The notes under the pieces: generated by a model
Database searches by the model: none
What the model saw: only the letters and a program-made list of their open reading frames with translations
Told to the model about the DNA's origin: nothing
Program-made: the position numbers and the translations under genes
Part shown: piece after piece, positions 1-64,000 of the stretch
How positions within the stretch are numbered: the first letter of the stretch is position 1
Layout: every line of letters begins with the position of its first letter
Virus record (IMG/VR): IMGVR_UViG_3300023109_002988
Span: 1-64,000 of that record
Length of the DNA stretch: 64,000 nt
Source of the DNA: a virus
Reading direction: 5' to 3' (one strand)

Positions 1-1
1 G

Positions 2-112
2 AGGATTGCTGAAATGCAAAAAGAGACAGTCAAAAAAGAAGCAGAAAGGCTTGAGGGTATGGCTGAGTGGAAAGCTAGAATTTTAGGTATAAGTCAAGAC
101 GATGTCATTTAA
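2..112 (+). CDS. C-terminal end of an unidentified gene
   Basis: An open frame enters from the left edge and stops with TAA at 110-112, giving 36 visible residues rich in Glu and Lys that end in SQDDVI. Its stop overlaps the start of the zinc-finger nuclease gene, which suggests translational coupling in one operon. Too little is present to assign a family. A small terminase subunit or a DNA-binding protein would be plausible from position alone, since the large terminase follows, but nothing in the sequence shows it. Confidence 0.6.
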   Translation, partial: RIAEMQKETVKKEAERLEGMAEWKARILGISQDDVI

Positions 113-1022
113 ATGCAAAGAATGTGGAAAGGACTTCGAATCACAAAGAGGTCTTCATACTCATATAAAGAAACACGACATGTTTCTTGGGGATTACTAC
201 GTAAAGCATTACGCCCGAAAGAACAAGCTTACGGGAGACCTTCTCCCCTTTAAGAACTATAAGGATTACTTTTCGAAAGATTTCTCTCAACCACACCAAC
301 TCATGGAGTGGGTTAACAAGTCACCAGCTCAAGAAGTAAGAGAATACTTAATTGAAATACTACAAAAGAGAGTATCTAATAAAGATATGGGCTATGGCCC
401 AACGGAGTTGGAGCTAAGATCAGCTGGATTACCATCAATTGAGGTTTACAAAAAGTATTTTGGCAGTTACACATATGCATGTGATAAGGCTGGCGTAATG
501 CCATTACTAGGGAGTCAATTGCCAAAAGAGTTCTTTAATGATTATTCTGATGTCAAAATATTAATTGATACTAGGGAGCAGCAACCTCTTTCTTTTAAAA
601 ACTCAGAGTCTTTTAAATTGGATGTGGGCGATTATGGCGTTACTGCCAAAGATTATGATTACACTTACGTGGATAGAAAGTCATTTGGTGATTTTTGCGG
701 CACAACTACCGTGGGATATTCTCGTTTTTGCAAAGAGCTTGATAGATGTAGGTCTTTGGGGGCTTATTTGTTTGTGGTAATGGAATTCTCGTTCGAAGGC
801 ATTGATGAGTGCAATTACAAAAGCTTCAAAAAGTATAAACTTGATTATGTGCTTCATAATATGCGTGAAATACAAAAGCAATATAAAGACTGTTGTCAAT
901 TTGTGTTTGCTGGGTCTAGAGAGTTAAGCGAAGAGCTTATTCCCAAACTACTTGTTTGCGGTAAGAAATCTTGGAAGACTGATATAAATTATTTTTGGTC
1001 TAAACATCTAAAAGAATTATGA
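102..1022 (+). CDS. ERCC4-type nuclease with N-terminal C2H2 zinc finger
   Basis: The 306-residue protein starts with a canonical C2H2 finger (C5, C8, H21, H25). A central segment around residues 97-132 (YGPTELELRSAGLP, then FGSYTYACDKAG) resembles the repeat associated with homing endonucleases. The C-terminal half has the ERCC4/XPF nuclease signature: DTREQ at 156-160, GDY at 176-178, and DRKSFGD at 191-197, a variant of the family's ERKxxxD. Such enzymes cut branched or flapped DNA. The gene overlaps terL by ATGA, so a role in processing DNA before packaging, or in homing, is inferred from context. The family call rests on motifs; the substrate is unknown. Confidence 0.82.
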   Translation: MSFKCKECGKDFESQRGLHTHIKKHDMFLGDYYVKHYARKNKLTGDLLPFKNYKDYFSKDFSQPHQLMEWVNKSPAQEVREYLIEILQKRVSNKDMGYGPTELELRSAGLPSIEVYKKYFGSYTYACDKAGVMPLLGSQLPKEFFNDYSDVKILIDTREQQPLSFKNSESFKLDVGDYGVTAKDYDYTYVDRKSFGDFCGTTTVGYSRFCKELDRCRSLGAYLFVVMEFSFEGIDECNYKSFKKYKLDYVLHNMREIQKQYKDCCQFVFAGSRELSEELIPKLLVCGKKSWKTDINYFWSKHLKEL

Positions 1023-2878
1023 GTTGGGTAAAAGGAATACAAGAGTCTAGAAACAGGTTTCCAGATATTAATAAAGAGCTTTTAGAGATAGAAGGATATC
1101 TCGAGGAAGACGAAGCTAAGATATTGTTTTATAAATTTCTACGACAGAATCCATCTTTTGCTGCAGAGTTCATAACTGGTGTTAGATTGTTCCCTTTCCA
1201 GCATATGGCTATTAAGGGCATGATGGAGACCGATTACTTTTTGGGGATATGGAGTCGTGGAATGTCCAAAAGCTTCTCTACGGCCGTTTTTGCGCTATTA
1301 GACGCCATTTTAAACCAAGGCGTCCACATAGGAATCATATCTAAGTCTTTTCGTCAGTCAAAAATGATATTTACTAAGATGGAAGAGATAGCTCAAAGCC
1401 CCAAAGCTGAGTTTTTATCTCAATGCATAACAAGGGTGTCTAAAGCTAACGACCAATGGGTCATGGAAATCGGATCAAGCAAAATTACTGCTTTGCCTTT
1501 AGGAGATGGCGAGAAGCTACGTGGTTTTCGTTTTGAGAGGATGATTATTGATGAGCTACTCCTGATGCCTGAGAAAGTCTTGAATGAGGTCATCATGCCG
1601 TTCCTTTCTGTTATCAAGAATCCAACAGAGAGACAAGAAACTTATGATCTCGAAACAGAGATGATAAAACAAGGTAAGTTAACCGAAGAAGAGAGAACAA
1701 AGTGGCCCAACAACAAAATTATAGGGTTGTCATCTGCCTCTTACAAGTTTGAGCATTTGTACAAGATGTATAGTCAATATGAATCATTGATTTTAAACGA
1801 AAACGAACAAGATAAAGCTCACAGGACAATAATGCACTTTAGTTATGACTGTGCGCCACAACAGCTTTATGATCAAAACCTTATTGACCAAGCAAAGGCG
1901 ACCATGAGCCAATCTCAGTTCGACCGAGAGTTTATGGCTGTATTCACAGATGATAGTTCTGGCTATTTCAAGGTTAGTAAAATGGCGGCATGTACAATTC
2001 CAGACGGAGAGGGTCAATCTGTTGAGGTTATTGGGTTACCACAAGATGAATATATACTTGCTTTTGACCCATCTTGGTCTGAGAGTGAATCATCTGATGA
2101 TTTTGCTATTATGCTTATAAAGCTTAACAAGGAATCTAAAAAAGGCACTGTAGTTCATAGTTACGCTTTGCCAGGAGCTAATCTAAAAACACATATAGAG
2201 TACATGGCTTACCTTCTGACGCATTTCAATATAGTATCAGTTGTGGGTGACTATAATGGAGGTGTACAGTTTTTAAACTCCTGTAATGAGAGTAGTATAT
2301 TTAAAACAAAAAAATTAAAACTAAATGTAATAGATGCTGATCTTGATAACCACCAAGAATACGACAAAGGATTACGCAGCTTGAAAAGGCAGTACAATAA
2401 AGACACAAGTACTTATGTTTTCCTAAGGAAGCCAACCTCTAAATGGATTAGATACGCTAATGAATTACTACAAGCTTCTTTTGATCATAAGAGGATATTC
2501 TTTGCTGGCGCTGCCATGAATGATGATTACAATAAACAAAGAAAAGCAAAAATACCTATAAAAAAAATAAGCTTTCTGCCAAATTATCAAAACAACTCCG
2601 AACCTTCCAAAATGATTGATTTTGTTGAACACCAAAAGGATATGATGGATCTTATTAAGGTCGAGTGTGCTTTGATACAAGTAAACACATCTGTTCAGGG
2701 AACCCAAAGTTTTGATTTACCAATAAACCTAAGAAAACAAAGCAGTGCAGATAAAGCAAGGAAGGACTCTTATTCTGCAATGATATTGGGGAATTGGATG
2801 ATGAATGTTTACTACGACATGATGGATGATAAGATTGATTCAAGCCAAGGCACATTTACACCCATGTTTATAGATTAG
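1019..2878 (+). CDS. terL: Terminase large subunit
   Basis: This 619-residue protein is the ATP-driven DNA packaging motor and headful or site nuclease. The N-terminal ATPase has a Walker A variant at about 79-86 (SRGMSKSF) and a Walker B at 175-179 (MIIDE), after an adenine-binding-type FPFQ at 58-61. The C-terminal RNase H-like nuclease begins with FDPSW near 350, continues with VVGDYNGG near 410, and has a late Asp in the DSYSAM stretch. Length is usual for the family. It overlaps the upstream nuclease gene by ATGA and leads into the head operon. I saw no small terminase subunit in the window. Confidence 0.93.
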   Translation: MSWVKGIQESRNRFPDINKELLEIEGYLEEDEAKILFYKFLRQNPSFAAEFITGVRLFPFQHMAIKGMMETDYFLGIWSRGMSKSFSTAVFALLDAILNQGVHIGIISKSFRQSKMIFTKMEEIAQSPKAEFLSQCITRVSKANDQWVMEIGSSKITALPLGDGEKLRGFRFERMIIDELLLMPEKVLNEVIMPFLSVIKNPTERQETYDLETEMIKQGKLTEEERTKWPNNKIIGLSSASYKFEHLYKMYSQYESLILNENEQDKAHRTIMHFSYDCAPQQLYDQNLIDQAKATMSQSQFDREFMAVFTDDSSGYFKVSKMAACTIPDGEGQSVEVIGLPQDEYILAFDPSWSESESSDDFAIMLIKLNKESKKGTVVHSYALPGANLKTHIEYMAYLLTHFNIVSVVGDYNGGVQFLNSCNESSIFKTKKLKLNVIDADLDNHQEYDKGLRSLKRQYNKDTSTYVFLRKPTSKWIRYANELLQASFDHKRIFFAGAAMNDDYNKQRKAKIPIKKISFLPNYQNNSEPSKMIDFVEHQKDMMDLIKVECALIQVNTSVQGTQSFDLPINLRKQSSADKARKDSYSAMILGNWMMNVYYDMMDDKIDSSQGTFTPMFID

Positions 2879-2880
2879 AT

Positions 2881-3351
2881 ATGCAAGATTTCAGATCTCT
2901 AGAGGCTAATTTTAGCACAATTAAAAAAGAATACGAACAGATAAAAAACAGCATGTTGAATTATCCAGAAACAAACCTTTACAATAATGCGGGTTGGGAA
3001 GTTTTTCCTATTTTTAATTGGCCTCATGGGGAGATTATAGAAGAGACATCAAAGCTATTGCCAGAGACGACAAAACTTATAGAGAAATATGTGCCAAATC
3101 ATAAATCGGCTTCGTTTTCTAGATTAAAACCTAAAACAATTATCAAGCCTCATATGGGACATCAAGGAGACTTCTTAAGATATCATTTGGGAATTGATGT
3201 ATATGAAGGAAATTGTGGGTTAAGATCTGAAGGTAAGGTGTATAGATGGGAGAACGGAAAGTCCTTTGTGTTCGACGATAGGAAAGTTCATTCAGCTTGG
3301 AATAAAAGCAGCAAAGACAGAGTTATATTAATAATTGATTTTACAGAATAA
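2881..3351 (+). CDS. Aspartyl/asparaginyl beta-hydroxylase-like 2OG-Fe(II) oxygenase, copy 1
   Basis: The 156-residue protein matches the AspH fold, which hydroxylates Asp or Asn side chains (or, in LpxO, a lipid A acyl chain) using Fe(II) and 2-oxoglutarate. Visible residues are H91-M-G93, R100, H102, H137 and R147. As in AspH, the usual acidic iron ligand is replaced by Gly in an H-x-G motif. The spacing of these five positions equals that of the human AspH iron and cosubstrate residues as I recall them (679, 688, 690, 725, 735). It lies three bases after terL and is followed by a paralog. The substrate is unknown. Confidence 0.82.
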   Translation: MQDFRSLEANFSTIKKEYEQIKNSMLNYPETNLYNNAGWEVFPIFNWPHGEIIEETSKLLPETTKLIEKYVPNHKSASFSRLKPKTIIKPHMGHQGDFLRYHLGIDVYEGNCGLRSEGKVYRWENGKSFVFDDRKVHSAWNKSSKDRVILIIDFTE

Positions 3352-3352
3352 A

Positions 3353-3871
3353 ATGGAATACGATTTCGAAAAACTAAAAGAAAGATTTAAACCTATAGAA
3401 GATAGGTGGGAAGACATAAGAGCTGAGTATGATGGTATAGCAGAGAAGTTTTCTGCTTGGCCAGCGACATACATAAACAAAGGCGACACTTGGACTTTGT
3501 TTCCGATATTCGATAGAAGAACAGAGAGTATAGGGGCTAGAGTTGGGTGTGATATTGAAAAGACTTTCCAACCAATGATTCCGATAACTACATCTTTAAT
3601 AAAAAAGTATATACCAACTCATGGAGCTTGTGGGTTTTCTAGAATGGAGCCTGGGGCTTATCTTAAGCCACACTACGGATATAAAACGCCACATCTTAGA
3701 TACCACCTAGGGATTGATTGTCCAAGTGGTAATATAGGTCTTAATTGTGAAGGAAAAATATACAGATGGAAAGACAAAGAATCTTTTATCTTCGATGATA
3801 GAAAACTTCATCATGCTTGGAATAAAAGCAGAAAAAGAAGAACTATTTTGATGATAGATTTTATACCTTAA
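3353..3871 (+). CDS. Aspartyl/asparaginyl beta-hydroxylase-like 2OG-Fe(II) oxygenase, copy 2
   Basis: This 172-residue paralog of the preceding gene keeps the same catalytic set: H107-Y-G109, R116, H118, H153 and R163, with identical spacing. The C-terminal halves are clearly alike (FDDRK, then an HxAWNKS stretch). I chose the ATG at 3353, one base after the previous stop; an upstream TTG at 3335 would add six residues inside the preceding gene and is less likely. The tandem pair sits between packaging and head genes, so it may act on a virion protein, but it could also act on host envelope molecules. No leader or membrane segment is visible. Confidence 0.82.
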   Translation: MEYDFEKLKERFKPIEDRWEDIRAEYDGIAEKFSAWPATYINKGDTWTLFPIFDRRTESIGARVGCDIEKTFQPMIPITTSLIKKYIPTHGACGFSRMEPGAYLKPHYGYKTPHLRYHLGIDCPSGNIGLNCEGKIYRWKDKESFIFDDRKLHHAWNKSRKRRTILMIDFIP

Positions 3872-3881
3872 TTTAAAAGTT

Positions 3882-3927
3882 ACTTTTAAAAGTTAAAAGT
3901 TTAACTTTACACTTTTCCGTGTATAAT
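3882..3927 (+). promoter_or_regulatory. Promoter-like region before the portal gene with two palindromes
   Basis: A perfect 12-base palindrome (3882-3893) is followed by an interrupted palindrome with 9-base arms (3889-3897 and 3900-3908). A TATAAT box lies at 3922-3927 with a weak TTTAAC 16 bases upstream. The box ends only five bases before the portal ATG, so a transcript from it would be nearly leaderless. The palindromes could be operator sites or an RNA hairpin. Confidence 0.45.
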
Positions 3928-3932
3928 CTTTT

Positions 3933-5900
3933 ATGGCAAAGAGGAAATATACAAAAAAATCTGAATATTGGAACAAGCTTAGTGAGAAGAGCCAACCAAT
4001 AGCAGGCGCATCAGAAGATTTTCAACCAGATATGCTGGGCGAAGCTTTTTACACAGCTTCGGCTTCTTACAGAACGTCGAAAGCGTCTAGAGCTACATCT
4101 ACTCAAAAAGGTGTATCAAGATTTAATAGGTCAGCTTTAGATAAAAAAACAGATAGGTTTTCTAGTATTAGAGGAGGCCTTCTTCCATATAAGTATTCGG
4201 CCGATGGAGTTAATGTGAGGGATGCTATTGAGCTTTGTCAAAAAGCTTACGCAAACGTTTCTGTTTTCAGAAATGCTGTGGATATAATGTCCGAGTTCGC
4301 CAATACAGATTTGTTTTTAGAGGGAGGCACAAAGAAAAGCAGAGAGTTTTTCCAGGAGTGGTTTAAGAAGATAAATTTAACTAATTTAAAAGATCAATAC
4401 TTCAGAGAATATTATAGAAGCGGCAATATATTCTTGTATAGACTTGATGGTAAATTTCAAGAGGACGATTTCATAGATTTGGTTAGATCAATATCACCAA
4501 CTGGTATATCTAAGAATAGTATACCCATAAGATATATATTGATGAACCCATACGATATAGTAGCTACAAGAGCTTCGTCGTTTAATGATGGAGCTTACGA
4601 AAAAATACTTTCTGAGTATGAGATGTCAAGGCTGCAAAACCCATCCACAGATGAAGATAGAGAAATATTCGACTCTCTACCTAAAGATGTTCAAGAAAAC
4701 ATAAAAAGAGGAAATTATAACACAGACGGTCTAAAAATTAAACTAGACCCAGAAAAAGTGTCTCATTCTTTTTATAAAAAACAAGATTACGAGCCATTTG
4801 CTATTCCATTTGGATATCCAGTTCTTGAAGACATTAATGCAAAGCTTGAGCTTAAAAAAATGGATCAAGCAATAACACGAACCATTGAAAACGTAATACT
4901 TTTGATAACAATGGGGGCAGAGCCTGATAAGGGGGGCATCAATGCACAAAATTTAAACGCAATGCAAAACCTTTTCAAAAACGAAAGTGTTGGGCGTGTT
5001 CTTGTATCAGATTATACAACCAAAGCCGAATTTATTATACCCGACCTTAATAAAGTTCTTGGGTCTGAAAAATACAAAGTGCTAAACGAAGATATTAAGC
5101 AAGGATTGCAAAACGTTGTTGTTGGTGAGGAGAAATACGGCGCAACACAAGTTAAGGCTCAGATATTTATTGATAGACTCAAAGAAGCCAGAAATGCTTT
5201 CTTGGCAGACTTTTTACAAAAAGAAATCAAAAGAATATCTAAAGAATTAGGTTTTAGATCTTACCCCACAGCGACATTTAAAGATGTGGATATGAGAGAT
5301 GAGGCTCAACTAATGAAAGTTGCGACAAGACTTATGGAGCTTGGTGTTATTACACCTCAACAAGGCATGGAGATGTTCCACACGGGTAAATTCCCCAATG
5401 TAGAAGATATAAGCCCAGCCCAAAAGAAGTTTATAGAGGAAAGGGAAGAAGGTTATTACAACCCTATAGTGGGCGGTGTGCCAATGCTAGAGCCAGCCAC
5501 TGGCGATACCCCAAAAGGACCAAACGGTCAAGCAGGAAGACCAGAAGGAACATCTGGCATACCTCAAGAAAATTCTGAAGCTAAGTATTCAAGAAGCAAT
5601 ATAGAAAAAACAATCCATAATCTTGAAACAGTTAGGGCTGAAGTAAAGAAGGAGATGAGAGATAAATTAAAGATTAAGAGGTTTACAAAAAACAACGAAA
5701 AGATGTTGGACAGTTTATGCGAAGCTGTAGTTTGTTCCACTAGCATTGAAAGTTGGACGCAAAAAGCAGTTTCTTGTGTATCTAATTTAGAAGAAATACA
5801 AAATCTAGATGTTTTACCTGAAATTCTTGATATATCAGCGAAACACGAACTAGATAATTATTCATCTGCAATATTGTACCATAGTAATGAAAACAAATAA
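3933..5900 (+). CDS. Portal protein
   Basis: This 655-residue protein is assigned as the dodecameric portal at the unique capsid vertex, through which DNA is packaged. It lies between terL and the protease/scaffold gene, the standard place. The sequence has the usual portal pattern: a polar N-terminus, a region around 95-180 (VFRNAVDIMSEFANT, later YYRSGNIFLYRLDG), a long mixed alpha/beta body, and a helical tail with a low-complexity Pro/Gly segment around 515-550. The start is the ATG five bases after a TATAAT box. Its end overlaps the protease start by 14 bases. The family call rests on context and overall pattern rather than on a single motif. Confidence 0.85.
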   Translation: MAKRKYTKKSEYWNKLSEKSQPIAGASEDFQPDMLGEAFYTASASYRTSKASRATSTQKGVSRFNRSALDKKTDRFSSIRGGLLPYKYSADGVNVRDAIELCQKAYANVSVFRNAVDIMSEFANTDLFLEGGTKKSREFFQEWFKKINLTNLKDQYFREYYRSGNIFLYRLDGKFQEDDFIDLVRSISPTGISKNSIPIRYILMNPYDIVATRASSFNDGAYEKILSEYEMSRLQNPSTDEDREIFDSLPKDVQENIKRGNYNTDGLKIKLDPEKVSHSFYKKQDYEPFAIPFGYPVLEDINAKLELKKMDQAITRTIENVILLITMGAEPDKGGINAQNLNAMQNLFKNESVGRVLVSDYTTKAEFIIPDLNKVLGSEKYKVLNEDIKQGLQNVVVGEEKYGATQVKAQIFIDRLKEARNAFLADFLQKEIKRISKELGFRSYPTATFKDVDMRDEAQLMKVATRLMELGVITPQQGMEMFHTGKFPNVEDISPAQKKFIEEREEGYYNPIVGGVPMLEPATGDTPKGPNGQAGRPEGTSGIPQENSEAKYSRSNIEKTIHNLETVRAEVKKEMRDKLKIKRFTKNNEKMLDSLCEAVVCSTSIESWTQKAVSCVSNLEEIQNLDVLPEILDISAKHELDNYSSAILYHSNENK

Positions 5901-7413
5901 AAGCAAAAAACTACCCTACAAATACACAACCACTTTTGAAGCAGAAGTTTTTTCTTGCGACATAGGAGGAGATTCTTTTATATCAAAAGCATCACTCGAT
6001 AATCTTGAGTCGCTAGTGCCAAAAGGTGTAAACTTTGCAGATAACATTGATCTTATGGGGGTTGCTTTTAACGCAGCTGTAGTAAATAAATTTAATAAAA
6101 ATGGCGATGGAATTGATTCCAGCACAGCCATTGAGTATACAAAAAACTTTATACATAAGCCAACAAATATAGAACACGATAAAGATAGAATTGTCGGTCA
6201 TATTGCAAGCGCTGGTTGGAGTGAGTACGGGACAAGTAGAGTTATGCAAGCCAATGAGCTTGAAGGTTATAAAAAACCATTCAACATTGCTTTGGGAGCT
6301 TTGGTTTATAAATCAGCTAACCCAACATTCGCAGAGGCTTTAGAAAAATCATGTAGCTCTGGCGATGAGATGTATCATTCTGTATCTACGAGTTGGGAAG
6401 TTGGATTCTCCGAATATGTTCTCGCTGTTGGTAGTGAGTATTTGGAAGAAGCCAGAATAGTATCAGATCCAAAAGAGATGGAAGAGATGGTCGGATGCCT
6501 TAAATCTCTAGGTGGATGTGGAAAAACAGACAAGGGTGAAGTTGTAAGTAGGCTTATAACGGGTAAAATTTACCCGCTTGGTATTGGTTACACAACGAAC
6601 CCAGCAGCCGACGTTAAGGGTGTCTATATGAAACCTGAAGAGAAAAAACAAATTATCATTAAAGATAAAAGAGATAAAAATATTTCACAAAGTGAAAAAA
6701 CTAATGTAAACCTTAAAAAGAATAATTCTATGGAAACTGAAAAAGTTATCAACGAACTGAAGGATCTTCTTAACGAAAAGAAGTTCTCGCAAGAAGCAGT
6801 CGCTTCTATGACCAGCACCTTTGCAGATGCTATCAAAGAAAAAGACGAAGAGTTTCGTGCAGAGCTTACTAAAGCACAAGAAGAAAAAGAGGCTGTTGCT
6901 GCAGAGCACCAAGAACTTAAAACTTCAGTCGAAGACTTGAAGGCAAAGTTTGAGGAAGCCCAAAACAAAATCGCCGAATACGAAGCTACAATTAAAGCTG
7001 AAGAAGCTGTAGCCCGTTTCAATGAGCGTATGGACATCCTCGATCAAAAATTTGATCTTGAAGACCAAGATAAAGAGTTTTTAGCTCAGGAGCTTAAATC
7101 AATCGACGAAGCTGAAGAAGCTTTTGCGTCTTTTGAAGAAAAGCTTTCTGTTTTGTGGAGACACAAGAGTAAAGAAGCTAAAGCTGAGTTTGAGAAGCAA
7201 GTGGAAGCTCGCATTCAGGAAGAAGTTGAGAAGAGAATCTCAAAGCCTACTGAAGAAGCTGTAGCTAGCAAAACTCAAGAAGAAATCCTTGATGGGGCCG
7301 AAACTACGGAAGCGGCCGTTTGTAATTCTAACGAAGAGTCTTCACGCGAAGAGCAAACCATTAGAGAAAAGCTCGCTGCAGCTTTTGATCGCAGCAACAT
7401 AGAAATTTCATAA
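5887..7413 (+). CDS. Prohead protease fused to a scaffold domain
   Basis: The first 250 or so residues look like a phage head maturation protease: KPTNIEHDKD around 91-100 with likely catalytic H97, and HSVSTS at 164-169 with the likely Ser. From about residue 282 the protein becomes a Glu/Lys/Ala-rich coiled coil (to about 460), typical of a scaffolding core that is later degraded. The 508-residue length fits a protease-scaffold fusion. It overlaps the portal gene and precedes the decoration and capsid genes. Arg codons are mostly AGA before residue 282 and mostly CGT/CGC after it, which points to separate strong expression of the scaffold part. Confidence 0.83.
   Translation: MKTNKSKKLPYKYTTTFEAEVFSCDIGGDSFISKASLDNLESLVPKGVNFADNIDLMGVAFNAAVVNKFNKNGDGIDSSTAIEYTKNFIHKPTNIEHDKDRIVGHIASAGWSEYGTSRVMQANELEGYKKPFNIALGALVYKSANPTFAEALEKSCSSGDEMYHSVSTSWEVGFSEYVLAVGSEYLEEARIVSDPKEMEEMVGCLKSLGGCGKTDKGEVVSRLITGKIYPLGIGYTTNPAADVKGVYMKPEEKKQIIIKDKRDKNISQSEKTNVNLKKNNSMETEKVINELKDLLNEKKFSQEAVASMTSTFADAIKEKDEEFRAELTKAQEEKEAVAAEHQELKTSVEDLKAKFEEAQNKIAEYEATIKAEEAVARFNERMDILDQKFDLEDQDKEFLAQELKSIDEAEEAFASFEEKLSVLWRHKSKEAKAEFEKQVEARIQEEVEKRISKPTEEAVASKTQEEILDGAETTEAAVCNSNEESSREEQTIREKLAAAFDRSNIEIS
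6730..7413 (+). CDS. Possible nested scaffold protein from an internal start
   Basis: An in-frame ATG at 6730 (Met282 of the fusion) opens exactly where the sequence changes from protease and a basic linker to a Glu-rich coiled coil. Starting here gives a 227-residue scaffold, comparable in logic to lambda Nu3 nested within gene C. The A-rich AAAAAGAATAATTCT in front resembles the weak initiation contexts used by other genes in this phage. The codon change at the same point supports independent, high-level synthesis. I infer this start; protein evidence would settle it. Confidence 0.5.
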   Translation: METEKVINELKDLLNEKKFSQEAVASMTSTFADAIKEKDEEFRAELTKAQEEKEAVAAEHQELKTSVEDLKAKFEEAQNKIAEYEATIKAEEAVARFNERMDILDQKFDLEDQDKEFLAQELKSIDEAEEAFASFEEKLSVLWRHKSKEAKAEFEKQVEARIQEEVEKRISKPTEEAVASKTQEEILDGAETTEAAVCNSNEESSREEQTIREKLAAAFDRSNIEIS

Positions 7414-7426
7414 CAATTTAACAAAA

Positions 7427-7432
7427 TATAAT
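7427..7432 (+). promoter_or_regulatory. TATAAT box before the decoration-type gene
   Basis: TATAAT lies three bases before the ATG at 7436, preceded by a TTTAACA stretch that also occurs before the capsid gene. It could be a late promoter giving an almost leaderless mRNA, or an A/T-rich translation signal. Confidence 0.4.
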
Positions 7433-7435
7433 AAT

Positions 7436-8044
7436 ATGTCACTTAGAATTCTACCATTTAGACAATATGACGAAAATGATGTAATCAATCTTTTCGCCCT
7501 TGAAGGTGCTAGCGCAAACGAGGCCACTACGGACTCTGGTGCTGGCGATGCTGGTGTATTTGTTAAGGTCTCCGCAGGAGATTTTGACCAAGACCCAGTT
7601 TCATACTCAGACGACTCTTACCTTGGTAAGACCGACTACCCATTCATCAAAGCTCAATATCCAAAAGTAAACCTTGAGTGTGCTCCTGCTTCTAGCGGTG
7701 ATGCTCTTCTTGGAATTACTCTTCGTCAAACTGCAAAGACTGACGAAAACGGAGAAAAGCTTCTTTACAATCCAGTTAAAGCAGAAGAGCTTGGCTGTGT
7801 TATGCCTGGACAAGCTGTTCCTGTTGCAACCCGTGGTGTGTTCACCATCACTGCTGATGCATACACTGGCTCTCTTTCAGTTGGTGGAGGTGTAGCTCTC
7901 AGCGCTACAGCTGGTAAAGTTAAGGCTTGCGCCGCAACTGCAGCAGAAAAAGTTGGTACAGTAATCGGAACTGGTAGCCGCTCAAGCGGTACTATCACTG
8001 ACGCTTTTGCTGGTGATTATGCAGTTATCGCTCTTGGTCTGTAA
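7436..8044 (+). CDS. Probable head decoration protein
   Basis: This 202-residue protein lies between scaffold and major capsid genes, the usual place for a capsid decoration or stabilising protein. The N-terminal 70 residues are acidic and polar. The C-terminal half is rich in Gly, Ala, Thr and Val with short beta-strand-like runs (TRGVFTITADAY, GTVIGTGSRSSG), as in trimeric decoration proteins of the lambda gpD type. Arg codons are mostly CGT/CGC, as in the capsid gene, which suggests high expression. No sequence motif proves the assignment. Confidence 0.6.
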   Translation: MSLRILPFRQYDENDVINLFALEGASANEATTDSGAGDAGVFVKVSAGDFDQDPVSYSDDSYLGKTDYPFIKAQYPKVNLECAPASSGDALLGITLRQTAKTDENGEKLLYNPVKAEELGCVMPGQAVPVATRGVFTITADAYTGSLSVGGGVALSATAGKVKACAATAAEKVGTVIGTGSRSSGTITDAFAGDYAVIALGL

Positions 8045-8071
8045 TCTTTAACATTTAACAAGAAATATATA

Positions 8072-8077
8072 TATAAT
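8072..8077 (+). promoter_or_regulatory. TATAAT box before the major capsid gene
   Basis: TATAAT ends three bases before the capsid ATG. The stretch in front of it (TTTAACA, A-rich, ATATATA) parallels that before the decoration gene, so this is probably the same class of signal. Confidence 0.42.
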
Positions 8078-8080
8078 AAC

Positions 8081-9214
8081 ATGAAAATTTCACTCAAAAG
8101 AACTCCAGAACAAGTCGAGCTTATCAAAGCTATGGCTTCGAAGAATCGTTCGGTTGCTTATGAAGCTCAAGTAGCTCTTGCCGAATTTATCGGTCCAGTT
8201 ATTGCTGAAGTAATCAATAATGCTCCAGTACTCAGTAACCTGTTTACTTCTCTTAGTTACAACTCAGAGGACAATCCTTCAATTCCGTTGGATCTGTACT
8301 ACGATGTTACTGACGAAGATTATGTTAACGTTTACAGCACTAGCGTTGCTGGTGGTCTACCTCAGAATCAGGTAACACCTACAGTTTCTGAGCTTAAGGT
8401 CGCTACCTACAGCTTGGATACAGCAGTAAGCTTTGATCGTCGTTATGCAGCTAAGAGCCGCATGGACGTTGTAAGCAAGACATTCACTCGTATGGCTCAA
8501 GAGATTCTTCTTAAGCAAGAGCGTACTTCTGCTAACCTTATCATGGGCGCAGTAGCCAATGCATCAACTAACGGCAAGGATCATATCTTCCGTGCTGGTA
8601 CTGACGGCTCATTCCTTCTTGATGACTTCAACAACTTGATTACCCGTGCAAAGCGCATTAACACCGCTTGGAACAAAGGTACTCCAGAAGGTGGTCGTCG
8701 TGGTATTACTGACCTTATGGTTTCTCCAGAGGCAGTTAAGTCTCTTCGTGAGATGTCCTACAACCCTGTAAACACCAAGACTGGTCCTGGATCTTCCGAT
8801 AACGGAATCGCAGCTCCAGAAGGTCTTCGTGAGTCTGTTTACAACGCTGGTGGAGGTCTTCCTGACTTCTACGGTATCTCCATCATGGAGGTTAACGAGC
8901 TTGGTGTAGGCCAGAAGTTCAATACTATCTTTGATACTATTGCTGATGCAACTTCTTACTCTGATGCTAATGGTGCTAATAGCGCAGTATTCGATGGAGC
9001 TTCCGACGAAATCATGCTTGGTCTTGATCGTGGTCGTGACTCACTCGTTAAAGCAATCGCTGTCGACGAAGAGAATGGTTCTGAATTCCAACTTACCGCT
9101 GACGATCAGTATAGCATTCGTCAGAATAAGATTGGCTGGTTCGGAGGACTTGAAGAGGGCCGTATGGTTCTTGACAATCGTGCTCTGGCTGGAATCATCT
9201 GTAACGGACTGTAA
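8081..9214 (+). CDS. Major capsid protein
   Basis: The 377-residue product is assigned as the HK97-fold shell subunit. Evidence is position (after portal, protease/scaffold and decoration genes), length, a helical N-terminus (about 1-50), an extended strand-rich region, a segment around 155-175 (NLIMGAVANASTNGKDH), and a C-terminus typical of these proteins. Arg is almost always CGT or CGC while most other genes here use AGA, a sign of very high expression. The gene is followed by a strong intrinsic terminator, as expected for the most abundant late transcript. No separate N-terminal delta domain is needed because the scaffold is provided by the upstream gene. Confidence 0.88.
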   Translation: MKISLKRTPEQVELIKAMASKNRSVAYEAQVALAEFIGPVIAEVINNAPVLSNLFTSLSYNSEDNPSIPLDLYYDVTDEDYVNVYSTSVAGGLPQNQVTPTVSELKVATYSLDTAVSFDRRYAAKSRMDVVSKTFTRMAQEILLKQERTSANLIMGAVANASTNGKDHIFRAGTDGSFLLDDFNNLITRAKRINTAWNKGTPEGGRRGITDLMVSPEAVKSLREMSYNPVNTKTGPGSSDNGIAAPEGLRESVYNAGGGLPDFYGISIMEVNELGVGQKFNTIFDTIADATSYSDANGANSAVFDGASDEIMLGLDRGRDSLVKAIAVDEENGSEFQLTADDQYSIRQNKIGWFGGLEEGRMVLDNRALAGIICNGL

Positions 9215-9233
9215 TAGCCTAAAACAAAAATTT

Positions 9234-9265
9234 AAAGGTCATCCTTAACGGGATGGCCTTTTTTT
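9234..9265 (+). terminator. Intrinsic terminator after the capsid gene
   Basis: An 11-base-pair stem with one G-U pair (9234-9244 with 9251-9261, loop TTAACG) runs into a T tract ending at 9265. It lies 20 bases after the major capsid stop. Confidence 0.9.
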
Positions 9266-9288
9266 GTGTAAATATATTATAACAAACC

Positions 9289-9294
9289 TATAAT
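9289..9294 (+). promoter_or_regulatory. TATAAT box restarting transcription after the terminator
   Basis: TATAAT lies six bases before the ATG at 9301 and 24 bases past the capsid terminator, so it is well placed to restart transcription of the next two genes. No clear -35 element is visible. Confidence 0.4.
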
Positions 9295-9300
9295 ATTAGT

Positions 9301-9816
9301 ATGAAAGAAGAAAACTCAAATGAAATGGACGTATCTTATGGAGTAGATCAAGATAGTGAATCCGCAAAGTACTCTTACAAGAAATCTAAAAAGAAGATGA
9401 AAAAGTCCAAAGCTAAACAAGAAAAAGCAGAACCTAAAAAGCCGAGTTTGATCACAGAGATCAATGAAATGAAAGCTAACAACGAAACCAGGACTCCTGA
9501 GTTTTCTAAAAAAATGAGCGAGCTTGAAAATATTCTGGGCGTGAGTGAAATCAATCCATTTGGCACAAATGAGCTGGACGTATTCGAAGATAAACTTAAG
9601 GGAATGAGCGAATCTGATTTGCAAGACCTTGCTTACAAGGTGGGTTTAAACCCATATATACCAGGACCACAACTCAAAGGAGTTCTTAGAAACGAATTCA
9701 AGAGCTATAATAGAAATAGCATGCGTAACTCTTTGCCTTCAAAAACAGATGCTATTAAGCTGGATCCAAACAACCCAGACCATCAAGAAACTATAAAAAT
9801 TATAGGAGAAATTTAA
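9301..9816 (+). CDS. Unknown head-region protein with Lys-rich N-terminus
   Basis: I do not recognise this 171-residue protein. Residues 20-45 are Lys/Ser-rich (SYKKSKKKMKKSKAKQEK) and probably disordered or nucleic-acid-contacting. Residues about 80-140 form a compact part (NPFGTNELDVFEDKL, MSESDLQDLAYKVGL, LKGVLRNEFKSY) whose helix pattern resembles a SAP/HeH-like DNA-binding domain. It follows the capsid terminator and is three bases from the next gene, so a minor head or packaging role is likely. Confidence 0.7.
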   Translation: MKEENSNEMDVSYGVDQDSESAKYSYKKSKKKMKKSKAKQEKAEPKKPSLITEINEMKANNETRTPEFSKKMSELENILGVSEINPFGTNELDVFEDKLKGMSESDLQDLAYKVGLNPYIPGPQLKGVLRNEFKSYNRNSMRNSLPSKTDAIKLDPNNPDHQETIKIIGEI

Positions 9817-9819
9817 TAA

Positions 9820-10266
9820 ATGCAAGTATTAGAAGAACTGGCTGAAGAATTAATGAAAGATGAGTTTGATGGGGATTCCTGTTTGAACTCTATCCAGTCT
9901 ATTCTTTCTTGGATGAGAGCCAACCTTGGTGTTCTTAATGGACTGCTCGATCAGTGCTATGAGCTAGATGGCGAAAATATGGACGAGGAGGCGCAAGCGA
10001 TATACAAGCAAGCTTATCTATATCATCATTACTCCAAGAAGGCTAGGAACGCTCTACGTGGCATTATGGACACATCTGTGGACTCTCAAGGGGAGGTGGC
10101 ATCAATAAGCGATGGTGAAAGCAGAGTTACATTCACAAATAAGAATGAATCCGCTAAAGTAATCAGGGCTTTTGCTAACGATGCTAAAAACATGATGGAT
10201 GAATTGATTCATAAATACAACATGTATCAATCCGAGCCTAGACAGGTATCTGGAGGAGACGCTTAA
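9820..10266 (+). CDS. Unknown helical protein, possible head-tail connector
   Basis: This 148-residue protein is acidic at the N-terminus (EELAEELMKDEFDGD) and almost wholly helical, with a C-terminal stretch MMDELIHKYNMYQSEPRQ. Small helical proteins directly after the capsid gene are often the adaptor that sits under the portal, but no motif confirms this. Its stop overlaps the stop of the convergent kinase gene by four bases, so there is no room for a separate terminator between the two. Confidence 0.68.
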   Translation: MQVLEELAEELMKDEFDGDSCLNSIQSILSWMRANLGVLNGLLDQCYELDGENMDEEAQAIYKQAYLYHHYSKKARNALRGIMDTSVDSQGEVASISDGESRVTFTNKNESAKVIRAFANDAKNMMDELIHKYNMYQSEPRQVSGGDA

Positions 10267-11213
10267 AGCTTATAGTCTGCTGACCAGCGTGAAGTGCCAT
10301 TGATTTCATCTAAATTATTAAAATAACTTTCATCTATAACTGGGTAGTATTTATGCAGGTGTTTTTTAAACTCTTTTATGCTTTGTGTCTTTTTGATACC
10401 AGCGTGGGTGTAATTTAATACAAATAAATAATCTTCAATTTCTTCCCAAGAAGTGTTCATTTGCTTTAGGTAAATATTAGCTAAAATTTTTCTTTGTTTC
10501 TTTTTTGTTATTAAAATTTGATCCCAAAGTGGCTCTATTAAACCTTTTTCGAACTTCCTACTGAACTTTATAAAATTATTAACTTCATTTAAAGGGTTGG
10601 AAAAGCAAGCTTTGTAAATAAATTTAGCTATATCATAAAGCTCTGGTCCTCTGCAGGTTGATCCGAAGTCAATAGCGTAGGGTTCGTTTTTTTTAACAAT
10701 TATATTACTTATTGAAAAGTCCCCATGGAGCAAAGTGTCGCCAGTTGGAAGTCTGTCTAACACCTTGATTGCTTCTGCGACTTCATCTTTAGGAAATTCA
10801 TTATTACAAATAATTCTCCTTCTTAGGTCTTTCTTATAGCAATCGGCGTTTCGTACTTTATTTTTAAGTATATCCTTATGTAAGGATGATGCATATAAGC
10901 AATATTTTTCAAATATATTGTGTTCTATTTCTTCGCCGTTTACTTCTTTAAAAATTAAGTTGTCAATTGAAAGCTCTATATCTGCATCTCTTTCGTCACC
11001 TTCTATATATTCATAACAAATTGCTTCATTTGTTTTGAATTTTTGCTTGCTTAAGAGTCTGGACTTATTGAAAGGAAGGTCTCTTATTAGTAGTGCATTA
11101 TTATATTCTTTATCTATCCTTCTGGATGTGGGATAAAGTTTATATATTACATTTCCATTCTTCAGGATTGCACAAGCATGGGATAAGTATAGTATTTTTT
11201 CGTATCTAAGCAT
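10263..11213 (-). CDS. Aminoglycoside phosphotransferase/choline kinase-type small-molecule kinase
   Basis: The 316-residue protein has the APH-fold signature: HGDFSISN at 163-170 (catalytic D165, metal-binding N170) and IDFG at 181-184. A candidate ATP-binding Lys is K25 in VIYKLY. Family members phosphorylate sugars, choline or antibiotics; the substrate cannot be read from sequence. The gene is a non-structural insertion between head and tail genes. A strong terminator ends only about 12 bases before its ATG, so it is either expressed by read-through from the tail-tube genes or at a low level. Arg is mostly AGA/AGG. It may modify a host surface sugar or antibiotic-like molecule; this is inference. 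Confidence 0.75.
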   Translation of the reverse strand: MLRYEKILYLSHACAILKNGNVIYKLYPTSRRIDKEYNNALLIRDLPFNKSRLLSKQKFKTNEAICYEYIEGDERDADIELSIDNLIFKEVNGEEIEHNIFEKYCLYASSLHKDILKNKVRNADCYKKDLRRRIICNNEFPKDEVAEAIKVLDRLPTGDTLLHGDFSISNIIVKKNEPYAIDFGSTCRGPELYDIAKFIYKACFSNPLNEVNNFIKFSRKFEKGLIEPLWDQILITKKKQRKILANIYLKQMNTSWEEIEDYLFVLNYTHAGIKKTQSIKEFKKHLHKYYPVIDESYFNNLDEINGTSRWSADYKL

Positions 11214-11224
11214 ACTTTAAACTA

Positions 11225-11251
11225 AAAAAGCCCCGCAATAGCGGGGCTTTT
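11225..11251 (-). terminator. Intrinsic terminator after the tail-tube genes
   Basis: An 11-base-pair perfect stem (AAAAGCCCCGC, loop AATA, GCGGGGCTTTT) is symmetric enough to work in both directions. On the minus strand it follows the tail-tube gene ending at 11268 and is continued by a T tract. It is the most GC-rich short element in the region. Confidence 0.92.
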
Positions 11252-11267
11252 GTTTGTTATCTTAATG

Positions 11268-12389
11268 TTATTGGAAGATAGGTCTATTCAAACCAGATCC
11301 ACTACAAATAATTCCGTTTTCGATATCATCAACGCCGCCAAGTTGAACGCCGAATGTTAAGTCTACAGTCTTATTCGATCCAATACTTGATGAGTATGAT
11401 TCGGAATCCAGAGTTGCCCCTTTAAGGTTCCATATCATAGCGTCTCCACCGTCACATGACTGCATGGTTATTTGAACTTCTCCGTTTGAGCTGGAACATC
11501 CAGAAATCAACGCTGACAAGTCTCTAGTTTCTTGCTCACTGACAATAGCGTTGACAGACATGGTTGCGTTAACAGGGAAGTCAACAACTCTAGCAAATGG
11601 GAATTTAGACCCAAGTCTTTCAATAGCTGATCTAGATAGAGGAACAGAAAGGTTCGCGCTCTGAAGGTTGAATTTTCCGTCTCCACTGATTCTAACCAAT
11701 GATGAGTTGTCATCTGTAAATCCTGGGAAGGTTATATAAATATCTCCAGGACGAAGTGCTGTTGGGCCTCCTTGACCAGTATTAGTGGGCTTAAGGATAT
11801 CTACAGATTTTCCAATAGGAGTTCCTAACTCAATATCGATTGCTGGACTATCGCCAGTCATTCTGAAGTCGCTAGGAACATTGCCTTGAATTGTTCCGTT
11901 AGTTGAGTTAATATTCGCAGCTTCGAAAGAAACCGTGGCTGTTGGAAGAGATCCTACAGAAAGATCTACGCTGTAATCACTAAGGAAAGCGTTTCCGATA
12001 CCGATCAAGCTGTAAGGGTCATCTTTAATGAAGTTGACCGAGTCTTGACCCTCATTAGAGGTTACGATATAAAAGTTTCTTCCACTTGTTGTTTCTAGGA
12101 ATCCACTTGGGAATTGGGCATTTGACGTAATATCAAAACCCAACGCTTTTTCATTGAATCCGTCTCCTACATAATAGGAGAAGTCAAAGTTGACTGTTGG
12201 AGCCTCGAGCACCAAAGAGTCGATGCGAGCGAGGTTTCCGTATTGGTTTACGTCCTGTCTATTGATGTTGAATCCATAGTTTGCGCTCTGAACCCTAATT
12301 AGCTCCTCATGATCTCCAGAGGATGTGGATGATGCATCTTTACTTACGTAAAGAGATTCCGATTGATAAATTACTCTATTTCTTGACAT
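11268..12389 (-). CDS. Tail tube-type protein, paralog A
   Basis: This 373-residue protein is a close paralog of the next minus-strand gene and of the N-terminal domains of two giant tail proteins. Shared landmarks are RNRVIYQSE at the start, NYGFxxxRxDVNQxGNLARID around 35-60, GIGNAFLxDYxxDLSVGSLP around 130-155, LGSKFPFARVVDFPVNAT around 255-275, and SSxIGSNKxVDxTF near 340. Position after head-joining genes and before the tape measure fits a major tail tube subunit. Transcription runs into the strong terminator at 11225-11251, as expected for an abundant virion protein. The fold assignment is inference; the paralogy is seen directly. Confidence 0.72.
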   Translation of the reverse strand: MSRNRVIYQSESLYVSKDASSTSSGDHEELIRVQSANYGFNINRQDVNQYGNLARIDSLVLEAPTVNFDFSYYVGDGFNEKALGFDITSNAQFPSGFLETTSGRNFYIVTSNEGQDSVNFIKDDPYSLIGIGNAFLSDYSVDLSVGSLPTATVSFEAANINSTNGTIQGNVPSDFRMTGDSPAIDIELGTPIGKSVDILKPTNTGQGGPTALRPGDIYITFPGFTDDNSSLVRISGDGKFNLQSANLSVPLSRSAIERLGSKFPFARVVDFPVNATMSVNAIVSEQETRDLSALISGCSSSNGEVQITMQSCDGGDAMIWNLKGATLDSESYSSSIGSNKTVDLTFGVQLGGVDDIENGIICSGSGLNRPIFQ

Positions 12390-12414
12390 GGTTTAGATTT
12401 TGTTTTTTTGATTT

Positions 12415-13563
12415 TTATACATACGGAACAGTTGTATTGCTTCCGCTAACAAAGATACCATTATTGGCGTCTCTTGTTCCTCCGATTTGAGTTGAGAATG
12501 TAATATCTACACTCTTGTTTGAACCAATACTAGAAGAGAAACTTTCTGCGTCTACAGTACATCCTTTAAGAAGGAATTCCATTCCTGTTTTTGAAACGCC
12601 ACACTCTTCAAGAGTTAATGTTACGTCTCTTCTGTTGGTTTCTCCACAGCCGCTGATTACATTAGCGAGGTTTTGAGCTTCCATTGTGTTAACAATAGCA
12701 TTAACACTTAATGTAGCATTAACTGGGAAGTCAACAACCCTTGCGAATGGGAATTTAGATCCAAGTCTTTCGATTGGAGATCTTGAAAGAGGTATAGAAA
12801 GAGATGCACTTTGAACGTGCAAACCGTCAGTTCCAATCAAGCTACTCAAAGTTTCACCTTGGAAACTTGAGATATCGATTTTAATATCTCCAGGACGAAG
12901 AGCTGAAACGAGATCTGCATCAGTACCTCCAGCATTGCCAGAAGCCACTGGTACTTCCACCTCAAGACCTAACGACTCTCCTAATTCAGGGTCGACACCA
13001 GGAGAACTAATGCCTGAAAACAGACTTGAGTTTCCTGATATAGCGGTATCGGCGATAATGTTGGAAGCTTCAAAAGACACGGTCGCTGTCGGCAGAGATC
13101 CTACGGAAAGGTCTAATGTATAATCGGTAAGGAATGCGTTTCCAATTCCGATAACACTGTTTTCAGTTTCTCCAACCTGTCTATTTAGGTTAGCGTCTCT
13201 TCCTTCTGGTACAGTAAGAATATAGAAATTCTTTCCAGATCCAGCAGCTAGGTGACCAGAAGCAAATTGCCCAGAGGTGTTTTCTGGTGTATTGCCATCT
13301 CTAACAAAAAAGTCTAAAGCTTTTTCGTTAAAGCCGTTTGTAGGATAGTAAGTTACATCAAAGTTAACAGTTGGAGCTTCCAGAATGATCGAATCAATTC
13401 TGGCTAGGTTTCCAAACTGGTTAACATCTTGACGACTGACTGAAAATCCGTAATTGGCGCTTTGAACTCTATGAAGTTGCTCATGGTCCGCAGCATTTTG
13501 AGAAGTGTGCTCTTTGCTAACGAAGAGAGCTTCCGATTGATAAATTACTCTGTTTCTTGACAT
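12415..13563 (-). CDS. Tail tube-type protein, paralog B
   Basis: This 382-residue protein shares the full length and all landmarks of paralog A (MSRNRVIYQSEA, NYGFSVSRQDVNQ, GIGNAFLTDYTLDLSVGSLP, SSSIGSNKSVDITF), with most differences in loops around 95-125 and 180-220. The two genes are separated by 25 bases. The duplicate could form a mixed tube, a tail terminator ring, or the first ring on the baseplate, as in phages with two tube proteins. Both carry CGT-poor but balanced codon use. A second expression level cannot be judged from the sequence. Confidence 0.72.
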   Translation of the reverse strand: MSRNRVIYQSEALFVSKEHTSQNAADHEQLHRVQSANYGFSVSRQDVNQFGNLARIDSIILEAPTVNFDVTYYPTNGFNEKALDFFVRDGNTPENTSGQFASGHLAAGSGKNFYILTVPEGRDANLNRQVGETENSVIGIGNAFLTDYTLDLSVGSLPTATVSFEASNIIADTAISGNSSLFSGISSPGVDPELGESLGLEVEVPVASGNAGGTDADLVSALRPGDIKIDISSFQGETLSSLIGTDGLHVQSASLSIPLSRSPIERLGSKFPFARVVDFPVNATLSVNAIVNTMEAQNLANVISGCGETNRRDVTLTLEECGVSKTGMEFLLKGCTVDAESFSSSIGSNKSVDITFSTQIGGTRDANNGIFVSGSNTTVPYV

Positions 13564-13610
13564 GACGTTATTATTTTAAATGTTTACAGTTGTTTTTTGT
13601 GTTTGTGAAA

Positions 13611-14483
13611 TTATTGATGCCTGAATCTGTGTTGTTGTATTTCGAAATCTATGAAGCCAACAAATATATTGTTAGATAAAGACTTTCTAGCCCTATCTGT
13701 TAATTTAGACGTATTGACATTGTTTACATATAAAGAATTACACTTATTATTGGCGTTTGATAGATTTTCGTAATTAAAAAAACCTTCTTTTAAGTCATTG
13801 AATTCATTAAATGGGTGTTCTGACATTGATATCAATGCTATTGATTCATTTTTTGAGTCATTGAATATTGAAAGCACTCCATCAAGCATGTAGCTGTCCT
13901 CGGACATTACAGTAGCTGTTATTGTAGTAGTCGTCTCTTCCATACCCCCAAAGGCAAATCCTTTGTTGTTCGATGTAGAGGTATTAAAAAACACAGCGGG
14001 GATAACTTGATCATAAGGCTCTATAGGACCAAGGCCAGCAGAGGGTATTCTAGAATTTATTGTATATTTATTCTCTACTATTAGGTCTTCCTCTGTTTCG
14101 TTTGTGAAATATAGATTGAAGTCTTTTACTGAGAAATCCGCTGTTATGTCGTAGTTTTCATTTGTTGTTTCTACCAAAACCCTTCCGTTATCAAAATCCA
14201 ACGCTATACCGTCTCTTCCGCTTATGGATGGATTATAAGATCCAGTAGGTGTATTACCAACGGTCACCCCATCTGGCACAGTCACCCCGCCAACAGAAGA
14301 ATCAAAAATCCATTGTTTATATGGGCTTCCATAGGCTTTGTAATTAGAATCTATTCTGTCATCAGGATAGTATTCAAGCTTTACCCCTGTATGGTTTGTG
14401 TAAGCCTTACCTTTTGTTAAAAGATAGTTGTCGAACCAAAGCATAAACGAGTTAGTTAATTTATGGTGATACTGCTCTATCAT
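13611..14483 (-). CDS. Probable tail completion or neck protein
   Basis: I do not recognise a named family in this 290-residue protein. The N-terminus (residues 1-55) is aromatic-rich, followed by a beta-rich region with Thr/Val strands (NTPTGSYNPSISG, then the DITADFSVKDFNLYF stretch). It overlaps the preceding gene by four bases and precedes the tube genes in the same transcript, the place normally held by tail terminator or neck proteins. Function is inferred from order only. Confidence 0.55.
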   Translation of the reverse strand: MIEQYHHKLTNSFMLWFDNYLLTKGKAYTNHTGVKLEYYPDDRIDSNYKAYGSPYKQWIFDSSVGGVTVPDGVTVGNTPTGSYNPSISGRDGIALDFDNGRVLVETTNENYDITADFSVKDFNLYFTNETEEDLIVENKYTINSRIPSAGLGPIEPYDQVIPAVFFNTSTSNNKGFAFGGMEETTTTITATVMSEDSYMLDGVLSIFNDSKNESIALISMSEHPFNEFNDLKEGFFNYENLSNANNKCNSLYVNNVNTSKLTDRARKSLSNNIFVGFIDFEIQQHRFRHQ

Positions 14484-15058
14484 CTTATTTCTTTAAACTT
14501 TTGTTTGTATTTTTTTAGTAAAGCGGAAATGTATGGTCTATTCTTAAATTTACCACTTCTAACTTTAGATCCTGCCTGTATAGCTACACCAGATCTGCTT
14601 GAGGAACTTGATTTATTTAAAAGGTAGCCAACCCCAGAAATGCCAGTCTCAATACCTTTAGCCCAGCTTCTACCAGAAGCCCAAGGCATAGGAGTTACTG
14701 AAAAAACATCTTCGCTAGTTGGCATTATAATGCTAAACTTTCTTCCTTCAGCTGATTCCCCAGAGTCTTTGTATGTAATGTCATTTAATAATTTTAAAAT
14801 TGGTTCTATTGGATTTTCTCCAGAATTAAAACCTATAAAAGCAAACAGGTTGGAATTTATGTTTAAAGTCCCGCTGATATTAGATCCAGAAGCACCTGAT
14901 AGAAGTTCAACAGTAACAGGGTCAGACATGAACTCTTCTATCATTTCCTGTTTCGTTGTATCGAAGTTTTTTTTAAAAGTTTTGGTATAATCTCTTTTTT
15001 TTGTTTTTTGAGATTTTCTCTCCAATTCTTTTATGACGCTTTTTGGTATTTTAATCAT
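14480..15058 (-). CDS. Probable head-tail joining protein (HK97 gp10-like position)
   Basis: The 192-residue protein has a basic N-terminus (about 1-35), a Ser/Gly-rich segment around 130-165 (LLNKSSSSSRSGVAI), and a Lys-rich helical tail (YISALLKKYKQKFKEIR). This overall plan resembles HK97 gp10-type tail completion proteins. It sits between a head-closure candidate and a neck candidate, sharing a TAATG junction with the former. The family match is tentative. Confidence 0.55.
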   Translation of the reverse strand: MIKIPKSVIKELERKSQKTKKRDYTKTFKKNFDTTKQEMIEEFMSDPVTVELLSGASGSNISGTLNINSNLFAFIGFNSGENPIEPILKLLNDITYKDSGESAEGRKFSIIMPTSEDVFSVTPMPWASGRSWAKGIETGISGVGYLLNKSSSSSRSGVAIQAGSKVRSGKFKNRPYISALLKKYKQKFKEIR

Positions 15059-15519
15059 TAATCTGTAGCCTCATCTAATGGTGTTAAATAAAATGTATAA
15101 AAAAGATTTCCAGTCAAGCCGTATGGTGATCCATCAGTATGTATGCTGAATTTTCTACCATCAAACTCCACTCTTCTTGATTCTTGTATGAATTTAAATC
15201 CGTCCTCTTTTACTATAACTTTGACAGAACCCTTAGGCATTATGACTTTTACTTGGCTGCTTTCATTGTTGAATAGCTCCTCCTCTGTTTTTACGTAGTA
15301 AATTCTAGCATCAAAAGTGTTTGAAATAGTTTCGTATTCGACACTATCTCTCCTACCTAAGTTGTTTCTTCCATAGACCGCATTGTATTTTGGGTCATGA
15401 GCTATTAGGGTTTTTCTACCGTTCTTGTAAACCGTTATAGTTTGAGCGAATGTTTCATGAAGTTTTCCATACAAACGTTCTATTTCTGTTTTTTGAGATG
15501 CTGATAAAAAGCTTGCCAT
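15058..15519 (-). CDS. Probable head closure protein
   Basis: This 153-residue protein begins with a helix (SASQKTEIERLYGKLHETFA) and continues as a beta-rich fold (QTITVYKNGRK, VKVIMPKGSVKVIV, FYTFYLTPL). Small beta-barrel proteins of this size that open the joining block usually plug the portal after packaging. It is the first gene of the inverted block, next to a divergent promoter-like element. The assignment depends on order and fold impression, not on a motif. Confidence 0.55.
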   Translation of the reverse strand: MASFLSASQKTEIERLYGKLHETFAQTITVYKNGRKTLIAHDPKYNAVYGRNNLGRRDSVEYETISNTFDARIYYVKTEEELFNNESSQVKVIMPKGSVKVIVKEDGFKFIQESRRVEFDGRKFSIHTDGSPYGLTGNLFYTFYLTPLDEATD

Positions 15520-15540
15520 ATTGAAAAATACACTTTTTTT

Positions 15541-15551
15541 TATATTATAAT
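15541..15551. promoter_or_regulatory. Divergent promoter-like element between the two tail operons
   Basis: The 45-base gap between divergent genes holds TATATTATAAT; its core is nearly palindromic, so a TATAAT-like box can be read on either strand. On the plus strand the box ends 13 bases before the ATG at 15565, with AAAGGATAAAGG in between as a possible ribosome site. Confidence 0.45.
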
Positions 15552-15564
15552 AAAGGATAAAGGT

Positions 15565-15852
15565 ATGAATGCTAAAAAAATTCTGAACGATAGTTCCGAT
15601 AAGGAGATTAAATCGTTATTTAAAACAATGCTTATGTTGGTTGAGGACATGAAGAAAGATCATGTTTTTCACTACCAAAAGCTATACGAGGAGATCCCAC
15701 AGGAATATCATTCGGTTATTAGGGCAGCAGATCACTTCACCCCAGAAAAGTTGGCATGGATAAGAAAGAGAATACTTGACCATGGTAATGAATCTGTAAG
15801 AAATATGCAAAAAGAAATTGAAAATTTCAAGGTAACATTTAAATTTAATTAA
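15565..15852 (+). CDS. Unknown small helical protein
   Basis: This 95-residue protein is predicted all-helical and charged (DSSDKEIKSLFKTML, then KLAWIRKRILDHGNESV). It is first in the plus-strand tape-measure operon, six bases before the next gene, and preceded by one of the few purine-rich, Shine-Dalgarno-like stretches in the window. I do not recognise it; a tail assembly factor is possible from position. Confidence 0.65.
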   Translation: MNAKKILNDSSDKEIKSLFKTMLMLVEDMKKDHVFHYQKLYEEIPQEYHSVIRAADHFTPEKLAWIRKRILDHGNESVRNMQKEIENFKVTFKFN

Positions 15853-15858
15853 AGGATT

Positions 15859-16653
15859 ATGGAAAATAAAATATTATATAAATTCACTATTGATAAGGAC
15901 GTTGAGAAAACAGTTGAGTCGATCAGAAAAAACAAAAAAACTGGCGAAGAGACAATCACAAAACGTAAGGTCAAAAAGAAAGAGCCTGTAGAGGTTCAGA
16001 TTAAAAGACCAAACAGAAGAGAACTCGAAGAAGCGGAGCTTGAATATTCCGTTGAGATGAGTAATTGTATTAAAAAGGGTATTTTAACCAAAGCTATGCT
16101 TGGTAAAAAGTATAGCGATACTGGAGGACTATTTAGCGAAGAGGATTCTAACGATTATGCAGATATGTATAAAGAGGCTCTTGATATGCAAAACGAGTAT
16201 ATGCGTCTAGATACAGTAAAGAAAAGAACCGAAGCTCAAGAAAAACGTTTTGATAAACTGAAGTCAGAAATTTCTTTTAACAGGAAAAAAATTGTAGAGT
16301 TTGAATCTAATTTCCAATCTCTATTTGATCATACTGCAGATGTAAAAGCTCAAAACAAAGTCTTGCTTTGGTACTGCCTCCATTTAACCTATGTGTACAA
16401 TGAGGAAAAGGATAAGTTTGAGCCTTATTTTATTGGTGATACTTTTGAGGAAAAAACAGAGTATTACTACGAGCTTGAAGAGCAAGATGATCCGTTTTAC
16501 ACAGAACTTATTCAGAAAGCCTCAACAACGTTGGCGTTTTGGTTCTTTAACCAAGCTTCAAACCAGGAAGAGTTTGAGGAGCTAATGGATAAAGTCGAGA
16601 AAGGTGAGTTAGATAGCCAAGAAGAAGAACAAGAGGAGGCTTCTGAAAAATAA
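15859..16653 (+). CDS. Unknown acidic helical protein, possible tail assembly chaperone
   Basis: The 264-residue protein has a Lys-rich N-terminus (residues 20-45), a long charged helical region with coiled-coil character (about 105-165), and a strongly acidic C-terminus (DSQEEEQEEASEK). Two genes directly before a tape measure are normally the chaperones that coat it. Here the next gene is in the same frame but separated by two in-frame stops, and I found no slippery heptamer, so the usual frameshifted chaperone pair is not evident. The role is inferred from place. Confidence 0.6.
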   Translation: MENKILYKFTIDKDVEKTVESIRKNKKTGEETITKRKVKKKEPVEVQIKRPNRRELEEAELEYSVEMSNCIKKGILTKAMLGKKYSDTGGLFSEEDSNDYADMYKEALDMQNEYMRLDTVKKRTEAQEKRFDKLKSEISFNRKKIVEFESNFQSLFDHTADVKAQNKVLLWYCLHLTYVYNEEKDKFEPYFIGDTFEEKTEYYYELEEQDDPFYTELIQKASTTLAFWFFNQASNQEEFEELMDKVEKGELDSQEEEQEEASEK

Positions 16654-16674
16654 GTTCTTCAATAATTCATTAGT

Positions 16675-17652
16675 GTGAATGAAGAGTTTTACATCTCTAT
16701 AGCTGGAGAAATATTTGATGGTTATACATCATTTGATTTCCAGGGTGAAGAACTGTATCTAAAACACACAAGTATAAAAGATCAAAGAAATTTACATTTA
16801 TACTACGAGCATTATAAGAATAGAGCTATTAAAAAAGGAGTTCAATCAGAAGAAAAAATACTTATTAAAGTAAAAGAAGACAATCTTTGGACTGAGGACG
16901 ATGATTTAAAAATATCTTCTTTGGAAATAGAAATTCAAAATCTAAAAAAGACTAAAGATAGCTTATTGTTACCCTCTCAAAAAAGAACGTTACAAGAGAC
17001 TATAGATCAAAAGCAGAACGAATGGTTATCTCTACTTACCAAAAGAAAAGAAATTATAGGTAAAACTGCGGAAGATTATGCCTCTGCAATGGCCGCTAAT
17101 GAGATAGTTAGGTATTTTGTTTTTAGAGATCGAGAATTAACTAAAAACGCATTTAACAAAGAAGAGTTTGACAACATGGATGACGAAGACATGTTGAATT
17201 TAAGAGATATTCAATTAAAAACCTCTAACAGATTAAATGAATTAGATATTCAAAAAACAGTATTAAGGCCGTTTTTTAATTTGTATCTATCTTTTTGCGA
17301 TAGCCCTAAAGATTTTTATGGCAAACCATTGGTCGATCTTTCTGTTTATCAATTAAAGACATGCGTATTCGGCAAGGTTTTTCATAGTATATTCCAGCAT
17401 GTCGAAGGGATACCAGAGGACATAAAGGATGATCCAGAAAGATTATTGGCGTTTTCTGAGTCTAAGAGTAATTCAAGTAAGTCGAAGAAGTTTATAGATG
17501 AAGACTCTGCAGCTTCTACTGTTTTTGGGGCTAGCACGGAAGACATAAAAGATCTTGCTGGTGATAGCTCTGAGATATCTCTAACCGAAGAAATAAACAA
17601 AGCTGGAGGCAAGCTTGACATGGAACAAATGATGAAATTGGCAGGTCATTAA
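16675..17652 (+). CDS. Unknown protein before the tape measure, possible tail assembly chaperone or tail component
   Basis: The 325-residue frame starts with GTG at 16675; no in-frame ATG lies nearby, so the start is less sure. It has a coiled-coil segment around 75-125, a mid-region FVFRDRELTKNAF, and a Ser/Asp-rich tail (FSESKSNSSKSKKF). It lies 47 bases before the tape measure gene. Order suggests a tail assembly role. No domain is recognised. Confidence 0.6.
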   Translation: MNEEFYISIAGEIFDGYTSFDFQGEELYLKHTSIKDQRNLHLYYEHYKNRAIKKGVQSEEKILIKVKEDNLWTEDDDLKISSLEIEIQNLKKTKDSLLLPSQKRTLQETIDQKQNEWLSLLTKRKEIIGKTAEDYASAMAANEIVRYFVFRDRELTKNAFNKEEFDNMDDEDMLNLRDIQLKTSNRLNELDIQKTVLRPFFNLYLSFCDSPKDFYGKPLVDLSVYQLKTCVFGKVFHSIFQHVEGIPEDIKDDPERLLAFSESKSNSSKSKKFIDEDSAASTVFGASTEDIKDLAGDSSEISLTEEINKAGGKLDMEQMMKLAGH

Positions 17653-17699
17653 TATAACTTTCGGTGTAATACCTTAAAAGGAAAAAAGGTCTCACCAAT

Positions 17700-20600
17700 A
17701 TGCCAGAATCAGTATCATTACCATTACAAGGACGCATAACAAACCAGTCTCAACTAGAGAGGCAGGTCGCCTCAATAGCAAAAAAAGCTGGTAGAAATTT
17801 AAATATAAATTTAGGCACCAACGCCAAAGATATTAAATCTTTGGAGCAACCTCTTGGCAGAATAACTGGACAGGCTGATGATTTTGGTAAATCAATGGAG
17901 GCTGCGAATGCAAGGGTTATTGCTTTTGGAGCATCAGTGGGAATTATAAATGCCGTTGTACAATCTTTCAAATCCCTTGTATCTACAACCATCGAGGTCG
18001 AGAAAAGTCTCGCAAAAATAAACTCAATCCTAAAAACATCCACTTCTGGCTTGGATGCTTTAAAGAGTCAAATATTCGACATAGCAAGAAGCACAGAGCA
18101 AACTTTTGATACTGTAGCTGATGCAGCGCTAGAATTATCTAGGCAAGGTTTGAGTGCCACCGAAGTTACTAAAAGATTAAATGACGCTCTTATACTTTCT
18201 AGACTTTCAGGAATTAATGCCGCTGAGGCTGTTGCTGGATTAACTGCTGCGGTAAACAGTTTTTCTAAAGCAGGTTTAACTACTGGCGAAGTTTTAAACA
18301 AGATAAGTAACGCAGCGAACCAATTTGCGGTTTCAGAGAGAGACCTTATTGAAGGTTTTAAGAGATCTGCGTCTGTTGCTGAACAAGCTGGTGTAAGTAT
18401 TGATGAGTTAGGAGGTATTATTACTGCCGTCCAACAAAAAACCGCTCGAGGGGGAGCTGTCATAGGAAACTCATTTAAAACAATTTTCACACGGATAGGC
18501 AGAGCCGACAACCTAGAACTTTTAAGGAGTGTCGGGGTAGAAGTCACAGATTTACAAGGTAAAATATTACCAGCTACTAAGTTAATAGAAAACTTATCCA
18601 AAAGACTTGAAGGTTTAAACGATGTACAAGTTAGGTCTATAACAGAAAAGATTGGTGGCGGATTCCAGATAGCTCCACTACTTGCGGCTTTGTCTGATTA
18701 TAGTAGTGAGACATCTGTAGCAATACAAGCGACAGAGGCTTTTAGAAGTGCTACAGATCAAGCTTACCAAAAAAATATAATTTTAAATCAGACTTTATCT
18801 GCAGCGATTAACACCACATCCCTGTCAATTCAAGAGTTGGCGAACTCTTTAGGAGAATTGGGTATTTTAGATCCTTTTAAGGAGATTTTAAATTCAGTTA
18901 ATGCTTTTGCACAGAATGTAAACGAATATCTGGGTGATGGCGAAGCTTTTGGTTCTAAATTTGCGAATGGTATCCTAAAAGGAATCAGTGGGATATTAAT
19001 TAAAGGTGGTATAGCTGTATTTGGTTTATTGCTATTTAATCTTTCTAAAAACTTACTAAAATTTGGAGCGGATTCATTTAAAGCTTTTCTTGGTTTAAAT
19101 AAAGAAGCAGAAAAACTAAAGAGTATACAGTCTCAAATAGTTCAAACACTATTGGGAGACAAGGGTGTTAGGGAAGCAATCCTTAGGATTGAGAATTCTT
19201 CGGTGTCCGCCGAACAAAAGAGACTACAGCAAGCTGAGTTTTTTAATACAGCGCTAAGGGAAAGAGTAAAAATAACCTCGCAGTTAAATACTATTTCTGC
19301 TGGTATAGCTCCAGGAATTATTGGCAGAAGCAGATCGGGCTCCACTAAAAGAGCTGCGGATGGATATTTGCCAATTGGCGCAGAACAAAAAGACATAAGC
19401 AGTGGTGTTGGTGGCGCTCCTTCTTCAGCAAAGCCAGTTGTTATTCCTAACTTTGCATTTGGTGGCGGTAAGAAAGGCACAATGGTTGCTAACTCTAGTG
19501 AGTATCTTGTTCCTAATTTTGCGGGTGGTGGTGATGCGATATTTAATCAGGACATGGTTAAGTCGATGGGCTTACCAGATGGAGCAAAAAAGATAAACGC
19601 GGCTGGTGGTTATGTTCCAAATTACTCAAGCAAGTTCGCACAGAGTCTTAATGTAGCAAGACAAGCAAGAACAGATAAGTTTCCATTTAGACAAAAATCC
19701 TTTGGTGATCTTTCTGCAGATGAAGCTAATCAGGCAGCTGGAAGAGGCAGAGCAGTAAGAGACCGATTTGATAAAAAACGTAAAGCAGGTAAAGTACCAC
19801 AAGGAATCAATCTTGTTAATACTGGGGGTCAGTATATACTCCTGGTTGGAGCGGACGCTCCAGACGAGCCAAATAAAACACTTTATTCAGGCTTGTTGAA
19901 AGAGAGTGGCAAGATTAATAGCTACGAAAACATAAAAGATGCAACAACTTATCTTCGGGCGGGTTTTTCTCAAGTAAATGTTCCTACTTATGGTTTATCG
20001 AAAAATGAAAGAAGTGACAAGAATCCAGGAGCTAAAAATGATGTTGATTCTATAGAGGCTGATTTAACAAAACAAGCTTCTTTAATAGGTTATAACTACG
20101 CCAAAAGCATAAGCAATACCAACACTCTGTCGCCAAGAACAAAAAAAGAAATAGGATCTCTTTTTAACAAAGGCTCTTTAAGTGGTTTTGCTGGGAGTAT
20201 ATTTGAAGCTAGTATAGCTTCTATAATGACAAGCTCTCAGTTTAGAGATTATAAAGACAGAACAGACACCTCTTTAATTGACCTCCCTGCATCTCCTGAA
20301 CTCTTCGAGTTGTTTGGAGTCGGCAAAGGCAAGGGTACTTCAGGGGCAGAGGTAAAAAACAGAGCTGGTAATGATCAATTAAAATCTACAGCTGACAAGC
20401 TTTTTAAAATATTAGTCGGTGGTAAAGAGGGACCTCAAGCGCCTTTTGAATATAAAGAAGGCACTGCTTCTGCTAAGAGAGCGGCTAAAAAAGCTGCATC
20501 TGGATACATACCTAACTACGCTCAAGGCATGAGTCCAGTTGAAGAGGCTATCCAGCGAGAAAAAGATGCTGGTGTTCCAATCAACCAAATCAGGATTAAT

Positions 20601-23600
20601 CAAGACGGAAAACTTCGCAACAGTCAAAACCCAAGCGGTATTGCTGTAACTAATACTAGAGATGAGCCTACTGGCGCTATACCTAAAAATGCAGCTAGAG
20701 GATTCGTTCCTAACTTTTTTATAGGAGCAGGAGTAGGTGAAGCTGCCAAAGCTAACGTAGGTGCTCTTAAAGAGCAAACAGAATCTTTAAAGAAAAGCTC
20801 CAAGGTGACTCAAGGTGAGGCTACTCAGAGAGAGAGTTCAACTAACAAAATGATATTGTTGACTTCTGCTGCTTTCGGATTGCAACAAATTTTTGGTGGC
20901 TTAGGGTCTACTACTGACGGTTTATCAAGTAAAATGGCAGCTTTTGGAGAGGGCGTAACTGCAGCTATATTTACTGGATCTGCCTTATCAACTATTGGTG
21001 CTGGGCCTGGAAATATTATAGAAGGTATTGGAGGCTCAAAAAATGGGCGAAATAAGTTTGGAAGGAGTGCAAAAAAATCGACCCTTGATTTCGCTCAAGG
21101 TTTAAAAGGAAGAAGTTTTATTGGTCCTCTTTCTAAATCTTTCACTAAGCTTGCCCCAATTATTGGTAAATTAGTTGGTTTCGGGGCTAGATTAATACCT
21201 ATCATAGGTACAGCTGTGACAGCTTTTCAATTGTTAAATCCGATACTTAAAAGTTTTGGTGTAGATTTAGGCAAGTTGCTATTTTCACCTTTAAAATCTC
21301 TTGGTCAAAAACTTGGTTTTGTAGATACTGAGGCCGAAAAAGCAGCTAAAAGCATAAATAAGTTTAGCGAAAAAGCTCTAGAAAGTATTTTTACTGCTGG
21401 TGGTCAGCGAAACCTGTTTAAAGAAGAGAGTAAGCAATTTAAAAACCCAGAAGGCAAAGTTCTAGAAAGCGCAAACGACATTCTGAAGTCAGTGCTATCT
21501 TCCAGAAGCGAGGGCAGACAAGATTCGGCATCGTTTTTTAGAATAGAGCAAAGACGGCCAGGTAGAAACCAGCAGTTTCAAGAACAAGGAGGCGTTAAGA
21601 AATATTTCTCTAAAATAGAGGGGGAAGAAATAGAAATTAGCAAAAAAACTTTTGATAGCCTAAGGGAATTAGGACCTTCTATAAATAAGAAGGTTGAAAC
21701 AGCTCTGCTTAAAACTCTTAGTGACGTCGATTTGAAAGATCTGGAGAATAATCCTACTTTCGAAAAGGTACAATTTTTATTAGACAAACAAATAGGCCTT
21801 CTTGGTGAAGGAGGGAGGGAAAAACTTCGGGCAGCTCAACAAAGGCTAGAACTAGCACAAGCTCAAGTCGACGATGCTCAACCTAAAAGAAACGGTCGTG
21901 GACAGAAGGTTGCTCAGACAGCAGAGCAAGCTGCATCTGAAGTTGATGGAAATGTAAAGGTAGCTTCGGCTAAAGAAGAAATAGCAAAACTTCTCGAAGA
22001 GATACTTAAAGGTTCCAAGGCTTTATCTAAGCAGGAAGTTATTGCTAATAACATCAAAAAAATAAAATTTGATATAGCAAAAATAGAAGCCGAATCATTT
22101 GTAAATCAAAAGCTTATACTGACAAATGTTAAAACTCAAGAAGAGGCGGAACTTTCTTATAGAAACGCTTTAAAAGAAACAGCTGGTTTCCAAAGGTTCA
22201 ATAATGTCACAAGATTAAAAGAGATCGAGACAGAAAGAAAAGTACAACAAGAATCTTTAAAATCATTACAGAAAGATCTTGGGTCAGATAAATTCTTAAA
22301 AAGAGTGTTCAGTGTAGACGCTCTTGAGGAGATCGATGAGAGCGGACTTAACTCTTACCTGTCAACATTAAACGAGATTTCAGAAGCTTCAGCCGAAAAC
22401 AAGCAGATTAATACCGAAGATTTTGCCCTCCAGTTGGCTCGCATATCTAATAACGAGGCTTTGACGGGAGAAATTAAAGCCACTCTTGACGCCAATCAAA
22501 AAACATTAAGCGTAAAGAGGGAAGAACTAACTTTAACACAGGCTATGGAAAACTTAGAGCGAGGTCGTAATAAGTTTTCAGAAATACAAGTCAGGCAAGA
22601 AGAAGCAAGACTGTCTTTAATTCAGAAGCAGTTTGATATAGAGCAAAAAAGAATAAGCGACGCCAAAACACTTAGTGATTTGGGTTTTGATAGACAGCTT
22701 GAAAAAGCAAGGGCTGACGCTATCGGCGGTGGTCAATCAGCTAGACTTGGCTTGGCAGCTGAAGAAAAAAGAATAGGGAAGCTAAGAATAGATGCAAACG
22801 AAATTTTTGATAAAAAAGCTCTTACAAAAAGTTTTCAAAAAACAATAATTGATTCTTTTAATCAAGCAGGTCTTAGATTGAATCAAGGGCAAGTAAACTC
22901 AGTAAGGACCTCGAAAACCGAGGGGCAATTTAATGCTTATATAGAAGAATTCAATAGAAAACTTGAAGAACAGCAAAAGAAAGAAATAGAAGTTGCAGCG
23001 GAAGCTCAAAGAGAGGCTCAAAAATTAATATATGAGAGGAAACTTGCAAATCTAAACTTTAAATTTACCGCAGAAGATTTCGATACATCTGTAAGAGATT
23101 TCAATGAGGGTGTTTCTAGGTTCGTAGAAGCTTCAAGCAGACCAGACAAATTCTCCAAAAGCCTGATTAGCGGCGACTCTGCAGAAGGACAAGGGGGTAA
23201 TCAGAATCAGACTGCACCAGCAGCTGGCAATACCTCTAATGCTGTTCAGGGAAGCTCCAGAGAAGCTGAAAGGGCAAAACTAAAAGCAGATCTTGACAAA
23301 GTAATAAAAGGTATAGACGAACAAGCTCAAAAACTTAAAGAAGGTATAACTGGAGTTACTATTGATGTTCAGGGTTTTAAAAACGGTATTGAAATAATTG
23401 AAAAAGGTGTTAAATTGGCTGGCGACAGACTTCAGAATGTATTTGACGAAACTGGAGCTAGCGCAACTACATTTGCAAATCTACTAAGAGATGTATTCAA
23501 CAAAATACCAGAACAAAAAGCACAGAATTTATTTGATATAGCAACAACTGCTGACCCCGACACTCTGCAGAGAGCGGCTTTAGACCAAGCAAGAATAGGA

Positions 23601-26600
23601 GTTTTGGAAAAATCAGAGGGGTCTTTAGCTGAGAGAAATAAAGCGGCTAATGAGTTTATCTTGCTAAAAGAAAAAGAAATAGCGTTGATAGGCGCCGCCG
23701 ACACAGCCACAAAAATACAACTAGAATATGAATATCAAATAAACCTTGAAATTCTAGAGTTGAGAAAACAGATAGCTGAAGCTGGAAATACTGAAGAATC
23801 TGCTGAGTTGGCAAAGCAGATAGAAGAACTTGAGAAAAGAAAAGGAAATCCAGATCCAGGCACTAAGATTAAGAAATTAAGCATAGATGGTGAGACAGCA
23901 GCCAACAGGATGATGGACGCCGCTATTGAAGGAGCAGATCAATTTATAAATACAATATCTGATGGATTGGTTGATGCCATATCTAAAGGAGAGAGTCTTG
24001 GGGATGTACTAAGAGGCGCTGCTGACGACTTCCTTGATAAGATGGCAAAACAGGCAGTTAATAATGTCATAAGGCAAGGTATCGGAATAATTGCTCAGGG
24101 GTTTGGTGCTCCTGTTACAAGAGCCGAAGGAGGAATGATTTCTGGCGGATCTGGAATGAAAGATGATGTTCCAGCCCTGCTCATGGGAGGAGAGTACGTC
24201 ATGAAGAAAAGCGCTGTACAGAAGTACGGGCCAAACTTCATGGATCAATTAAACGGAGGCAAGCTTCCTGGTTATGCTGAAGGTGGAATGGTTCAAGATT
24301 TCAGAACGAAGTCTGGATCTATCGCGTCAAAGTGGACACCGAGATCAGACCAAGATGACGTTGATATAGATGATAAAGTCCCCGATCGCAAAATGAGAAC
24401 TAAGAGCGGAACCCAGGCTTCGCTATGGACTTCGTTGTCGAGCTTGGACAAGGTAAAAGATTCCGAGCTGCAAGACGAAAAAGATAAGAGAACGGACTCT
24501 GGTGTTCAATCTTCGGATTGGACTAAGAAGGCCGATTTGCCCAACGTTTTGAAGTTCGCCGAAGGCGGAATGGTCCAAGATTTCAGAACAAAGTCTGGAG
24601 CTATTGCGTCAAAGTGGACACCGAGATCAGACCAAGATGACGTTGATATAGATGATAAAGTCCCCGATCGCAAAATGAGAACTAAGAGCGGAACCCAGGC
24701 TTCGCTATGGACTTCGTTGTCGAGCTTGGACAAGGTAAAAGATTCCGAGCTGCAAGACGAAAAAGATAAGAGAACGGACTCTGGTGTTCAATCTTCGGAT
24801 TGGACTAAGAAGGCCGATTTGCCCAACGTTTTGAAGTTCGCCGAAGGCGGAATGGTCCAAGATTTCAGAACAAAGTCTGGAGTTATCGCTTCTAACTGGA
24901 CGCCAAAATCGGACGATGATAATGTAGACAGAAAAGACAAAATTCCTGGTCGCAAGATTAGATCTGAAAGCGGAACTGAAGCATCTACTTGGACATCTTC
25001 ATCAAGTTTAGATAAGGCTAAAGATTCTGAGTATCAAGACGAGAAAGAAAAGAGGACTGAGTCTGGTGTTCAATCTTCTAATTGGACTGAAGAAGCAAAT
25101 TTACCTGATGTTCTTAGGTTTTCTGAAAAAACTTCGCCATTAAGCAGATATAAAGAATACAGAATGAGTCAAGACGAAGAAGCTAGAGAGCGATCTTCAG
25201 TGTTGTCCTCTGACTGGAATCCTAAATCTAACAAAAAAGGTGAAGACGACAAGGATTCGGATTCTATGCACGAAGTTCAAAACTTCGCCGAGGGTGGAAT
25301 AGTAGGAATGGTCCAGTCTTTCAGAACAAAGTCTGGAGCTATCGCGTCAAAGTGGACACCGAGATCAGATCAAGATGATGTCGATATAGATGATAAAGTT
25401 CCCGATCGTAAAATGAGAACCAAGAGCGGAACTCAGGCTTCGCTGTGGACCGCATTGTCGAGCTTGGACAAGGTAAAGGATTCCGAGCTGGAAGACGAAA
25501 AAGATAAGAGAACGGACTCTGGTGTTCAATCTTCAGATTGGACTAAGAAGGCCGATCTGCCTAACGTTTTGAAATTTGCTTTAGGAGGCATGATAAGCGG
25601 AGGATCTGCCATGAAGGATGATGTTCCTGCATTATTGATGGGCGGAGAATACGTAATGAAGAAAAGTGCTGTCCAAAAATATGGACCAAACTTCATGGAT
25701 CAGATAAACGGCGGAAAGCTTCCTGGTTACGCTTTAGGAGGTATGATAAGCGGAGGTTCTGGGATGAAGGATGATGTTCCAGCAGTATTAATGGGTGGCG
25801 AATACGTCATGAAGAAAAGCGCTGTCCAAAAATATGGACCAAACTTCATGGATCAGATAAACGGCGGAAAGCTTCCTGGTTACGCTGAAGGTGGGGTTGT
25901 ATCCAATACATTAAGAACTGAGTCAGGAGTCAAATCTTCTAATTGGACTCAAGAGGCTAACGAAGGGCGAGTTCCAGAAAGTTCAAAAACTCCGAAAGGA
26001 AATGTTAGAACAGATTCTGGCTTATTAGCTTCTTCTTGGACAAGTTTGGCTAATTACGCAAAAGCACAAAAAACAGAATTATCTAATAATTTAGAAGAAC
26101 GAAATGAATCTGGACTACTTTCTTCTAGATGGACTCCAAAAGCTGATAAATACACGCAAATAGATGCAACTACTGGCAGGAGTAAATACGCCCCTTCGGC
26201 AATAAAAGCAGAGGAAAAAGAAGAAAGAACAGATTCTGGGGTAAAGCCATCTAGATGGACTAGAGAAGCAGATTACACTAAAGTAAACAATGTAGCTAGC
26301 CTTACGAAAGAGAAGTATAGAAACGAATCTGGTTTAGAAGCTTCTAGATGGACTAGAGAAGCTAGTTTTGATAAAGTTCAAAATAAAAAAGATTCTTCTG
26401 ATGCTTTATTTAGAGCCAACTCGGGATTAATAACTTCTGATTGGACAAGATCGGCATCTATAGACAAAGCTAGTGGTAACACAGCAAAAACATCCCTACA
26501 ACAAACCATAGATGATAGGATCAAACAATACACAGAAAAATCTGTACCTGAAAATATAGGAAGAGGTAAATTGATGAGTCAGAATGCTGTACCTTCAATG

Positions 26601-27755
26601 TTGACTGGTGGTGAATATGTTGTTGGTAAAGATGCTGCTCAAAAATTTGGCAAGGGTTTCTTGGATTCTTTGAATGAAGGAAGGGTTCAAAAATTTGCAA
26701 AGGGAGGGTTTGTATCTGGAGCTACATTCGCTCGAGACGAAGAAGACTTCAAAACTACGGATGTATTTGGAAGCAAGATAAAAGAAGGGTCTTTAAGACG
26801 ACAAAAAGGAGGTGGAGACTTTGTTATACCTGGTTTGTACGGTGAAGGGCAAATAACGGGAGCTCAGAACATGCTAGATTTTTCCACACAAGCATTCACT
26901 AGTGGTAGTCGGGATGTGATAGGGGGCGTTTCTGGCGCATCTATGATATCTCTAGAACCAGAGAGTGTAAGACTTACTAATTTTGGCAGAACAAGAGAAA
27001 CACCACTACAGGCTGCAACTAGGGAAGCAAAAGGACAAGCTTTTGAATTAAACCTTGAGTATCAACAGCAAGTTGCTGACTACAAACAACTTCTAGAAGA
27101 CCTTAAAGAACAAGAGAAGGCAAGAAGAAAGGCTGTAATAACAAAGGCCTTAATTAGTCTGGCTGGTATGGGAATATCTGCAGGTTTAAGTGGTATTGGG
27201 GCCGCTATGGGATCAGGAGGAACCACTAGTATTGGTCAAGGTTTCCTTAGAGGGGCGACTAATGATAGTGGTGTCCAAGTTGGAGGTATTCTGAATCCAT
27301 CCAGTTACAGCGGTTATAATTTGGGCGGCGGCTATGCTACAGGAGGTTATGTTAAAGGAGGTTCTTCAGACATAGATAGTGTTATGGCTATGCTATCTGG
27401 CGGAGAGTTTGTTTTAAACAGAGCCGCCACAGAAAGAATAGGTCAAGAAGAACTTCAAAATCTTAATTCTGGTTCTGATTTGCAGGGATCTGAAAAACTT
27501 TTAGATAAGTTGGACGAATTGTTAACAGCAACAAGAGAAAATTCTGGGGAAATAAATATAACTGTAAATGGTGGTAATAATGGTGGAAACCAGTCTGGTA
27601 ATAGCGGTGGTAGTGCTGCTGGTCAGGAAACTGTGGTAGAAAATAAAGGTGCTACTGGGGATTCTAGAGCAAGAGAGGAGCTCGGTAAGGCCATTAAACT
27701 TAAAGTCTTAGAGGTTCTTAGAGAAGAAAAAAGATTGGGAGGAACACTTAGGTAG
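17700..27755 (+). CDS. Tail tape measure protein, 3351 residues
   Basis: The N-terminal core (about 60-330) matches TP901-type tape measure proteins (ANARVIAFGASVGIINAV, RGGAVIGNSFKTIFTRIG). Hydrophobic segments lie near 424-452, 1158-1198 and 3145-3175, suiting membrane passage at DNA entry. Short (V/I)PN(F/Y) motifs recur between about 580 and 1010. A nuclease-like insert occupies roughly 650-930 (E836, D861, E884-x-K886). Residues about 1380-2040 are coiled coil. Residues 2202-2917 hold 18 canonical and one degenerate copies of R-x-x-S-G-x-x-x-S-x-W-T, and DDVPALLMGGEYVM-type modules recur. At 0.15 nm per residue the tail would be about 500 nm. It is the second-longest gene here. Confidence 0.92.
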   Translation: MPESVSLPLQGRITNQSQLERQVASIAKKAGRNLNINLGTNAKDIKSLEQPLGRITGQADDFGKSMEAANARVIAFGASVGIINAVVQSFKSLVSTTIEVEKSLAKINSILKTSTSGLDALKSQIFDIARSTEQTFDTVADAALELSRQGLSATEVTKRLNDALILSRLSGINAAEAVAGLTAAVNSFSKAGLTTGEVLNKISNAANQFAVSERDLIEGFKRSASVAEQAGVSIDELGGIITAVQQKTARGGAVIGNSFKTIFTRIGRADNLELLRSVGVEVTDLQGKILPATKLIENLSKRLEGLNDVQVRSITEKIGGGFQIAPLLAALSDYSSETSVAIQATEAFRSATDQAYQKNIILNQTLSAAINTTSLSIQELANSLGELGILDPFKEILNSVNAFAQNVNEYLGDGEAFGSKFANGILKGISGILIKGGIAVFGLLLFNLSKNLLKFGADSFKAFLGLNKEAEKLKSIQSQIVQTLLGDKGVREAILRIENSSVSAEQKRLQQAEFFNTALRERVKITSQLNTISAGIAPGIIGRSRSGSTKRAADGYLPIGAEQKDISSGVGGAPSSAKPVVIPNFAFGGGKKGTMVANSSEYLVPNFAGGGDAIFNQDMVKSMGLPDGAKKINAAGGYVPNYSSKFAQSLNVARQARTDKFPFRQKSFGDLSADEANQAAGRGRAVRDRFDKKRKAGKVPQGINLVNTGGQYILLVGADAPDEPNKTLYSGLLKESGKINSYENIKDATTYLRAGFSQVNVPTYGLSKNERSDKNPGAKNDVDSIEADLTKQASLIGYNYAKSISNTNTLSPRTKKEIGSLFNKGSLSGFAGSIFEASIASIMTSSQFRDYKDRTDTSLIDLPASPELFELFGVGKGKGTSGAEVKNRAGNDQLKSTADKLFKILVGGKEGPQAPFEYKEGTASAKRAAKKAASGYIPNYAQGMSPVEEAIQREKDAGVPINQIRINQDGKLRNSQNPSGIAVTNTRDEPTGAIPKNAARGFVPNFFIGAGVGEAAKANVGALKEQTESLKKSSKVTQGEATQRESSTNKMILLTSAAFGLQQIFGGLGSTTDGLSSKMAAFGEGVTAAIFTGSALSTIGAGPGNIIEGIGGSKNGRNKFGRSAKKSTLDFAQGLKGRSFIGPLSKSFTKLAPIIGKLVGFGARLIPIIGTAVTAFQLLNPILKSFGVDLGKLLFSPLKSLGQKLGFVDTEAEKAAKSINKFSEKALESIFTAGGQRNLFKEESKQFKNPEGKVLESANDILKSVLSSRSEGRQDSASFFRIEQRRPGRNQQFQEQGGVKKYFSKIEGEEIEISKKTFDSLRELGPSINKKVETALLKTLSDVDLKDLENNPTFEKVQFLLDKQIGLLGEGGREKLRAAQQRLELAQAQVDDAQPKRNGRGQKVAQTAEQAASEVDGNVKVASAKEEIAKLLEEILKGSKALSKQEVIANNIKKIKFDIAKIEAESFVNQKLILTNVKTQEEAELSYRNALKETAGFQRFNNVTRLKEIETERKVQQESLKSLQKDLGSDKFLKRVFSVDALEEIDESGLNSYLSTLNEISEASAENKQINTEDFALQLARISNNEALTGEIKATLDANQKTLSVKREELTLTQAMENLERGRNKFSEIQVRQEEARLSLIQKQFDIEQKRISDAKTLSDLGFDRQLEKARADAIGGGQSARLGLAAEEKRIGKLRIDANEIFDKKALTKSFQKTIIDSFNQAGLRLNQGQVNSVRTSKTEGQFNAYIEEFNRKLEEQQKKEIEVAAEAQREAQKLIYERKLANLNFKFTAEDFDTSVRDFNEGVSRFVEASSRPDKFSKSLISGDSAEGQGGNQNQTAPAAGNTSNAVQGSSREAERAKLKADLDKVIKGIDEQAQKLKEGITGVTIDVQGFKNGIEIIEKGVKLAGDRLQNVFDETGASATTFANLLRDVFNKIPEQKAQNLFDIATTADPDTLQRAALDQARIGVLEKSEGSLAERNKAANEFILLKEKEIALIGAADTATKIQLEYEYQINLEILELRKQIAEAGNTEESAELAKQIEELEKRKGNPDPGTKIKKLSIDGETAANRMMDAAIEGADQFINTISDGLVDAISKGESLGDVLRGAADDFLDKMAKQAVNNVIRQGIGIIAQGFGAPVTRAEGGMISGGSGMKDDVPALLMGGEYVMKKSAVQKYGPNFMDQLNGGKLPGYAEGGMVQDFRTKSGSIASKWTPRSDQDDVDIDDKVPDRKMRTKSGTQASLWTSLSSLDKVKDSELQDEKDKRTDSGVQSSDWTKKADLPNVLKFAEGGMVQDFRTKSGAIASKWTPRSDQDDVDIDDKVPDRKMRTKSGTQASLWTSLSSLDKVKDSELQDEKDKRTDSGVQSSDWTKKADLPNVLKFAEGGMVQDFRTKSGVIASNWTPKSDDDNVDRKDKIPGRKIRSESGTEASTWTSSSSLDKAKDSEYQDEKEKRTESGVQSSNWTEEANLPDVLRFSEKTSPLSRYKEYRMSQDEEARERSSVLSSDWNPKSNKKGEDDKDSDSMHEVQNFAEGGIVGMVQSFRTKSGAIASKWTPRSDQDDVDIDDKVPDRKMRTKSGTQASLWTALSSLDKVKDSELEDEKDKRTDSGVQSSDWTKKADLPNVLKFALGGMISGGSAMKDDVPALLMGGEYVMKKSAVQKYGPNFMDQINGGKLPGYALGGMISGGSGMKDDVPAVLMGGEYVMKKSAVQKYGPNFMDQINGGKLPGYAEGGVVSNTLRTESGVKSSNWTQEANEGRVPESSKTPKGNVRTDSGLLASSWTSLANYAKAQKTELSNNLEERNESGLLSSRWTPKADKYTQIDATTGRSKYAPSAIKAEEKEERTDSGVKPSRWTREADYTKVNNVASLTKEKYRNESGLEASRWTREASFDKVQNKKDSSDALFRANSGLITSDWTRSASIDKASGNTAKTSLQQTIDDRIKQYTEKSVPENIGRGKLMSQNAVPSMLTGGEYVVGKDAAQKFGKGFLDSLNEGRVQKFAKGGFVSGATFARDEEDFKTTDVFGSKIKEGSLRRQKGGGDFVIPGLYGEGQITGAQNMLDFSTQAFTSGSRDVIGGVSGASMISLEPESVRLTNFGRTRETPLQAATREAKGQAFELNLEYQQQVADYKQLLEDLKEQEKARRKAVITKALISLAGMGISAGLSGIGAAMGSGGTTSIGQGFLRGATNDSGVQVGGILNPSSYSGYNLGGGYATGGYVKGGSSDIDSVMAMLSGGEFVLNRAATERIGQEELQNLNSGSDLQGSEKLLDKLDELLTATRENSGEINITVNGGNNGGNQSGNSGGSAAGQETVVENKGATGDSRAREELGKAIKLKVLEVLREEKRLGGTLR
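20163..20430 (+). other. Nuclease-like insert within the tape measure gene
   Basis: Within the tape measure protein, residues about 822-910 contain GSIFEASIAS (E836), SLIDLPAS (D861) and GAEVKNR (E884-x-K886). The order E, D, E-x-K with 23-25 residue spacing fits a PD-(D/E)XK core. PN(F/Y) motifs lie on both sides. This is a pattern match only. Confidence 0.35.
24279..24842 (+). repeat. Two near-identical 282-base tandem repeats in the tape measure gene
   Basis: Units 24279-24560 and 24561-24842 differ at only a few bases. Each encodes 94 residues with three copies of the R-x-x-S-G-x-x-x-S-x-W-T motif. A diverged third unit follows from 24843, and a further close copy lies at about 25290-25577. 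Confidence 0.93.
25290..25577 (+). repeat. Displaced fourth copy of the 94-residue repeat
   Basis: This segment is nearly the same as the 282-base units at 24279-24842, with scattered silent changes (for example cag/gaag near 25493 and CCGCATTG in place of TTCGTTG). It is separated from them by a diverged unit. Confidence 0.9.
25584..25888 (+). repeat. Tandem 51-residue gate-like repeats in the tape measure gene
   Basis: Two 153-base units encode GGMISGGSxMKDDVPAxLMG followed by GEYVMKKSAVQKYG; another copy lies at about 24130-24278. Looser versions appear near 26590 and 27350. Such GG-x(n)-D-x-x-P/V-A-x-L-x-x-GE(Y/F)V modules are common in the C-terminal parts of tape measure proteins. Confidence 0.9.
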
Positions 27756-27757
27756 AT

Positions 27758-28603
27758 ATGAATAATATTATTTTGGGCCATGAGTCTTTTGTTCTGTTGG
27801 ATGGTATTCATTTAACAGGCGTTGATTCTGTATCAATTTCGTCAAGAAACAATAATTCTATTGATAGCCCATTGGGTACAGAAATGGGGTTGACAACCCC
27901 ATCTTCACCCACCGATCAGTCTATGACATTATCTAGAAAATTAATGTACAAAGATCCAATTTACCAAATTTTAGGCAAGGACAAAACCTTACAGGGTCAA
28001 ATACATGACATTAATGACAATTCTTATTATGGGTTTGAAAGCGGATATATAAGAAGCTATTCAATCAATTGTGCTGTAGGCCAATTACCTAAAGTAAATA
28101 CAAGTTTGGGTATTTTAGATGAAATTTCAACCGATATAAACAGACAAAAAAATGGTCAACCAAGAAATCGCCCCAGAAAGAAAACTCACCCAGATATAGA
28201 TAGTCCATCTCAAAAAAATATTTATATAACATCAGAAGATTTTAAGGACAACAGAATTGTTGGTTTTGATTTTTCAGTATCTTTAGACCACAAAGTTTAT
28301 TATGGTATAGGATCTACATCCCCATACGCAATAGAGCAAAAAAGACCTATAAAATATTCCGCTTCTGTTCAGCTGGAATTAGGTAAAACATACAACACTC
28401 AGACTTTTGATTTCTTAGATTCAAGACAGAACAAAGATGTGTCTATAGATATAGAGGGTAGAAACGGAACTAAATTAAATAATATAAAAATACCAAATGC
28501 AAGTTTAGTGGGTAGGAATTTGAGCCAATCGCAAAAAGGATCAGTAGTTATGAGTTTGTCTTATGTTGGTCATTTAGGGGGAGACAGGATCTTTTTACCT
28601 TAA
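27758..28603 (+). CDS. Tail-tube-fold protein at the tail tip (distal tail candidate)
   Basis: This 281-residue protein aligns over much of its length with the two tube paralogs: GYIRSYSINCAVGQLPKV matches their NAFLTDYTLDLSVGSLP segment, and the last 100 residues (YSASVQLELG, then SVVMSLSYVGHLGG) match their C-terminal domain. It lies two bases after the tape measure gene, where distal tail or first tip-ring proteins are coded. I infer that it caps the tube. It is shorter than the tube paralogs, with an Arg/Lys-rich loop around 130-150. Confidence 0.7.
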   Translation: MNNIILGHESFVLLDGIHLTGVDSVSISSRNNNSIDSPLGTEMGLTTPSSPTDQSMTLSRKLMYKDPIYQILGKDKTLQGQIHDINDNSYYGFESGYIRSYSINCAVGQLPKVNTSLGILDEISTDINRQKNGQPRNRPRKKTHPDIDSPSQKNIYITSEDFKDNRIVGFDFSVSLDHKVYYGIGSTSPYAIEQKRPIKYSASVQLELGKTYNTQTFDFLDSRQNKDVSIDIEGRNGTKLNNIKIPNASLVGRNLSQSQKGSVVMSLSYVGHLGGDRIFLP

Positions 28604-28629
28604 TTTATTTATTTTTTATTTAAATTTTA

Positions 28630-28635
28630 TATAAT
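28630..28635 (+). promoter_or_regulatory. TATAAT box before the first LRR tail gene
   Basis: TATAAT ends four bases before the ATG at 28640, in a 36-base gap that is almost entirely A and T. It repeats the spacing seen at the portal, decoration and capsid genes. Confidence 0.4.
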
Positions 28636-28639
28636 ATAT

Positions 28640-30487
28640 ATGGCTTATGTTAAAATAGAGGACGAAGAGTTAATTTATGACAGGACTAGAAACTTTTCTG
28701 GCATATCTTACTTTGAGGAAGTTAGTGAGATATCTTGTCCTACAAAAGGGTCTAGTGTAGAATTTTTAGCCAAAGATAAGGCTTTAACTACCAATCACAA
28801 TTATTTAAATATAACTCCTGTAGGCATTAATAATTTATACGCCAATTTTAATATGGTTTATGAAGTTGATGAGGAGGAAGCTGCTAAACTAGCTAACTTT
28901 CTAGAAGAAAAAAGGGGTATCGAGCCTGTTTTTTTTGATTCTGATCCAACTATATATAGGAAAATAAATGGTTTTTGTAATCAATATAGCATTAACCAAT
29001 TAGACGCTTCTACTTATAAGATATCTGCGCAATTTGAAATAACAGAATCTCCTGGAAGTTTTAATTGGACTGGATTAAATTTTTTAGATCCAGATTATGA
29101 AAGTTTATATTACGAGCAGGAAAATAGGGAGTATTCAAAGTATGATGTAGTTTACGATCAGAGGCTCGAGTTTAAATACCAGGACAAGATAAATAATTTT
29201 TATTATTGTCTTGAAGGACACAACTCTTCAGCTGATGCATCTATAAATCTCGAGGAAAGCCCTTATTGGACTAAAGATTTCTTCTGGCAACCAGATGTTG
29301 GTCAAACTAATTCTGTAAAGTTTGACGTTCAAAGATTTGGAGATAAGGATGGTTTTCCTTTGAGGAGAAAGATAAAATATAATACAGCATCTTTCCCGAT
29401 TTCTTATAATTTTACAAAAATAACCACCAAGCAGCTAAAGAGTATGCTCCACTTCCTGGAAAATTTAGGTGGCTATAGAAGATTTAAACATCAAATACCA
29501 TCTGTATACAATAGACCTAAGGTTTTTGTTTGCAGAAAATGGGTTCATACATGGAACAGTTTTGACTCTCACGATTTACAGGTGTTTTTTGATGAAGATC
29601 CACTAGGAATAATTCCAGACAGATCTCTTCATAATACCGAGACTCTTTCTACTAGAATTTTTGATGGTGATTCAAATTTAATTGATCAAATTCAAGGCGA
29701 TATACCTGATTATTGGGCAAACATGGATCCAGAACTTCACCAATTAAAAATTGGAGCTGGTTGCGAAACAATAGGAGAGTATGCATTTGCAGGAGCTGTA
29801 AACCTAAGGGGTGATTTGATCATACCTGGGAATGTAAAAACTATAGAAAATAATGCATTTGATAGTTGCGCTTCTTTTAATGGATCTTTATTGTTGGGTG
29901 GGGGCTTATCTTACGTGGGGGATGAAGCATTCAAAGATTGTAGTGATCTTATCGAAGACCTTTTGGTTCCTCCAAACACCAGATATATCGGGGACAAAGC
30001 CTTCTTCGGTTGTAGCAATCTAGATGGGGCTCTTTCCTTAGGGAAGATTTTAAGTCATATTGGAACTGGCGCTTTTCAAGGTTGTGTTAAACTTAACTCT
30101 AAGTTAGTTATACCAAGTACATTAAAGACAATATCTGAAAGAGCATTCAGGGGATGTTTTAAATTGAACGGCGACTTAGAAATACCATCTGGAGTTGAAA
30201 ATATTGAAGAGCAAGCTTTTTTTAATTGCCGTAAATTGGGTACAGATGTAATCATACCGCCAACTATAAAAACAATAAAAAATAATGCATTTTATGGATG
30301 TAAATACGTGTATAATGTTTATATAAATGCTCCAGTAGCGCCAACAATATATGGGGATCCGTTTCCAACTGCAAACATGGAAAAACTGAAGAGAATTCAT
30401 GTACCTTTGCAAGCAGCTGGTTATAATGATCCTTATTGGTTGGCCAAAAGGGACGAGGGAAAATTAGTATTTGACATTACACTCTAA
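28640..30487 (+). CDS. Tail tip protein with C-terminal BspA-type LRR solenoid
   Basis: The 615-residue protein has an N-terminal part (about 1-345) with two similar helix-plus-strand elements (AAKLANFLEEKRGIEPVFF and LKSMLHFLENLGGYRRFKH), as in duplicated tail-tip proteins. A junction GDIPDYW near 352 leads into about eight LRR_5 repeats of 23-24 residues (about 374-565) of the form IGxxAFxxCxxLxGxLxIP. A C-cap with IHVPLQAAGY and PYW closes the array. LRR_5 proteins typically bind surfaces. It is the simplest of three LRR tail genes in a row, three bases before the next. Confidence 0.82.
   Translation: MAYVKIEDEELIYDRTRNFSGISYFEEVSEISCPTKGSSVEFLAKDKALTTNHNYLNITPVGINNLYANFNMVYEVDEEEAAKLANFLEEKRGIEPVFFDSDPTIYRKINGFCNQYSINQLDASTYKISAQFEITESPGSFNWTGLNFLDPDYESLYYEQENREYSKYDVVYDQRLEFKYQDKINNFYYCLEGHNSSADASINLEESPYWTKDFFWQPDVGQTNSVKFDVQRFGDKDGFPLRRKIKYNTASFPISYNFTKITTKQLKSMLHFLENLGGYRRFKHQIPSVYNRPKVFVCRKWVHTWNSFDSHDLQVFFDEDPLGIIPDRSLHNTETLSTRIFDGDSNLIDQIQGDIPDYWANMDPELHQLKIGAGCETIGEYAFAGAVNLRGDLIIPGNVKTIENNAFDSCASFNGSLLLGGGLSYVGDEAFKDCSDLIEDLLVPPNTRYIGDKAFFGCSNLDGALSLGKILSHIGTGAFQGCVKLNSKLVIPSTLKTISERAFRGCFKLNGDLEIPSGVENIEEQAFFNCRKLGTDVIIPPTIKTIKNNAFYGCKYVYNVYINAPVAPTIYGDPFPTANMEKLKRIHVPLQAAGYNDPYWLAKRDEGKLVFDITL
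29760..30340 (+). repeat. LRR_5 array, eight units
   Basis: About eight 69-72-base units encode leucine-rich repeats with conserved Ile-Gly, Ala-Phe and Cys positions. The DNA copies are diverged; the repeat is clear only in protein. Confidence 0.88.
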
Positions 30488-30489
30488 TT

Positions 30490-33400
30490 ATGAGCCAAAG
30501 GATAACATTAAATAGCGCTAATTCAGCAATTATAATATCAGATTCCCCTGCTTTTAAAACTCAAAATGAGTCTAGTTTTGTTTTTGCTGGGGTGCAATCT
30601 TTATCTTATGGTTTTAACAACGTAAGAGCTGATACCAGCCAAATAGGTTCTCAAGCTTTTGATGATAAAAATATAATAAGGCAGCCAGATGTTAAATTGC
30701 AAATGAGCTACAGCTTTAGCCCCACTTTTGCCAATGAGGAACTAATGGGGTTAACTTATAACCTAGATGCTAAATCTAAATTTTCAGTTATTAAAGGTTT
30801 ATCTGATTCTTCTTATAATTTTTATGTTTACAATCATCCAGAGCAAGAGCAAGACGCTTTGGAATATATAAAAGATGGCGTATCTCCAAATGGAGGGGAA
30901 GTTGTTTCAATTGGCAATGCATATTTAACTAATTATAATATGACATTCACGCTAGGATCTATCCCAAGTGTAGATGTTGAATTCGATTGTTCTAATATAA
31001 AAACTGAAAATTATACATCTGCCTTTATAGAAAGTCCAGCCATAAATTTGGAATCTGGTAACAATATTGGAGTAGGGTCTATAAATATATTAGACACCAA
31101 TTATTACGAAAGATCAAAATTTGGAGATATTTATAATCTAGATAGAACAAGAATAGAGACCATATTACCTAAGGATATAAATTTTCAAATGGATAATTTA
31201 TCCATAGGAGGTCAAAAACTAGAACTAGAAAACCATAGAATAAACCAGTTTTCTATAAGTTTACCTATTAACAGATCAAATGCATATAAGCTTGGTTCTG
31301 ATTATGTGTGCAGTAGAAAACTAAATTACCCAATAGACGGAAGACTGTCTATATCATCTTTAGTTACTAATTTAGAGGCTGGATTTATAAGTGGACTTGT
31401 TAAGGGTGATCAGATATCAAATCTGAAAATTATATCTTCAGATTGCGAAAAGAAAGTGTCTTCCCAATTTTATTTCGAGGATATAAAGTTGGAAAATGTA
31501 GAATATCAAACACTGGTAAATGAACAGACAAACTATAATCTTGAGTTTTCATTTCAAATAACAGATGAAAAAGGATTTAAGACCGCAGTAACAGAGCAGG
31601 ATATAGATGCAACTAGGTTTATAGATGATGAAAATAAAGTTTATGAATACATTCAAGGGGATGTTATTGAGGGTTGGCAGTCTGGAGATTTGGGCGGCTA
31701 CAAAATAGCTTTTGCAGAAATTAAAAACTTCGACGTTTTGGAGGCTGCTTTTTCTGGATGCACAAATATAGATAAGCCTGTATTTTTGTCTCCGCAAATA
31801 AACGTTATTGAGGATGATGTTTTCCATGGATGCACAAACCTGCCTGATTTTTATTCCGATTCTGCTTGTAGAGTACAAGTTTTTGGGGAAAGGTCCTTTA
31901 AGAATTGTTCTTCTTTAGAAGAAATAGTTTTACCTATAAGTATAAAAGAAATAAAAGAAGAGTCTTTCATGGGTTGCTTTTCTGCTAAAGATTTATTTTT
32001 AGCGGATGTAGAAACCGTTGGTGAGAGAGCTTTTTATAATTGTTACGGACTTTCTGAGAATTTATATTTGCCGAATTCTTTGCTTACTCTAGGTGAAAGC
32101 GCTTTTGAAAATTGCAGCGGAATGGAGGGAGGCTTGTTTATAGGGGGATCTCTTACAAGAATAGAAGATAAAACCTTCAAGAATGCAAAACTTTTTTCTT
32201 TTGATCTAGAAATACCAGACAATATAACAAGCATAGGTCACGAAGCTTTTTATGGGTGCGATGGTTTTGATGGGGAGTTAATTTTAAGCTCTGAGCTATC
32301 AAAAATAGAATCTTACTCATTCTATGGATGCAGTTCTTTAACTGGTTATTTAAACATACCAGAAAATGTAATCGAAATAGAAGACTCCGCTTTTGAAAGC
32401 TGCTCTGGTTTTAATAAAGAAATATTACTGCCTGGAGTTGAAATAATAGGTGATAATGCTTTTTCTGGATGCTCCAGCTTAACTGGAAAAGTTAACTTTG
32501 CTTCTGGAATTTCAACTATAGGAGATAATGCATTTATGAATTGTAGTTCATTTGGATATGCTCTTAACATACCAAGCGGAATACAATCTATAGGAGATAG
32601 ATCATTCTCTGGTTGCGTAGGAATACAAGACGCGTATGTTAATTTTGCCGCAACCGTATTCCAGGGCCAAGATGCTTTTGCTGGCATAAAGGGATGCATG
32701 TATGTGACGCCTTTCCATTATAATGCTTACAAACAATTATCTGTAGATGGGTATTTCCAGGGAATGCCTGTTTGTTATGGGTCTATAGATACAATAGTTT
32801 TTGACGCTAATACAGCAGAAATAATAAAATTTAAAAGAGGTGATATACCTACTAATTGGTACTCTAATCAAAGCAGAGCTTCCTTGTTAGTGATAGGGTC
32901 GACCTGTAAAAATATAGAACCAGGAGCTTTTGATGGTAGTGATGGATTGGAGGGTCTTTTTGTTATTCCAGATGAACTTGAAACAATAGGTGATTTCGCT
33001 TTTAGAGGGTGTAATTTTGAAGGTGAGTTGTTAATACCAGATACTATAAAATATTTGGGAAGTGGAGCTTTCGAGGATTGCACTGGTTTTAATGATTTTC
33101 TATTGATAGGAGACGGTATAGATACCATAAAAGGCAAGACTTTTAAAAACTGCTCAAACATAAATAGTGATATAATCATAGGTAGTGAAATTATATCTAT
33201 CGAAGATGAGGCTTTTTATAATTGCACTGGTATATCTGGAGATATTTCTCTTGGATTCTCCGTGTCATACATTGGTGATTACGCTTTTTATAATTGCAAA
33301 AATGCGGTTGGGGATTTAGAAATACCAGAAGATGTTACTTATGTTGGAGATTTTGCTTTTTATAATTGTTCCAGCTTGGATGGAGACTTTATAACTGCAG

Positions 33401-36400
33401 AAGCAATAAGCATTGCTTATATAGGAAATTCTGCTTTTGAGGATTGTTCTTTAATGAGTGGCCCTCTTGTAATGCCAGCTTCTGTGACTTATATAGGAAG
33501 CGGCGCATTCAAAAACTGCAGAGGATTAAATTCAGAAATTGATTTGACTTTAACTCAGATAAATGAGATAAATTATCAATCATTTTTTGGTTGTTCTGGT
33601 CTTGTAGGATCATTGGTTATACCAGATTCTGTTCAGTACATAGGAGACGAAGCTTTTCTTGGGTGTTCATCTTTGAGCGAGAGTATTACAATAACAAATA
33701 TAGCAGCCAGAAATATAGGTAATAACGCTTTTGACTCACCAATACAATTCCAAGAATTAATAATTAGCGATTCTGTGGGTGAGGTACGTCAATATGAATT
33801 TGATTATTTTAAAAATGATCCTTTGTATTTGACAATGCAGGAAGGATTGACTGGAATTAATGAATACTCTTTTTCTAACTACGCTTTTATTGGTGATCTT
33901 GATATACCATTGACATTAAAGTATGTAGGGGATGCGGCTTTTTCTGGATGCGAGTTCGGGGGTACGTATATTTTTGAAGATTCCAATATTGAATATATTG
34001 GAGATTATGCATTTTACGATCTAGATTTAATTGACGGAAATATAATTGTTCCAAATGTAGACTATGTAGGAAAAGGAGCTTTCTTTAACAACTCTTCTAT
34101 TGACGGCTATATTACTTTTGGAGAAGTGATTTCAAGTATAGGGGAATATGCTTTCGCTAACTGCTCGAGCGCAATAGGTGATTTAACAATACCAGATAAT
34201 GTAAGCAATTTGGGGCAGTATGCATTTTTAAATTGTTCTTCTTTAAGTGGTACGCTGACCCTTCCTAATAATGAAGAGTTTAATATTATAAAAACTGGAA
34301 CTTTTAAAAATTGCTCTCTTTTAAGCGGAGATCTTTTGATTCACGATTATATATCTGGCATAGAACAAGAAGCATTTTTGGGTTGCAGTGGTCTTACTGG
34401 AGATATAACAATCACAGACGTTTGCGCTTCGACTTTGGTTGGATCAAATACATTTGACGACTCCCCCTTCTCTAGATTGATAATTAGTGATTCTGTAGTT
34501 CAGATAAATAATACTGAGTTTGATTACTTTGCATCAAGACAGATGGAAGTTGTATTTGGAAAAGGGTTGAGTGGAATTTTAGATGGAGCATTTGATAATT
34601 ACAATTTTGTAAGTGAATTAAACTTACCTTTATCGCTTACTGGTATCGGGGTAAGCGCTTTTGAGAATTGCAACGGTCTTTATGGTAATTTAATCATACC
34701 AAATAATGTCTCTGGAATAGGTGAGGACGCATTTAGATCATGCAGTAATCTTTCTGGCAATTTAATTTTGCCTAGTAGAATAGAGAATATTGGTGATGGA
34801 GCTTTTGTAGATTGTGTTAAATTAGATGGATATATAAGAATATCAGACCTAACAGCCTCTTCTATCTCATCTTACCCTAATGTTTTTGGAGGCACTAACT
34901 TCAAAGAGTTAAGGGCAACTTCATCAGATTTAATAATAGAAAATACAGAATTTGATTCTTTCAATGCTTTTGTAGGCGCGTTGCTTTTGGAGCCATCTGT
35001 ATTAGATGTAGGGCCATATGCATTTGTAGATAACTTCTCGTTTGCTGATACGTTAACAATAAGCGAGAATTCAGAAAGAATTGATGACTATGCATTTTCT
35101 GGTAATAGTTTTATTGGAGATCTTGATATAAATTCTGAATTCATAGGGTATGCTTCATTCGCAGATTGTAGTAGTTTCGACGGTAGGTTTACAATCAATA
35201 CTGCGACACTAAATGAAGTAGGTGATTACGCTTTTTATAACTGCTCTAATCTTAGTGGCGATTTAATAGTGGGTGAGGTTTTGAGTGGAATTGGAGAATA
35301 TTCATTTTCAAACATGAGCAGTTTGGATGGAGAGTTTGCTCTTTGTCAATTGCCTGAAGATTTTGATGGTCAGCTCTCCAAATACGAACCAACAATAGGT
35401 GAATCAGGGGTTCTTACATTTGAATTCGAAGAGTATGTAGAGACATCATTGAAGTATTTTGGTGACTATGCATTTGCAAACAATTCGAACCTATCTGGGA
35501 ACTTAGTAATACCAGATACAACTACATCTTGGGGAGAATATGCATTTTTAAACATGTCTTCCTTGGATGGATTCTTGATATTAGGAAGTGGAGTTAATAG
35601 TATACCAGAGGGAATATTTAAGAATTGCTCTGGTTTAAATTGTTATGATGGTTTATTTAAGATACCAGAAAATGTTTCATTTATAGGTGCTGAAGCTTTT
35701 TATAACTGTTCTTCTTTGGACTGCGTATTAAGGTTGAAGCCTGGGGTAACTACTTTAACGGACGCTTTCTTTGGAACTAACTTTGATAAGTTGTTAGTGC
35801 CATCAGGAACAGTTGCTATTTTGGATGGTGATTATGACGCACTTCAAAACCTCGATATAAAATTGGGATTTGAGTCTCCAGATTCAGCATTTAGAACATT
35901 GGGAGATCTTGCTTTTGATAATTATCAGCTAACAGGAACATTGGTTTTACCAGAGTCTACGGATTACATAGGGTCTTCTGGGTTTTTAAATTGCGACTTG
36001 CTAAGTGGATCATTTTCCGTTCCTTCTTCTGTAAAAGTTATAGGTAATAGTGCGTTTAGAAACTGTTCTGGTTTTGATGGAGAATTCTCGTTAGTTAATT
36101 TACCAAGTTCATATAATGGAGAAAGTGATTTAGATGTGGCTTTATCAGGCATAGGAGAATACGCTTTTGCAAATTGTCAAAATTGGACAGGGAACATAGT
36201 GATTCCAGATGGTGTTAATTACGGAAAGTACAGTTTCCTTAATAACAAATCTCTTGACGGGTTTTTGATTCTTAATCAAACTTTAGAAGTTATACCAGAA
36301 GGAGCCTTTAAGAACTGCGAACAAATAACTCGTTTTGAGGGTGAAACCTTCACGATACCAAGAGTTGTAACAACAATAGAAGATGAAGCTTTTTACAATT

Positions 36401-39400
36401 GCCAAAACTTGCTTGATAGCGATATTAAGATAGGAGCGGGACTAACAATAGGGGCAAACGCTTTCTTTGGTGAGGATTTTAACGATTTGATTGTCCCTAA
36501 TTATGAGGAAGTAATAATAGACGGAGACTACGAATATTTTAAAACTTTATCTATTGGACTAAAGTTCGAAAGTGTTTCTAGTGTTTCTGGTATAGGGGAT
36601 AGAACGTTTTTAGATTATAGATTGACAGGGTCTTTGAGTTTACCGCAATCATTGATAAGTATTGGATCTTCTGGATTTAAAAATTGCGACTTGCTAAGTG
36701 GATCATTTTCCGTTCCTTCTTCTGTGGAGGTTATAGGCGACAGCGCCTTTAGAAACTGTTCTGGTTTTGATGGAGAATTCTCATTAGTTGATTTACCGTT
36801 ACCTTATAATGGACAAAGTGATTTAGATGTGGCTTTGTCAGGAATAGGAGAATACGCTTTTGCGAATTGTGAAAATTGGACAGGAAATTTGGTAATTCCA
36901 GATGGAGCTACTTACGGAAAGTACAGTTTCCTTAATAACAAATCTCTTGACGGGTTTTTGATTCTTAATCAAACTTCAGAAGTTATACCAGAAGGAACCT
37001 TTAAGAACTGCGAACAAATAACTCGTTTTGAGGGTGAAACCTTCACGATACCAAGATCTGTAACAACAATAGGAGATGACGCTTTTTACAATTGCCAAAA
37101 CTTGCTTGATAGCGATATTAAGATAGGAGCGGGACTAACAATAGGGGCAAACGCTTTCTTTGGTGAGGATTTCGATGATTTGATTATTCCTAATTACGAG
37201 GAAGTAATAATAGATGGAGACTACGAATATTTTAAAACTTTATCTATTGGACTAAAGTTCGAAAGTGTTTCTAGTGTTTCTGGAATAGGAGATAAGGCGT
37301 TTTTAGATTATAGATTCACAGGGTCTTTGAGTTTACCGCAATCATTGAAAAGTGTTGGATCTTCTGGATTTAAAAATTGCGATCTGTTTAGCGGTGATTT
37401 GTTTTTACTTCGAACTGAAATAATAAAAGATAATGCTTTTGAGAATTGTTCTGGGTTTGATGGAGATTTATTTATTGGTTCGCCAACGGAAAGCATAGGA
37501 GTTAATGCTTTCACGAACTGTAGTAGTTTTAAAGGATCAATTGATCTACCAAACTCATGCACAACATTAGGAGAAGAAGCTTTTCTTAACTGCTCTGGAT
37601 TTGATAGTGTTATAGATGTAGGTAATGGTATAGAATATTTAGAAGACAGGACTTTTAAAAATTGTCAATCTGCTTCTGGTCATTTATATTTATCGGAAAA
37701 TGTTACTGGAATAGGTAATTCTGTCTTTGAGAATTGTTTTAAGTTAAATAGAAATGGAAACCTGCTTGAAATACCACGTTCTGTAGATTACATAGGAGAT
37801 AAAGCGTTCTTTAACTGTAATGATCTTCTTGTAGGAGAGCTTAGGATAAAAGGGTCTCTCGACATAGGAGTGGATGCTTTTGAGCCATTTAACTTTGGGA
37901 TACTAGGCGTTCCAGATTATCAGACTTACATCAACTCGGGAGATTATTCTTATTTTAAAGATAAGACTTTTCAGCTTAGTTTTGAAAACTATAATAGTTC
38001 ATACCTCGGAACAGAACATATAAGCGGAAAGGCTTTTTCTGGTTATAATCTAACTGGAACTTTAAACTTGCCAAGAAAGCTCCGAGAGATTGGCGATCAC
38101 GCTTTTGTTAATTCTACTGGTTTGTCAGGTGATCTTACTTTTTTAAGTCAATTAAGAATAATAGGAGATGGAGCTTTCCAAAATTGTTCTGGATTTGATG
38201 GAAAATTATTTATTGGTTCATCAATAGACAGCATAGGAGTTAATGCTTTTACTAACTGTAGTAGTTTCACAGGGTCAATTGATATACCTAATTCATGCAC
38301 AACATTAGGAGAAGAAGCTTTTCTTAACTGCTCTGGATTTGATGGGAATATAGATATAGGCAACGGCCTTAAATATTTAGAAGACAGGACTTTTAAAAAT
38401 TGTCAATCTGCTTCTGGAGTCTTGGATCTTCCACTTAATATCTCTGGTATAGGAAATTCTGTATTCGAGAAATGTTACAAATTAAAAAGCAAAATTACAG
38501 ACATCTTAGAAATACCACGTTATGTAGATTATATAGGAGACGAAGCCTTTTATCAATGCTTTAGTCTTCTTCAAGGAACACTGAGGATAAGAGGTGGTGT
38601 TGACATAGGGATAAATTCTTTTGAGCCATTTGGTTTTGAAAATTTGAGCGTTCCTGATTATCAGGTTTCTATAGATTCTGGAGATTACTTATATTTTAAA
38701 GATAAAGCTTTTCAGCTTACTTTTGAAAATAGTAATTCTTTAGCATGCAAAACAAGAGACATATATGAAAAAGCTTTTTCTGGATATAACTTATTTGGAA
38801 CATTAAATTTACCTATAGGACTTAAGGAGGTTGGTGATTATGCCTTTATTAATTCTACTGGTTTGACAGGTGATCTTTATCTTAATAAATATTTAGAAAC
38901 AGTGGGGGAAAGAGCTTTTGAAAACTGTTCTGGCTTTGATGGAGAATTCTCCTTAGCTCCTCTACCATATTGGTTTGAAGGAAGTCCAAATTTTGGTAAT
39001 ACTGTCCAGTTAGAAACCATAGGCGACTACGCTTTTGCTAACTGCGAGAACTGGTCTGGTAATTTAGTTATTCCAAATGGAGTATCTTATGGTGAATATT
39101 GTTTCTTGAATAATAGCTCCCTGAATGGTTTCTTGATATTAAATGAAACACTTAATAGGATACCAGAAGGAGCATTCAAAGACTGTTCTAAACTCACATG
39201 CTATAATGGAGTATTTAAAATACCAGAAGTTGTAAGTTTAATCGAAAGATACGCTTTCCAAAATTGTTCTGGTCTTGATTGTGACCTTCAAATAGGACCA
39301 GACGCCAGCATAGGAACACAAGCATTTGAAGGTACTGATTTCAAGGGCTTAGTTATACCTTCTTTTCTACAGGAGGTTCAATATCAAGATTATGATTATT

Positions 39401-42400
39401 TCAAACAAGATATAATAACTCTTAAATTTGAAAATTATAATTCACTATCTAATACTAGAAATATCGGAAGTGGAGCATTTGCTGATTATAATTTTAGTGG
39501 CGAATTAAATCTACCTATTTCATTAACAGGTATAGGTGATAATGCTTTTAATCAAAACGATTTACTTGAGGGTCCATTGAGTATACCATCTAACGTAAGG
39601 GAAATAGGATCTGGAGCTTTTGAAAATTGTAGTGGTTTTTATGGTGATTTCTCATTCCCTAAAACTGTAATAAGCATAGGGGCAAAAGCTTTTAAGAATT
39701 GCGAAAATTTAGTTGGTACGCCTGAATTTTTTATAACTACTGAAACTATAGGAGATGAAGCATTTGCTAATTGCCTTAGTTTAAATGGAACAATGGAACT
39801 ACCACCAAATATTACAAGTATTGGTAGTGGAGCTTTTCTTAATGCTATAGGCATAGATGGGGTTACAATAATTTCATTGCCAAGCGACGTATTTAAGGGT
39901 GAGAATGCTTTTTCTGGAGTTGGGGGTGTTCTAGAATTGTCTCCGTTAGTATATCAGGATTACTTGCAAAATAGTGATTTGATAAATGGGGACTATTATT
40001 TCCAGGGAATAAAGATAACTGGACAGATAACTGACGACACTGTGTTTTACATAAGTGTCGATTCGAACGAAAATAATAAGTACCAAGATCCTTTTGATGG
40101 TACATTGACATCACAAAACTTTCAATCTTACGCTATTCCAAACAACTGGAAAGAAGGGATACCAAATGACCCAAAATATGGTGGACTAGATTCACGAAAT
40201 CAAAATTGTTGGTTAGAAATAGGTGGTTTATGCGACAGTGTTACAACAGGAGCATTTAAAAATAGAAAATTCTTAAGAGGCGATGTCTTTTTCCCAAGTT
40301 CTGTAGACAGTATTGATGATGAGGCTTTCTTAAACTGCGAAAGGTTAGAAGGATTAACATTTGCTTCTTACGGATTGAGAGATATTGAAAATGATGCTTT
40401 TTATAATTGTAAACAAGTCACTAGCGATATAAATCTGCCAGAAACAATAGAAAATATAAAACCAGATGCTTTTAAGTATATGTATAGAGCTGGAAACCTA
40501 ATCTTGAATGGAACTTCATTAACTGGAATTAGCGGTGGAACTTTTCATAGTTTCGGAGATGCAGCTTTAAATAAAACATTTAAACTAAATGAGGGTCTGT
40601 TAAATATCGAAGCCCTTGGTTTTTATCAGGCTGGAGGGATAGGTGCTTCTTTAGAATTGCCAAGTACATTAGAGACCATTGGTTACCAAGCTTTTTACTC
40701 TTTCGGTGGGGCTACTAATACCCTTAATGCCCGTGGTGAATTAAAAGGTATTAATCAATCTTCATCTTTGTCGAATATAGAAAATAGAGCATTTGAAGAA
40801 TCAAACGTTACTGGTCATATAGTATTTCCAACGTCATTGCCACATATAAAATATAGGGCTTTTTACGGCTCGAAGATAACTAGCGTATCTGGATTTGATC
40901 ATATGGATTATATAGGTGAAAGCGCATTCGCTAGAGATACTAGAAACGCAACAAATCTTAGAATGGATAATTTAGTTATACCAGAAAAACCTTATTTGTC
41001 TAGGAGATGCTTTTCTAGCCATCAATATGTAAAATATATTACTCTTGAAGGACAAAGAGACGATTCAGATATAGACTGGCGAGGCCAACAATTCCATGGA
41101 TACAACAATGGTTACCTGTTCAGTGATCTGACAGGTTTTAACGCAAGTGGAACTAATTATTTTGCACATAGTATGTTCGGTTCTAACCACAACGTTATGA
41201 TTGAAGATAATTTCTCACCGAATTTGAGCGGTATTGACCAGAACGCTTTTTATTTTTGCAGTTATCGTGGTTTTTATAACGGCACTTCTCCATCTAGACC
41301 ACCTTCAATAATTAATTTGCCTAGCGGTGTTGTGTCAATTGACAATGGTGCTTTTCAAAATAATAAATGGACTAATCAATTAAATTTTTCAGGAGCTGAA
41401 TCTGGATTGATTATAGGTGATAATGCTTTTGAAAATTGTGGAACCGTTTGGCAATATGCCGCGTATAGTACATTTCGGGAATACGGCCCAAGAAATTATA
41501 ATAATATTTATTGGGGTCACGATGAGATAGACATAACTGGAGAATTTATTATTCCTAGCGGATTAAACTATTTGGGTAAAAGCGCTTTCAGAGGGATAAG
41601 AGGTAGAAATTTAGATATTATTTTTAGCGATGACTTTACTGGGAGTAGAACCGACCTGCAAATTATAAATGCTTATGATAATAATTATAGAGACAGAAAC
41701 ACGCTAGGGACAAAAGATTATTGTTTTTACGGTAGTCAGTTGAGAAAATTAAAATTATCTCAATCTATGGAAACTATTGATAATTACATGTTTTCATTTT
41801 TTACTATAATGGATCATAACAATTTTGATTCTCCGTTAGGAGTTAAGGAATTTGGAATAGAGTCTTTCATACGTTTTAATTGTGAGTCAGGGGATGGTAA
41901 GTTTACCTTTGAGTTCGGATCTGGATTGAACCGTTTAGGGAAAAAATCTTTTGCTACCTATGGTTTGCCAGAAGATCCCGTTTTTCAAGGAAAAGTAGTA
42001 CCAAATCATACTTACTCTGGAGAATATATAGAGCACAGATGTATAGAGGCGTTTGATTTCTCTAGAGTAAGTGGAGCTGTCGATTTTGAAGAAGCATGTT
42101 TTAGCAGAACATGGGCTGAAGGAACTATGACATTGCCAGAAGTTAATAGTCTTGGTCAAGGTGTATTTTTCGGAGCAAGTAGACTTGAGTCTGTTGTGTT
42201 CCAAAGCTCACCAAACTTAACAACCTTGGCTGATTCAACATTTTCAAATTTAGCTAAATTAACTGGAGTAATCTTTAATAATGAACTTACATCGATAGGT
42301 AGTAATGTTTTCGAAAGTTGCCCATCTTTAATTGACTTTGATATTTCTAATACAGATATAGTAAGTCTAGGTAGCGAAATGTTTAAAGATGCCTTTAATT

Positions 42401-43671
42401 TAACTAATGTTAATCTATATAATGGAAAGCTTACAACATTGGGAAATAGAGTCTTTGAAAATTGTACTAGTATCGACGATCTCTATATACCAAATTCAGT
42501 AACAACGGTTGGTAGTAATTTATTTTTAAATGCAAACATAAATATATTAGACTACGATGTTAATACTAGCGTTTTAGATCCATTCTTGTTTAACGGGGCT
42601 ACTATAGGCGATTTATCCTTACCCCAAACGACCATAGTAGTTAAAGAAGGTGTATTCCAAAATGCAATATTTGGACCAGATCCTTTTGATGGATTGCCTA
42701 ATGGAGTGGTTACCTTTGAAGATAGTGTGTTTAAGCAAACACCTTTAAGTGGTATATTTATTCCTTCATCACTTAGCGGTTTAGCGAACACTACATTCAA
42801 AGACTCACCCAACCTTACTGGTTTAGACTTTTCTTCGTGTAGTTCACTTACTGGAATTGGAAATGAAAACTTCATGAATTGTGATTCTATCACAGGTATT
42901 GTTTTACCTAATTCTTTACAGATTATTGGGGATGGCAACTTTAAGAATCTTGATTTAATAGAAGAAATAGTTTTCCCAACATCTTTAGAATACATCGGAG
43001 ATGAAAACTTTAAAAATTGTTCTGGCTTGTCTATTGTTGATTTGTCTAATACAAATTTAATAGAAATGGGGAACAGAAACTTTATAGAAGATACAAATTT
43101 AAAAACTATACTTGATCTTAATTTACCAGATAGTTTGCAAGTGATTGGTGATGAAAACTTCAAAGAAATTAATCTTAACAGTTTAAAGCTTCCTACTGGA
43201 TTGAGGGTTCTTGGGGATTCTAATTTTTACGATTGCGAATCTTCGGATCAAACGATTTGGGGAGAAGGAGATCCTCCTGTGTTTAGTCTGCCAAGCGGGA
43301 TTGAAAGTATAGGTAATTCAAATTGGGAGAGATCAGACGCAATACAAAGACTTAGGATAGATGAAGGTTTTTCTGGTTCGATAGGAAATTTAAACTGGAA
43401 TTTATGTAATCAAATAAGTCAGCTTCTTATAAAAACAACAGATTCTAATTTTTCAATAGGCGATAAAAATTTCACAGACTTAAATTTATTGGGTGTAATT
43501 CAAATTGATTGCCCAGCATCTTGTTGGCAAGGAACAGGTAATTTCGACAAATCTAAAACAGATATGGTAATTTATGTTAATTCAACTTATGCGGCTGGTT
43601 ATAATGCAACCTGGAGTGGAGATCAAGCAGTGCCAAATGGAGCTACAATAATAACTTACGACCCTCAATAA
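30490..43671 (+). CDS. Giant tail protein: tube-like N-domain plus three LRR_5 solenoids (4393 residues)
   Basis: Residues 1 to about 360 form a diverged member of the tail-tube family (QSLSYGFNNVRADTSQIG; GNAYLTNYNMTFTLGSIP; KLGSDYVCSRKLNYPIDG). The rest is three LRR_5 solenoids, each opened by a cap with a conserved Trp (GDVIEGW, GDIPTNW, AIPNNW); solenoids 1 and 2 end in a Tyr-containing cap. Solenoid 1 covers about 380-765, solenoid 2 about 768-3173, solenoid 3 about 3174-4393. Units are 23-24 residues; I estimate around 150. Solenoid 2 shows longer super-repeats marked by DYxYFK or EFDYF. No signal peptide or membrane segment is seen. The likely role is a long adhesive arm on the tail tip; the gene alone fills a fifth of the window. 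Confidence 0.85.
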   Translation: MSQRITLNSANSAIIISDSPAFKTQNESSFVFAGVQSLSYGFNNVRADTSQIGSQAFDDKNIIRQPDVKLQMSYSFSPTFANEELMGLTYNLDAKSKFSVIKGLSDSSYNFYVYNHPEQEQDALEYIKDGVSPNGGEVVSIGNAYLTNYNMTFTLGSIPSVDVEFDCSNIKTENYTSAFIESPAINLESGNNIGVGSINILDTNYYERSKFGDIYNLDRTRIETILPKDINFQMDNLSIGGQKLELENHRINQFSISLPINRSNAYKLGSDYVCSRKLNYPIDGRLSISSLVTNLEAGFISGLVKGDQISNLKIISSDCEKKVSSQFYFEDIKLENVEYQTLVNEQTNYNLEFSFQITDEKGFKTAVTEQDIDATRFIDDENKVYEYIQGDVIEGWQSGDLGGYKIAFAEIKNFDVLEAAFSGCTNIDKPVFLSPQINVIEDDVFHGCTNLPDFYSDSACRVQVFGERSFKNCSSLEEIVLPISIKEIKEESFMGCFSAKDLFLADVETVGERAFYNCYGLSENLYLPNSLLTLGESAFENCSGMEGGLFIGGSLTRIEDKTFKNAKLFSFDLEIPDNITSIGHEAFYGCDGFDGELILSSELSKIESYSFYGCSSLTGYLNIPENVIEIEDSAFESCSGFNKEILLPGVEIIGDNAFSGCSSLTGKVNFASGISTIGDNAFMNCSSFGYALNIPSGIQSIGDRSFSGCVGIQDAYVNFAATVFQGQDAFAGIKGCMYVTPFHYNAYKQLSVDGYFQGMPVCYGSIDTIVFDANTAEIIKFKRGDIPTNWYSNQSRASLLVIGSTCKNIEPGAFDGSDGLEGLFVIPDELETIGDFAFRGCNFEGELLIPDTIKYLGSGAFEDCTGFNDFLLIGDGIDTIKGKTFKNCSNINSDIIIGSEIISIEDEAFYNCTGISGDISLGFSVSYIGDYAFYNCKNAVGDLEIPEDVTYVGDFAFYNCSSLDGDFITAEAISIAYIGNSAFEDCSLMSGPLVMPASVTYIGSGAFKNCRGLNSEIDLTLTQINEINYQSFFGCSGLVGSLVIPDSVQYIGDEAFLGCSSLSESITITNIAARNIGNNAFDSPIQFQELIISDSVGEVRQYEFDYFKNDPLYLTMQEGLTGINEYSFSNYAFIGDLDIPLTLKYVGDAAFSGCEFGGTYIFEDSNIEYIGDYAFYDLDLIDGNIIVPNVDYVGKGAFFNNSSIDGYITFGEVISSIGEYAFANCSSAIGDLTIPDNVSNLGQYAFLNCSSLSGTLTLPNNEEFNIIKTGTFKNCSLLSGDLLIHDYISGIEQEAFLGCSGLTGDITITDVCASTLVGSNTFDDSPFSRLIISDSVVQINNTEFDYFASRQMEVVFGKGLSGILDGAFDNYNFVSELNLPLSLTGIGVSAFENCNGLYGNLIIPNNVSGIGEDAFRSCSNLSGNLILPSRIENIGDGAFVDCVKLDGYIRISDLTASSISSYPNVFGGTNFKELRATSSDLIIENTEFDSFNAFVGALLLEPSVLDVGPYAFVDNFSFADTLTISENSERIDDYAFSGNSFIGDLDINSEFIGYASFADCSSFDGRFTINTATLNEVGDYAFYNCSNLSGDLIVGEVLSGIGEYSFSNMSSLDGEFALCQLPEDFDGQLSKYEPTIGESGVLTFEFEEYVETSLKYFGDYAFANNSNLSGNLVIPDTTTSWGEYAFLNMSSLDGFLILGSGVNSIPEGIFKNCSGLNCYDGLFKIPENVSFIGAEAFYNCSSLDCVLRLKPGVTTLTDAFFGTNFDKLLVPSGTVAILDGDYDALQNLDIKLGFESPDSAFRTLGDLAFDNYQLTGTLVLPESTDYIGSSGFLNCDLLSGSFSVPSSVKVIGNSAFRNCSGFDGEFSLVNLPSSYNGESDLDVALSGIGEYAFANCQNWTGNIVIPDGVNYGKYSFLNNKSLDGFLILNQTLEVIPEGAFKNCEQITRFEGETFTIPRVVTTIEDEAFYNCQNLLDSDIKIGAGLTIGANAFFGEDFNDLIVPNYEEVIIDGDYEYFKTLSIGLKFESVSSVSGIGDRTFLDYRLTGSLSLPQSLISIGSSGFKNCDLLSGSFSVPSSVEVIGDSAFRNCSGFDGEFSLVDLPLPYNGQSDLDVALSGIGEYAFANCENWTGNLVIPDGATYGKYSFLNNKSLDGFLILNQTSEVIPEGTFKNCEQITRFEGETFTIPRSVTTIGDDAFYNCQNLLDSDIKIGAGLTIGANAFFGEDFDDLIIPNYEEVIIDGDYEYFKTLSIGLKFESVSSVSGIGDKAFLDYRFTGSLSLPQSLKSVGSSGFKNCDLFSGDLFLLRTEIIKDNAFENCSGFDGDLFIGSPTESIGVNAFTNCSSFKGSIDLPNSCTTLGEEAFLNCSGFDSVIDVGNGIEYLEDRTFKNCQSASGHLYLSENVTGIGNSVFENCFKLNRNGNLLEIPRSVDYIGDKAFFNCNDLLVGELRIKGSLDIGVDAFEPFNFGILGVPDYQTYINSGDYSYFKDKTFQLSFENYNSSYLGTEHISGKAFSGYNLTGTLNLPRKLREIGDHAFVNSTGLSGDLTFLSQLRIIGDGAFQNCSGFDGKLFIGSSIDSIGVNAFTNCSSFTGSIDIPNSCTTLGEEAFLNCSGFDGNIDIGNGLKYLEDRTFKNCQSASGVLDLPLNISGIGNSVFEKCYKLKSKITDILEIPRYVDYIGDEAFYQCFSLLQGTLRIRGGVDIGINSFEPFGFENLSVPDYQVSIDSGDYLYFKDKAFQLTFENSNSLACKTRDIYEKAFSGYNLFGTLNLPIGLKEVGDYAFINSTGLTGDLYLNKYLETVGERAFENCSGFDGEFSLAPLPYWFEGSPNFGNTVQLETIGDYAFANCENWSGNLVIPNGVSYGEYCFLNNSSLNGFLILNETLNRIPEGAFKDCSKLTCYNGVFKIPEVVSLIERYAFQNCSGLDCDLQIGPDASIGTQAFEGTDFKGLVIPSFLQEVQYQDYDYFKQDIITLKFENYNSLSNTRNIGSGAFADYNFSGELNLPISLTGIGDNAFNQNDLLEGPLSIPSNVREIGSGAFENCSGFYGDFSFPKTVISIGAKAFKNCENLVGTPEFFITTETIGDEAFANCLSLNGTMELPPNITSIGSGAFLNAIGIDGVTIISLPSDVFKGENAFSGVGGVLELSPLVYQDYLQNSDLINGDYYFQGIKITGQITDDTVFYISVDSNENNKYQDPFDGTLTSQNFQSYAIPNNWKEGIPNDPKYGGLDSRNQNCWLEIGGLCDSVTTGAFKNRKFLRGDVFFPSSVDSIDDEAFLNCERLEGLTFASYGLRDIENDAFYNCKQVTSDINLPETIENIKPDAFKYMYRAGNLILNGTSLTGISGGTFHSFGDAALNKTFKLNEGLLNIEALGFYQAGGIGASLELPSTLETIGYQAFYSFGGATNTLNARGELKGINQSSSLSNIENRAFEESNVTGHIVFPTSLPHIKYRAFYGSKITSVSGFDHMDYIGESAFARDTRNATNLRMDNLVIPEKPYLSRRCFSSHQYVKYITLEGQRDDSDIDWRGQQFHGYNNGYLFSDLTGFNASGTNYFAHSMFGSNHNVMIEDNFSPNLSGIDQNAFYFCSYRGFYNGTSPSRPPSIINLPSGVVSIDNGAFQNNKWTNQLNFSGAESGLIIGDNAFENCGTVWQYAAYSTFREYGPRNYNNIYWGHDEIDITGEFIIPSGLNYLGKSAFRGIRGRNLDIIFSDDFTGSRTDLQIINAYDNNYRDRNTLGTKDYCFYGSQLRKLKLSQSMETIDNYMFSFFTIMDHNNFDSPLGVKEFGIESFIRFNCESGDGKFTFEFGSGLNRLGKKSFATYGLPEDPVFQGKVVPNHTYSGEYIEHRCIEAFDFSRVSGAVDFEEACFSRTWAEGTMTLPEVNSLGQGVFFGASRLESVVFQSSPNLTTLADSTFSNLAKLTGVIFNNELTSIGSNVFESCPSLIDFDISNTDIVSLGSEMFKDAFNLTNVNLYNGKLTTLGNRVFENCTSIDDLYIPNSVTTVGSNLFLNANINILDYDVNTSVLDPFLFNGATIGDLSLPQTTIVVKEGVFQNAIFGPDPFDGLPNGVVTFEDSVFKQTPLSGIFIPSSLSGLANTTFKDSPNLTGLDFSSCSSLTGIGNENFMNCDSITGIVLPNSLQIIGDGNFKNLDLIEEIVFPTSLEYIGDENFKNCSGLSIVDLSNTNLIEMGNRNFIEDTNLKTILDLNLPDSLQVIGDENFKEINLNSLKLPTGLRVLGDSNFYDCESSDQTIWGEGDPPVFSLPSGIESIGNSNWERSDAIQRLRIDEGFSGSIGNLNWNLCNQISQLLIKTTDSNFSIGDKNFTDLNLLGVIQIDCPASCWQGTGNFDKSKTDMVIYVNSTYAAGYNATWSGDQAVPNGATIITYDPQ
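35991..37376 (+). repeat. Two 693-base super-repeats (231 residues each)
   Basis: The segment starting TTGCGACTTGCTAAGTGGAT at 35991 recurs at 36684, and its equivalent again at 37377, exactly 693 bases apart each time. The copies are nearly identical for long stretches, for example around KYSFLNNKSLDGFLILNQT. This is a recent in-frame tandem duplication inside the giant LRR gene. Confidence 0.93.
37561..39036 (+). repeat. Pair of 738-741-base super-repeats (about 246 residues each)
   Basis: The segment starting ACAACATTAGGAGAAGAAGC at 37561 recurs at 38299. Further landmarks (ATACCACGT at 37771 and 38512) are 741 bases apart, so one codon was gained or lost. The copies are more diverged than the 693-base pair. 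Confidence 0.88.
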
Positions 43672-43673
43672 CA

Positions 43674-46600
43674 ATGCCAAGAAACAGAACTATATATCAA
43701 TCTGAATCAGTTTTCGTTAGTAACAACTTAGATTCTACTGACGTTTGGGAACACGCTGAAGTAGCAAGAATACAAGAAGCTAGTTATGGTTTTTCCATGA
43801 ATAAAACAGATGTCAATCAGTATGGAAAAAGCAGTAGAATAGATCATATAAATTTAGAACTGCCTACTGTTAATTTTGACATGTCTTACTTATTGGGTAA
43901 TGGTTACAATGAGTCCGTTTTAGGTTTTGATATTAAAGAAGGTTATCAATTTGCAAAATATCATTTAGAAAATAATAGTGGCAAAAATTTCTACGTATTA
44001 ATTTCTGAAGAAGGTCTTGATTCAAAATCTTTAGAAGTCGGAGATCCTTATACTTTAATAGGTATAGGTAATGCTTTTTTGACAAACTATTCTGTAGATA
44101 TGTCTGTAGGTTCTTTGGCTAAAGTTAACCTGCAATACGAATGCTCAAATATAAATTCAATTCACGGTGTTGTAGAAGGTGAAGGCTTTTGGCTTACGCA
44201 GCTAAGTGGGGATAGTGCATCTATAAATATAGACAAAGGAATACCTTACGATAAGAAAATAAAAATTACTGCACCTAAAGGTGATATAGAAAATATACCT
44301 ACTGCATTAAGACCTGGCGACATAACAATAAATTTTGAAGGTTTTGATTCTGAAAATTTATCGACCATTAGTGGTAATGGTTCTTTCCATTTACAAAGCG
44401 CCAACTTATCTATTCCATTGTCTAGATCTGAACTAAAAAGATTAGGTTCGAAAGGCTCGTATGCAAGAGTTCTTGATTATCCTATAAAGGCTACTTTAAG
44501 TGTAAACTCTATAGTTAGCAATATTGAGGTTGTAGATCTTGCTGAATCTGTAAGAGGTTGTATAAACAACTCTTTGAATAATGATATATCTATATTGGCT
44601 AAGGATTGCAATAAAGAAAATGCTATTATATGGAGGCTCAAAAATCCTGATTTGTTATCAGAAAATTTCTCTTCTAATATTGGGCCAAACAAATCTGTTG
44701 ATCTTACTTTTGAGGTTGAAATAGGCAATCCAGATGATAACTCCATAGGAATACTTTGCAGTGGAGCTTCAGATAGAGATAATGAAGAAAGAGAAGACGA
44801 CAACGATTACTATCCAACCAGAGTCTACGGCTATGATTATACTGGATCCGCTGCTGCTCTCGAGGAGGGAGTCTTTACTGGCGAAAGCAACATACTTTTA
44901 GACTGGCAAACTGGTGATGTAATTGAAGAATGGAAGTATAATCGATTGTTCACCCCATGGCGAGTCCCTAAATGGGGAAATTTAGATTTCATAAAAAGAA
45001 TTGCTCCTGGAGGGTCTACTGAATATATTGGTGATGACGCTTTTCGAAACATAAAGGCAACAGGAGAATTGTATTTAACAAAGAATCTTACTGGTATTGG
45101 AACGAGCGTTTTTGAAAACACAAATATTGATTATCTTGTGGTTGGAGACGGACTTCCAAAACTTCCGAGTAGATCTTTTTATGACTGCGATCAATTAAAA
45201 ACAGTGAAAACGGCAGATTCTATAACAGAAATAGGAGATTCTTGTTTTGCATACAGCAACAAATTAAATGAGTTTTACTTTAGTAAAGGATTAAGCGGAA
45301 TTGGGGTTGGAGCTTTTCATACTTGTTCTTCTTTGCTAAAAGCTGATCTTTCTGGGTGTAATTATTTGCAAAGTATAAACGATAATACTTTCAACTCATG
45401 TACCTCTTTAGAAGAGGTGAGCTTATCGGATTCTATATTAACATTAGGAGATGATAGTTTTAAAAGTTGCACTTCATTAACTAATTTTAAATGGAGTTCA
45501 GGATTGGAGAGTGTGGGCGATAGATCTTTTAATGGATGCACAAGCTTGCTAGATCCTGTTTTTTATGATACTTTAGAAACAATCGGGGACGAAGCTTTTT
45601 CAACTTGTTATTCTTTTGATTCTGTTACTATACCAGGAACAGTAACATATTTTGGCGAATACGCATTTAAAACATGTGGAGTGAAAAGTTTAGTATTAAA
45701 CGAAGGCTTATCTGAAATCTCATATCAAGCTTTTTATAATTGTGCATCTTTAAAAAGTATAAGCTTTCCCGAAACTTTATTATATATAAATCCATATTGT
45801 TTTATTTATAACTATAGGTTACAAAACCTTAATATACCAGACAATGTTTCTGGAATAGGGAATCACGCATTCTATACTTGTTACTCGGCAGCTACTTCTC
45901 AGGAGTGTTTAGACGTTGTAAATTTTGGCAGCGGACTTAAGTTTATTGGGGAACAAGCTTTTTATGGCAACCAATCACTAAGATCAGCCGATTTGCCAGA
46001 AAACATAGAATCAATAGGATATAACGCTTTTTTCAACTGTGGTTTAAGCGGGTTTGTTAACCTTCCCGATTCTTTGAATTCAATAGGAATCAACGCTTTT
46101 GATAGTAATAATTATATTGAAAGCATCAATATAGGTGCTGGATTAACAACTCTTTCCAATAACTGTTTTGAAGAATGCACAAGCCTTTCAGGTGTATTTA
46201 TACCAGATTGGTTCGAAAGTCTTAATGACGGCGTATTTTTACGTTGCTATGATATAACTACAATAAGCCTGGGTAATGGTATAGAATATATAAATGACTA
46301 TGCATTTGGTGACTGTAGGTCACTGACAGGTATAGATATTCCTTCTCAAATTACTGGTATTGGAAATAGCGCTTTTCAAACTGGGCTAAATATAACTAAC
46401 GTTGGTTTCGTAGAAGGTTTGGAGTATATTGGTAACAGTGCTTTTGCAAATTGTTATTCTTTGACTGGAGTTTCATTCCCAAACACTTTGAGTGGCATTG
46501 GTTCAAGTTCGTTTTCTGCTTGTTCTGATTTAAGTGGTCAAATAATTTATACTCCGAACCTACAATCCGTGGGTGCTAGCGCTTTTCTTGGCACAGATAT

Positions 46601-48383
46601 ATATGATGTAGTATTTAATAATCATCCATCCTACAATAAAATAGAAGACTCTACATTCTCTAATTGTGACTTTTTAACTGGGCTTAATTTAGTACCAAAT
46701 ATCACAGAAATTGGATCTAGCTCGTTTGCAAATTGCGATATTTTAAGCGGAATTAACTTTAACGAAACTATTACCACCATTGGTAGTTCAGCTTTTAGTA
46801 GTTGCGTAGATTTAAGCGGTGTTAGCTTTCCAGATAGTATAGAGGATATCGGAAATAGTGCTTTTACTAACTGCTATGATTTGAGTTTTGTTGACTTTAG
46901 CCAAAATAGTAATTATGATACAATATCAACCTCTTGTTTTGAAAATTGCACATCTTTAACTAATGTTTTATTACCTGATAATGTAACTGAATTAGGTGGC
47001 TCTTGTTTCAAAGGCTGTACTAGTTTGGAATATATAGATTTAAATATTTCTGTGGAATATATAGGAGCCAGTGCTTTTCGGGGTTGCTCTGTTTTTAACA
47101 ACCTAGATCTGCCAAGTAGCTTACTTACTATAGCAAACGATGCTTTCAAGCTTTGCTATGAATTAAAGTCTATGAGTGTTTTTCCAGAAAACCTTGCATC
47201 TATAGGAGACGATGCTTTCAATTCTTGCGATCTATCTGGGTTTCAGTCAATTTTAACTATACCAGATAGTGTAACCTATATGGGACTAAGAGCTTTTCAA
47301 AATAATTCAGATAATTTAAGTGGTGTAGTTCTAGGGTCTGGTTTAACTAATCTTCGGTCTAGTGTTTTCCAAAATTGCACTAATCTAAGAGAAATAAATT
47401 TAGAAAATATAACATCCATAGAAAACAGCGCTTTCAAAAACTGCTTAAATTTAACTGGGGCTTTAATTCCGCCCAATATGCAGTCTATGGGAACCTCTGC
47501 TTTTGAAAATACAGCCATTGAAAGTATAATAATACCAAACGCGATAACAGAAACAAGCACTACTTTGTGTTACTCTTCTTCGTTTTTAACTGGTATAATT
47601 TCAGGCTTAAATTTAATTACTATAGGCAACAGTTCTTTTTACGGATGTGGTGCTTTAAGTGAGTTTTATGCGGAAGATAATTTGAGAAAAATTAGTAGTA
47701 ATGCGTTCTATAATTGTTCGTCAATGAGTGGTCTTGATTTAAATCAAATAACAGAATTGCAGACTAGTGCATTTAAAAATTGCGACTCTCTACCTGAGTT
47801 CCTAGAAATTCCAGATACTGTAACCGTAATGGGCACAAACATTTTTGAAGGTTGCACTAATACTACTGGTTTTTCTTGGACTTCTGGTTACAATAAAATA
47901 CCAGCTGGCACATTTAAAGGATGTAATAATATTCAAACTTTAGAAATACCAAGCTACATAACAGTAGTAGATGCAGAGGCTTTCATGAATTGCACTTCTA
48001 TAAGCGGAGTAAGTTTTCCACAAGGAATACAATATATAGGAGGATCGTTAAGAAACTATAATGCAGCCAATGGAGCATTTAAAGGATGCGTAGGAATAAG
48101 TGGAGAAATAATACTTCCTTCTTCATTGGAGCAATTGGGCCGTTATGCTTTCTATGACAGTAACCTTATAAGTACTTTTAAGTTTTATAGTACTACTGCT
48201 CCTCTTACAAGAGTAGACGCTTTTCCTGTAAAGTTTATCAACGACCCAAGTAATAATCCAATACACGCTCCTTCTGGGGCTGAAGCCAGTTATTCTGGAC
48301 AAAGTTATGCTCCATCGTATAGCTATTACGGAGCTAAAAGCCCAGTTAATTGGGATTCTTTAAATATCATTTTTGATTTATGA
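43674..48383 (+). CDS. Tail protein: full tube-like N-domain fused to an LRR_5 solenoid (1569 residues)
   Basis: Residues 1 to about 365 match tail-tube paralogs A and B along their whole length (RNRTIYQSESVFVSNN, DVNQYGKSSRID, GIGNAFLTNYSVDMSVGS, SSNIGPNKSVDLTF). An acidic linker (DRDNEEREDDNDYYP) and a Trp cap (GDVIEEW) follow, then about 45-50 LRR_5 repeats to near residue 1500, and a Tyr/Ser-rich C-cap. The tube domain is closer to the tube genes than that of the 4393-residue protein, so it could enter the tube wall or its last ring and display the solenoid outwards. It begins two bases after the giant gene. Confidence 0.83.
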   Translation: MPRNRTIYQSESVFVSNNLDSTDVWEHAEVARIQEASYGFSMNKTDVNQYGKSSRIDHINLELPTVNFDMSYLLGNGYNESVLGFDIKEGYQFAKYHLENNSGKNFYVLISEEGLDSKSLEVGDPYTLIGIGNAFLTNYSVDMSVGSLAKVNLQYECSNINSIHGVVEGEGFWLTQLSGDSASINIDKGIPYDKKIKITAPKGDIENIPTALRPGDITINFEGFDSENLSTISGNGSFHLQSANLSIPLSRSELKRLGSKGSYARVLDYPIKATLSVNSIVSNIEVVDLAESVRGCINNSLNNDISILAKDCNKENAIIWRLKNPDLLSENFSSNIGPNKSVDLTFEVEIGNPDDNSIGILCSGASDRDNEEREDDNDYYPTRVYGYDYTGSAAALEEGVFTGESNILLDWQTGDVIEEWKYNRLFTPWRVPKWGNLDFIKRIAPGGSTEYIGDDAFRNIKATGELYLTKNLTGIGTSVFENTNIDYLVVGDGLPKLPSRSFYDCDQLKTVKTADSITEIGDSCFAYSNKLNEFYFSKGLSGIGVGAFHTCSSLLKADLSGCNYLQSINDNTFNSCTSLEEVSLSDSILTLGDDSFKSCTSLTNFKWSSGLESVGDRSFNGCTSLLDPVFYDTLETIGDEAFSTCYSFDSVTIPGTVTYFGEYAFKTCGVKSLVLNEGLSEISYQAFYNCASLKSISFPETLLYINPYCFIYNYRLQNLNIPDNVSGIGNHAFYTCYSAATSQECLDVVNFGSGLKFIGEQAFYGNQSLRSADLPENIESIGYNAFFNCGLSGFVNLPDSLNSIGINAFDSNNYIESINIGAGLTTLSNNCFEECTSLSGVFIPDWFESLNDGVFLRCYDITTISLGNGIEYINDYAFGDCRSLTGIDIPSQITGIGNSAFQTGLNITNVGFVEGLEYIGNSAFANCYSLTGVSFPNTLSGIGSSSFSACSDLSGQIIYTPNLQSVGASAFLGTDIYDVVFNNHPSYNKIEDSTFSNCDFLTGLNLVPNITEIGSSSFANCDILSGINFNETITTIGSSAFSSCVDLSGVSFPDSIEDIGNSAFTNCYDLSFVDFSQNSNYDTISTSCFENCTSLTNVLLPDNVTELGGSCFKGCTSLEYIDLNISVEYIGASAFRGCSVFNNLDLPSSLLTIANDAFKLCYELKSMSVFPENLASIGDDAFNSCDLSGFQSILTIPDSVTYMGLRAFQNNSDNLSGVVLGSGLTNLRSSVFQNCTNLREINLENITSIENSAFKNCLNLTGALIPPNMQSMGTSAFENTAIESIIIPNAITETSTTLCYSSSFLTGIISGLNLITIGNSSFYGCGALSEFYAEDNLRKISSNAFYNCSSMSGLDLNQITELQTSAFKNCDSLPEFLEIPDTVTVMGTNIFEGCTNTTGFSWTSGYNKIPAGTFKGCNNIQTLEIPSYITVVDAEAFMNCTSISGVSFPQGIQYIGGSLRNYNAANGAFKGCVGISGEIILPSSLEQLGRYAFYDSNLISTFKFYSTTAPLTRVDAFPVKFINDPSNNPIHAPSGAEASYSGQSYAPSYSYYGAKSPVNWDSLNIIFDL

Positions 48384-48553
48384 ATATTAAACCATCTTTA
48401 AAACGAGATAAAGAAAGTGGAGTTTGGACAGCCTCTTACACATCTGAATTTGGTCAAGAATTTAAAACCAAGGGTCATTCTGCTGGAGAAGCCATGCAAT
48501 CCTGGTACAAAACATTTGGTAAAAAATTTGGTATAATAAAAGGTGGTGGATGA
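48380..48553 (+). CDS. Small protein coupled to the last LRR gene
   Basis: A 57-residue frame begins with an ATG that overlaps the preceding TGA (ATGA), a junction used throughout this phage. It encodes a basic, compact protein (SGVWTASYTSEFGQEFKTKG, then AMQSWYKTFGKKFG) with alternating strand-like residues, similar to small single-domain DNA- or protein-binding folds. I do not recognise it. It is the last plus-strand gene of the tail operon; a tail fibre chaperone is possible. Confidence 0.6.
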   Translation: MNIKPSLKRDKESGVWTASYTSEFGQEFKTKGHSAGEAMQSWYKTFGKKFGIIKGGG

Positions 48554-48565
48554 TGCGGATCTAAA

Positions 48566-48584
48566 TAAAGTCGGTCTGACTTTA
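48566..48584. terminator. Weak hairpin between convergent genes
   Basis: A seven-base-pair stem (TAAAGTC, loop GGTCT, GACTTTA) lies between the convergent stop codons. There is no T tract, so termination efficiency is doubtful. Confidence 0.4.
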
Positions 48585-48974
48585 CTAATCAAAATCAACA
48601 TTTATCTGACCATTGTTTTTAGCGGCTGATTTCATTTGATCCATATGCTTTGCCCCATTTCTTTTGCTTGAATAGTCTTTATAGTAATTTTCTTTTACAG
48701 GGTCAATACCGCCATTCTTTTCTGCTCTTTGATAACTTAACTCTTTGCTGTAATCCATTATGTCTCCCATGGATCCTTTTTTGTTGGCAGTCTTGTTCAC
48801 AAAATCCCTAGAGCTGTGAGGGTCGATCTGAGAATCTATTGAAGCATTTGGTATAGTGAATACTCTTTTCCATTCAAGGCCGTCAGAATCAAAGTATACA
48901 TGCTTGTCGTTCATTCCTTGAACTTCTTCTATGTATTGTTCTAAGCTTGGGTGTTTGTAGATATAAATAGGCAC
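48585..48974 (-). CDS. FmdB-like N-terminal fold without zinc cysteines; unknown function
   Basis: The 129-residue frame starts with GTG at 48974 just after an AT-only stretch. The opening PIYIYKHPSLEQYIEEVQGM, then VYFDSDGLEWKRVFTIPNAS, follows the layout of FmdB-type zinc-ribbon regulators, where the first line would be PxYxYxCxxC, but no Cys is present. The C-terminal half is charged and helical. Similar proteins occur in marine phages to my knowledge. It ends the minus-strand operon. Function is unknown. Confidence 0.6.
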   Translation of the reverse strand: MPIYIYKHPSLEQYIEEVQGMNDKHVYFDSDGLEWKRVFTIPNASIDSQIDPHSSRDFVNKTANKKGSMGDIMDYSKELSYQRAEKNGGIDPVKENYYKDYSSKRNGAKHMDQMKSAAKNNGQINVDFD

Positions 48975-48995
48975 AATATATAATACACAAACGGA

Positions 48996-49013
48996 TGTAG
49001 TTTTTCAACTACA
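48996..49013 (-). terminator. Hairpin after the Hsp20 gene
   Basis: A stem of seven base pairs (TGTAGTT, loop TTTC, AACTACA), extendable past one mismatch by CGG/CCG, lies between the Hsp20 stop and the next minus-strand start. The T tract after it is poor (TTTGTGT on the minus strand). Confidence 0.5.
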
Positions 49014-49046
49014 CCCGCTTGATTCTTAGTTAATAATAAACAGACA

Positions 49047-49367
49047 CTAATCAATATCAATAGATAAAGTTTTTTTGACTTCTTTTTTAGGCATTGTTAT
49101 TGTAAGTAATCCGTCAGACATTTTAGATGAAATACTACTCAATGAAACTAGGTTTTTAAGATAAACCTTGTGGGTTTTTTTCTTTTTACCACTTTTTTCA
49201 GCTTCAATTGTTAGTACTTCGTCACAAACCGTAATCTTTACATCCTTTTTGGAAAATCCAGCAAGTTCAAATTCAACGGTGTAAACGTCATCGCTGCTTT
49301 TTACCAAGTTTGTTGTGTCTTGGTAAGCCCTCTCAATATTTAATAGTTCATTAATAATTGATGTCAT
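49047..49367 (-). CDS. Hsp20/alpha-crystallin small heat shock protein
   Basis: The 106-residue protein has the alpha-crystallin domain from about 25 to 100: VYTVEFELAGFSKKDVKITV, DEVLTIEAEKSG and DGLLTITMPKKE. ATP-independent holdases of this type keep unfolding proteins soluble. The usual C-terminal I-x-I motif is represented by LSIDID. Phage-borne Hsp20 genes are well known from marine T4-like phages. It could assist folding of the unusually large tail proteins; that is inference. It lies between a glycosyltransferase and the FmdB-like gene. Confidence 0.88.
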   Translation of the reverse strand: MTSIINELLNIERAYQDTTNLVKSSDDVYTVEFELAGFSKKDVKITVCDEVLTIEAEKSGKKKKTHKVYLKNLVSLSSISSKMSDGLLTITMPKKEVKKTLSIDID

Positions 49368-49406
49368 AATATATTACTATTGCAGATACCATGCCAATTA
49401 AAAAAC

Positions 49407-50468
49407 CTAGGAAATATAGGACAAAATGCCGTCAACTGTGTTTGAGTAGGTAAATTTGTCCGATAACTTTTGTCCCTCTGAGTTAATTTGTCCCACCTTA
49501 GATTCAGCTTTTTCCATGGCTACAATCACTTCATCAGGATTCCAATCATAAAACGAACCTTGATTAAATGGAGATCCTTTAACAAAGAATTTTCCATCTT
49601 GGACATCAATATAACCAGAAGACTCTACAAGTATTGAATTATCTTTGTTTGCCCAATCTTTATGGGATGTTTCGTTAAGGACAATACTCCATTTGCCTAA
49701 ACAGGAAGAATTAAAAGCTGGCAAATTCCAACCCTCTCCTCCAGAAAGACCAGTTAAGTCAATATCAATTGCGTTAAGGAACTCATTAACCTCTCTGTTT
49801 GTTTTTAGATAGGGTAAAAAATTAACATTGCTATACCTGTTGCCTCCCAAAGTATTGGAAATGATGTGAGACATCTCCTCCTCTTTAAAGAAAGGGTTTG
49901 TAATACAACAAGTCAATTGATACTTGCTATTGTTGCCATATTTTTTAATCCATGTTTGAATTATTTTTGCTGTGTGCTTCCTGTTTTCAAACTTGCCCAT
50001 CAATCCGAAATGAACAACATCTTGAAGGTAAACTTTTTCAGTTCTTTTAAATTCTGGATCTAAGCCAAGAGGTACATGAGGAGAATTAAATTGATCCCCA
50101 GCATACTTAGAGCTAAAAATAGTTTTACTCTGAGCTTTGCATAAAGCTTTTTCTATGTCTGTAGGTTCGTTACATTCATAAAAAGTGTAAAGATACTGAT
50201 TGGAATTTTTCCTGTTTTCAGATCCATTCAGGTGCCAAATCTTAAGAGATGGTACATCATCTGATAAAAAATCAAACCTTTTATTTATAGAATCCTGAAA
50301 AAAAGATCTGTCATCATCGCTTAATTGATAAGCAGATAAATCAATACTTGATTCATTCATAGGCCAGATAGCAACATCATGGCCTTTACCCTTGAGCTCC
50401 TTGATAATGTTTACGGAAACATTACCAAGGCTCAGTGAGTTTAGGGGTGCGTCTACTAAGATTTTCAT
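49407..50468 (-). CDS. Glycosyltransferase, GT4/GT-B-like
   Basis: The 353-residue protein begins with MKILVDAPLNSLSLGNVS, typical of a GT-B N-domain, and has HFGLMGKFENRKHT (about 155-168), matching the RKG-type loop at the start of the second domain, and TGLSGGEGWNLPAF (about 250-263), matching the donor-binding SxxEGxGLP motif. It should transfer a sugar from a nucleotide donor to an unknown acceptor. It starts directly after the SSB stop (TAAATG). It is separate from the glycan cassette on the other strand. Confidence 0.75.
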   Translation of the reverse strand: MKILVDAPLNSLSLGNVSVNIIKELKGKGHDVAIWPMNESSIDLSAYQLSDDDRSFFQDSINKRFDFLSDDVPSLKIWHLNGSENRKNSNQYLYTFYECNEPTDIEKALCKAQSKTIFSSKYAGDQFNSPHVPLGLDPEFKRTEKVYLQDVVHFGLMGKFENRKHTAKIIQTWIKKYGNNSKYQLTCCITNPFFKEEEMSHIISNTLGGNRYSNVNFLPYLKTNREVNEFLNAIDIDLTGLSGGEGWNLPAFNSSCLGKWSIVLNETSHKDWANKDNSILVESSGYIDVQDGKFFVKGSPFNQGSFYDWNPDEVIVAMEKAESKVGQINSEGQKLSDKFTYSNTVDGILSYIS

Positions 50469-50840
50469 TTAAAATGGAATATCTTCATCTACCGAACCTG
50501 CGGTAACAGCTTGCTTGCTTTCTGCTTTTGGATCAGAATCATTTGTCCCACCAATGAACTGAAAGGTAGAGGCGGAAATAAACATCTTGTTGTATTTCTT
50601 ACCTTCAGATTCCCAAGAAGAATTTCTCAATTCACCTTGAATAATAATTGGTCTACCTTTGGTAAGGTACTGATTAGCTGTTTCAGCTTGCTTGTTCCAA
50701 AGCTCTGCGTCAATAAAACACGGCTCTTTGGCTCTTTTACCTGACACACAAAGTCTGATTTTACAAACCTTGTTATCTCCTACTTGTCTCATCTCTGGGT
50801 CTGATGCCAGATGACCTGCTGCTACTATTGTATTATACAT
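50469..50840 (-). CDS. ssb: Single-stranded DNA-binding protein
   Basis: The 123-residue protein has the SSB OB-fold: MYNTIVAAGHLASDPEMRQV, FIDAELWNKQAETANQYLTK, and GRPIIIQGELRNSSWE. The C-terminus ends in DEDIPF, the acidic tip through which bacterial SSB recruits partners. It coats single-stranded DNA in replication and recombination, and would work with the RecA-like protein at 62236. Its start overlaps the sigma factor gene by eight bases. Confidence 0.94.
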   Translation of the reverse strand: MYNTIVAAGHLASDPEMRQVGDNKVCKIRLCVSGKRAKEPCFIDAELWNKQAETANQYLTKGRPIIIQGELRNSSWESEGKKYNKMFISASTFQFIGGTNDSDPKAESKQAVTAGSVDEDIPF

Positions 50841-51405
50841 GATTTTCGTCTAATTTATTTTTTACTTTTTCAATGAATCTGTCGTGAATGTTTATGCAAC
50901 CTTGTATACTAAGATTAAGTTTTTTGGCGGCTATTTTCCACGGCACTAACTTAGTATTGCTTGTATTGTATCTTATGTCAATGATTTTTTTTACTCTTTT
51001 ATCATTTTCTGTTTTAAGCATAGAGTTAAAGATGTCAAAAGCTTCTATTTTTGATAGCTTTACAAGAGAGTCGTCGTCGTCAGATAAGTCTGAGTGTACG
51101 TTTTCTAGGGGTACGTTCTTCTTTTCTTTTCTGTTAATCTCATTAAGGCACTTCCACTTAGTCTGATTAGCAAGAAATGTAGAAAATTTACTATTTTTGC
51201 TTGGATCATAATCTAACGCAGATTTATATATCATATAATCTTTATCGTCTATTATGGACTTTTTGTTTATATTAATGCGGTCATTTTTTGAATATTGATC
51301 CACTATATAAACATATATACCAGAATGCCTATTTATTAATTCAGATAAGCTCGCCCCATCTTTTGATTCTTGTATTCTTTTTATAAGGGACAGGTCACTT
51401 TCCAT
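50833..51405 (-). CDS. Sigma-70-family factor, probable late sigma
   Basis: The 190-residue protein has a region-2-like helix set (ALDYDPSKNSKFSTFLAN then TKWKCLNEINR, about 63-95), close to the FDPxKGxxFSTY pattern of sigma factors, and a C-terminal helix-turn-helix-like part (PWKIAAKKLNLSIQGCI). It lacks regions 1 and 3, as in T4 gp55 and other small phage sigma factors. It would direct host RNA polymerase to phage promoters; the TATAAT boxes directly before several virion genes are candidate targets. It lies between dNMP kinase and SSB genes. Confidence 0.78.
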   Translation of the reverse strand: MESDLSLIKRIQESKDGASLSELINRHSGIYVYIVDQYSKNDRININKKSIIDDKDYMIYKSALDYDPSKNSKFSTFLANQTKWKCLNEINRKEKKNVPLENVHSDLSDDDDSLVKLSKIEAFDIFNSMLKTENDKRVKKIIDIRYNTSNTKLVPWKIAAKKLNLSIQGCINIHDRFIEKVKNKLDENHV

Positions 51406-51968
51406 AATTCATATGTTTCTTTGTTTAATAGTTTATTCAGTATTTCGTTGGATGTCAAACTTAAAAGTCTTTTATCTTCAAAGTTTCCAAACGTAAAATT
51501 TACATCTACTTCGTTTTTTAGAATAGAGTTATTATCTTCTTCGTATTTGTTTGCGGGTTCTATGCCTTCTCTTTCTATCAAAACAGATAGACCATCGTTT
51601 CTCTTTACCCAATCAAGTTCATTTGAAAACCTTAGGTCTGTTATTATGTTAACAGCATCAAGATCTAGGTTTTCCTCTAGTTTGTTTATCCATGTATTAT
51701 TGTCTATCTTTCTTATGACATCTGTGCCCCAACAAACTAAGAAGGGTCTGATTATTTTTTTCTCGTCATCATCTTCTGTAAAAGCAGATATCCCAGTTTT
51801 TTCAATTAAAAATTGATCTACTGATTTTTTTAATTCATCAGCGAATGAAACCTTTACCGCTTTAATTCCACTATCCCTAAGTATATCTATGAAGTTATTT
51901 CCAAGAGTATCTTTCCCAGATCTAGCATTACCAGATATACTTATAATTTTATGTTTATAATTAAGCAT
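51381..51968 (-). CDS. Deoxynucleoside monophosphate kinase-like P-loop kinase
   Basis: Starting at the ATG at 51968 the protein has 195 residues; a TTG at 51995 would add nine but lies upstream of the likely transcription start. A P-loop GNARSGKDT follows the first strand (IISISG), as in T4 gp1-type dNMP kinases and thymidylate-type kinases. Other strands are ILTDLRF-like (ITDLRFSNELDW) and a mid-region FLVCWGTDVIRKID. It would turn dNMPs, possibly modified ones, into dNDPs, in keeping with the divergent ribonucleotide reductase. It overlaps the sigma gene by 25 bases. Confidence 0.78.
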   Translation of the reverse strand: MLNYKHKIISISGNARSGKDTLGNNFIDILRDSGIKAVKVSFADELKKSVDQFLIEKTGISAFTEDDDEKKIIRPFLVCWGTDVIRKIDNNTWINKLEENLDLDAVNIITDLRFSNELDWVKRNDGLSVLIEREGIEPANKYEEDNNSILKNEVDVNFTFGNFEDKRLLSLTSNEILNKLLNKETYELWKVTCPL

Positions 51969-51981
51969 TTGTTTAAATGAT

Positions 51982-52010
51982 AATTTATCATACAAATATC
52001 AACAAGTCAA
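51982..52010 (-). promoter_or_regulatory. Minus-strand promoter for the kinase-sigma-SSB operon
   Basis: On the minus strand TTGACT (52010-52005) and TAAATT (51987-51982) are 17 bases apart. Start of transcription would fall near 51975, about seven bases before the ATG at 51968. Confidence 0.6.
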
Positions 52011-52411
52011 TACTTTTATTTAGAAATCAATTCATTTTTTAAAATGCTTTGCTTTGAGATATTTAAAATACTATACCGTATAGTAATACTTTACGGTTAG
52101 TAGTATATACTAATCGATAAGTAATTTAAATATCGAAAAGAAATCGATTGACAATAGTCTTCGATTAAGTTCGTAACCAATAACTTTTTCGGAAGTGTTG
52201 TTGAATACGTTTTATTATACAAAACCGTTCTACTTTTTTCTAAAGTTTTTTTCACTTTTTTAAAAATGAAATTTCAAATAAAAAAATTAAGTATATTTTC
52301 TACTTGACCGATACCAATTTCTGGCTAATGTGTAAATTATCACAGCGGGGAATAAAGAGGGGTGAAACCAGGAACCGACGTAACAATAAACAATAAACAA
52401 AGAAAGAAAAA
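51996..52411. other. Divergent AT-rich intergenic region with palindromes; possible control region or origin
   Basis: This 0.4 kb gap is the only one over 300 bases. It holds an interrupted palindrome with eight-base arms (52069-52085), a perfect 12-base palindrome TAGTATATACTA (52101-52112), two ATCGAT sites (52113-52118, 52143-52148), and promoter-like sequences facing both ways. Just before nrdB lies a GC-rich stretch (about 52343-52380) unlike the rest. I see no supported gene. An origin or operator array is possible but unproven. Confidence 0.6.
52304..52331 (+). promoter_or_regulatory. Promoter candidate for the nrdB-nrdA operon
   Basis: TTGACC at 52304-52309 is followed after 16 bases by TAATGT at 52326-52331. 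The leader to the nrdB ATG would be about 75 bases and include the GC-rich stretch. Confidence 0.5.
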
Positions 52412-53389
52412 ATGAGCATATTCGAAGAACAAATATCAAGAAAACCTAATAATTATCCGTGGGCAGAAGACTTTATTGAAGTCATGCATAATGGATTTTG
52501 GACAGATAAAGAATTTAGTTTTTCCTCTGATGTTCAAGATTTTCAAATATCCATGGACGATCAAGAGAAAGAGATAATCGTTCGAACACTATCTGCAATT
52601 GGTCAAATCGAGGTTGCTGTTAAAAAATTCTGGGCCAAGCTAGGAGACAATCTTCCTCACCCATCTCTTACTGATCTAGGTTATGTTATGGCTAATGTCG
52701 AAGTTATACATAACAATGCGTATGAAAGACTACTTAAAGTTTTAGGATTAGAAGAAATCTTTGAAGAGAATCTAAAATTGGACTTTATTGAGGGAAGAGT
52801 TAACTATCTTAGAAAATACAATCATAGATATTATAAAGACAGTAAGAAGCAGTATGTATATTCTTTGATTCTTTTTACGCTTTTCGTTGAAAACGTATCT
52901 CTCATGAGCCAGTTTTATATAATTAATTGGTTTTCCAGAAATAAAAATGTTCTAAAAGACACCGAACAACAGGTAAGGTATACAAGAAACGAAGAGAATA
53001 TCCACGCTCAAGTAGGAATCAAAATAATTAACACTATTAGAGAGGAACACCCAGAACTTTTTGACGAAGAATTAGAGCAAAGAATTTTGCATGAAGCTGA
53101 ACAGGCATATATTGCAGAAGCTAAGATTATTGATTGGATGGTTAATGGTATTGACGAAGAGGGATTAAGTGCTCCTCTTCTTAAGGAGTTTATTAAAGAG
53201 CGTATTAACGATTCATTACAACAAATTTCATTCAAAAAAGCATTTGAGGTTGACAATACTTTGATTAAGGATACAATGTGGTTTGAGGAGGAGTTAATGG
53301 GAAACAATTCAACTGATTTTTTCCATTCTCGTCCTGTAGAATATTCAAAAAAAGCACAAACATTTGACCTAGATAGCGTATTTGCATGA
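52412..53389 (+). CDS. nrdB: Ribonucleotide reductase, class I beta subunit
   Basis: The 325-residue protein is the radical-generating subunit for dNTP synthesis. Likely iron ligands are E67, E97, H100, E160, E195 and H198; the EVIHNNAY stretch places Tyr104 four residues after H100, as for the radical tyrosine Y122 after H118 in E. coli. So it is the tyrosyl-radical type, although the first ligand is Glu rather than Asp. The tail (VEYSKKAQTFDLDSVFA) would dock to the alpha subunit. It overlaps nrdA by ATGA; the beta-then-alpha order is the reverse of the common one. Confidence 0.95.
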   Translation: MSIFEEQISRKPNNYPWAEDFIEVMHNGFWTDKEFSFSSDVQDFQISMDDQEKEIIVRTLSAIGQIEVAVKKFWAKLGDNLPHPSLTDLGYVMANVEVIHNNAYERLLKVLGLEEIFEENLKLDFIEGRVNYLRKYNHRYYKDSKKQYVYSLILFTLFVENVSLMSQFYIINWFSRNKNVLKDTEQQVRYTRNEENIHAQVGIKIINTIREEHPELFDEELEQRILHEAEQAYIAEAKIIDWMVNGIDEEGLSAPLLKEFIKERINDSLQQISFKKAFEVDNTLIKDTMWFEEELMGNNSTDFFHSRPVEYSKKAQTFDLDSVFA

Positions 53390-55056
53390 AAAAATATTAT
53401 TGGAACAACAAAACTTCGCAACAGATTTTAAACAGAGGATACCTTGACGGCGAAAGCTTGACTGGTAGAGTTCTTAGTGTGGGTGAGTCTTTTCAAAAAG
53501 ACTTTGTATCTCGCGCTCCTGCAGAACACAAAGGTAAATTTTCTGATTTATGTGAAAAGTTTGAACATTATATGTCTCTAGGTTTCTACTCTCTGTCTAG
53601 TCCTGTTTGGGCTAATTATGGTAGAGACAGGGGCCTTCCCGTTTCCTGTAATGGGGTTTATGTTCCAGATACCATGCAAGGCATCTTGACCAAACAATCA
53701 GAAGTTGGTATGCAAACAAAGCATGGCGCTGGAACTTCTGGTTACTTTGGAGAGTTGCGTGGTAGAGGTCACCCTATAAGTACTGGAGGTAGTTCTTCTG
53801 GATCGGTGCATTTTATGGAGCTTTTCGATAAGGTAACATCTGTAGTTTCACAAAGCAGTGTTCGCAGAGGTTCTTTTGCAGCTTACCTCCCTGTTGATCA
53901 CCCTGACATCGAAGAGTTTCTACGTATCAGATCTGAGGGTCATCCTATACAAGATCTTTCTTTTGCTGTGACTATTACAGATGAATGGATGGAAGCAATG
54001 AACAATGGAGATATCGACAAGCGCAAAATTTGGGCAAAGATTATCCAGAAGAAGTTTGAGTCTGGATATCCTTATTTGTTTTTTCAAGATACAGCCAATA
54101 AGAACGCACCTCAGGTATACAAAGATAAAGACATGAAAATTTATGCTTCAAATCTTTGCAATGAAATTTCTCTACCATCTTCTCCAGAGGAGTCGTTTGT
54201 TTGTTGTTTGTCTTCGCTAAATCTGGAGAGGTGGGACGAGATTATTAAGACTGATGCTATTGAAACCATGGTTTACTTTCTTGATTCTGTTATGGAGGAA
54301 TATATAGATAAGACAGACGACATACCTTACATGGAGTTTGATAATAACTTTGCTAAACGTCATAGGGCTTTAGGCATGGGTGTTCTTGGTTGGCATTCTT
54401 ATTTACAGAGTAATTCTATTGCATTTGAGAGTATGGAAGCTAAAATGAAAAATGTAGAAATATTCAAAACAATTAGAGAAAGAGCGGACAAGGCGACAAA
54501 GGAATTAGCTGAAGTTTTTGGTGAGCCTGAAGTCCTTAAAGGTTATGGTCGCAGAAACACAACAACAATGGCTGTTGCCCCAACGACAACAAGCTCTCTT
54601 ATTCTTGGTCAGGTTTCTCAAGGGATTGAGCCTACTGTAAATTACTATACTAAGAACTCAGCTAAAGGTAAATTTACAATTAGAAGCCCTCACCTAGCAA
54701 ATTTGTTGGAATCTAAAGGTAAAAACACAGAAGCAGTTTGGAAATCTATTCTTCATAACGATGGATCAGTTAAGCATTTGAATTTTTTGAGTGATCATGA
54801 AAAAGATGTATTTAAAACTTTCGGGGAAATATCCCAAAAAGAAATAGTAATTCAAGCCTCGCAACGTCAAAAATATATAGACCAAGGTCAGTCTTTGAAC
54901 TTGATGATCCATCCAAAAGCTTCTCCAAAAGAGGTTAGTGAACTTATGATTTTTGGTTGGGAAATGGGTCTCAAAGGTTTTTATTACCAAAGAAGCATGA
55001 ATCCTAGTCAAGAATTAGCAAGATCCATTATGAATTGTACATCTTGTGAAGGTTGA
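53386..55056 (+). CDS. nrdA: Ribonucleotide reductase, class I alpha subunit (short form)
   Basis: The 556-residue catalytic subunit keeps all essential residues: C88 (PVSCNG), N256, C258 and E260 (SNLCNEIS), C273 or C274 (SFVCCLS) as the partner cysteine, a YY pair in GFYYQRS for radical transfer, and a C-terminal CTSC pair for reduction. It is some 200 residues shorter than usual: the N-terminal ATP cone is missing, so overall activity regulation by dATP at that site is probably lost. It overlaps nrdB and would provide dNTPs for phage DNA synthesis together with the dNMP kinase. Confidence 0.94.
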   Translation: MKKYYWNNKTSQQILNRGYLDGESLTGRVLSVGESFQKDFVSRAPAEHKGKFSDLCEKFEHYMSLGFYSLSSPVWANYGRDRGLPVSCNGVYVPDTMQGILTKQSEVGMQTKHGAGTSGYFGELRGRGHPISTGGSSSGSVHFMELFDKVTSVVSQSSVRRGSFAAYLPVDHPDIEEFLRIRSEGHPIQDLSFAVTITDEWMEAMNNGDIDKRKIWAKIIQKKFESGYPYLFFQDTANKNAPQVYKDKDMKIYASNLCNEISLPSSPEESFVCCLSSLNLERWDEIIKTDAIETMVYFLDSVMEEYIDKTDDIPYMEFDNNFAKRHRALGMGVLGWHSYLQSNSIAFESMEAKMKNVEIFKTIRERADKATKELAEVFGEPEVLKGYGRRNTTTMAVAPTTTSSLILGQVSQGIEPTVNYYTKNSAKGKFTIRSPHLANLLESKGKNTEAVWKSILHNDGSVKHLNFLSDHEKDVFKTFGEISQKEIVIQASQRQKYIDQGQSLNLMIHPKASPKEVSELMIFGWEMGLKGFYYQRSMNPSQELARSIMNCTSCEG

Positions 55057-55094
55057 TATTTCATTTTTTTAAAATTTCAGTGTAAAGAATTAAC

Positions 55095-56063
55095 ATGGAG
55101 TACGATTTTTCAGAACAAGCAAAAACCTTTTTAGAAAGCCAGTCAGCAAAAAGACCAGGACCAAAAGGTTCGGCTCAAACACCTGCTAAAAAAAGCGAAA
55201 AAAAAGAAGGTTCTAGCAAAAACGAGAAGGGTAGTGCTGGTAAAGATGGTAAAAAAATAACGTTTTCTGATAAAGTTATTTCTGCTTTGCAAACAAAAGT
55301 TAAAGAACATAACGAAAAACACTCCAAGAAAGTTACTCTTGCTCAACTTAAAAAAGTATATCGTAGAGGTGCTGGAGCATTTAGTTCTAGTCACAGACCT
55401 GGAATGACTAGGGGTCAATGGGCGATGGCTAGAGTAAATACTTTTCTGAAAATGGCTAGAGGCGGTAAGGTTAAAAAATCTTACAAAGCTGCTGACAGCG
55501 ATATTGCAAAAGGTTCTGAAGAATACTATCTTGAAAAACAAGGTGATGCTTTCTGGGACTTCGAAGAAATTGAATTTCAACTAGCAAAAATTGATCTATT
55601 AAAAGCTGGCATTGAAACTTGGGAACAAGACCAAGAAGCTGAAGAGCTTGAGTTCTCTGAAGCTGAGAAAAAAACCTTGAACAAACCTTTTAGATTAAAG
55701 GGTGGCAAAAAAAAGTTCGGAGTATATGTAAAAAATCCTAAAACTGGCAACGTAGTTATGGTTAAATTTGGTGATCCTAACATGGAAATCAAAAGAGATG
55801 ATCCTGATCGTCGTCGTAGTTTTAGAGCCAGACATAAATGCGATAGCGCAAAAGACAAAACCACACCTCGTTACTGGTCTTGTAAGATGTGGAGCAAAAA
55901 GCCTGTTAATAAATCTGTTTCTTCTGAAGCTCTTGAGTGGGATGACGAAGAAGCTGTTAGCGAGTGGGGTTGGGATGAGTCCTCTGTTATCGAAAACGAT
56001 GATTATTTTAAAGGCTACGATCATTTAAAAGATTGTGAAATAATTGAAAACGATGATGTTTGA
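55095..56063 (+). CDS. Conserved phage protein with Lys-rich N-region and Cys-containing C-domain
   Basis: This 322-residue protein has a disordered Lys/Ser/Gly-rich part (15-55), a module around 80-120 (QLKKVYRRGAGAFSSSHRPG, then RGQWAMARVNTFLKMA; resembling DUF5824), an acidic helical region, and a C-terminal module with FGVYVKNPKTGNVVMVKFGD, DDPDRRRSFRARHKCD and RYWSCKMW. I recall the last module from many T4-like marine phages, often next to head protease genes. Its function is unknown to me; the two Cys and basic groove suggest nucleic-acid binding. Confidence 0.72.
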   Translation: MEYDFSEQAKTFLESQSAKRPGPKGSAQTPAKKSEKKEGSSKNEKGSAGKDGKKITFSDKVISALQTKVKEHNEKHSKKVTLAQLKKVYRRGAGAFSSSHRPGMTRGQWAMARVNTFLKMARGGKVKKSYKAADSDIAKGSEEYYLEKQGDAFWDFEEIEFQLAKIDLLKAGIETWEQDQEAEELEFSEAEKKTLNKPFRLKGGKKKFGVYVKNPKTGNVVMVKFGDPNMEIKRDDPDRRRSFRARHKCDSAKDKTTPRYWSCKMWSKKPVNKSVSSEALEWDDEEAVSEWGWDESSVIENDDYFKGYDHLKDCEIIENDDV

Positions 56064-56076
56064 TTTATGATCCTTT

Positions 56077-56829
56077 ATGGATCTAAAACCCAAGATATCA
56101 TTCTGCATTATCTCTAATGGGAAACGCCCTAGAGAACTAAGGCTTTCAGTTAAATCTATAGAAAGCAACTTCTATATAAAAGACGACTATGAGATTATCA
56201 TTGTTGGGGATAACATAGATCAATTTAAAGATCTTGACGTTAAACTTGTAGAGGATAATAAGTATAATAAATACCTAGGTGCTAGAAAAAACATAGGTAC
56301 AAAAAACTCTAATGGAAACATAATAGTTCATTGCGATGATGATGTTATCTTTACTAAAGACTGGTTCTTCAAGCTGGAAGAATACCACAGTAAAAACCCA
56401 GAGTGGGAAGTTCTAGGCAATAAGATATTTCTTCCAGATGGCGGCAGGTATTATGATAGAGCTATATATTTACCAAGACACAAGATGGTGCCTTACGATT
56501 TTGATGAGACTGTTGACCCGCACACATTACTTTACCAGTGCGGAGCCTTCTCTGTGTGTAAAAGATCACTTCTTGATAAGGTAGAGTGGAGTAATGAGAT
56601 TCCCTTCTACGGGAAACTAAATGGTTTCGATTACAACGAGGACGTAGACTTTTCTGTTAAGCTTAAAGAAGCTGGAATTAGAATAAGCTTTGACGAAAAC
56701 AATACTGTTTGGCATTATGATCACAGTTACTATTACAAAGACTGGTTTGCATACAAAAAGAAACCAGAAGAAATGAACGAAAATAAGTGTCTTGATTTCA
56801 TAATGCTTTTAAACTTTTTAGATAAATGA
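56077..56829 (+). CDS. Family 2-like glycosyltransferase (GT-A)
   Basis: The 250-residue protein starts with a GT-A nucleotide-binding strand (ISFCIISNGKRPRELRLSV) and carries the metal-binding acidic motif CDDDV (87-89). Later GFDYNEDVDFSVKLKEAG (about 195-212) matches the ED acceptor-side motif of GT2 enzymes. It opens the glycan cassette and overlaps the GT6 gene by ATGA. Donor and acceptor are unknown. No membrane segment is visible, so it acts in the cytoplasm on a soluble or membrane-anchored acceptor. Confidence 0.8.
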   Translation: MDLKPKISFCIISNGKRPRELRLSVKSIESNFYIKDDYEIIIVGDNIDQFKDLDVKLVEDNKYNKYLGARKNIGTKNSNGNIIVHCDDDVIFTKDWFFKLEEYHSKNPEWEVLGNKIFLPDGGRYYDRAIYLPRHKMVPYDFDETVDPHTLLYQCGAFSVCKRSLLDKVEWSNEIPFYGKLNGFDYNEDVDFSVKLKEAGIRISFDENNTVWHYDHSYYYKDWFAYKKKPEEMNENKCLDFIMLLNFLDK

Positions 56830-57518
56830 AAGAAAAACAAAAAATAGGCTTTCTTGTTTTAGCTACCAATAAGTATACAAGATTTATTCCCGACTTAATA
56901 AAGGGGGCGGACGAGTTCTTTTTAAGAGATTACGAAGTAGAGTACTTTATATTTACTGATGACAAAAGCTTAGATGTTGAGACACAGCGTAAAGTTCACC
57001 TCATAAATACAGAACACAAGCCTTGGCCATATATGCCAATGGCCCAGTATGGTATATTTCATTCAAACAAACAATCATTTGAAGATATGGATTATCTTTA
57101 TTATTGTGATGCTGATATGCGGTTTTGCGATCATGTCGGACCAGAAATACTCAGTGACAGAGTAGCCACTCAACACCCAGGTCTTTATGGGAGAAGGGGG
57201 ACTCCAGAAACAAACCCTAACTCAACTGCTTATGTTTCTATGTTTGAAAACATGCAGTATTTTGCTGGTGGATTCAATGGAGGTTCTCACGACGAATATA
57301 TAAAGATGTGCAAGATATGCTATGAAAACATAGAGAAAGATTTCGAAAATGACATAACAGCGGTATGGCATGATGAAAGTCATATGAATAGGTATTTCAT
57401 AGACAACCCTCCTACTAAAATATTGGACCCAGGATATTGTTATGGAGAGTCTTTGCGCCCACCATTTAAACCTAGGTTAATAGCCCTAGATAAAGACCAC
57501 AAAGAAATAAGATCCTAA
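56826..57518 (+). CDS. GT6-family (ABO blood-group type) glycosyltransferase
   Basis: This 230-residue protein has the marks of GT6, the family of human A/B transferases and alpha-1,3-galactosyltransferase: IFTDD (42-46), YYCDADMRF with a DxD motif (95-97), QHPGLYGRR (116-124), FAGGFNGGSHDEY (146-158), and AVWHDESHMNRYF (179-191) containing the probable catalytic Glu184. These enzymes add Gal or GalNAc alpha-1,3 to galactose that often bears alpha-1,2 fucose. Bacterial members usually have NxN in place of DxD as I recall, so this phage copy looks more like the metal-dependent type. It overlaps its upstream neighbour. Confidence 0.9.
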   Translation: MKEKQKIGFLVLATNKYTRFIPDLIKGADEFFLRDYEVEYFIFTDDKSLDVETQRKVHLINTEHKPWPYMPMAQYGIFHSNKQSFEDMDYLYYCDADMRFCDHVGPEILSDRVATQHPGLYGRRGTPETNPNSTAYVSMFENMQYFAGGFNGGSHDEYIKMCKICYENIEKDFENDITAVWHDESHMNRYFIDNPPTKILDPGYCYGESLRPPFKPRLIALDKDHKEIRS

Positions 57519-57519
57519 A

Positions 57520-58170
57520 ATGATTTCTATATTATTGGCTGTTCATAATGGAGAAAAATATCTCCGTCAAAGTATTGATTCTGTAATTTCCCAGACATCT
57601 AAATCTTGGGAGCTGCTAATAGGTTTCAATGGTACGTCGGACTCATCTAAAAATATAGCAAAAGAATATAATGAACCAAGAATAAAATTGTTTGATTATG
57701 GAAAAGACAAAGGAAAAGCCAAAACATTAAACAAATTAATAAAAGAAGCTAAATATGATTGGTGTGCAATTCAAGATGACGATGATTTATGGGAAAAACA
57801 AAAACTCGAAAAACAAATAAAACACAAAAAAGATTACGATGTAATAGGTTCCTTTATAAAGTATATAGATGAAAAAGGTTTTATCATAGGAGGTCCAAAT
57901 CTAGCGTCTAACCACGAAGACATAAAAGCAAGAAGTCTCTCAGGGGTAAATCAAGTAGCAAATTTAAGTGCAATATTTAAGAAATCTGCAGTATATTCAA
58001 TTGGTGGTTGGGACGAAAATATAGATGGAATAGAAGATTACGACTTGTGGTTAAGACTTCTCAGGTGCAATTATAAATTTTTTAATGTACCAGAGTATTT
58101 ATGTTTTCACAGGCTCCACAAAGAAAGTAATTTCAATACAAAAAAACAAGATGTAAGTAAAATATTATAA
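57520..58170 (+). CDS. Family 2 glycosyltransferase
   Basis: The 216-residue protein is a classic short GT2: MISILLAVHNGEKYLRQSID at the start, QDDDDLW (85-91) for metal and donor binding, and GIEDYDLWLRLL (about 180-191) on the acceptor side. The W after the acidic run and the GGWDE loop are typical of polysaccharide and lipooligosaccharide enzymes. It lies one base after the GT6 gene. Its donor cannot be told from sequence. Confidence 0.9.
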   Translation: MISILLAVHNGEKYLRQSIDSVISQTSKSWELLIGFNGTSDSSKNIAKEYNEPRIKLFDYGKDKGKAKTLNKLIKEAKYDWCAIQDDDDLWEKQKLEKQIKHKKDYDVIGSFIKYIDEKGFIIGGPNLASNHEDIKARSLSGVNQVANLSAIFKKSAVYSIGGWDENIDGIEDYDLWLRLLRCNYKFFNVPEYLCFHRLHKESNFNTKKQDVSKIL

Positions 58171-58175
58171 AAACA

Positions 58176-58868
58176 ATGATAACAATATGCATAACAACAT
58201 TTAATAGGTGCGAAAGGACCATTAAATCATTTATTTCTGTGGTTGATGATCCAAGAGTGTCAGAAATAGTTATTTGTGACGACTGCTCTGAAGATTTGAT
58301 TTTCAAAAAACTAAAGCAGAAAATAGAAACGATAAATAATGCTAAAATAAAACTTTTCAGAAACAAGGAGAACAAAGGGGCTTTTTTAAATAAGGTAGAA
58401 TCAATAAAAAAATGTTCTAACGATTGGGTTGCATTAATTGATTCTGATAATGAAATTGACATATCATATATAGATAACCTCCCAGAAAAGAAAGACAACA
58501 AAACTTTCTACTTTCCCTCTATAGCTGTTTGCTCTAGCCCCTATTTGAACTTCAGTGAATACGCTGGTATTTTTTTAGATAAAGATGCTTTTTGTCGTAT
58601 TATAGATGGAGCTTTGGCAAATACTGGTAACTATTTCTTTAATAGAAACACCTACTTAAAAGCTATAGAAAAAGAAAACAATTTAATAAACCCTTACGGC
58701 TTGTGTTCAGCTTACCCAGTTTGGTTGTGCTATAAATACATAGAAAAATTTAAAGTTAAAGTTGTAGAAGGATTACATTATAAACATGGCTTAGGCAAAG
58801 ATAGTTGGTACTTAGCAAATCAAAACAAGTCACTCGGATTAATTAATTTCTTCAGAAGAAACATATAA
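58176..58868 (+). CDS. Family 2-like glycosyltransferase
   Basis: The 230-residue protein starts with MITICITTFNRCERTIKSFI and has the DxD motif as IDSDNEI (89-91), with NKGAFLNKV in front, both usual in GT2. The region after about 130 is less typical and ends in a basic, aromatic tail (GLINFFRRNI) that might touch the membrane. It is five bases after the previous glycosyltransferase gene. AT content is especially high. Donor unknown. Confidence 0.82.
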   Translation: MITICITTFNRCERTIKSFISVVDDPRVSEIVICDDCSEDLIFKKLKQKIETINNAKIKLFRNKENKGAFLNKVESIKKCSNDWVALIDSDNEIDISYIDNLPEKKDNKTFYFPSIAVCSSPYLNFSEYAGIFLDKDAFCRIIDGALANTGNYFFNRNTYLKAIEKENNLINPYGLCSAYPVWLCYKYIEKFKVKVVEGLHYKHGLGKDSWYLANQNKSLGLINFFRRNI

Positions 58869-58872
58869 AATA

Positions 58873-59442
58873 ATGGCATACGGGAAAGAAAAAAAAACAC
58901 ACCTAGGTGGTTATATTATAAATATAACAGATCACGGAGATCCTAATAGTTATGCTACCGAAGTCTGGGATGAAATGATCAGCGCTGGTATCAAATCTGT
59001 TTTAGATATAGGTTGTGGAGAAGGTCACTCCACTAAATATTTTTTAAACAAAGGAATAAAGTGCATTGGCGTCGAAGGCGGAGAAATAGCGTATAACAAC
59101 TCTCCAGTTAAAAACAATTTAGTTCTACACGATTATACAGAAGGTCCTTTTGTGCCTATCGATAAATTTGATGCGGCTTGGTGTTGTGAATTTGTTGAAC
59201 ATGTAGATGAAAAATACTGTCAAAACTTTTTAGATAGCTTTTCCAAATGCGATTTCATATTTATGACACACGCAAACATTGGTCAAGAAGGCTATCATCA
59301 TGTTAATTGTCAAAACTCTGAATATTGGATCGAAAAAATCGAAAAGATCGGGTTTCGTTTTTCTCCTGAAATGACAAATCACTATAAAAACTTTTCTCCA
59401 CAATGTATGCATCTAAAAAACCTAATTGTATTTAAAAAATGA
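58873..59442 (+). CDS. SAM-dependent methyltransferase 1
   Basis: The 189-residue protein has the class I methyltransferase motif I as VLDIGCGEGHS (43-53), an acidic end to strand 2 (IGVEGG), and AAWCCEFVEHVDE as motif IV-like segment. Set in a glycan cassette, it probably methylates a sugar or another small molecule, but the target is not readable. It overlaps the next methyltransferase by four bases (ATGA). Confidence 0.83.
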   Translation: MAYGKEKKTHLGGYIINITDHGDPNSYATEVWDEMISAGIKSVLDIGCGEGHSTKYFLNKGIKCIGVEGGEIAYNNSPVKNNLVLHDYTEGPFVPIDKFDAAWCCEFVEHVDEKYCQNFLDSFSKCDFIFMTHANIGQEGYHHVNCQNSEYWIEKIEKIGFRFSPEMTNHYKNFSPQCMHLKNLIVFKK

Positions 59443-59951
59443 ATTTAGATACCGAAAGAATGACTGGCTTTGGTGCTTATAGCGTTGATGGATATGATGT
59501 GAATTATTTATTCGGTCTTCGGGATTTATGTGAAGATTTTCTATCTAATGAAAGTCATGTATTAGAGTTGGGTTGTAATGACGGAGTCAGTACAAGATTA
59601 TTTTCTGAGTATGCCAATGAAGTTACAGCTGTTGACATCAACTTGACAAAAAAGTTCAAATCACTTTTAAATGATTCTGTTAATGTAAAATTTCACCATT
59701 TAGACTTCGATTTATTTTTTAAAAAAAATACCAATAAATATGATTTAATATATATAGACGGACCACATGATTACTCTTCAGTAAAAAGCCATATAGAAGA
59801 TTGTAAAAAGATCATAAAAAAACACGGGGTGATATGTGGTCACGATTACCACTCTAAAGTTGGTGTGATTGAAGCCGTTAACGAATCTTTTGGTAAAGAA
59901 AACATTAAAATTTACTCAGATAGTTCTTGGGCGGTAACGAATATAGTATGA
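59439..59951 (+). CDS. SAM-dependent methyltransferase 2
   Basis: The 170-residue protein has motif I VLELGCNDGVSTRLF (41-55), AVDIN for strand 2 and LIYIDGPHDYSSVKSHIE around 103-120, the pattern of the Methyltransf_24 type often found in polysaccharide clusters. A His-rich GHDYHSKVG stretch follows. It may methylate a sugar hydroxyl or remove a free terminus from chain extension. It overlaps the fucosyltransferase start by ATGA. Confidence 0.83.
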   Translation: MNLDTERMTGFGAYSVDGYDVNYLFGLRDLCEDFLSNESHVLELGCNDGVSTRLFSEYANEVTAVDINLTKKFKSLLNDSVNVKFHHLDFDLFFKKNTNKYDLIYIDGPHDYSSVKSHIEDCKKIIKKHGVICGHDYHSKVGVIEAVNESFGKENIKIYSDSSWAVTNIV

Positions 59952-60718
59952 TAATTATTAAAATACATGGTGGTTTGTGTAACCAGCTTTTTCAGTGGGC
60001 TTATGGATATGCTTTATCAAAAGAGCATGAGGTTTATTTTGACACATCGTTTTTTAATAGTCAAGATATAATGTCTTCGGTATCTATCCGTGATTATGAA
60101 TTACCCAATATAATCAACAGAGAAATACCAATAGTTACAAAAGAAATCTTTGAGGATTTTTCATCTAAGAGCGTACAAATGGTTCTTGATAACTTTTACT
60201 ACTCAAATATAAAATTCGAAAAAAATAAAAATTATTATTTAAATGGATATTGGCAGTCGGATTTGTTTTTTAACAATGTGAAGCAGGAGATTGTTGATTC
60301 GTTTAAATTTCCAGAAGTTGAACATTTTGATTTTAAATACTCATGTTCAATACATATAAGAAGAGGGGATTATTTAAAGCTTAAAGGAATACATACACAT
60401 CAGACTTTAGATTATTATGAGCAAGCTCTTGATGTTATAAAACCTAAGGGTAAAGTGTTTGTTTTTTCTGATGATATAGAATGGTGTGAGAAAAATCTAA
60501 ACTTCGAAAACCAGGTATTTATGAAAGGTAATTCTAACGTTAAAGATCTTAGACTCATGAGTTTGTGTTCTAACAATATAATGGCTAACAGTAGCTTTAG
60601 TTGGTGGGGAGCTTATTTAAACAATAATCCAAACAAAATTGTTGTCTGTCCTAAAAATTGGTTTGGTAACAATACCAATGACTCCGATATCAAAATGAAA
60701 GATTGGCTGGAAATATAG
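59948..60718 (+). CDS. GT11 alpha-1,2-fucosyltransferase-like
   Basis: From the ATG at 59948 (ATGA overlap with the previous stop; an upstream TTG is unlikely) the protein has 256 residues. GT11 marks are GGLCNQLFQWAYGYALS near the start, HIRRGDY at 136-142 (GDP-fucose binding), VFSDDIEWC near 178-186, and MANSSFSWWGAYLN near 215-228. Family members add L-fucose alpha-1,2 to galactose, making H-antigen-like ends, or in some cases act on other sugars. The donor GDP-fucose is made from the product of Gmd, the next gene, but the second enzyme (GDP-fucose synthase) is not in the window. Confidence 0.88.
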   Translation: MIIIKIHGGLCNQLFQWAYGYALSKEHEVYFDTSFFNSQDIMSSVSIRDYELPNIINREIPIVTKEIFEDFSSKSVQMVLDNFYYSNIKFEKNKNYYLNGYWQSDLFFNNVKQEIVDSFKFPEVEHFDFKYSCSIHIRRGDYLKLKGIHTHQTLDYYEQALDVIKPKGKVFVFSDDIEWCEKNLNFENQVFMKGNSNVKDLRLMSLCSNNIMANSSFSWWGAYLNNNPNKIVVCPKNWFGNNTNDSDIKMKDWLEI

Positions 60719-60743
60719 ATGATTTGTTTTATTATATTTTGAT

Positions 60744-61772
60744 ATGAGTAAAGTAATTATAACAGGAGTAACGGGACAAGATGGTAGCCACATGGTTGAT
60801 TATTTATTGGCTAATACTGACATTGATGTAATTGCTGGTGTTCGTAGGCTTTCGGTTAAAAATCACGAAAACATTAAACACTTGTCAGACAACTCGCGGT
60901 TTAAATTGATCGATCTTGATATCACAGACCAGTCAAATGTAGATCGTGTTATAGCTAAAGAAAAACCAGACTTCTTTATTAACTTTGCTGCCAATTCATT
61001 CGTAGGAGTTAGTTGGGATATGCCAGAAAACCACATGAATACAAATTGCATGGCGGTTCTTTATCAATTGGAAGCTATACGCAAGCACTGTCCAGATTGC
61101 CGTTATTACAATGCTGGTTCATCCGAAGAGTTTGGTAACGTAGTTACTGTCCCACAGGACGAGACTCACCCACTGCGCCCTAGAAGCCCTTACGGAGCAT
61201 CTAAAGCTGCTGCAAGACATCTAGTTAAAGTTTGGCGTGAAAGTTACAATTTATACGCTATTCAAGGTTGGCTATTTAATCACGAAGGAACAAGAAGGGG
61301 TGAGGAATTTCTTACCCGCAAAGTCACTAAAGGCGTCGCCAAAATTGTACAGCAGATCAGAGAGGGTAAAACGCCCACACCCATTGAGCTTGGCAATCTA
61401 GAAGCAAAAAGAGATTGGTCAGATGCAGAGGATTTTGTGGATGGCATTTGGTTGATGCTTAACCAAGAAGAGCCGAAAGAATATGTATTAGCCTCTGGTG
61501 AGACATATACTATTCGTGAGTTCGTAGAGGCCGCTTTTGGCTTTGCTGGGTTTGGTGCAGAAGAGTGTCATTGGGATGGTCAAGGTGTTGACCAAAAATA
61601 TATTCACGGAGATCAAGTGCTTGTAACAATTAATCCAAAATACTATCGACCAGCTGAAGTTAACTTATTGCTTGGTGATCCTAGTCTTGCAGAAAAGGAA
61701 ATGGGTTGGGTAAGAAAAACCGACTTTTATGGCTTAGTAAAAAAGATGGTTGACAAAGATATTAATCTTTGA
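60744..61772 (+). CDS. gmd: GDP-mannose 4,6-dehydratase
   Basis: The 342-residue short-chain dehydrogenase has TGVTGQDG (7-14) for NADP, SSEEFG (126-131) and YGASK (Y150, K154) for catalysis, and QGWLFNHEGTRRGEEFLTRK, the GMD substrate-binding hallmark. It turns GDP-mannose into GDP-4-keto-6-deoxymannose, precursor of GDP-fucose and other deoxysugars. About half of its Arg codons are CGN, while the neighbouring glycosyltransferases use mainly AGA, so it may have a separate origin or higher expression. It lies 25 bases after the fucosyltransferase gene, behind an AT-rich TATATT stretch. Confidence 0.95.
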   Translation: MSKVIITGVTGQDGSHMVDYLLANTDIDVIAGVRRLSVKNHENIKHLSDNSRFKLIDLDITDQSNVDRVIAKEKPDFFINFAANSFVGVSWDMPENHMNTNCMAVLYQLEAIRKHCPDCRYYNAGSSEEFGNVVTVPQDETHPLRPRSPYGASKAAARHLVKVWRESYNLYAIQGWLFNHEGTRRGEEFLTRKVTKGVAKIVQQIREGKTPTPIELGNLEAKRDWSDAEDFVDGIWLMLNQEEPKEYVLASGETYTIREFVEAAFGFAGFGAEECHWDGQGVDQKYIHGDQVLVTINPKYYRPAEVNLLLGDPSLAEKEMGWVRKTDFYGLVKKMVDKDINL

Positions 61773-61784
61773 TACTATCAACCT

Positions 61785-62243
61785 ATGCCCAGAGGAAAGA
61801 AACAATGTCCCGAATGCTCTTTGGAGTTTGGGGCAAGAAAATCCGTGTGCGATTGCGGCTACATATTTTCTAAGGCGGTTAAGAAAACCCCTAAAATCAA
61901 AACAGAGAAGAAAATAAACAAGCGCGAAATACTTTTTCGCCTTGTCGAAAAACCCAAGGAAAACAAAAGGTTTTTCTTCATGAGGGAAATGAAATTTCTC
62001 AACGACCTTAGTAGTCGTTATTCTCTTGAGTTTCTTGGTGTTGTCACTTTTCCTAAAAAGTTTAAGTCCCTAGCTTACTTGGTTAGCCCTAAACTAAAGG
62101 GTACCATGGATATAAAATGGAGAGCTTTCAATTACAAGGTTGACAAAAGTAAATATGAAGAGTACAATATAGGAGAAAAGATTGGACAAGATATAAACAT
62201 ACCTAGGCAAATTAAAACAACAAAAGATTTTTTAAATGAGTGA
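61785..62243 (+). CDS. Zinc-ribbon protein of unknown function
   Basis: The 152-residue protein opens with CPECSLEFGARKSVCDCGY (8-26), a four-Cys zinc ribbon, followed by a Lys-rich stretch and an alpha/beta body (about 50-140) that I do not recognise. It overlaps the RecA-like gene by eight bases, so it may act in replication or recombination, or bind RNA or polymerase as small zinc ribbons often do. Family unknown. Confidence 0.75.
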   Translation: MPRGKKQCPECSLEFGARKSVCDCGYIFSKAVKKTPKIKTEKKINKREILFRLVEKPKENKRFFFMREMKFLNDLSSRYSLEFLGVVTFPKKFKSLAYLVSPKLKGTMDIKWRAFNYKVDKSKYEEYNIGEKIGQDINIPRQIKTTKDFLNE

Positions 62244-63354
62244 TACAACAAATTCAAGCAACCTATTGGAAAGCTTTCTGAAAGCTAATAAACAAGATCA
62301 TTACAATTTCGAAGAAGAAATTGATTATAAAATATCAAGCGGATCACTTCAATTTGATCTGCACCTTGGAGGAGGTTTTGGTCCTGGACTGCACCGATTC
62401 TGTGGAATGAATGAAGGCGGAAAAACCTCCGAAGCTTTAGAGGTTACTAAAAACTTTCTATTAACACTTCCTAATTCCAAGGGTGTTTATTTTAAAGCTG
62501 AAGGTCGACTTTCTCCAGAAATGAAAAAAAGATCTGGTGTTAAGTTTGTAACTAAAACTGAAGATTGGGTCGAAGGCACTTGCTTTGTATTTGAATCAAA
62601 CATTTACGAAACAGTCGTAGATCTAATGAGGCAATTGGTCTCAAACAACGATGAAAAAACCAAGTATTGTTTCCTCCTTGATTCTGTAGATGGTCTCATC
62701 CTAAGGAACGATGTAGACAAATCTTTTGAGGATTCATCGAAGGTCGCTGGTGGCGCTGTTGTAGCGGGTACATTTATGAAGAAGATGTCAATTGCTCTAG
62801 CTAAAAGAGGACACATGGCAATATTTATATCGCAAGTCAGGGCTGACATTAAGTTGGATCCTTACAGTAAAGTTCCTATTAGACAAACAAGTGCAACTGG
62901 AGGTAATGCACTTCTTCACTTTGCTAATTGGATTATTGAGTTTGAGGCTAGATATAATAAAGACATGATTCTTAAGAACCCATCCATTAAGAAAATGGAC
63001 GCTCAAAAGAATCCAGCAGTTGGTCATTATGCAAGTGTAACAATTAAAAAGTCTCCTAATGAAAAAACCAATACAAGACTAACATATCCTGTTCGTTACG
63101 GCAGGACAGCTGGAACATCTATTTGGATCGAGAAAGAAATAGTTGACCTGTTATTTGCTTGGGAATTTCTAGTTAAAAAAGGTTCGTGGATTAAGACTAC
63201 GGAAGACTTCGTGGAACTTCTTTCTGAGAATAGTCTTGAGTTCCCAGAAAAAATCCAGGGCGAATCTAATGTATTTAAAGCTATTGAGAATGATGGTGAT
63301 CTCTCTGCTTTTCTTGTTGACTACTTCAAAAAAGCTATAGGTGAATTAACATGA
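62236..63354 (+). CDS. RecA/UvsX-like recombinase
   Basis: The 372-residue protein has a RecA-type ATPase core: Walker A GMNEGGKT (57-64), a catalytic-position E after FKA (KAEGRLSP, about 88-95), Walker B CFLLDSVDG (about 149-157), and ISQVRADI (about 198-205) near loop 1. It would form filaments on single-stranded DNA for strand exchange and repair, with the SSB at 50469. The Gly-rich GGGFGPGLHRFCG lead-in is typical. It overlaps both neighbours and belongs to a replication and recombination block. Confidence 0.9.
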   Translation: MSDTTNSSNLLESFLKANKQDHYNFEEEIDYKISSGSLQFDLHLGGGFGPGLHRFCGMNEGGKTSEALEVTKNFLLTLPNSKGVYFKAEGRLSPEMKKRSGVKFVTKTEDWVEGTCFVFESNIYETVVDLMRQLVSNNDEKTKYCFLLDSVDGLILRNDVDKSFEDSSKVAGGAVVAGTFMKKMSIALAKRGHMAIFISQVRADIKLDPYSKVPIRQTSATGGNALLHFANWIIEFEARYNKDMILKNPSIKKMDAQKNPAVGHYASVTIKKSPNEKTNTRLTYPVRYGRTAGTSIWIEKEIVDLLFAWEFLVKKGSWIKTTEDFVELLSENSLEFPEKIQGESNVFKAIENDGDLSAFLVDYFKKAIGELT

Positions 63355-63758
63355 AATTTTTAGATCCCCTAGGAAAAGAAAGAAATTTAAAGGGAGCTAA
63401 AAAATATTTAATAAACTGGGAGGAAAAAAGCCGAAGTAAGTTTCAAAAAAATGTTAAAGATTTCTTAAAAGACTACTGGTCTAACGACATAGTCTTTGAA
63501 GAATTTAGAATTGTTGGAACAAGGTTATCCTTGGACTTCTATAACGCCAATAAAAAAATAGCGGTAGAAGTCCAAGGTGATCAGCATGTTAGATATGTAA
63601 AGCACTTTCATAAAAACAGGCTGAAATATTTAGAACAATTAAAGAGAGATCAAAAGAAGCTTGACTTTTGTCAGATGAATGATATAAAGTTGGTAGAGGT
63701 CTATACCACAGATGAGATAAACGCATCTTTATTTAAAGATCAAGATATATATTTATGA
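63351..63758 (+). CDS. Vsr/DUF559-like PD-(D/E)XK nuclease
   Basis: The 135-residue protein has the restriction-endonuclease-like core E50/E51, D62 (SLDFYN) and E73-x-Q75 (AVEVQGDQH), with H79 and a basic region after it, like the Vsr and DUF559 families. A helical C-terminal arm follows (KNRLKYLEQLKRDQKK). It overlaps recA-like and the next gene by ATGA. A job in recombination, mismatch or branched-DNA cutting fits its place; the substrate is unknown. Confidence 0.8.
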   Translation: MKFLDPLGKERNLKGAKKYLINWEEKSRSKFQKNVKDFLKDYWSNDIVFEEFRIVGTRLSLDFYNANKKIAVEVQGDQHVRYVKHFHKNRLKYLEQLKRDQKKLDFCQMNDIKLVEVYTTDEINASLFKDQDIYL

Positions 63759-63985
63759 ATGTTGAAGACAATATAGAATTTGCGATACCAGAAAACTTTT
63801 TAGATAAGCTTTATGAGTTGACAGGTTCTGCTGACAAGTACAAGGGTTTTATCCTTGTTTATTCTGACGAGAAGGGGAATCCTATTATTTTTAATAAATG
63901 TGAATCTCACCTAATTGAGATGGGGCTTATTAGAACTGTCGAGTCTTACCTACAAGAACCAAAAACAAACAAACATGATTTATAA
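63755..63985 (+). CDS. Unknown small protein
   Basis: This 76-residue acidic protein (DNIEFAIPENFLDKLYELTG, then KGFILVYSDEKGNPIIF) looks like a small alpha/beta domain. It is overlapped on both sides in the recombination operon. I do not recognise it. Confidence 0.65.
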   Translation: MNVEDNIEFAIPENFLDKLYELTGSADKYKGFILVYSDEKGNPIIFNKCESHLIEMGLIRTVESYLQEPKTNKHDL

Positions 63986-64000
63986 TTTAGAATTAGAGAA
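63975..64000 (+). CDS. Start of a further gene, possibly a DnaB-type helicase
   Basis: An ATG overlapping the previous stop opens a frame with MIYNLELE before the window ends. The NLE-x-E opening recalls DnaB-type replicative helicases (NLExE near the N-terminus), and a helicase after the recombinase would be usual. Eight residues are too few to be sure. Confidence 0.4.

Follow-up and report, generated by a model that had tools for sequence, protein, structure and literature searches.

The viral DNA analysed here (the window, 64,000 nucleotides) contains a gene for a 4,393-residue protein in which a domain with the predicted fold of a tail tube is followed by a long array of leucine-rich repeats (LRRs) of the LRR_5 type. 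We consider it likely, short of certain, that we are dealing with a minor tail-tube paralog, built into the distal tail as a single ring and bearing its own side fibre, with LRR arms that contact the cell surface. We observed homology and a predicted fold for the N-terminal domain, the LRR arrays, the gene order, the modular movement of LRRs among relatives and a distinct pattern of selection, and it is on these that the reading is built.

The gene (30490–43671, plus strand) is a single open frame from ATG to stop, 4,393 codons long without an internal stop, and it lies 2 bases from the preceding gene and 2 bases from the next. A Pfam search found LRR_5 (PF13306) in 35 stretches of the protein (E=0), with 1,423 bits against a curated cut-off of 27.7. 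Using a tiling script that kept repeats scoring >2, and that yields 1 repeat from a shuffled sequence, we recognised 126 repeats in the stretch from residue 416 to residue 4345; their spacing is mostly 23–24 aa, with 24 aa the commonest. The length of the solenoids corresponds to about 150 repeats, of which at least 126 are recognisable. Large breaks after residues 725 and 3130 bound three blocks, the third of which is itself interrupted after residue 3984 by another break, of 114 aa. The original prediction of some 150 BspA-type LRRs in three solenoids is borne out by these counts. Solenoid 1 (residues ~416–740, 31735–32709) was delimited by Pfam, phmmer and tiling, and its residues 418–733 match PDB entry 4fs7 in phmmer (3.3e-30). 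Solenoid 2 (residues ~801–3155, 32890–39954), delimited by tiling and by comparison with orthologs, is variable in length and includes a tandem super-repeat of two ~231-aa copies (35947–37359). A break at residues ~3156–3260 (39955–40269), seen as the tiling gap after residue 3130, leads to solenoid 3 and the C terminus (residues ~3261–4393, 40270–43671), the part most divergent from the ortholog in L011. All of these segments are on the plus strand. Orthologs on other contigs, with 72% and 84% identity over the first 401 residues, keep the frame open, and dN/dS is 0.07–0.33 throughout; on this comparative evidence the frame is neither a chance one nor an assembly artefact.

Residues 1–360 (30490–31569, plus strand) form the domain that we call tubeC. 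The original prediction related these residues to tube paralogs encoded in the same genome and proposed a structural comparison with tail tubes, and both ideas held up. In BLASTP, the domain matched the paralogs at 11268–12389 and 12415–13563 (E=1e-28, 28% over 343 aa), an alignment of six tube-family sequences has 39 invariant columns, and the domain falls with the paralogs in the same profile family and the same tree. An AlphaFold model of tubeC, made with 69 aligned family members, reached a pLDDT of 79.8 and a pTM of 0.82, and its best Foldseek match in the PDB was the SH-Ab15497 major tail protein (1.9e-12), followed by tail-tube or tail-tip chains of P74-26, T5 and DT57C. The model contains two tandem tube domains and aligns with 8xan, 8ed0, T5 and DT57C chains over 370–420 columns; the tail tubes among the best solved matches have a duplicated tube domain too. 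Among the fold matches is the T5-type tail-tip chain 7qg9_G (298 residues, 6.8e-11), which, judged by its length, is probably p140. The best matches are moderate, with TM-scores on the query of ~0.46–0.58. The named best matches in a BFVD fold search were tail proteins as well. A sequence-profile search of solved structures with the tube family gave no match, and only the fold comparison succeeded. A 787-residue model was of lower confidence (pTM 0.56) and was excluded from the PDB comparison. By sequence, tree and predicted fold, tubeC is confirmed as a duplicated tail-tube domain, within the limits of a modelled structure.

The gene sits in a tail module, in the order tape measure, 281-aa ring protein, gpM-like protein, tubeC and a second tube+LRR protein, tubeD, all on the plus strand. 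The tape measure protein (3351 aa, 17700–27755) was identified by its PHROG match (E 1.4e-44); in its C-terminal third (24492–26010), SGxxASxWTP-type motifs recur among repeated glycine-rich segments. The 281-aa ring protein (27758–28603) is a distant relative of the tube family, found by profile comparison (hhalign, 97.8% probability) where direct BLAST against tubeC gave no link. The gpM-type ring protein (615 aa, 28640–30487), identified by Pfam and alignment, combines PF05939 (E 1.9e-15, 57.6 bits, above the curated cut-off of 39) with a C-terminal LRR_5 region (E 2.6e-37). In tubeD (1569 aa, 43674–48383), assigned by homology and tree, residues 1–385 are a tube domain ~50% identical to the 11268–12389 paralog, and ~41 LRRs were recognised (LRR_5 E 1.4e-211). 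The 98.5-kb record also contains lambda-type J, I, K and L genes, at about 82–90 kb. This arrangement supports, as far as gene order can, a distal-tail place for the 4,393-aa protein, and it is consistent with a non-contractile tail that ends in a lambda-like tip and contains several additional tube-fold rings; no sheath gene was noticed, although sheath genes were not specifically sought. The two bare paralogs, A (373 aa, 11268–12389) and B (382 aa, 12415–13563), both on the minus strand, belong to the tube family, A by homology and fold. They had no PHROG match; from fold, family and gene context, without virion data, they are probable major tail proteins. The adjacent pair is opposite in strand to the tape measure and is conserved in many uncultured phages (L025–L041). 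Elsewhere in the record, at about 93.4–96.2 kb (L010:14408–17237), three small genes (261, 268 and 211 aa) encode LRR_5 together with a fibre-like N terminus, and short tail fibres may also use LRRs.

Scans of IMG/VR gave relatives with tubeC orthologs in the same gene order. The LRR-bearing orthologs differ greatly in length, from 4,393 aa in the window through 3,918 (L012 with L022), 3,172 (L011) and 2,072 (L015) to 1,944 aa (L019); that of L014 has 525 aa. Six others (L017, L018, L105, L106, L109 and L112, the last from a metagenome-assembled genome) consist of a bare tubeC of 361–390 aa without LRRs, and in L018 the LRR stretch is a separate gene directly after the bare tube domain. The counterpart of the 281-aa ring protein carries LRR arrays in L102 (2671 aa) and L105 (1733 aa), and gpM has LRRs in some relatives (615, 611 and 681 aa) and lacks them in others (309–350 aa). 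Because the arrays are present, absent or relocated among the ring proteins of relatives, we take the LRR array to be an optional module, found across these sequences on four different ring proteins. The original prediction had not included the like architecture of tubeD, the LRRs of gpM, the shifts of the arrays among ring proteins or the bare-domain relatives. In a midpoint-rooted tree, tubeC and its orthologs form their own clade with a support of 1.0, while tubeD nests in the major-tail-protein clade beside the 11268–12389 type. These separate positions imply two independent LRR captures. In L024 (9989–14466), which belongs to the same contig as L011, the tubeD ortholog is split into a 528-aa ORF with the tube domain and short LRRs and an overlapping 964-aa LRR ORF; the split could stem from a frameshift or from faulty assembly, or the two genes could be genuine.

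Between the window and L012, dN/dS was 0.07 for the tube domain, 0.075 for solenoid 1, 0.08–0.28 for parts of solenoid 2 and 0.23–0.33 for solenoid 3. Comparison of the coding sequences indicates that the whole protein is under purifying selection, strongest on the tube; since dS is near or above 1 and saturated, the gradient is only qualitative. Identity to L011 falls from 71% in the tube to 19–37% in solenoid 3. In the indel map, the large length differences between the window and L012 lie within solenoid 2, where the tandem copies at residues ~1820–2060 and ~2051–2290 (repeat D1) are 89% identical in nucleotides and where the L012 ortholog has a shorter super-repeat or none. With a dS of 0.38 between the 231-aa copies against ~1.2 between the window and L012 orthologs, the duplication is younger than the split from L012.

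Several other readings of the gene need to be weighed. A protein that is not part of the virion, acting inside the cell or secreted after acquiring a tube-like domain, would be in keeping with the two annotated gut-phage LRR genes that lie outside tail modules. However, almost every relative with sufficient flanking sequence has the gene in this position, directly behind those for the tape measure, the ring protein and gpM, bare tubeC orthologs occupy the same place, and tubeD descends in the tree from a tail-tube lineage, so that we regard this reading as very improbable. It is scarcely credible that the 4,393-aa protein is instead one of the main building blocks of the tube, present in many copies with LRRs coating the whole tail. 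Although homology does link its tube domain to the probable major tail proteins, the genome already encodes the two bare paralogs of 373 and 382 aa, conserved as a pair in many relatives; the tubeC gene follows the tape measure and adjoins tip genes; and it would be exceedingly expensive to make a 4,393-residue protein in such numbers.

It is harder to set aside the idea that the LRR arms are a general decoration, comparable to the Ig-like domains of many tail tubes, and that they adhere weakly and without specificity to polysaccharide, mucus or particles without deciding host range. Ig-like domains fill the same outward C-terminal place on T5 pb6 and lambda gpV, and LRRs have been gained, lost and shifted between ring proteins and are absent in several relatives. 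Yet the very large size has been kept under purifying selection, and the C terminus diverges as expected for a tip that faces a receptor. This divergence of solenoid 3 could also reflect relaxed constraint rather than receptor adaptation. On balance decoration seems unlikely to us, without being negligible.

If the protein is, as we favour, a minor tube paralog that forms an armed distal ring, three copies of residues 1–360 would come together in a pseudo-hexameric ring of the kind formed by T5 pb6 and p140, and the LRR chain would leave the tube surface from each subunit to give three arms per ring. TubeD would form a second arm-bearing ring, and the gpM-type ring would carry shorter arms. 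Solenoids 1 and 2 may serve as a spacer that changes in length over evolution through tandem duplication of blocks of ~10 repeats, with solenoid 3, presumably the outer and fastest-changing part, the most likely contact with the host surface. Attachment through the LRR arms would precede engagement of the gpJ-type tip. Ring position, threefold copy number and stoichiometry, arm geometry and receptor binding are all inferred, as are the long arms around the tail tip that had been predicted: the whole analysis rests on sequence and single-chain structure prediction, with no virion, microscopy, mass-spectrometry or binding data. It is tempting to speculate further that LRR arrays, independently captured by several distal ring proteins and both lengthened and remodelled by repeat duplication, form an exchangeable recognition system of tunable multi-arm receptors that replace classical trimeric tail fibres, loosely comparable with the LRR-based variable receptors of animals. 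We put this forward only tentatively and think it possible rather than probable.

Among isolated phages we found no relative of the tubeC N-terminal domain or of the tail-tube paralog, and the terminase was matched only distantly; the phage therefore cannot be tied to any cultured relative or named taxon. In cellular records, relatives occurred only on contigs in metagenome-assembled genomes of several phyla, which are most likely phage contigs binned with bacteria, and we claim no host. Tail-tube-family genes also occur in contigs binned as Halobacteriovorax, Flavobacteriales, Verrucomicrobiales and others (L113–L119), probably again phage contigs without a reliable host signal. Two further loci were noted by eye from the sequence: a cluster of glycosyltransferase-, methyltransferase- and GDP-mannose dehydratase-like genes in the window (56077–61772), and DNA polymerase III alpha-like and Clp ATPase-like genes at about 68.9–73.9 kb of the record (L009:8910–13906).

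LRR_5 arrays as such are already known in phages, from PHROG families, gut phages and BFVD entries, so only the fusion to a tail ring looks new. A literature search, which was not exhaustive, turned up no account of such a fusion; the single phage paper in it that mentions a BspA-family protein gives DUF285, another type of LRR (PMC7765460). If our reading is true, phage attachment organs can be built and can evolve by a route that is new; the orthologs, from about 360 to 4,393 residues, form a natural series in which to ask how arm length affects infection; and some very large genes of uncultured phages that lack annotation gain a likely role.

Several known systems share parts of this architecture. 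The gpM-type protein of the window keeps the domain (PF05939) and the tail-gene neighbourhood of lambda gpM; unlike gpM, it has gained an LRR_5 domain in the window clade. Gut phages likewise encode LRR_5 arrays (PHROGs 35892 and 18805; PV036455 and PV036423), but in the two annotated records the genes lie among replication or nucleotide-metabolism genes, with no tail context. The BspA-type LRR_5 proteins of bacteria and trichomonads belong to the same Pfam family, and 4fs7 and 4gt6 are the closest solved chains. Those are cell-surface proteins, the setting from which this repeat class is better known, whereas here an array of over 120 repeats is fused to a phage tail-ring domain and the same module recurs on several ring proteins.

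Closer likenesses are found in tail-tube proteins. Residues 1–374 of T5 pb6 are a duplicated tube domain that forms trimeric rings and bears an outward C-terminal domain (PMC5717097). The tubeC domain is of the same size, and pb6 and lambda gpV likewise join a tube domain to an outward C-terminal module (PMC5717097, PMC8718954). Theirs is an Ig-like domain of ~85 residues as against ~4,000 LRR residues, and they are major tail proteins, whereas the 4,393-aa protein is probably a minor one. T5 p140 is a tail-tube paralog that forms a ring after the last major-tail-protein ring, between the tube and the distal tail protein; a collar surrounds this ring, with three side fibres grafted onto it, and p140 has no C-terminal decoration domain, the fibres being a separate protein, pb1, held by p132 (PMC10038345). 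Like p140, tubeC is a duplicated-domain paralog of the major tail protein encoded with the tip genes, and the 4,393-aa protein may work in the same way. We do not class it as p140 because of its LRR extension, a covalent arm of ~4,000 residues. The best-studied precedent, T5, attaches its side fibres as separate proteins through a collar, whereas the arm described here appears to grow out of the tube ring itself.
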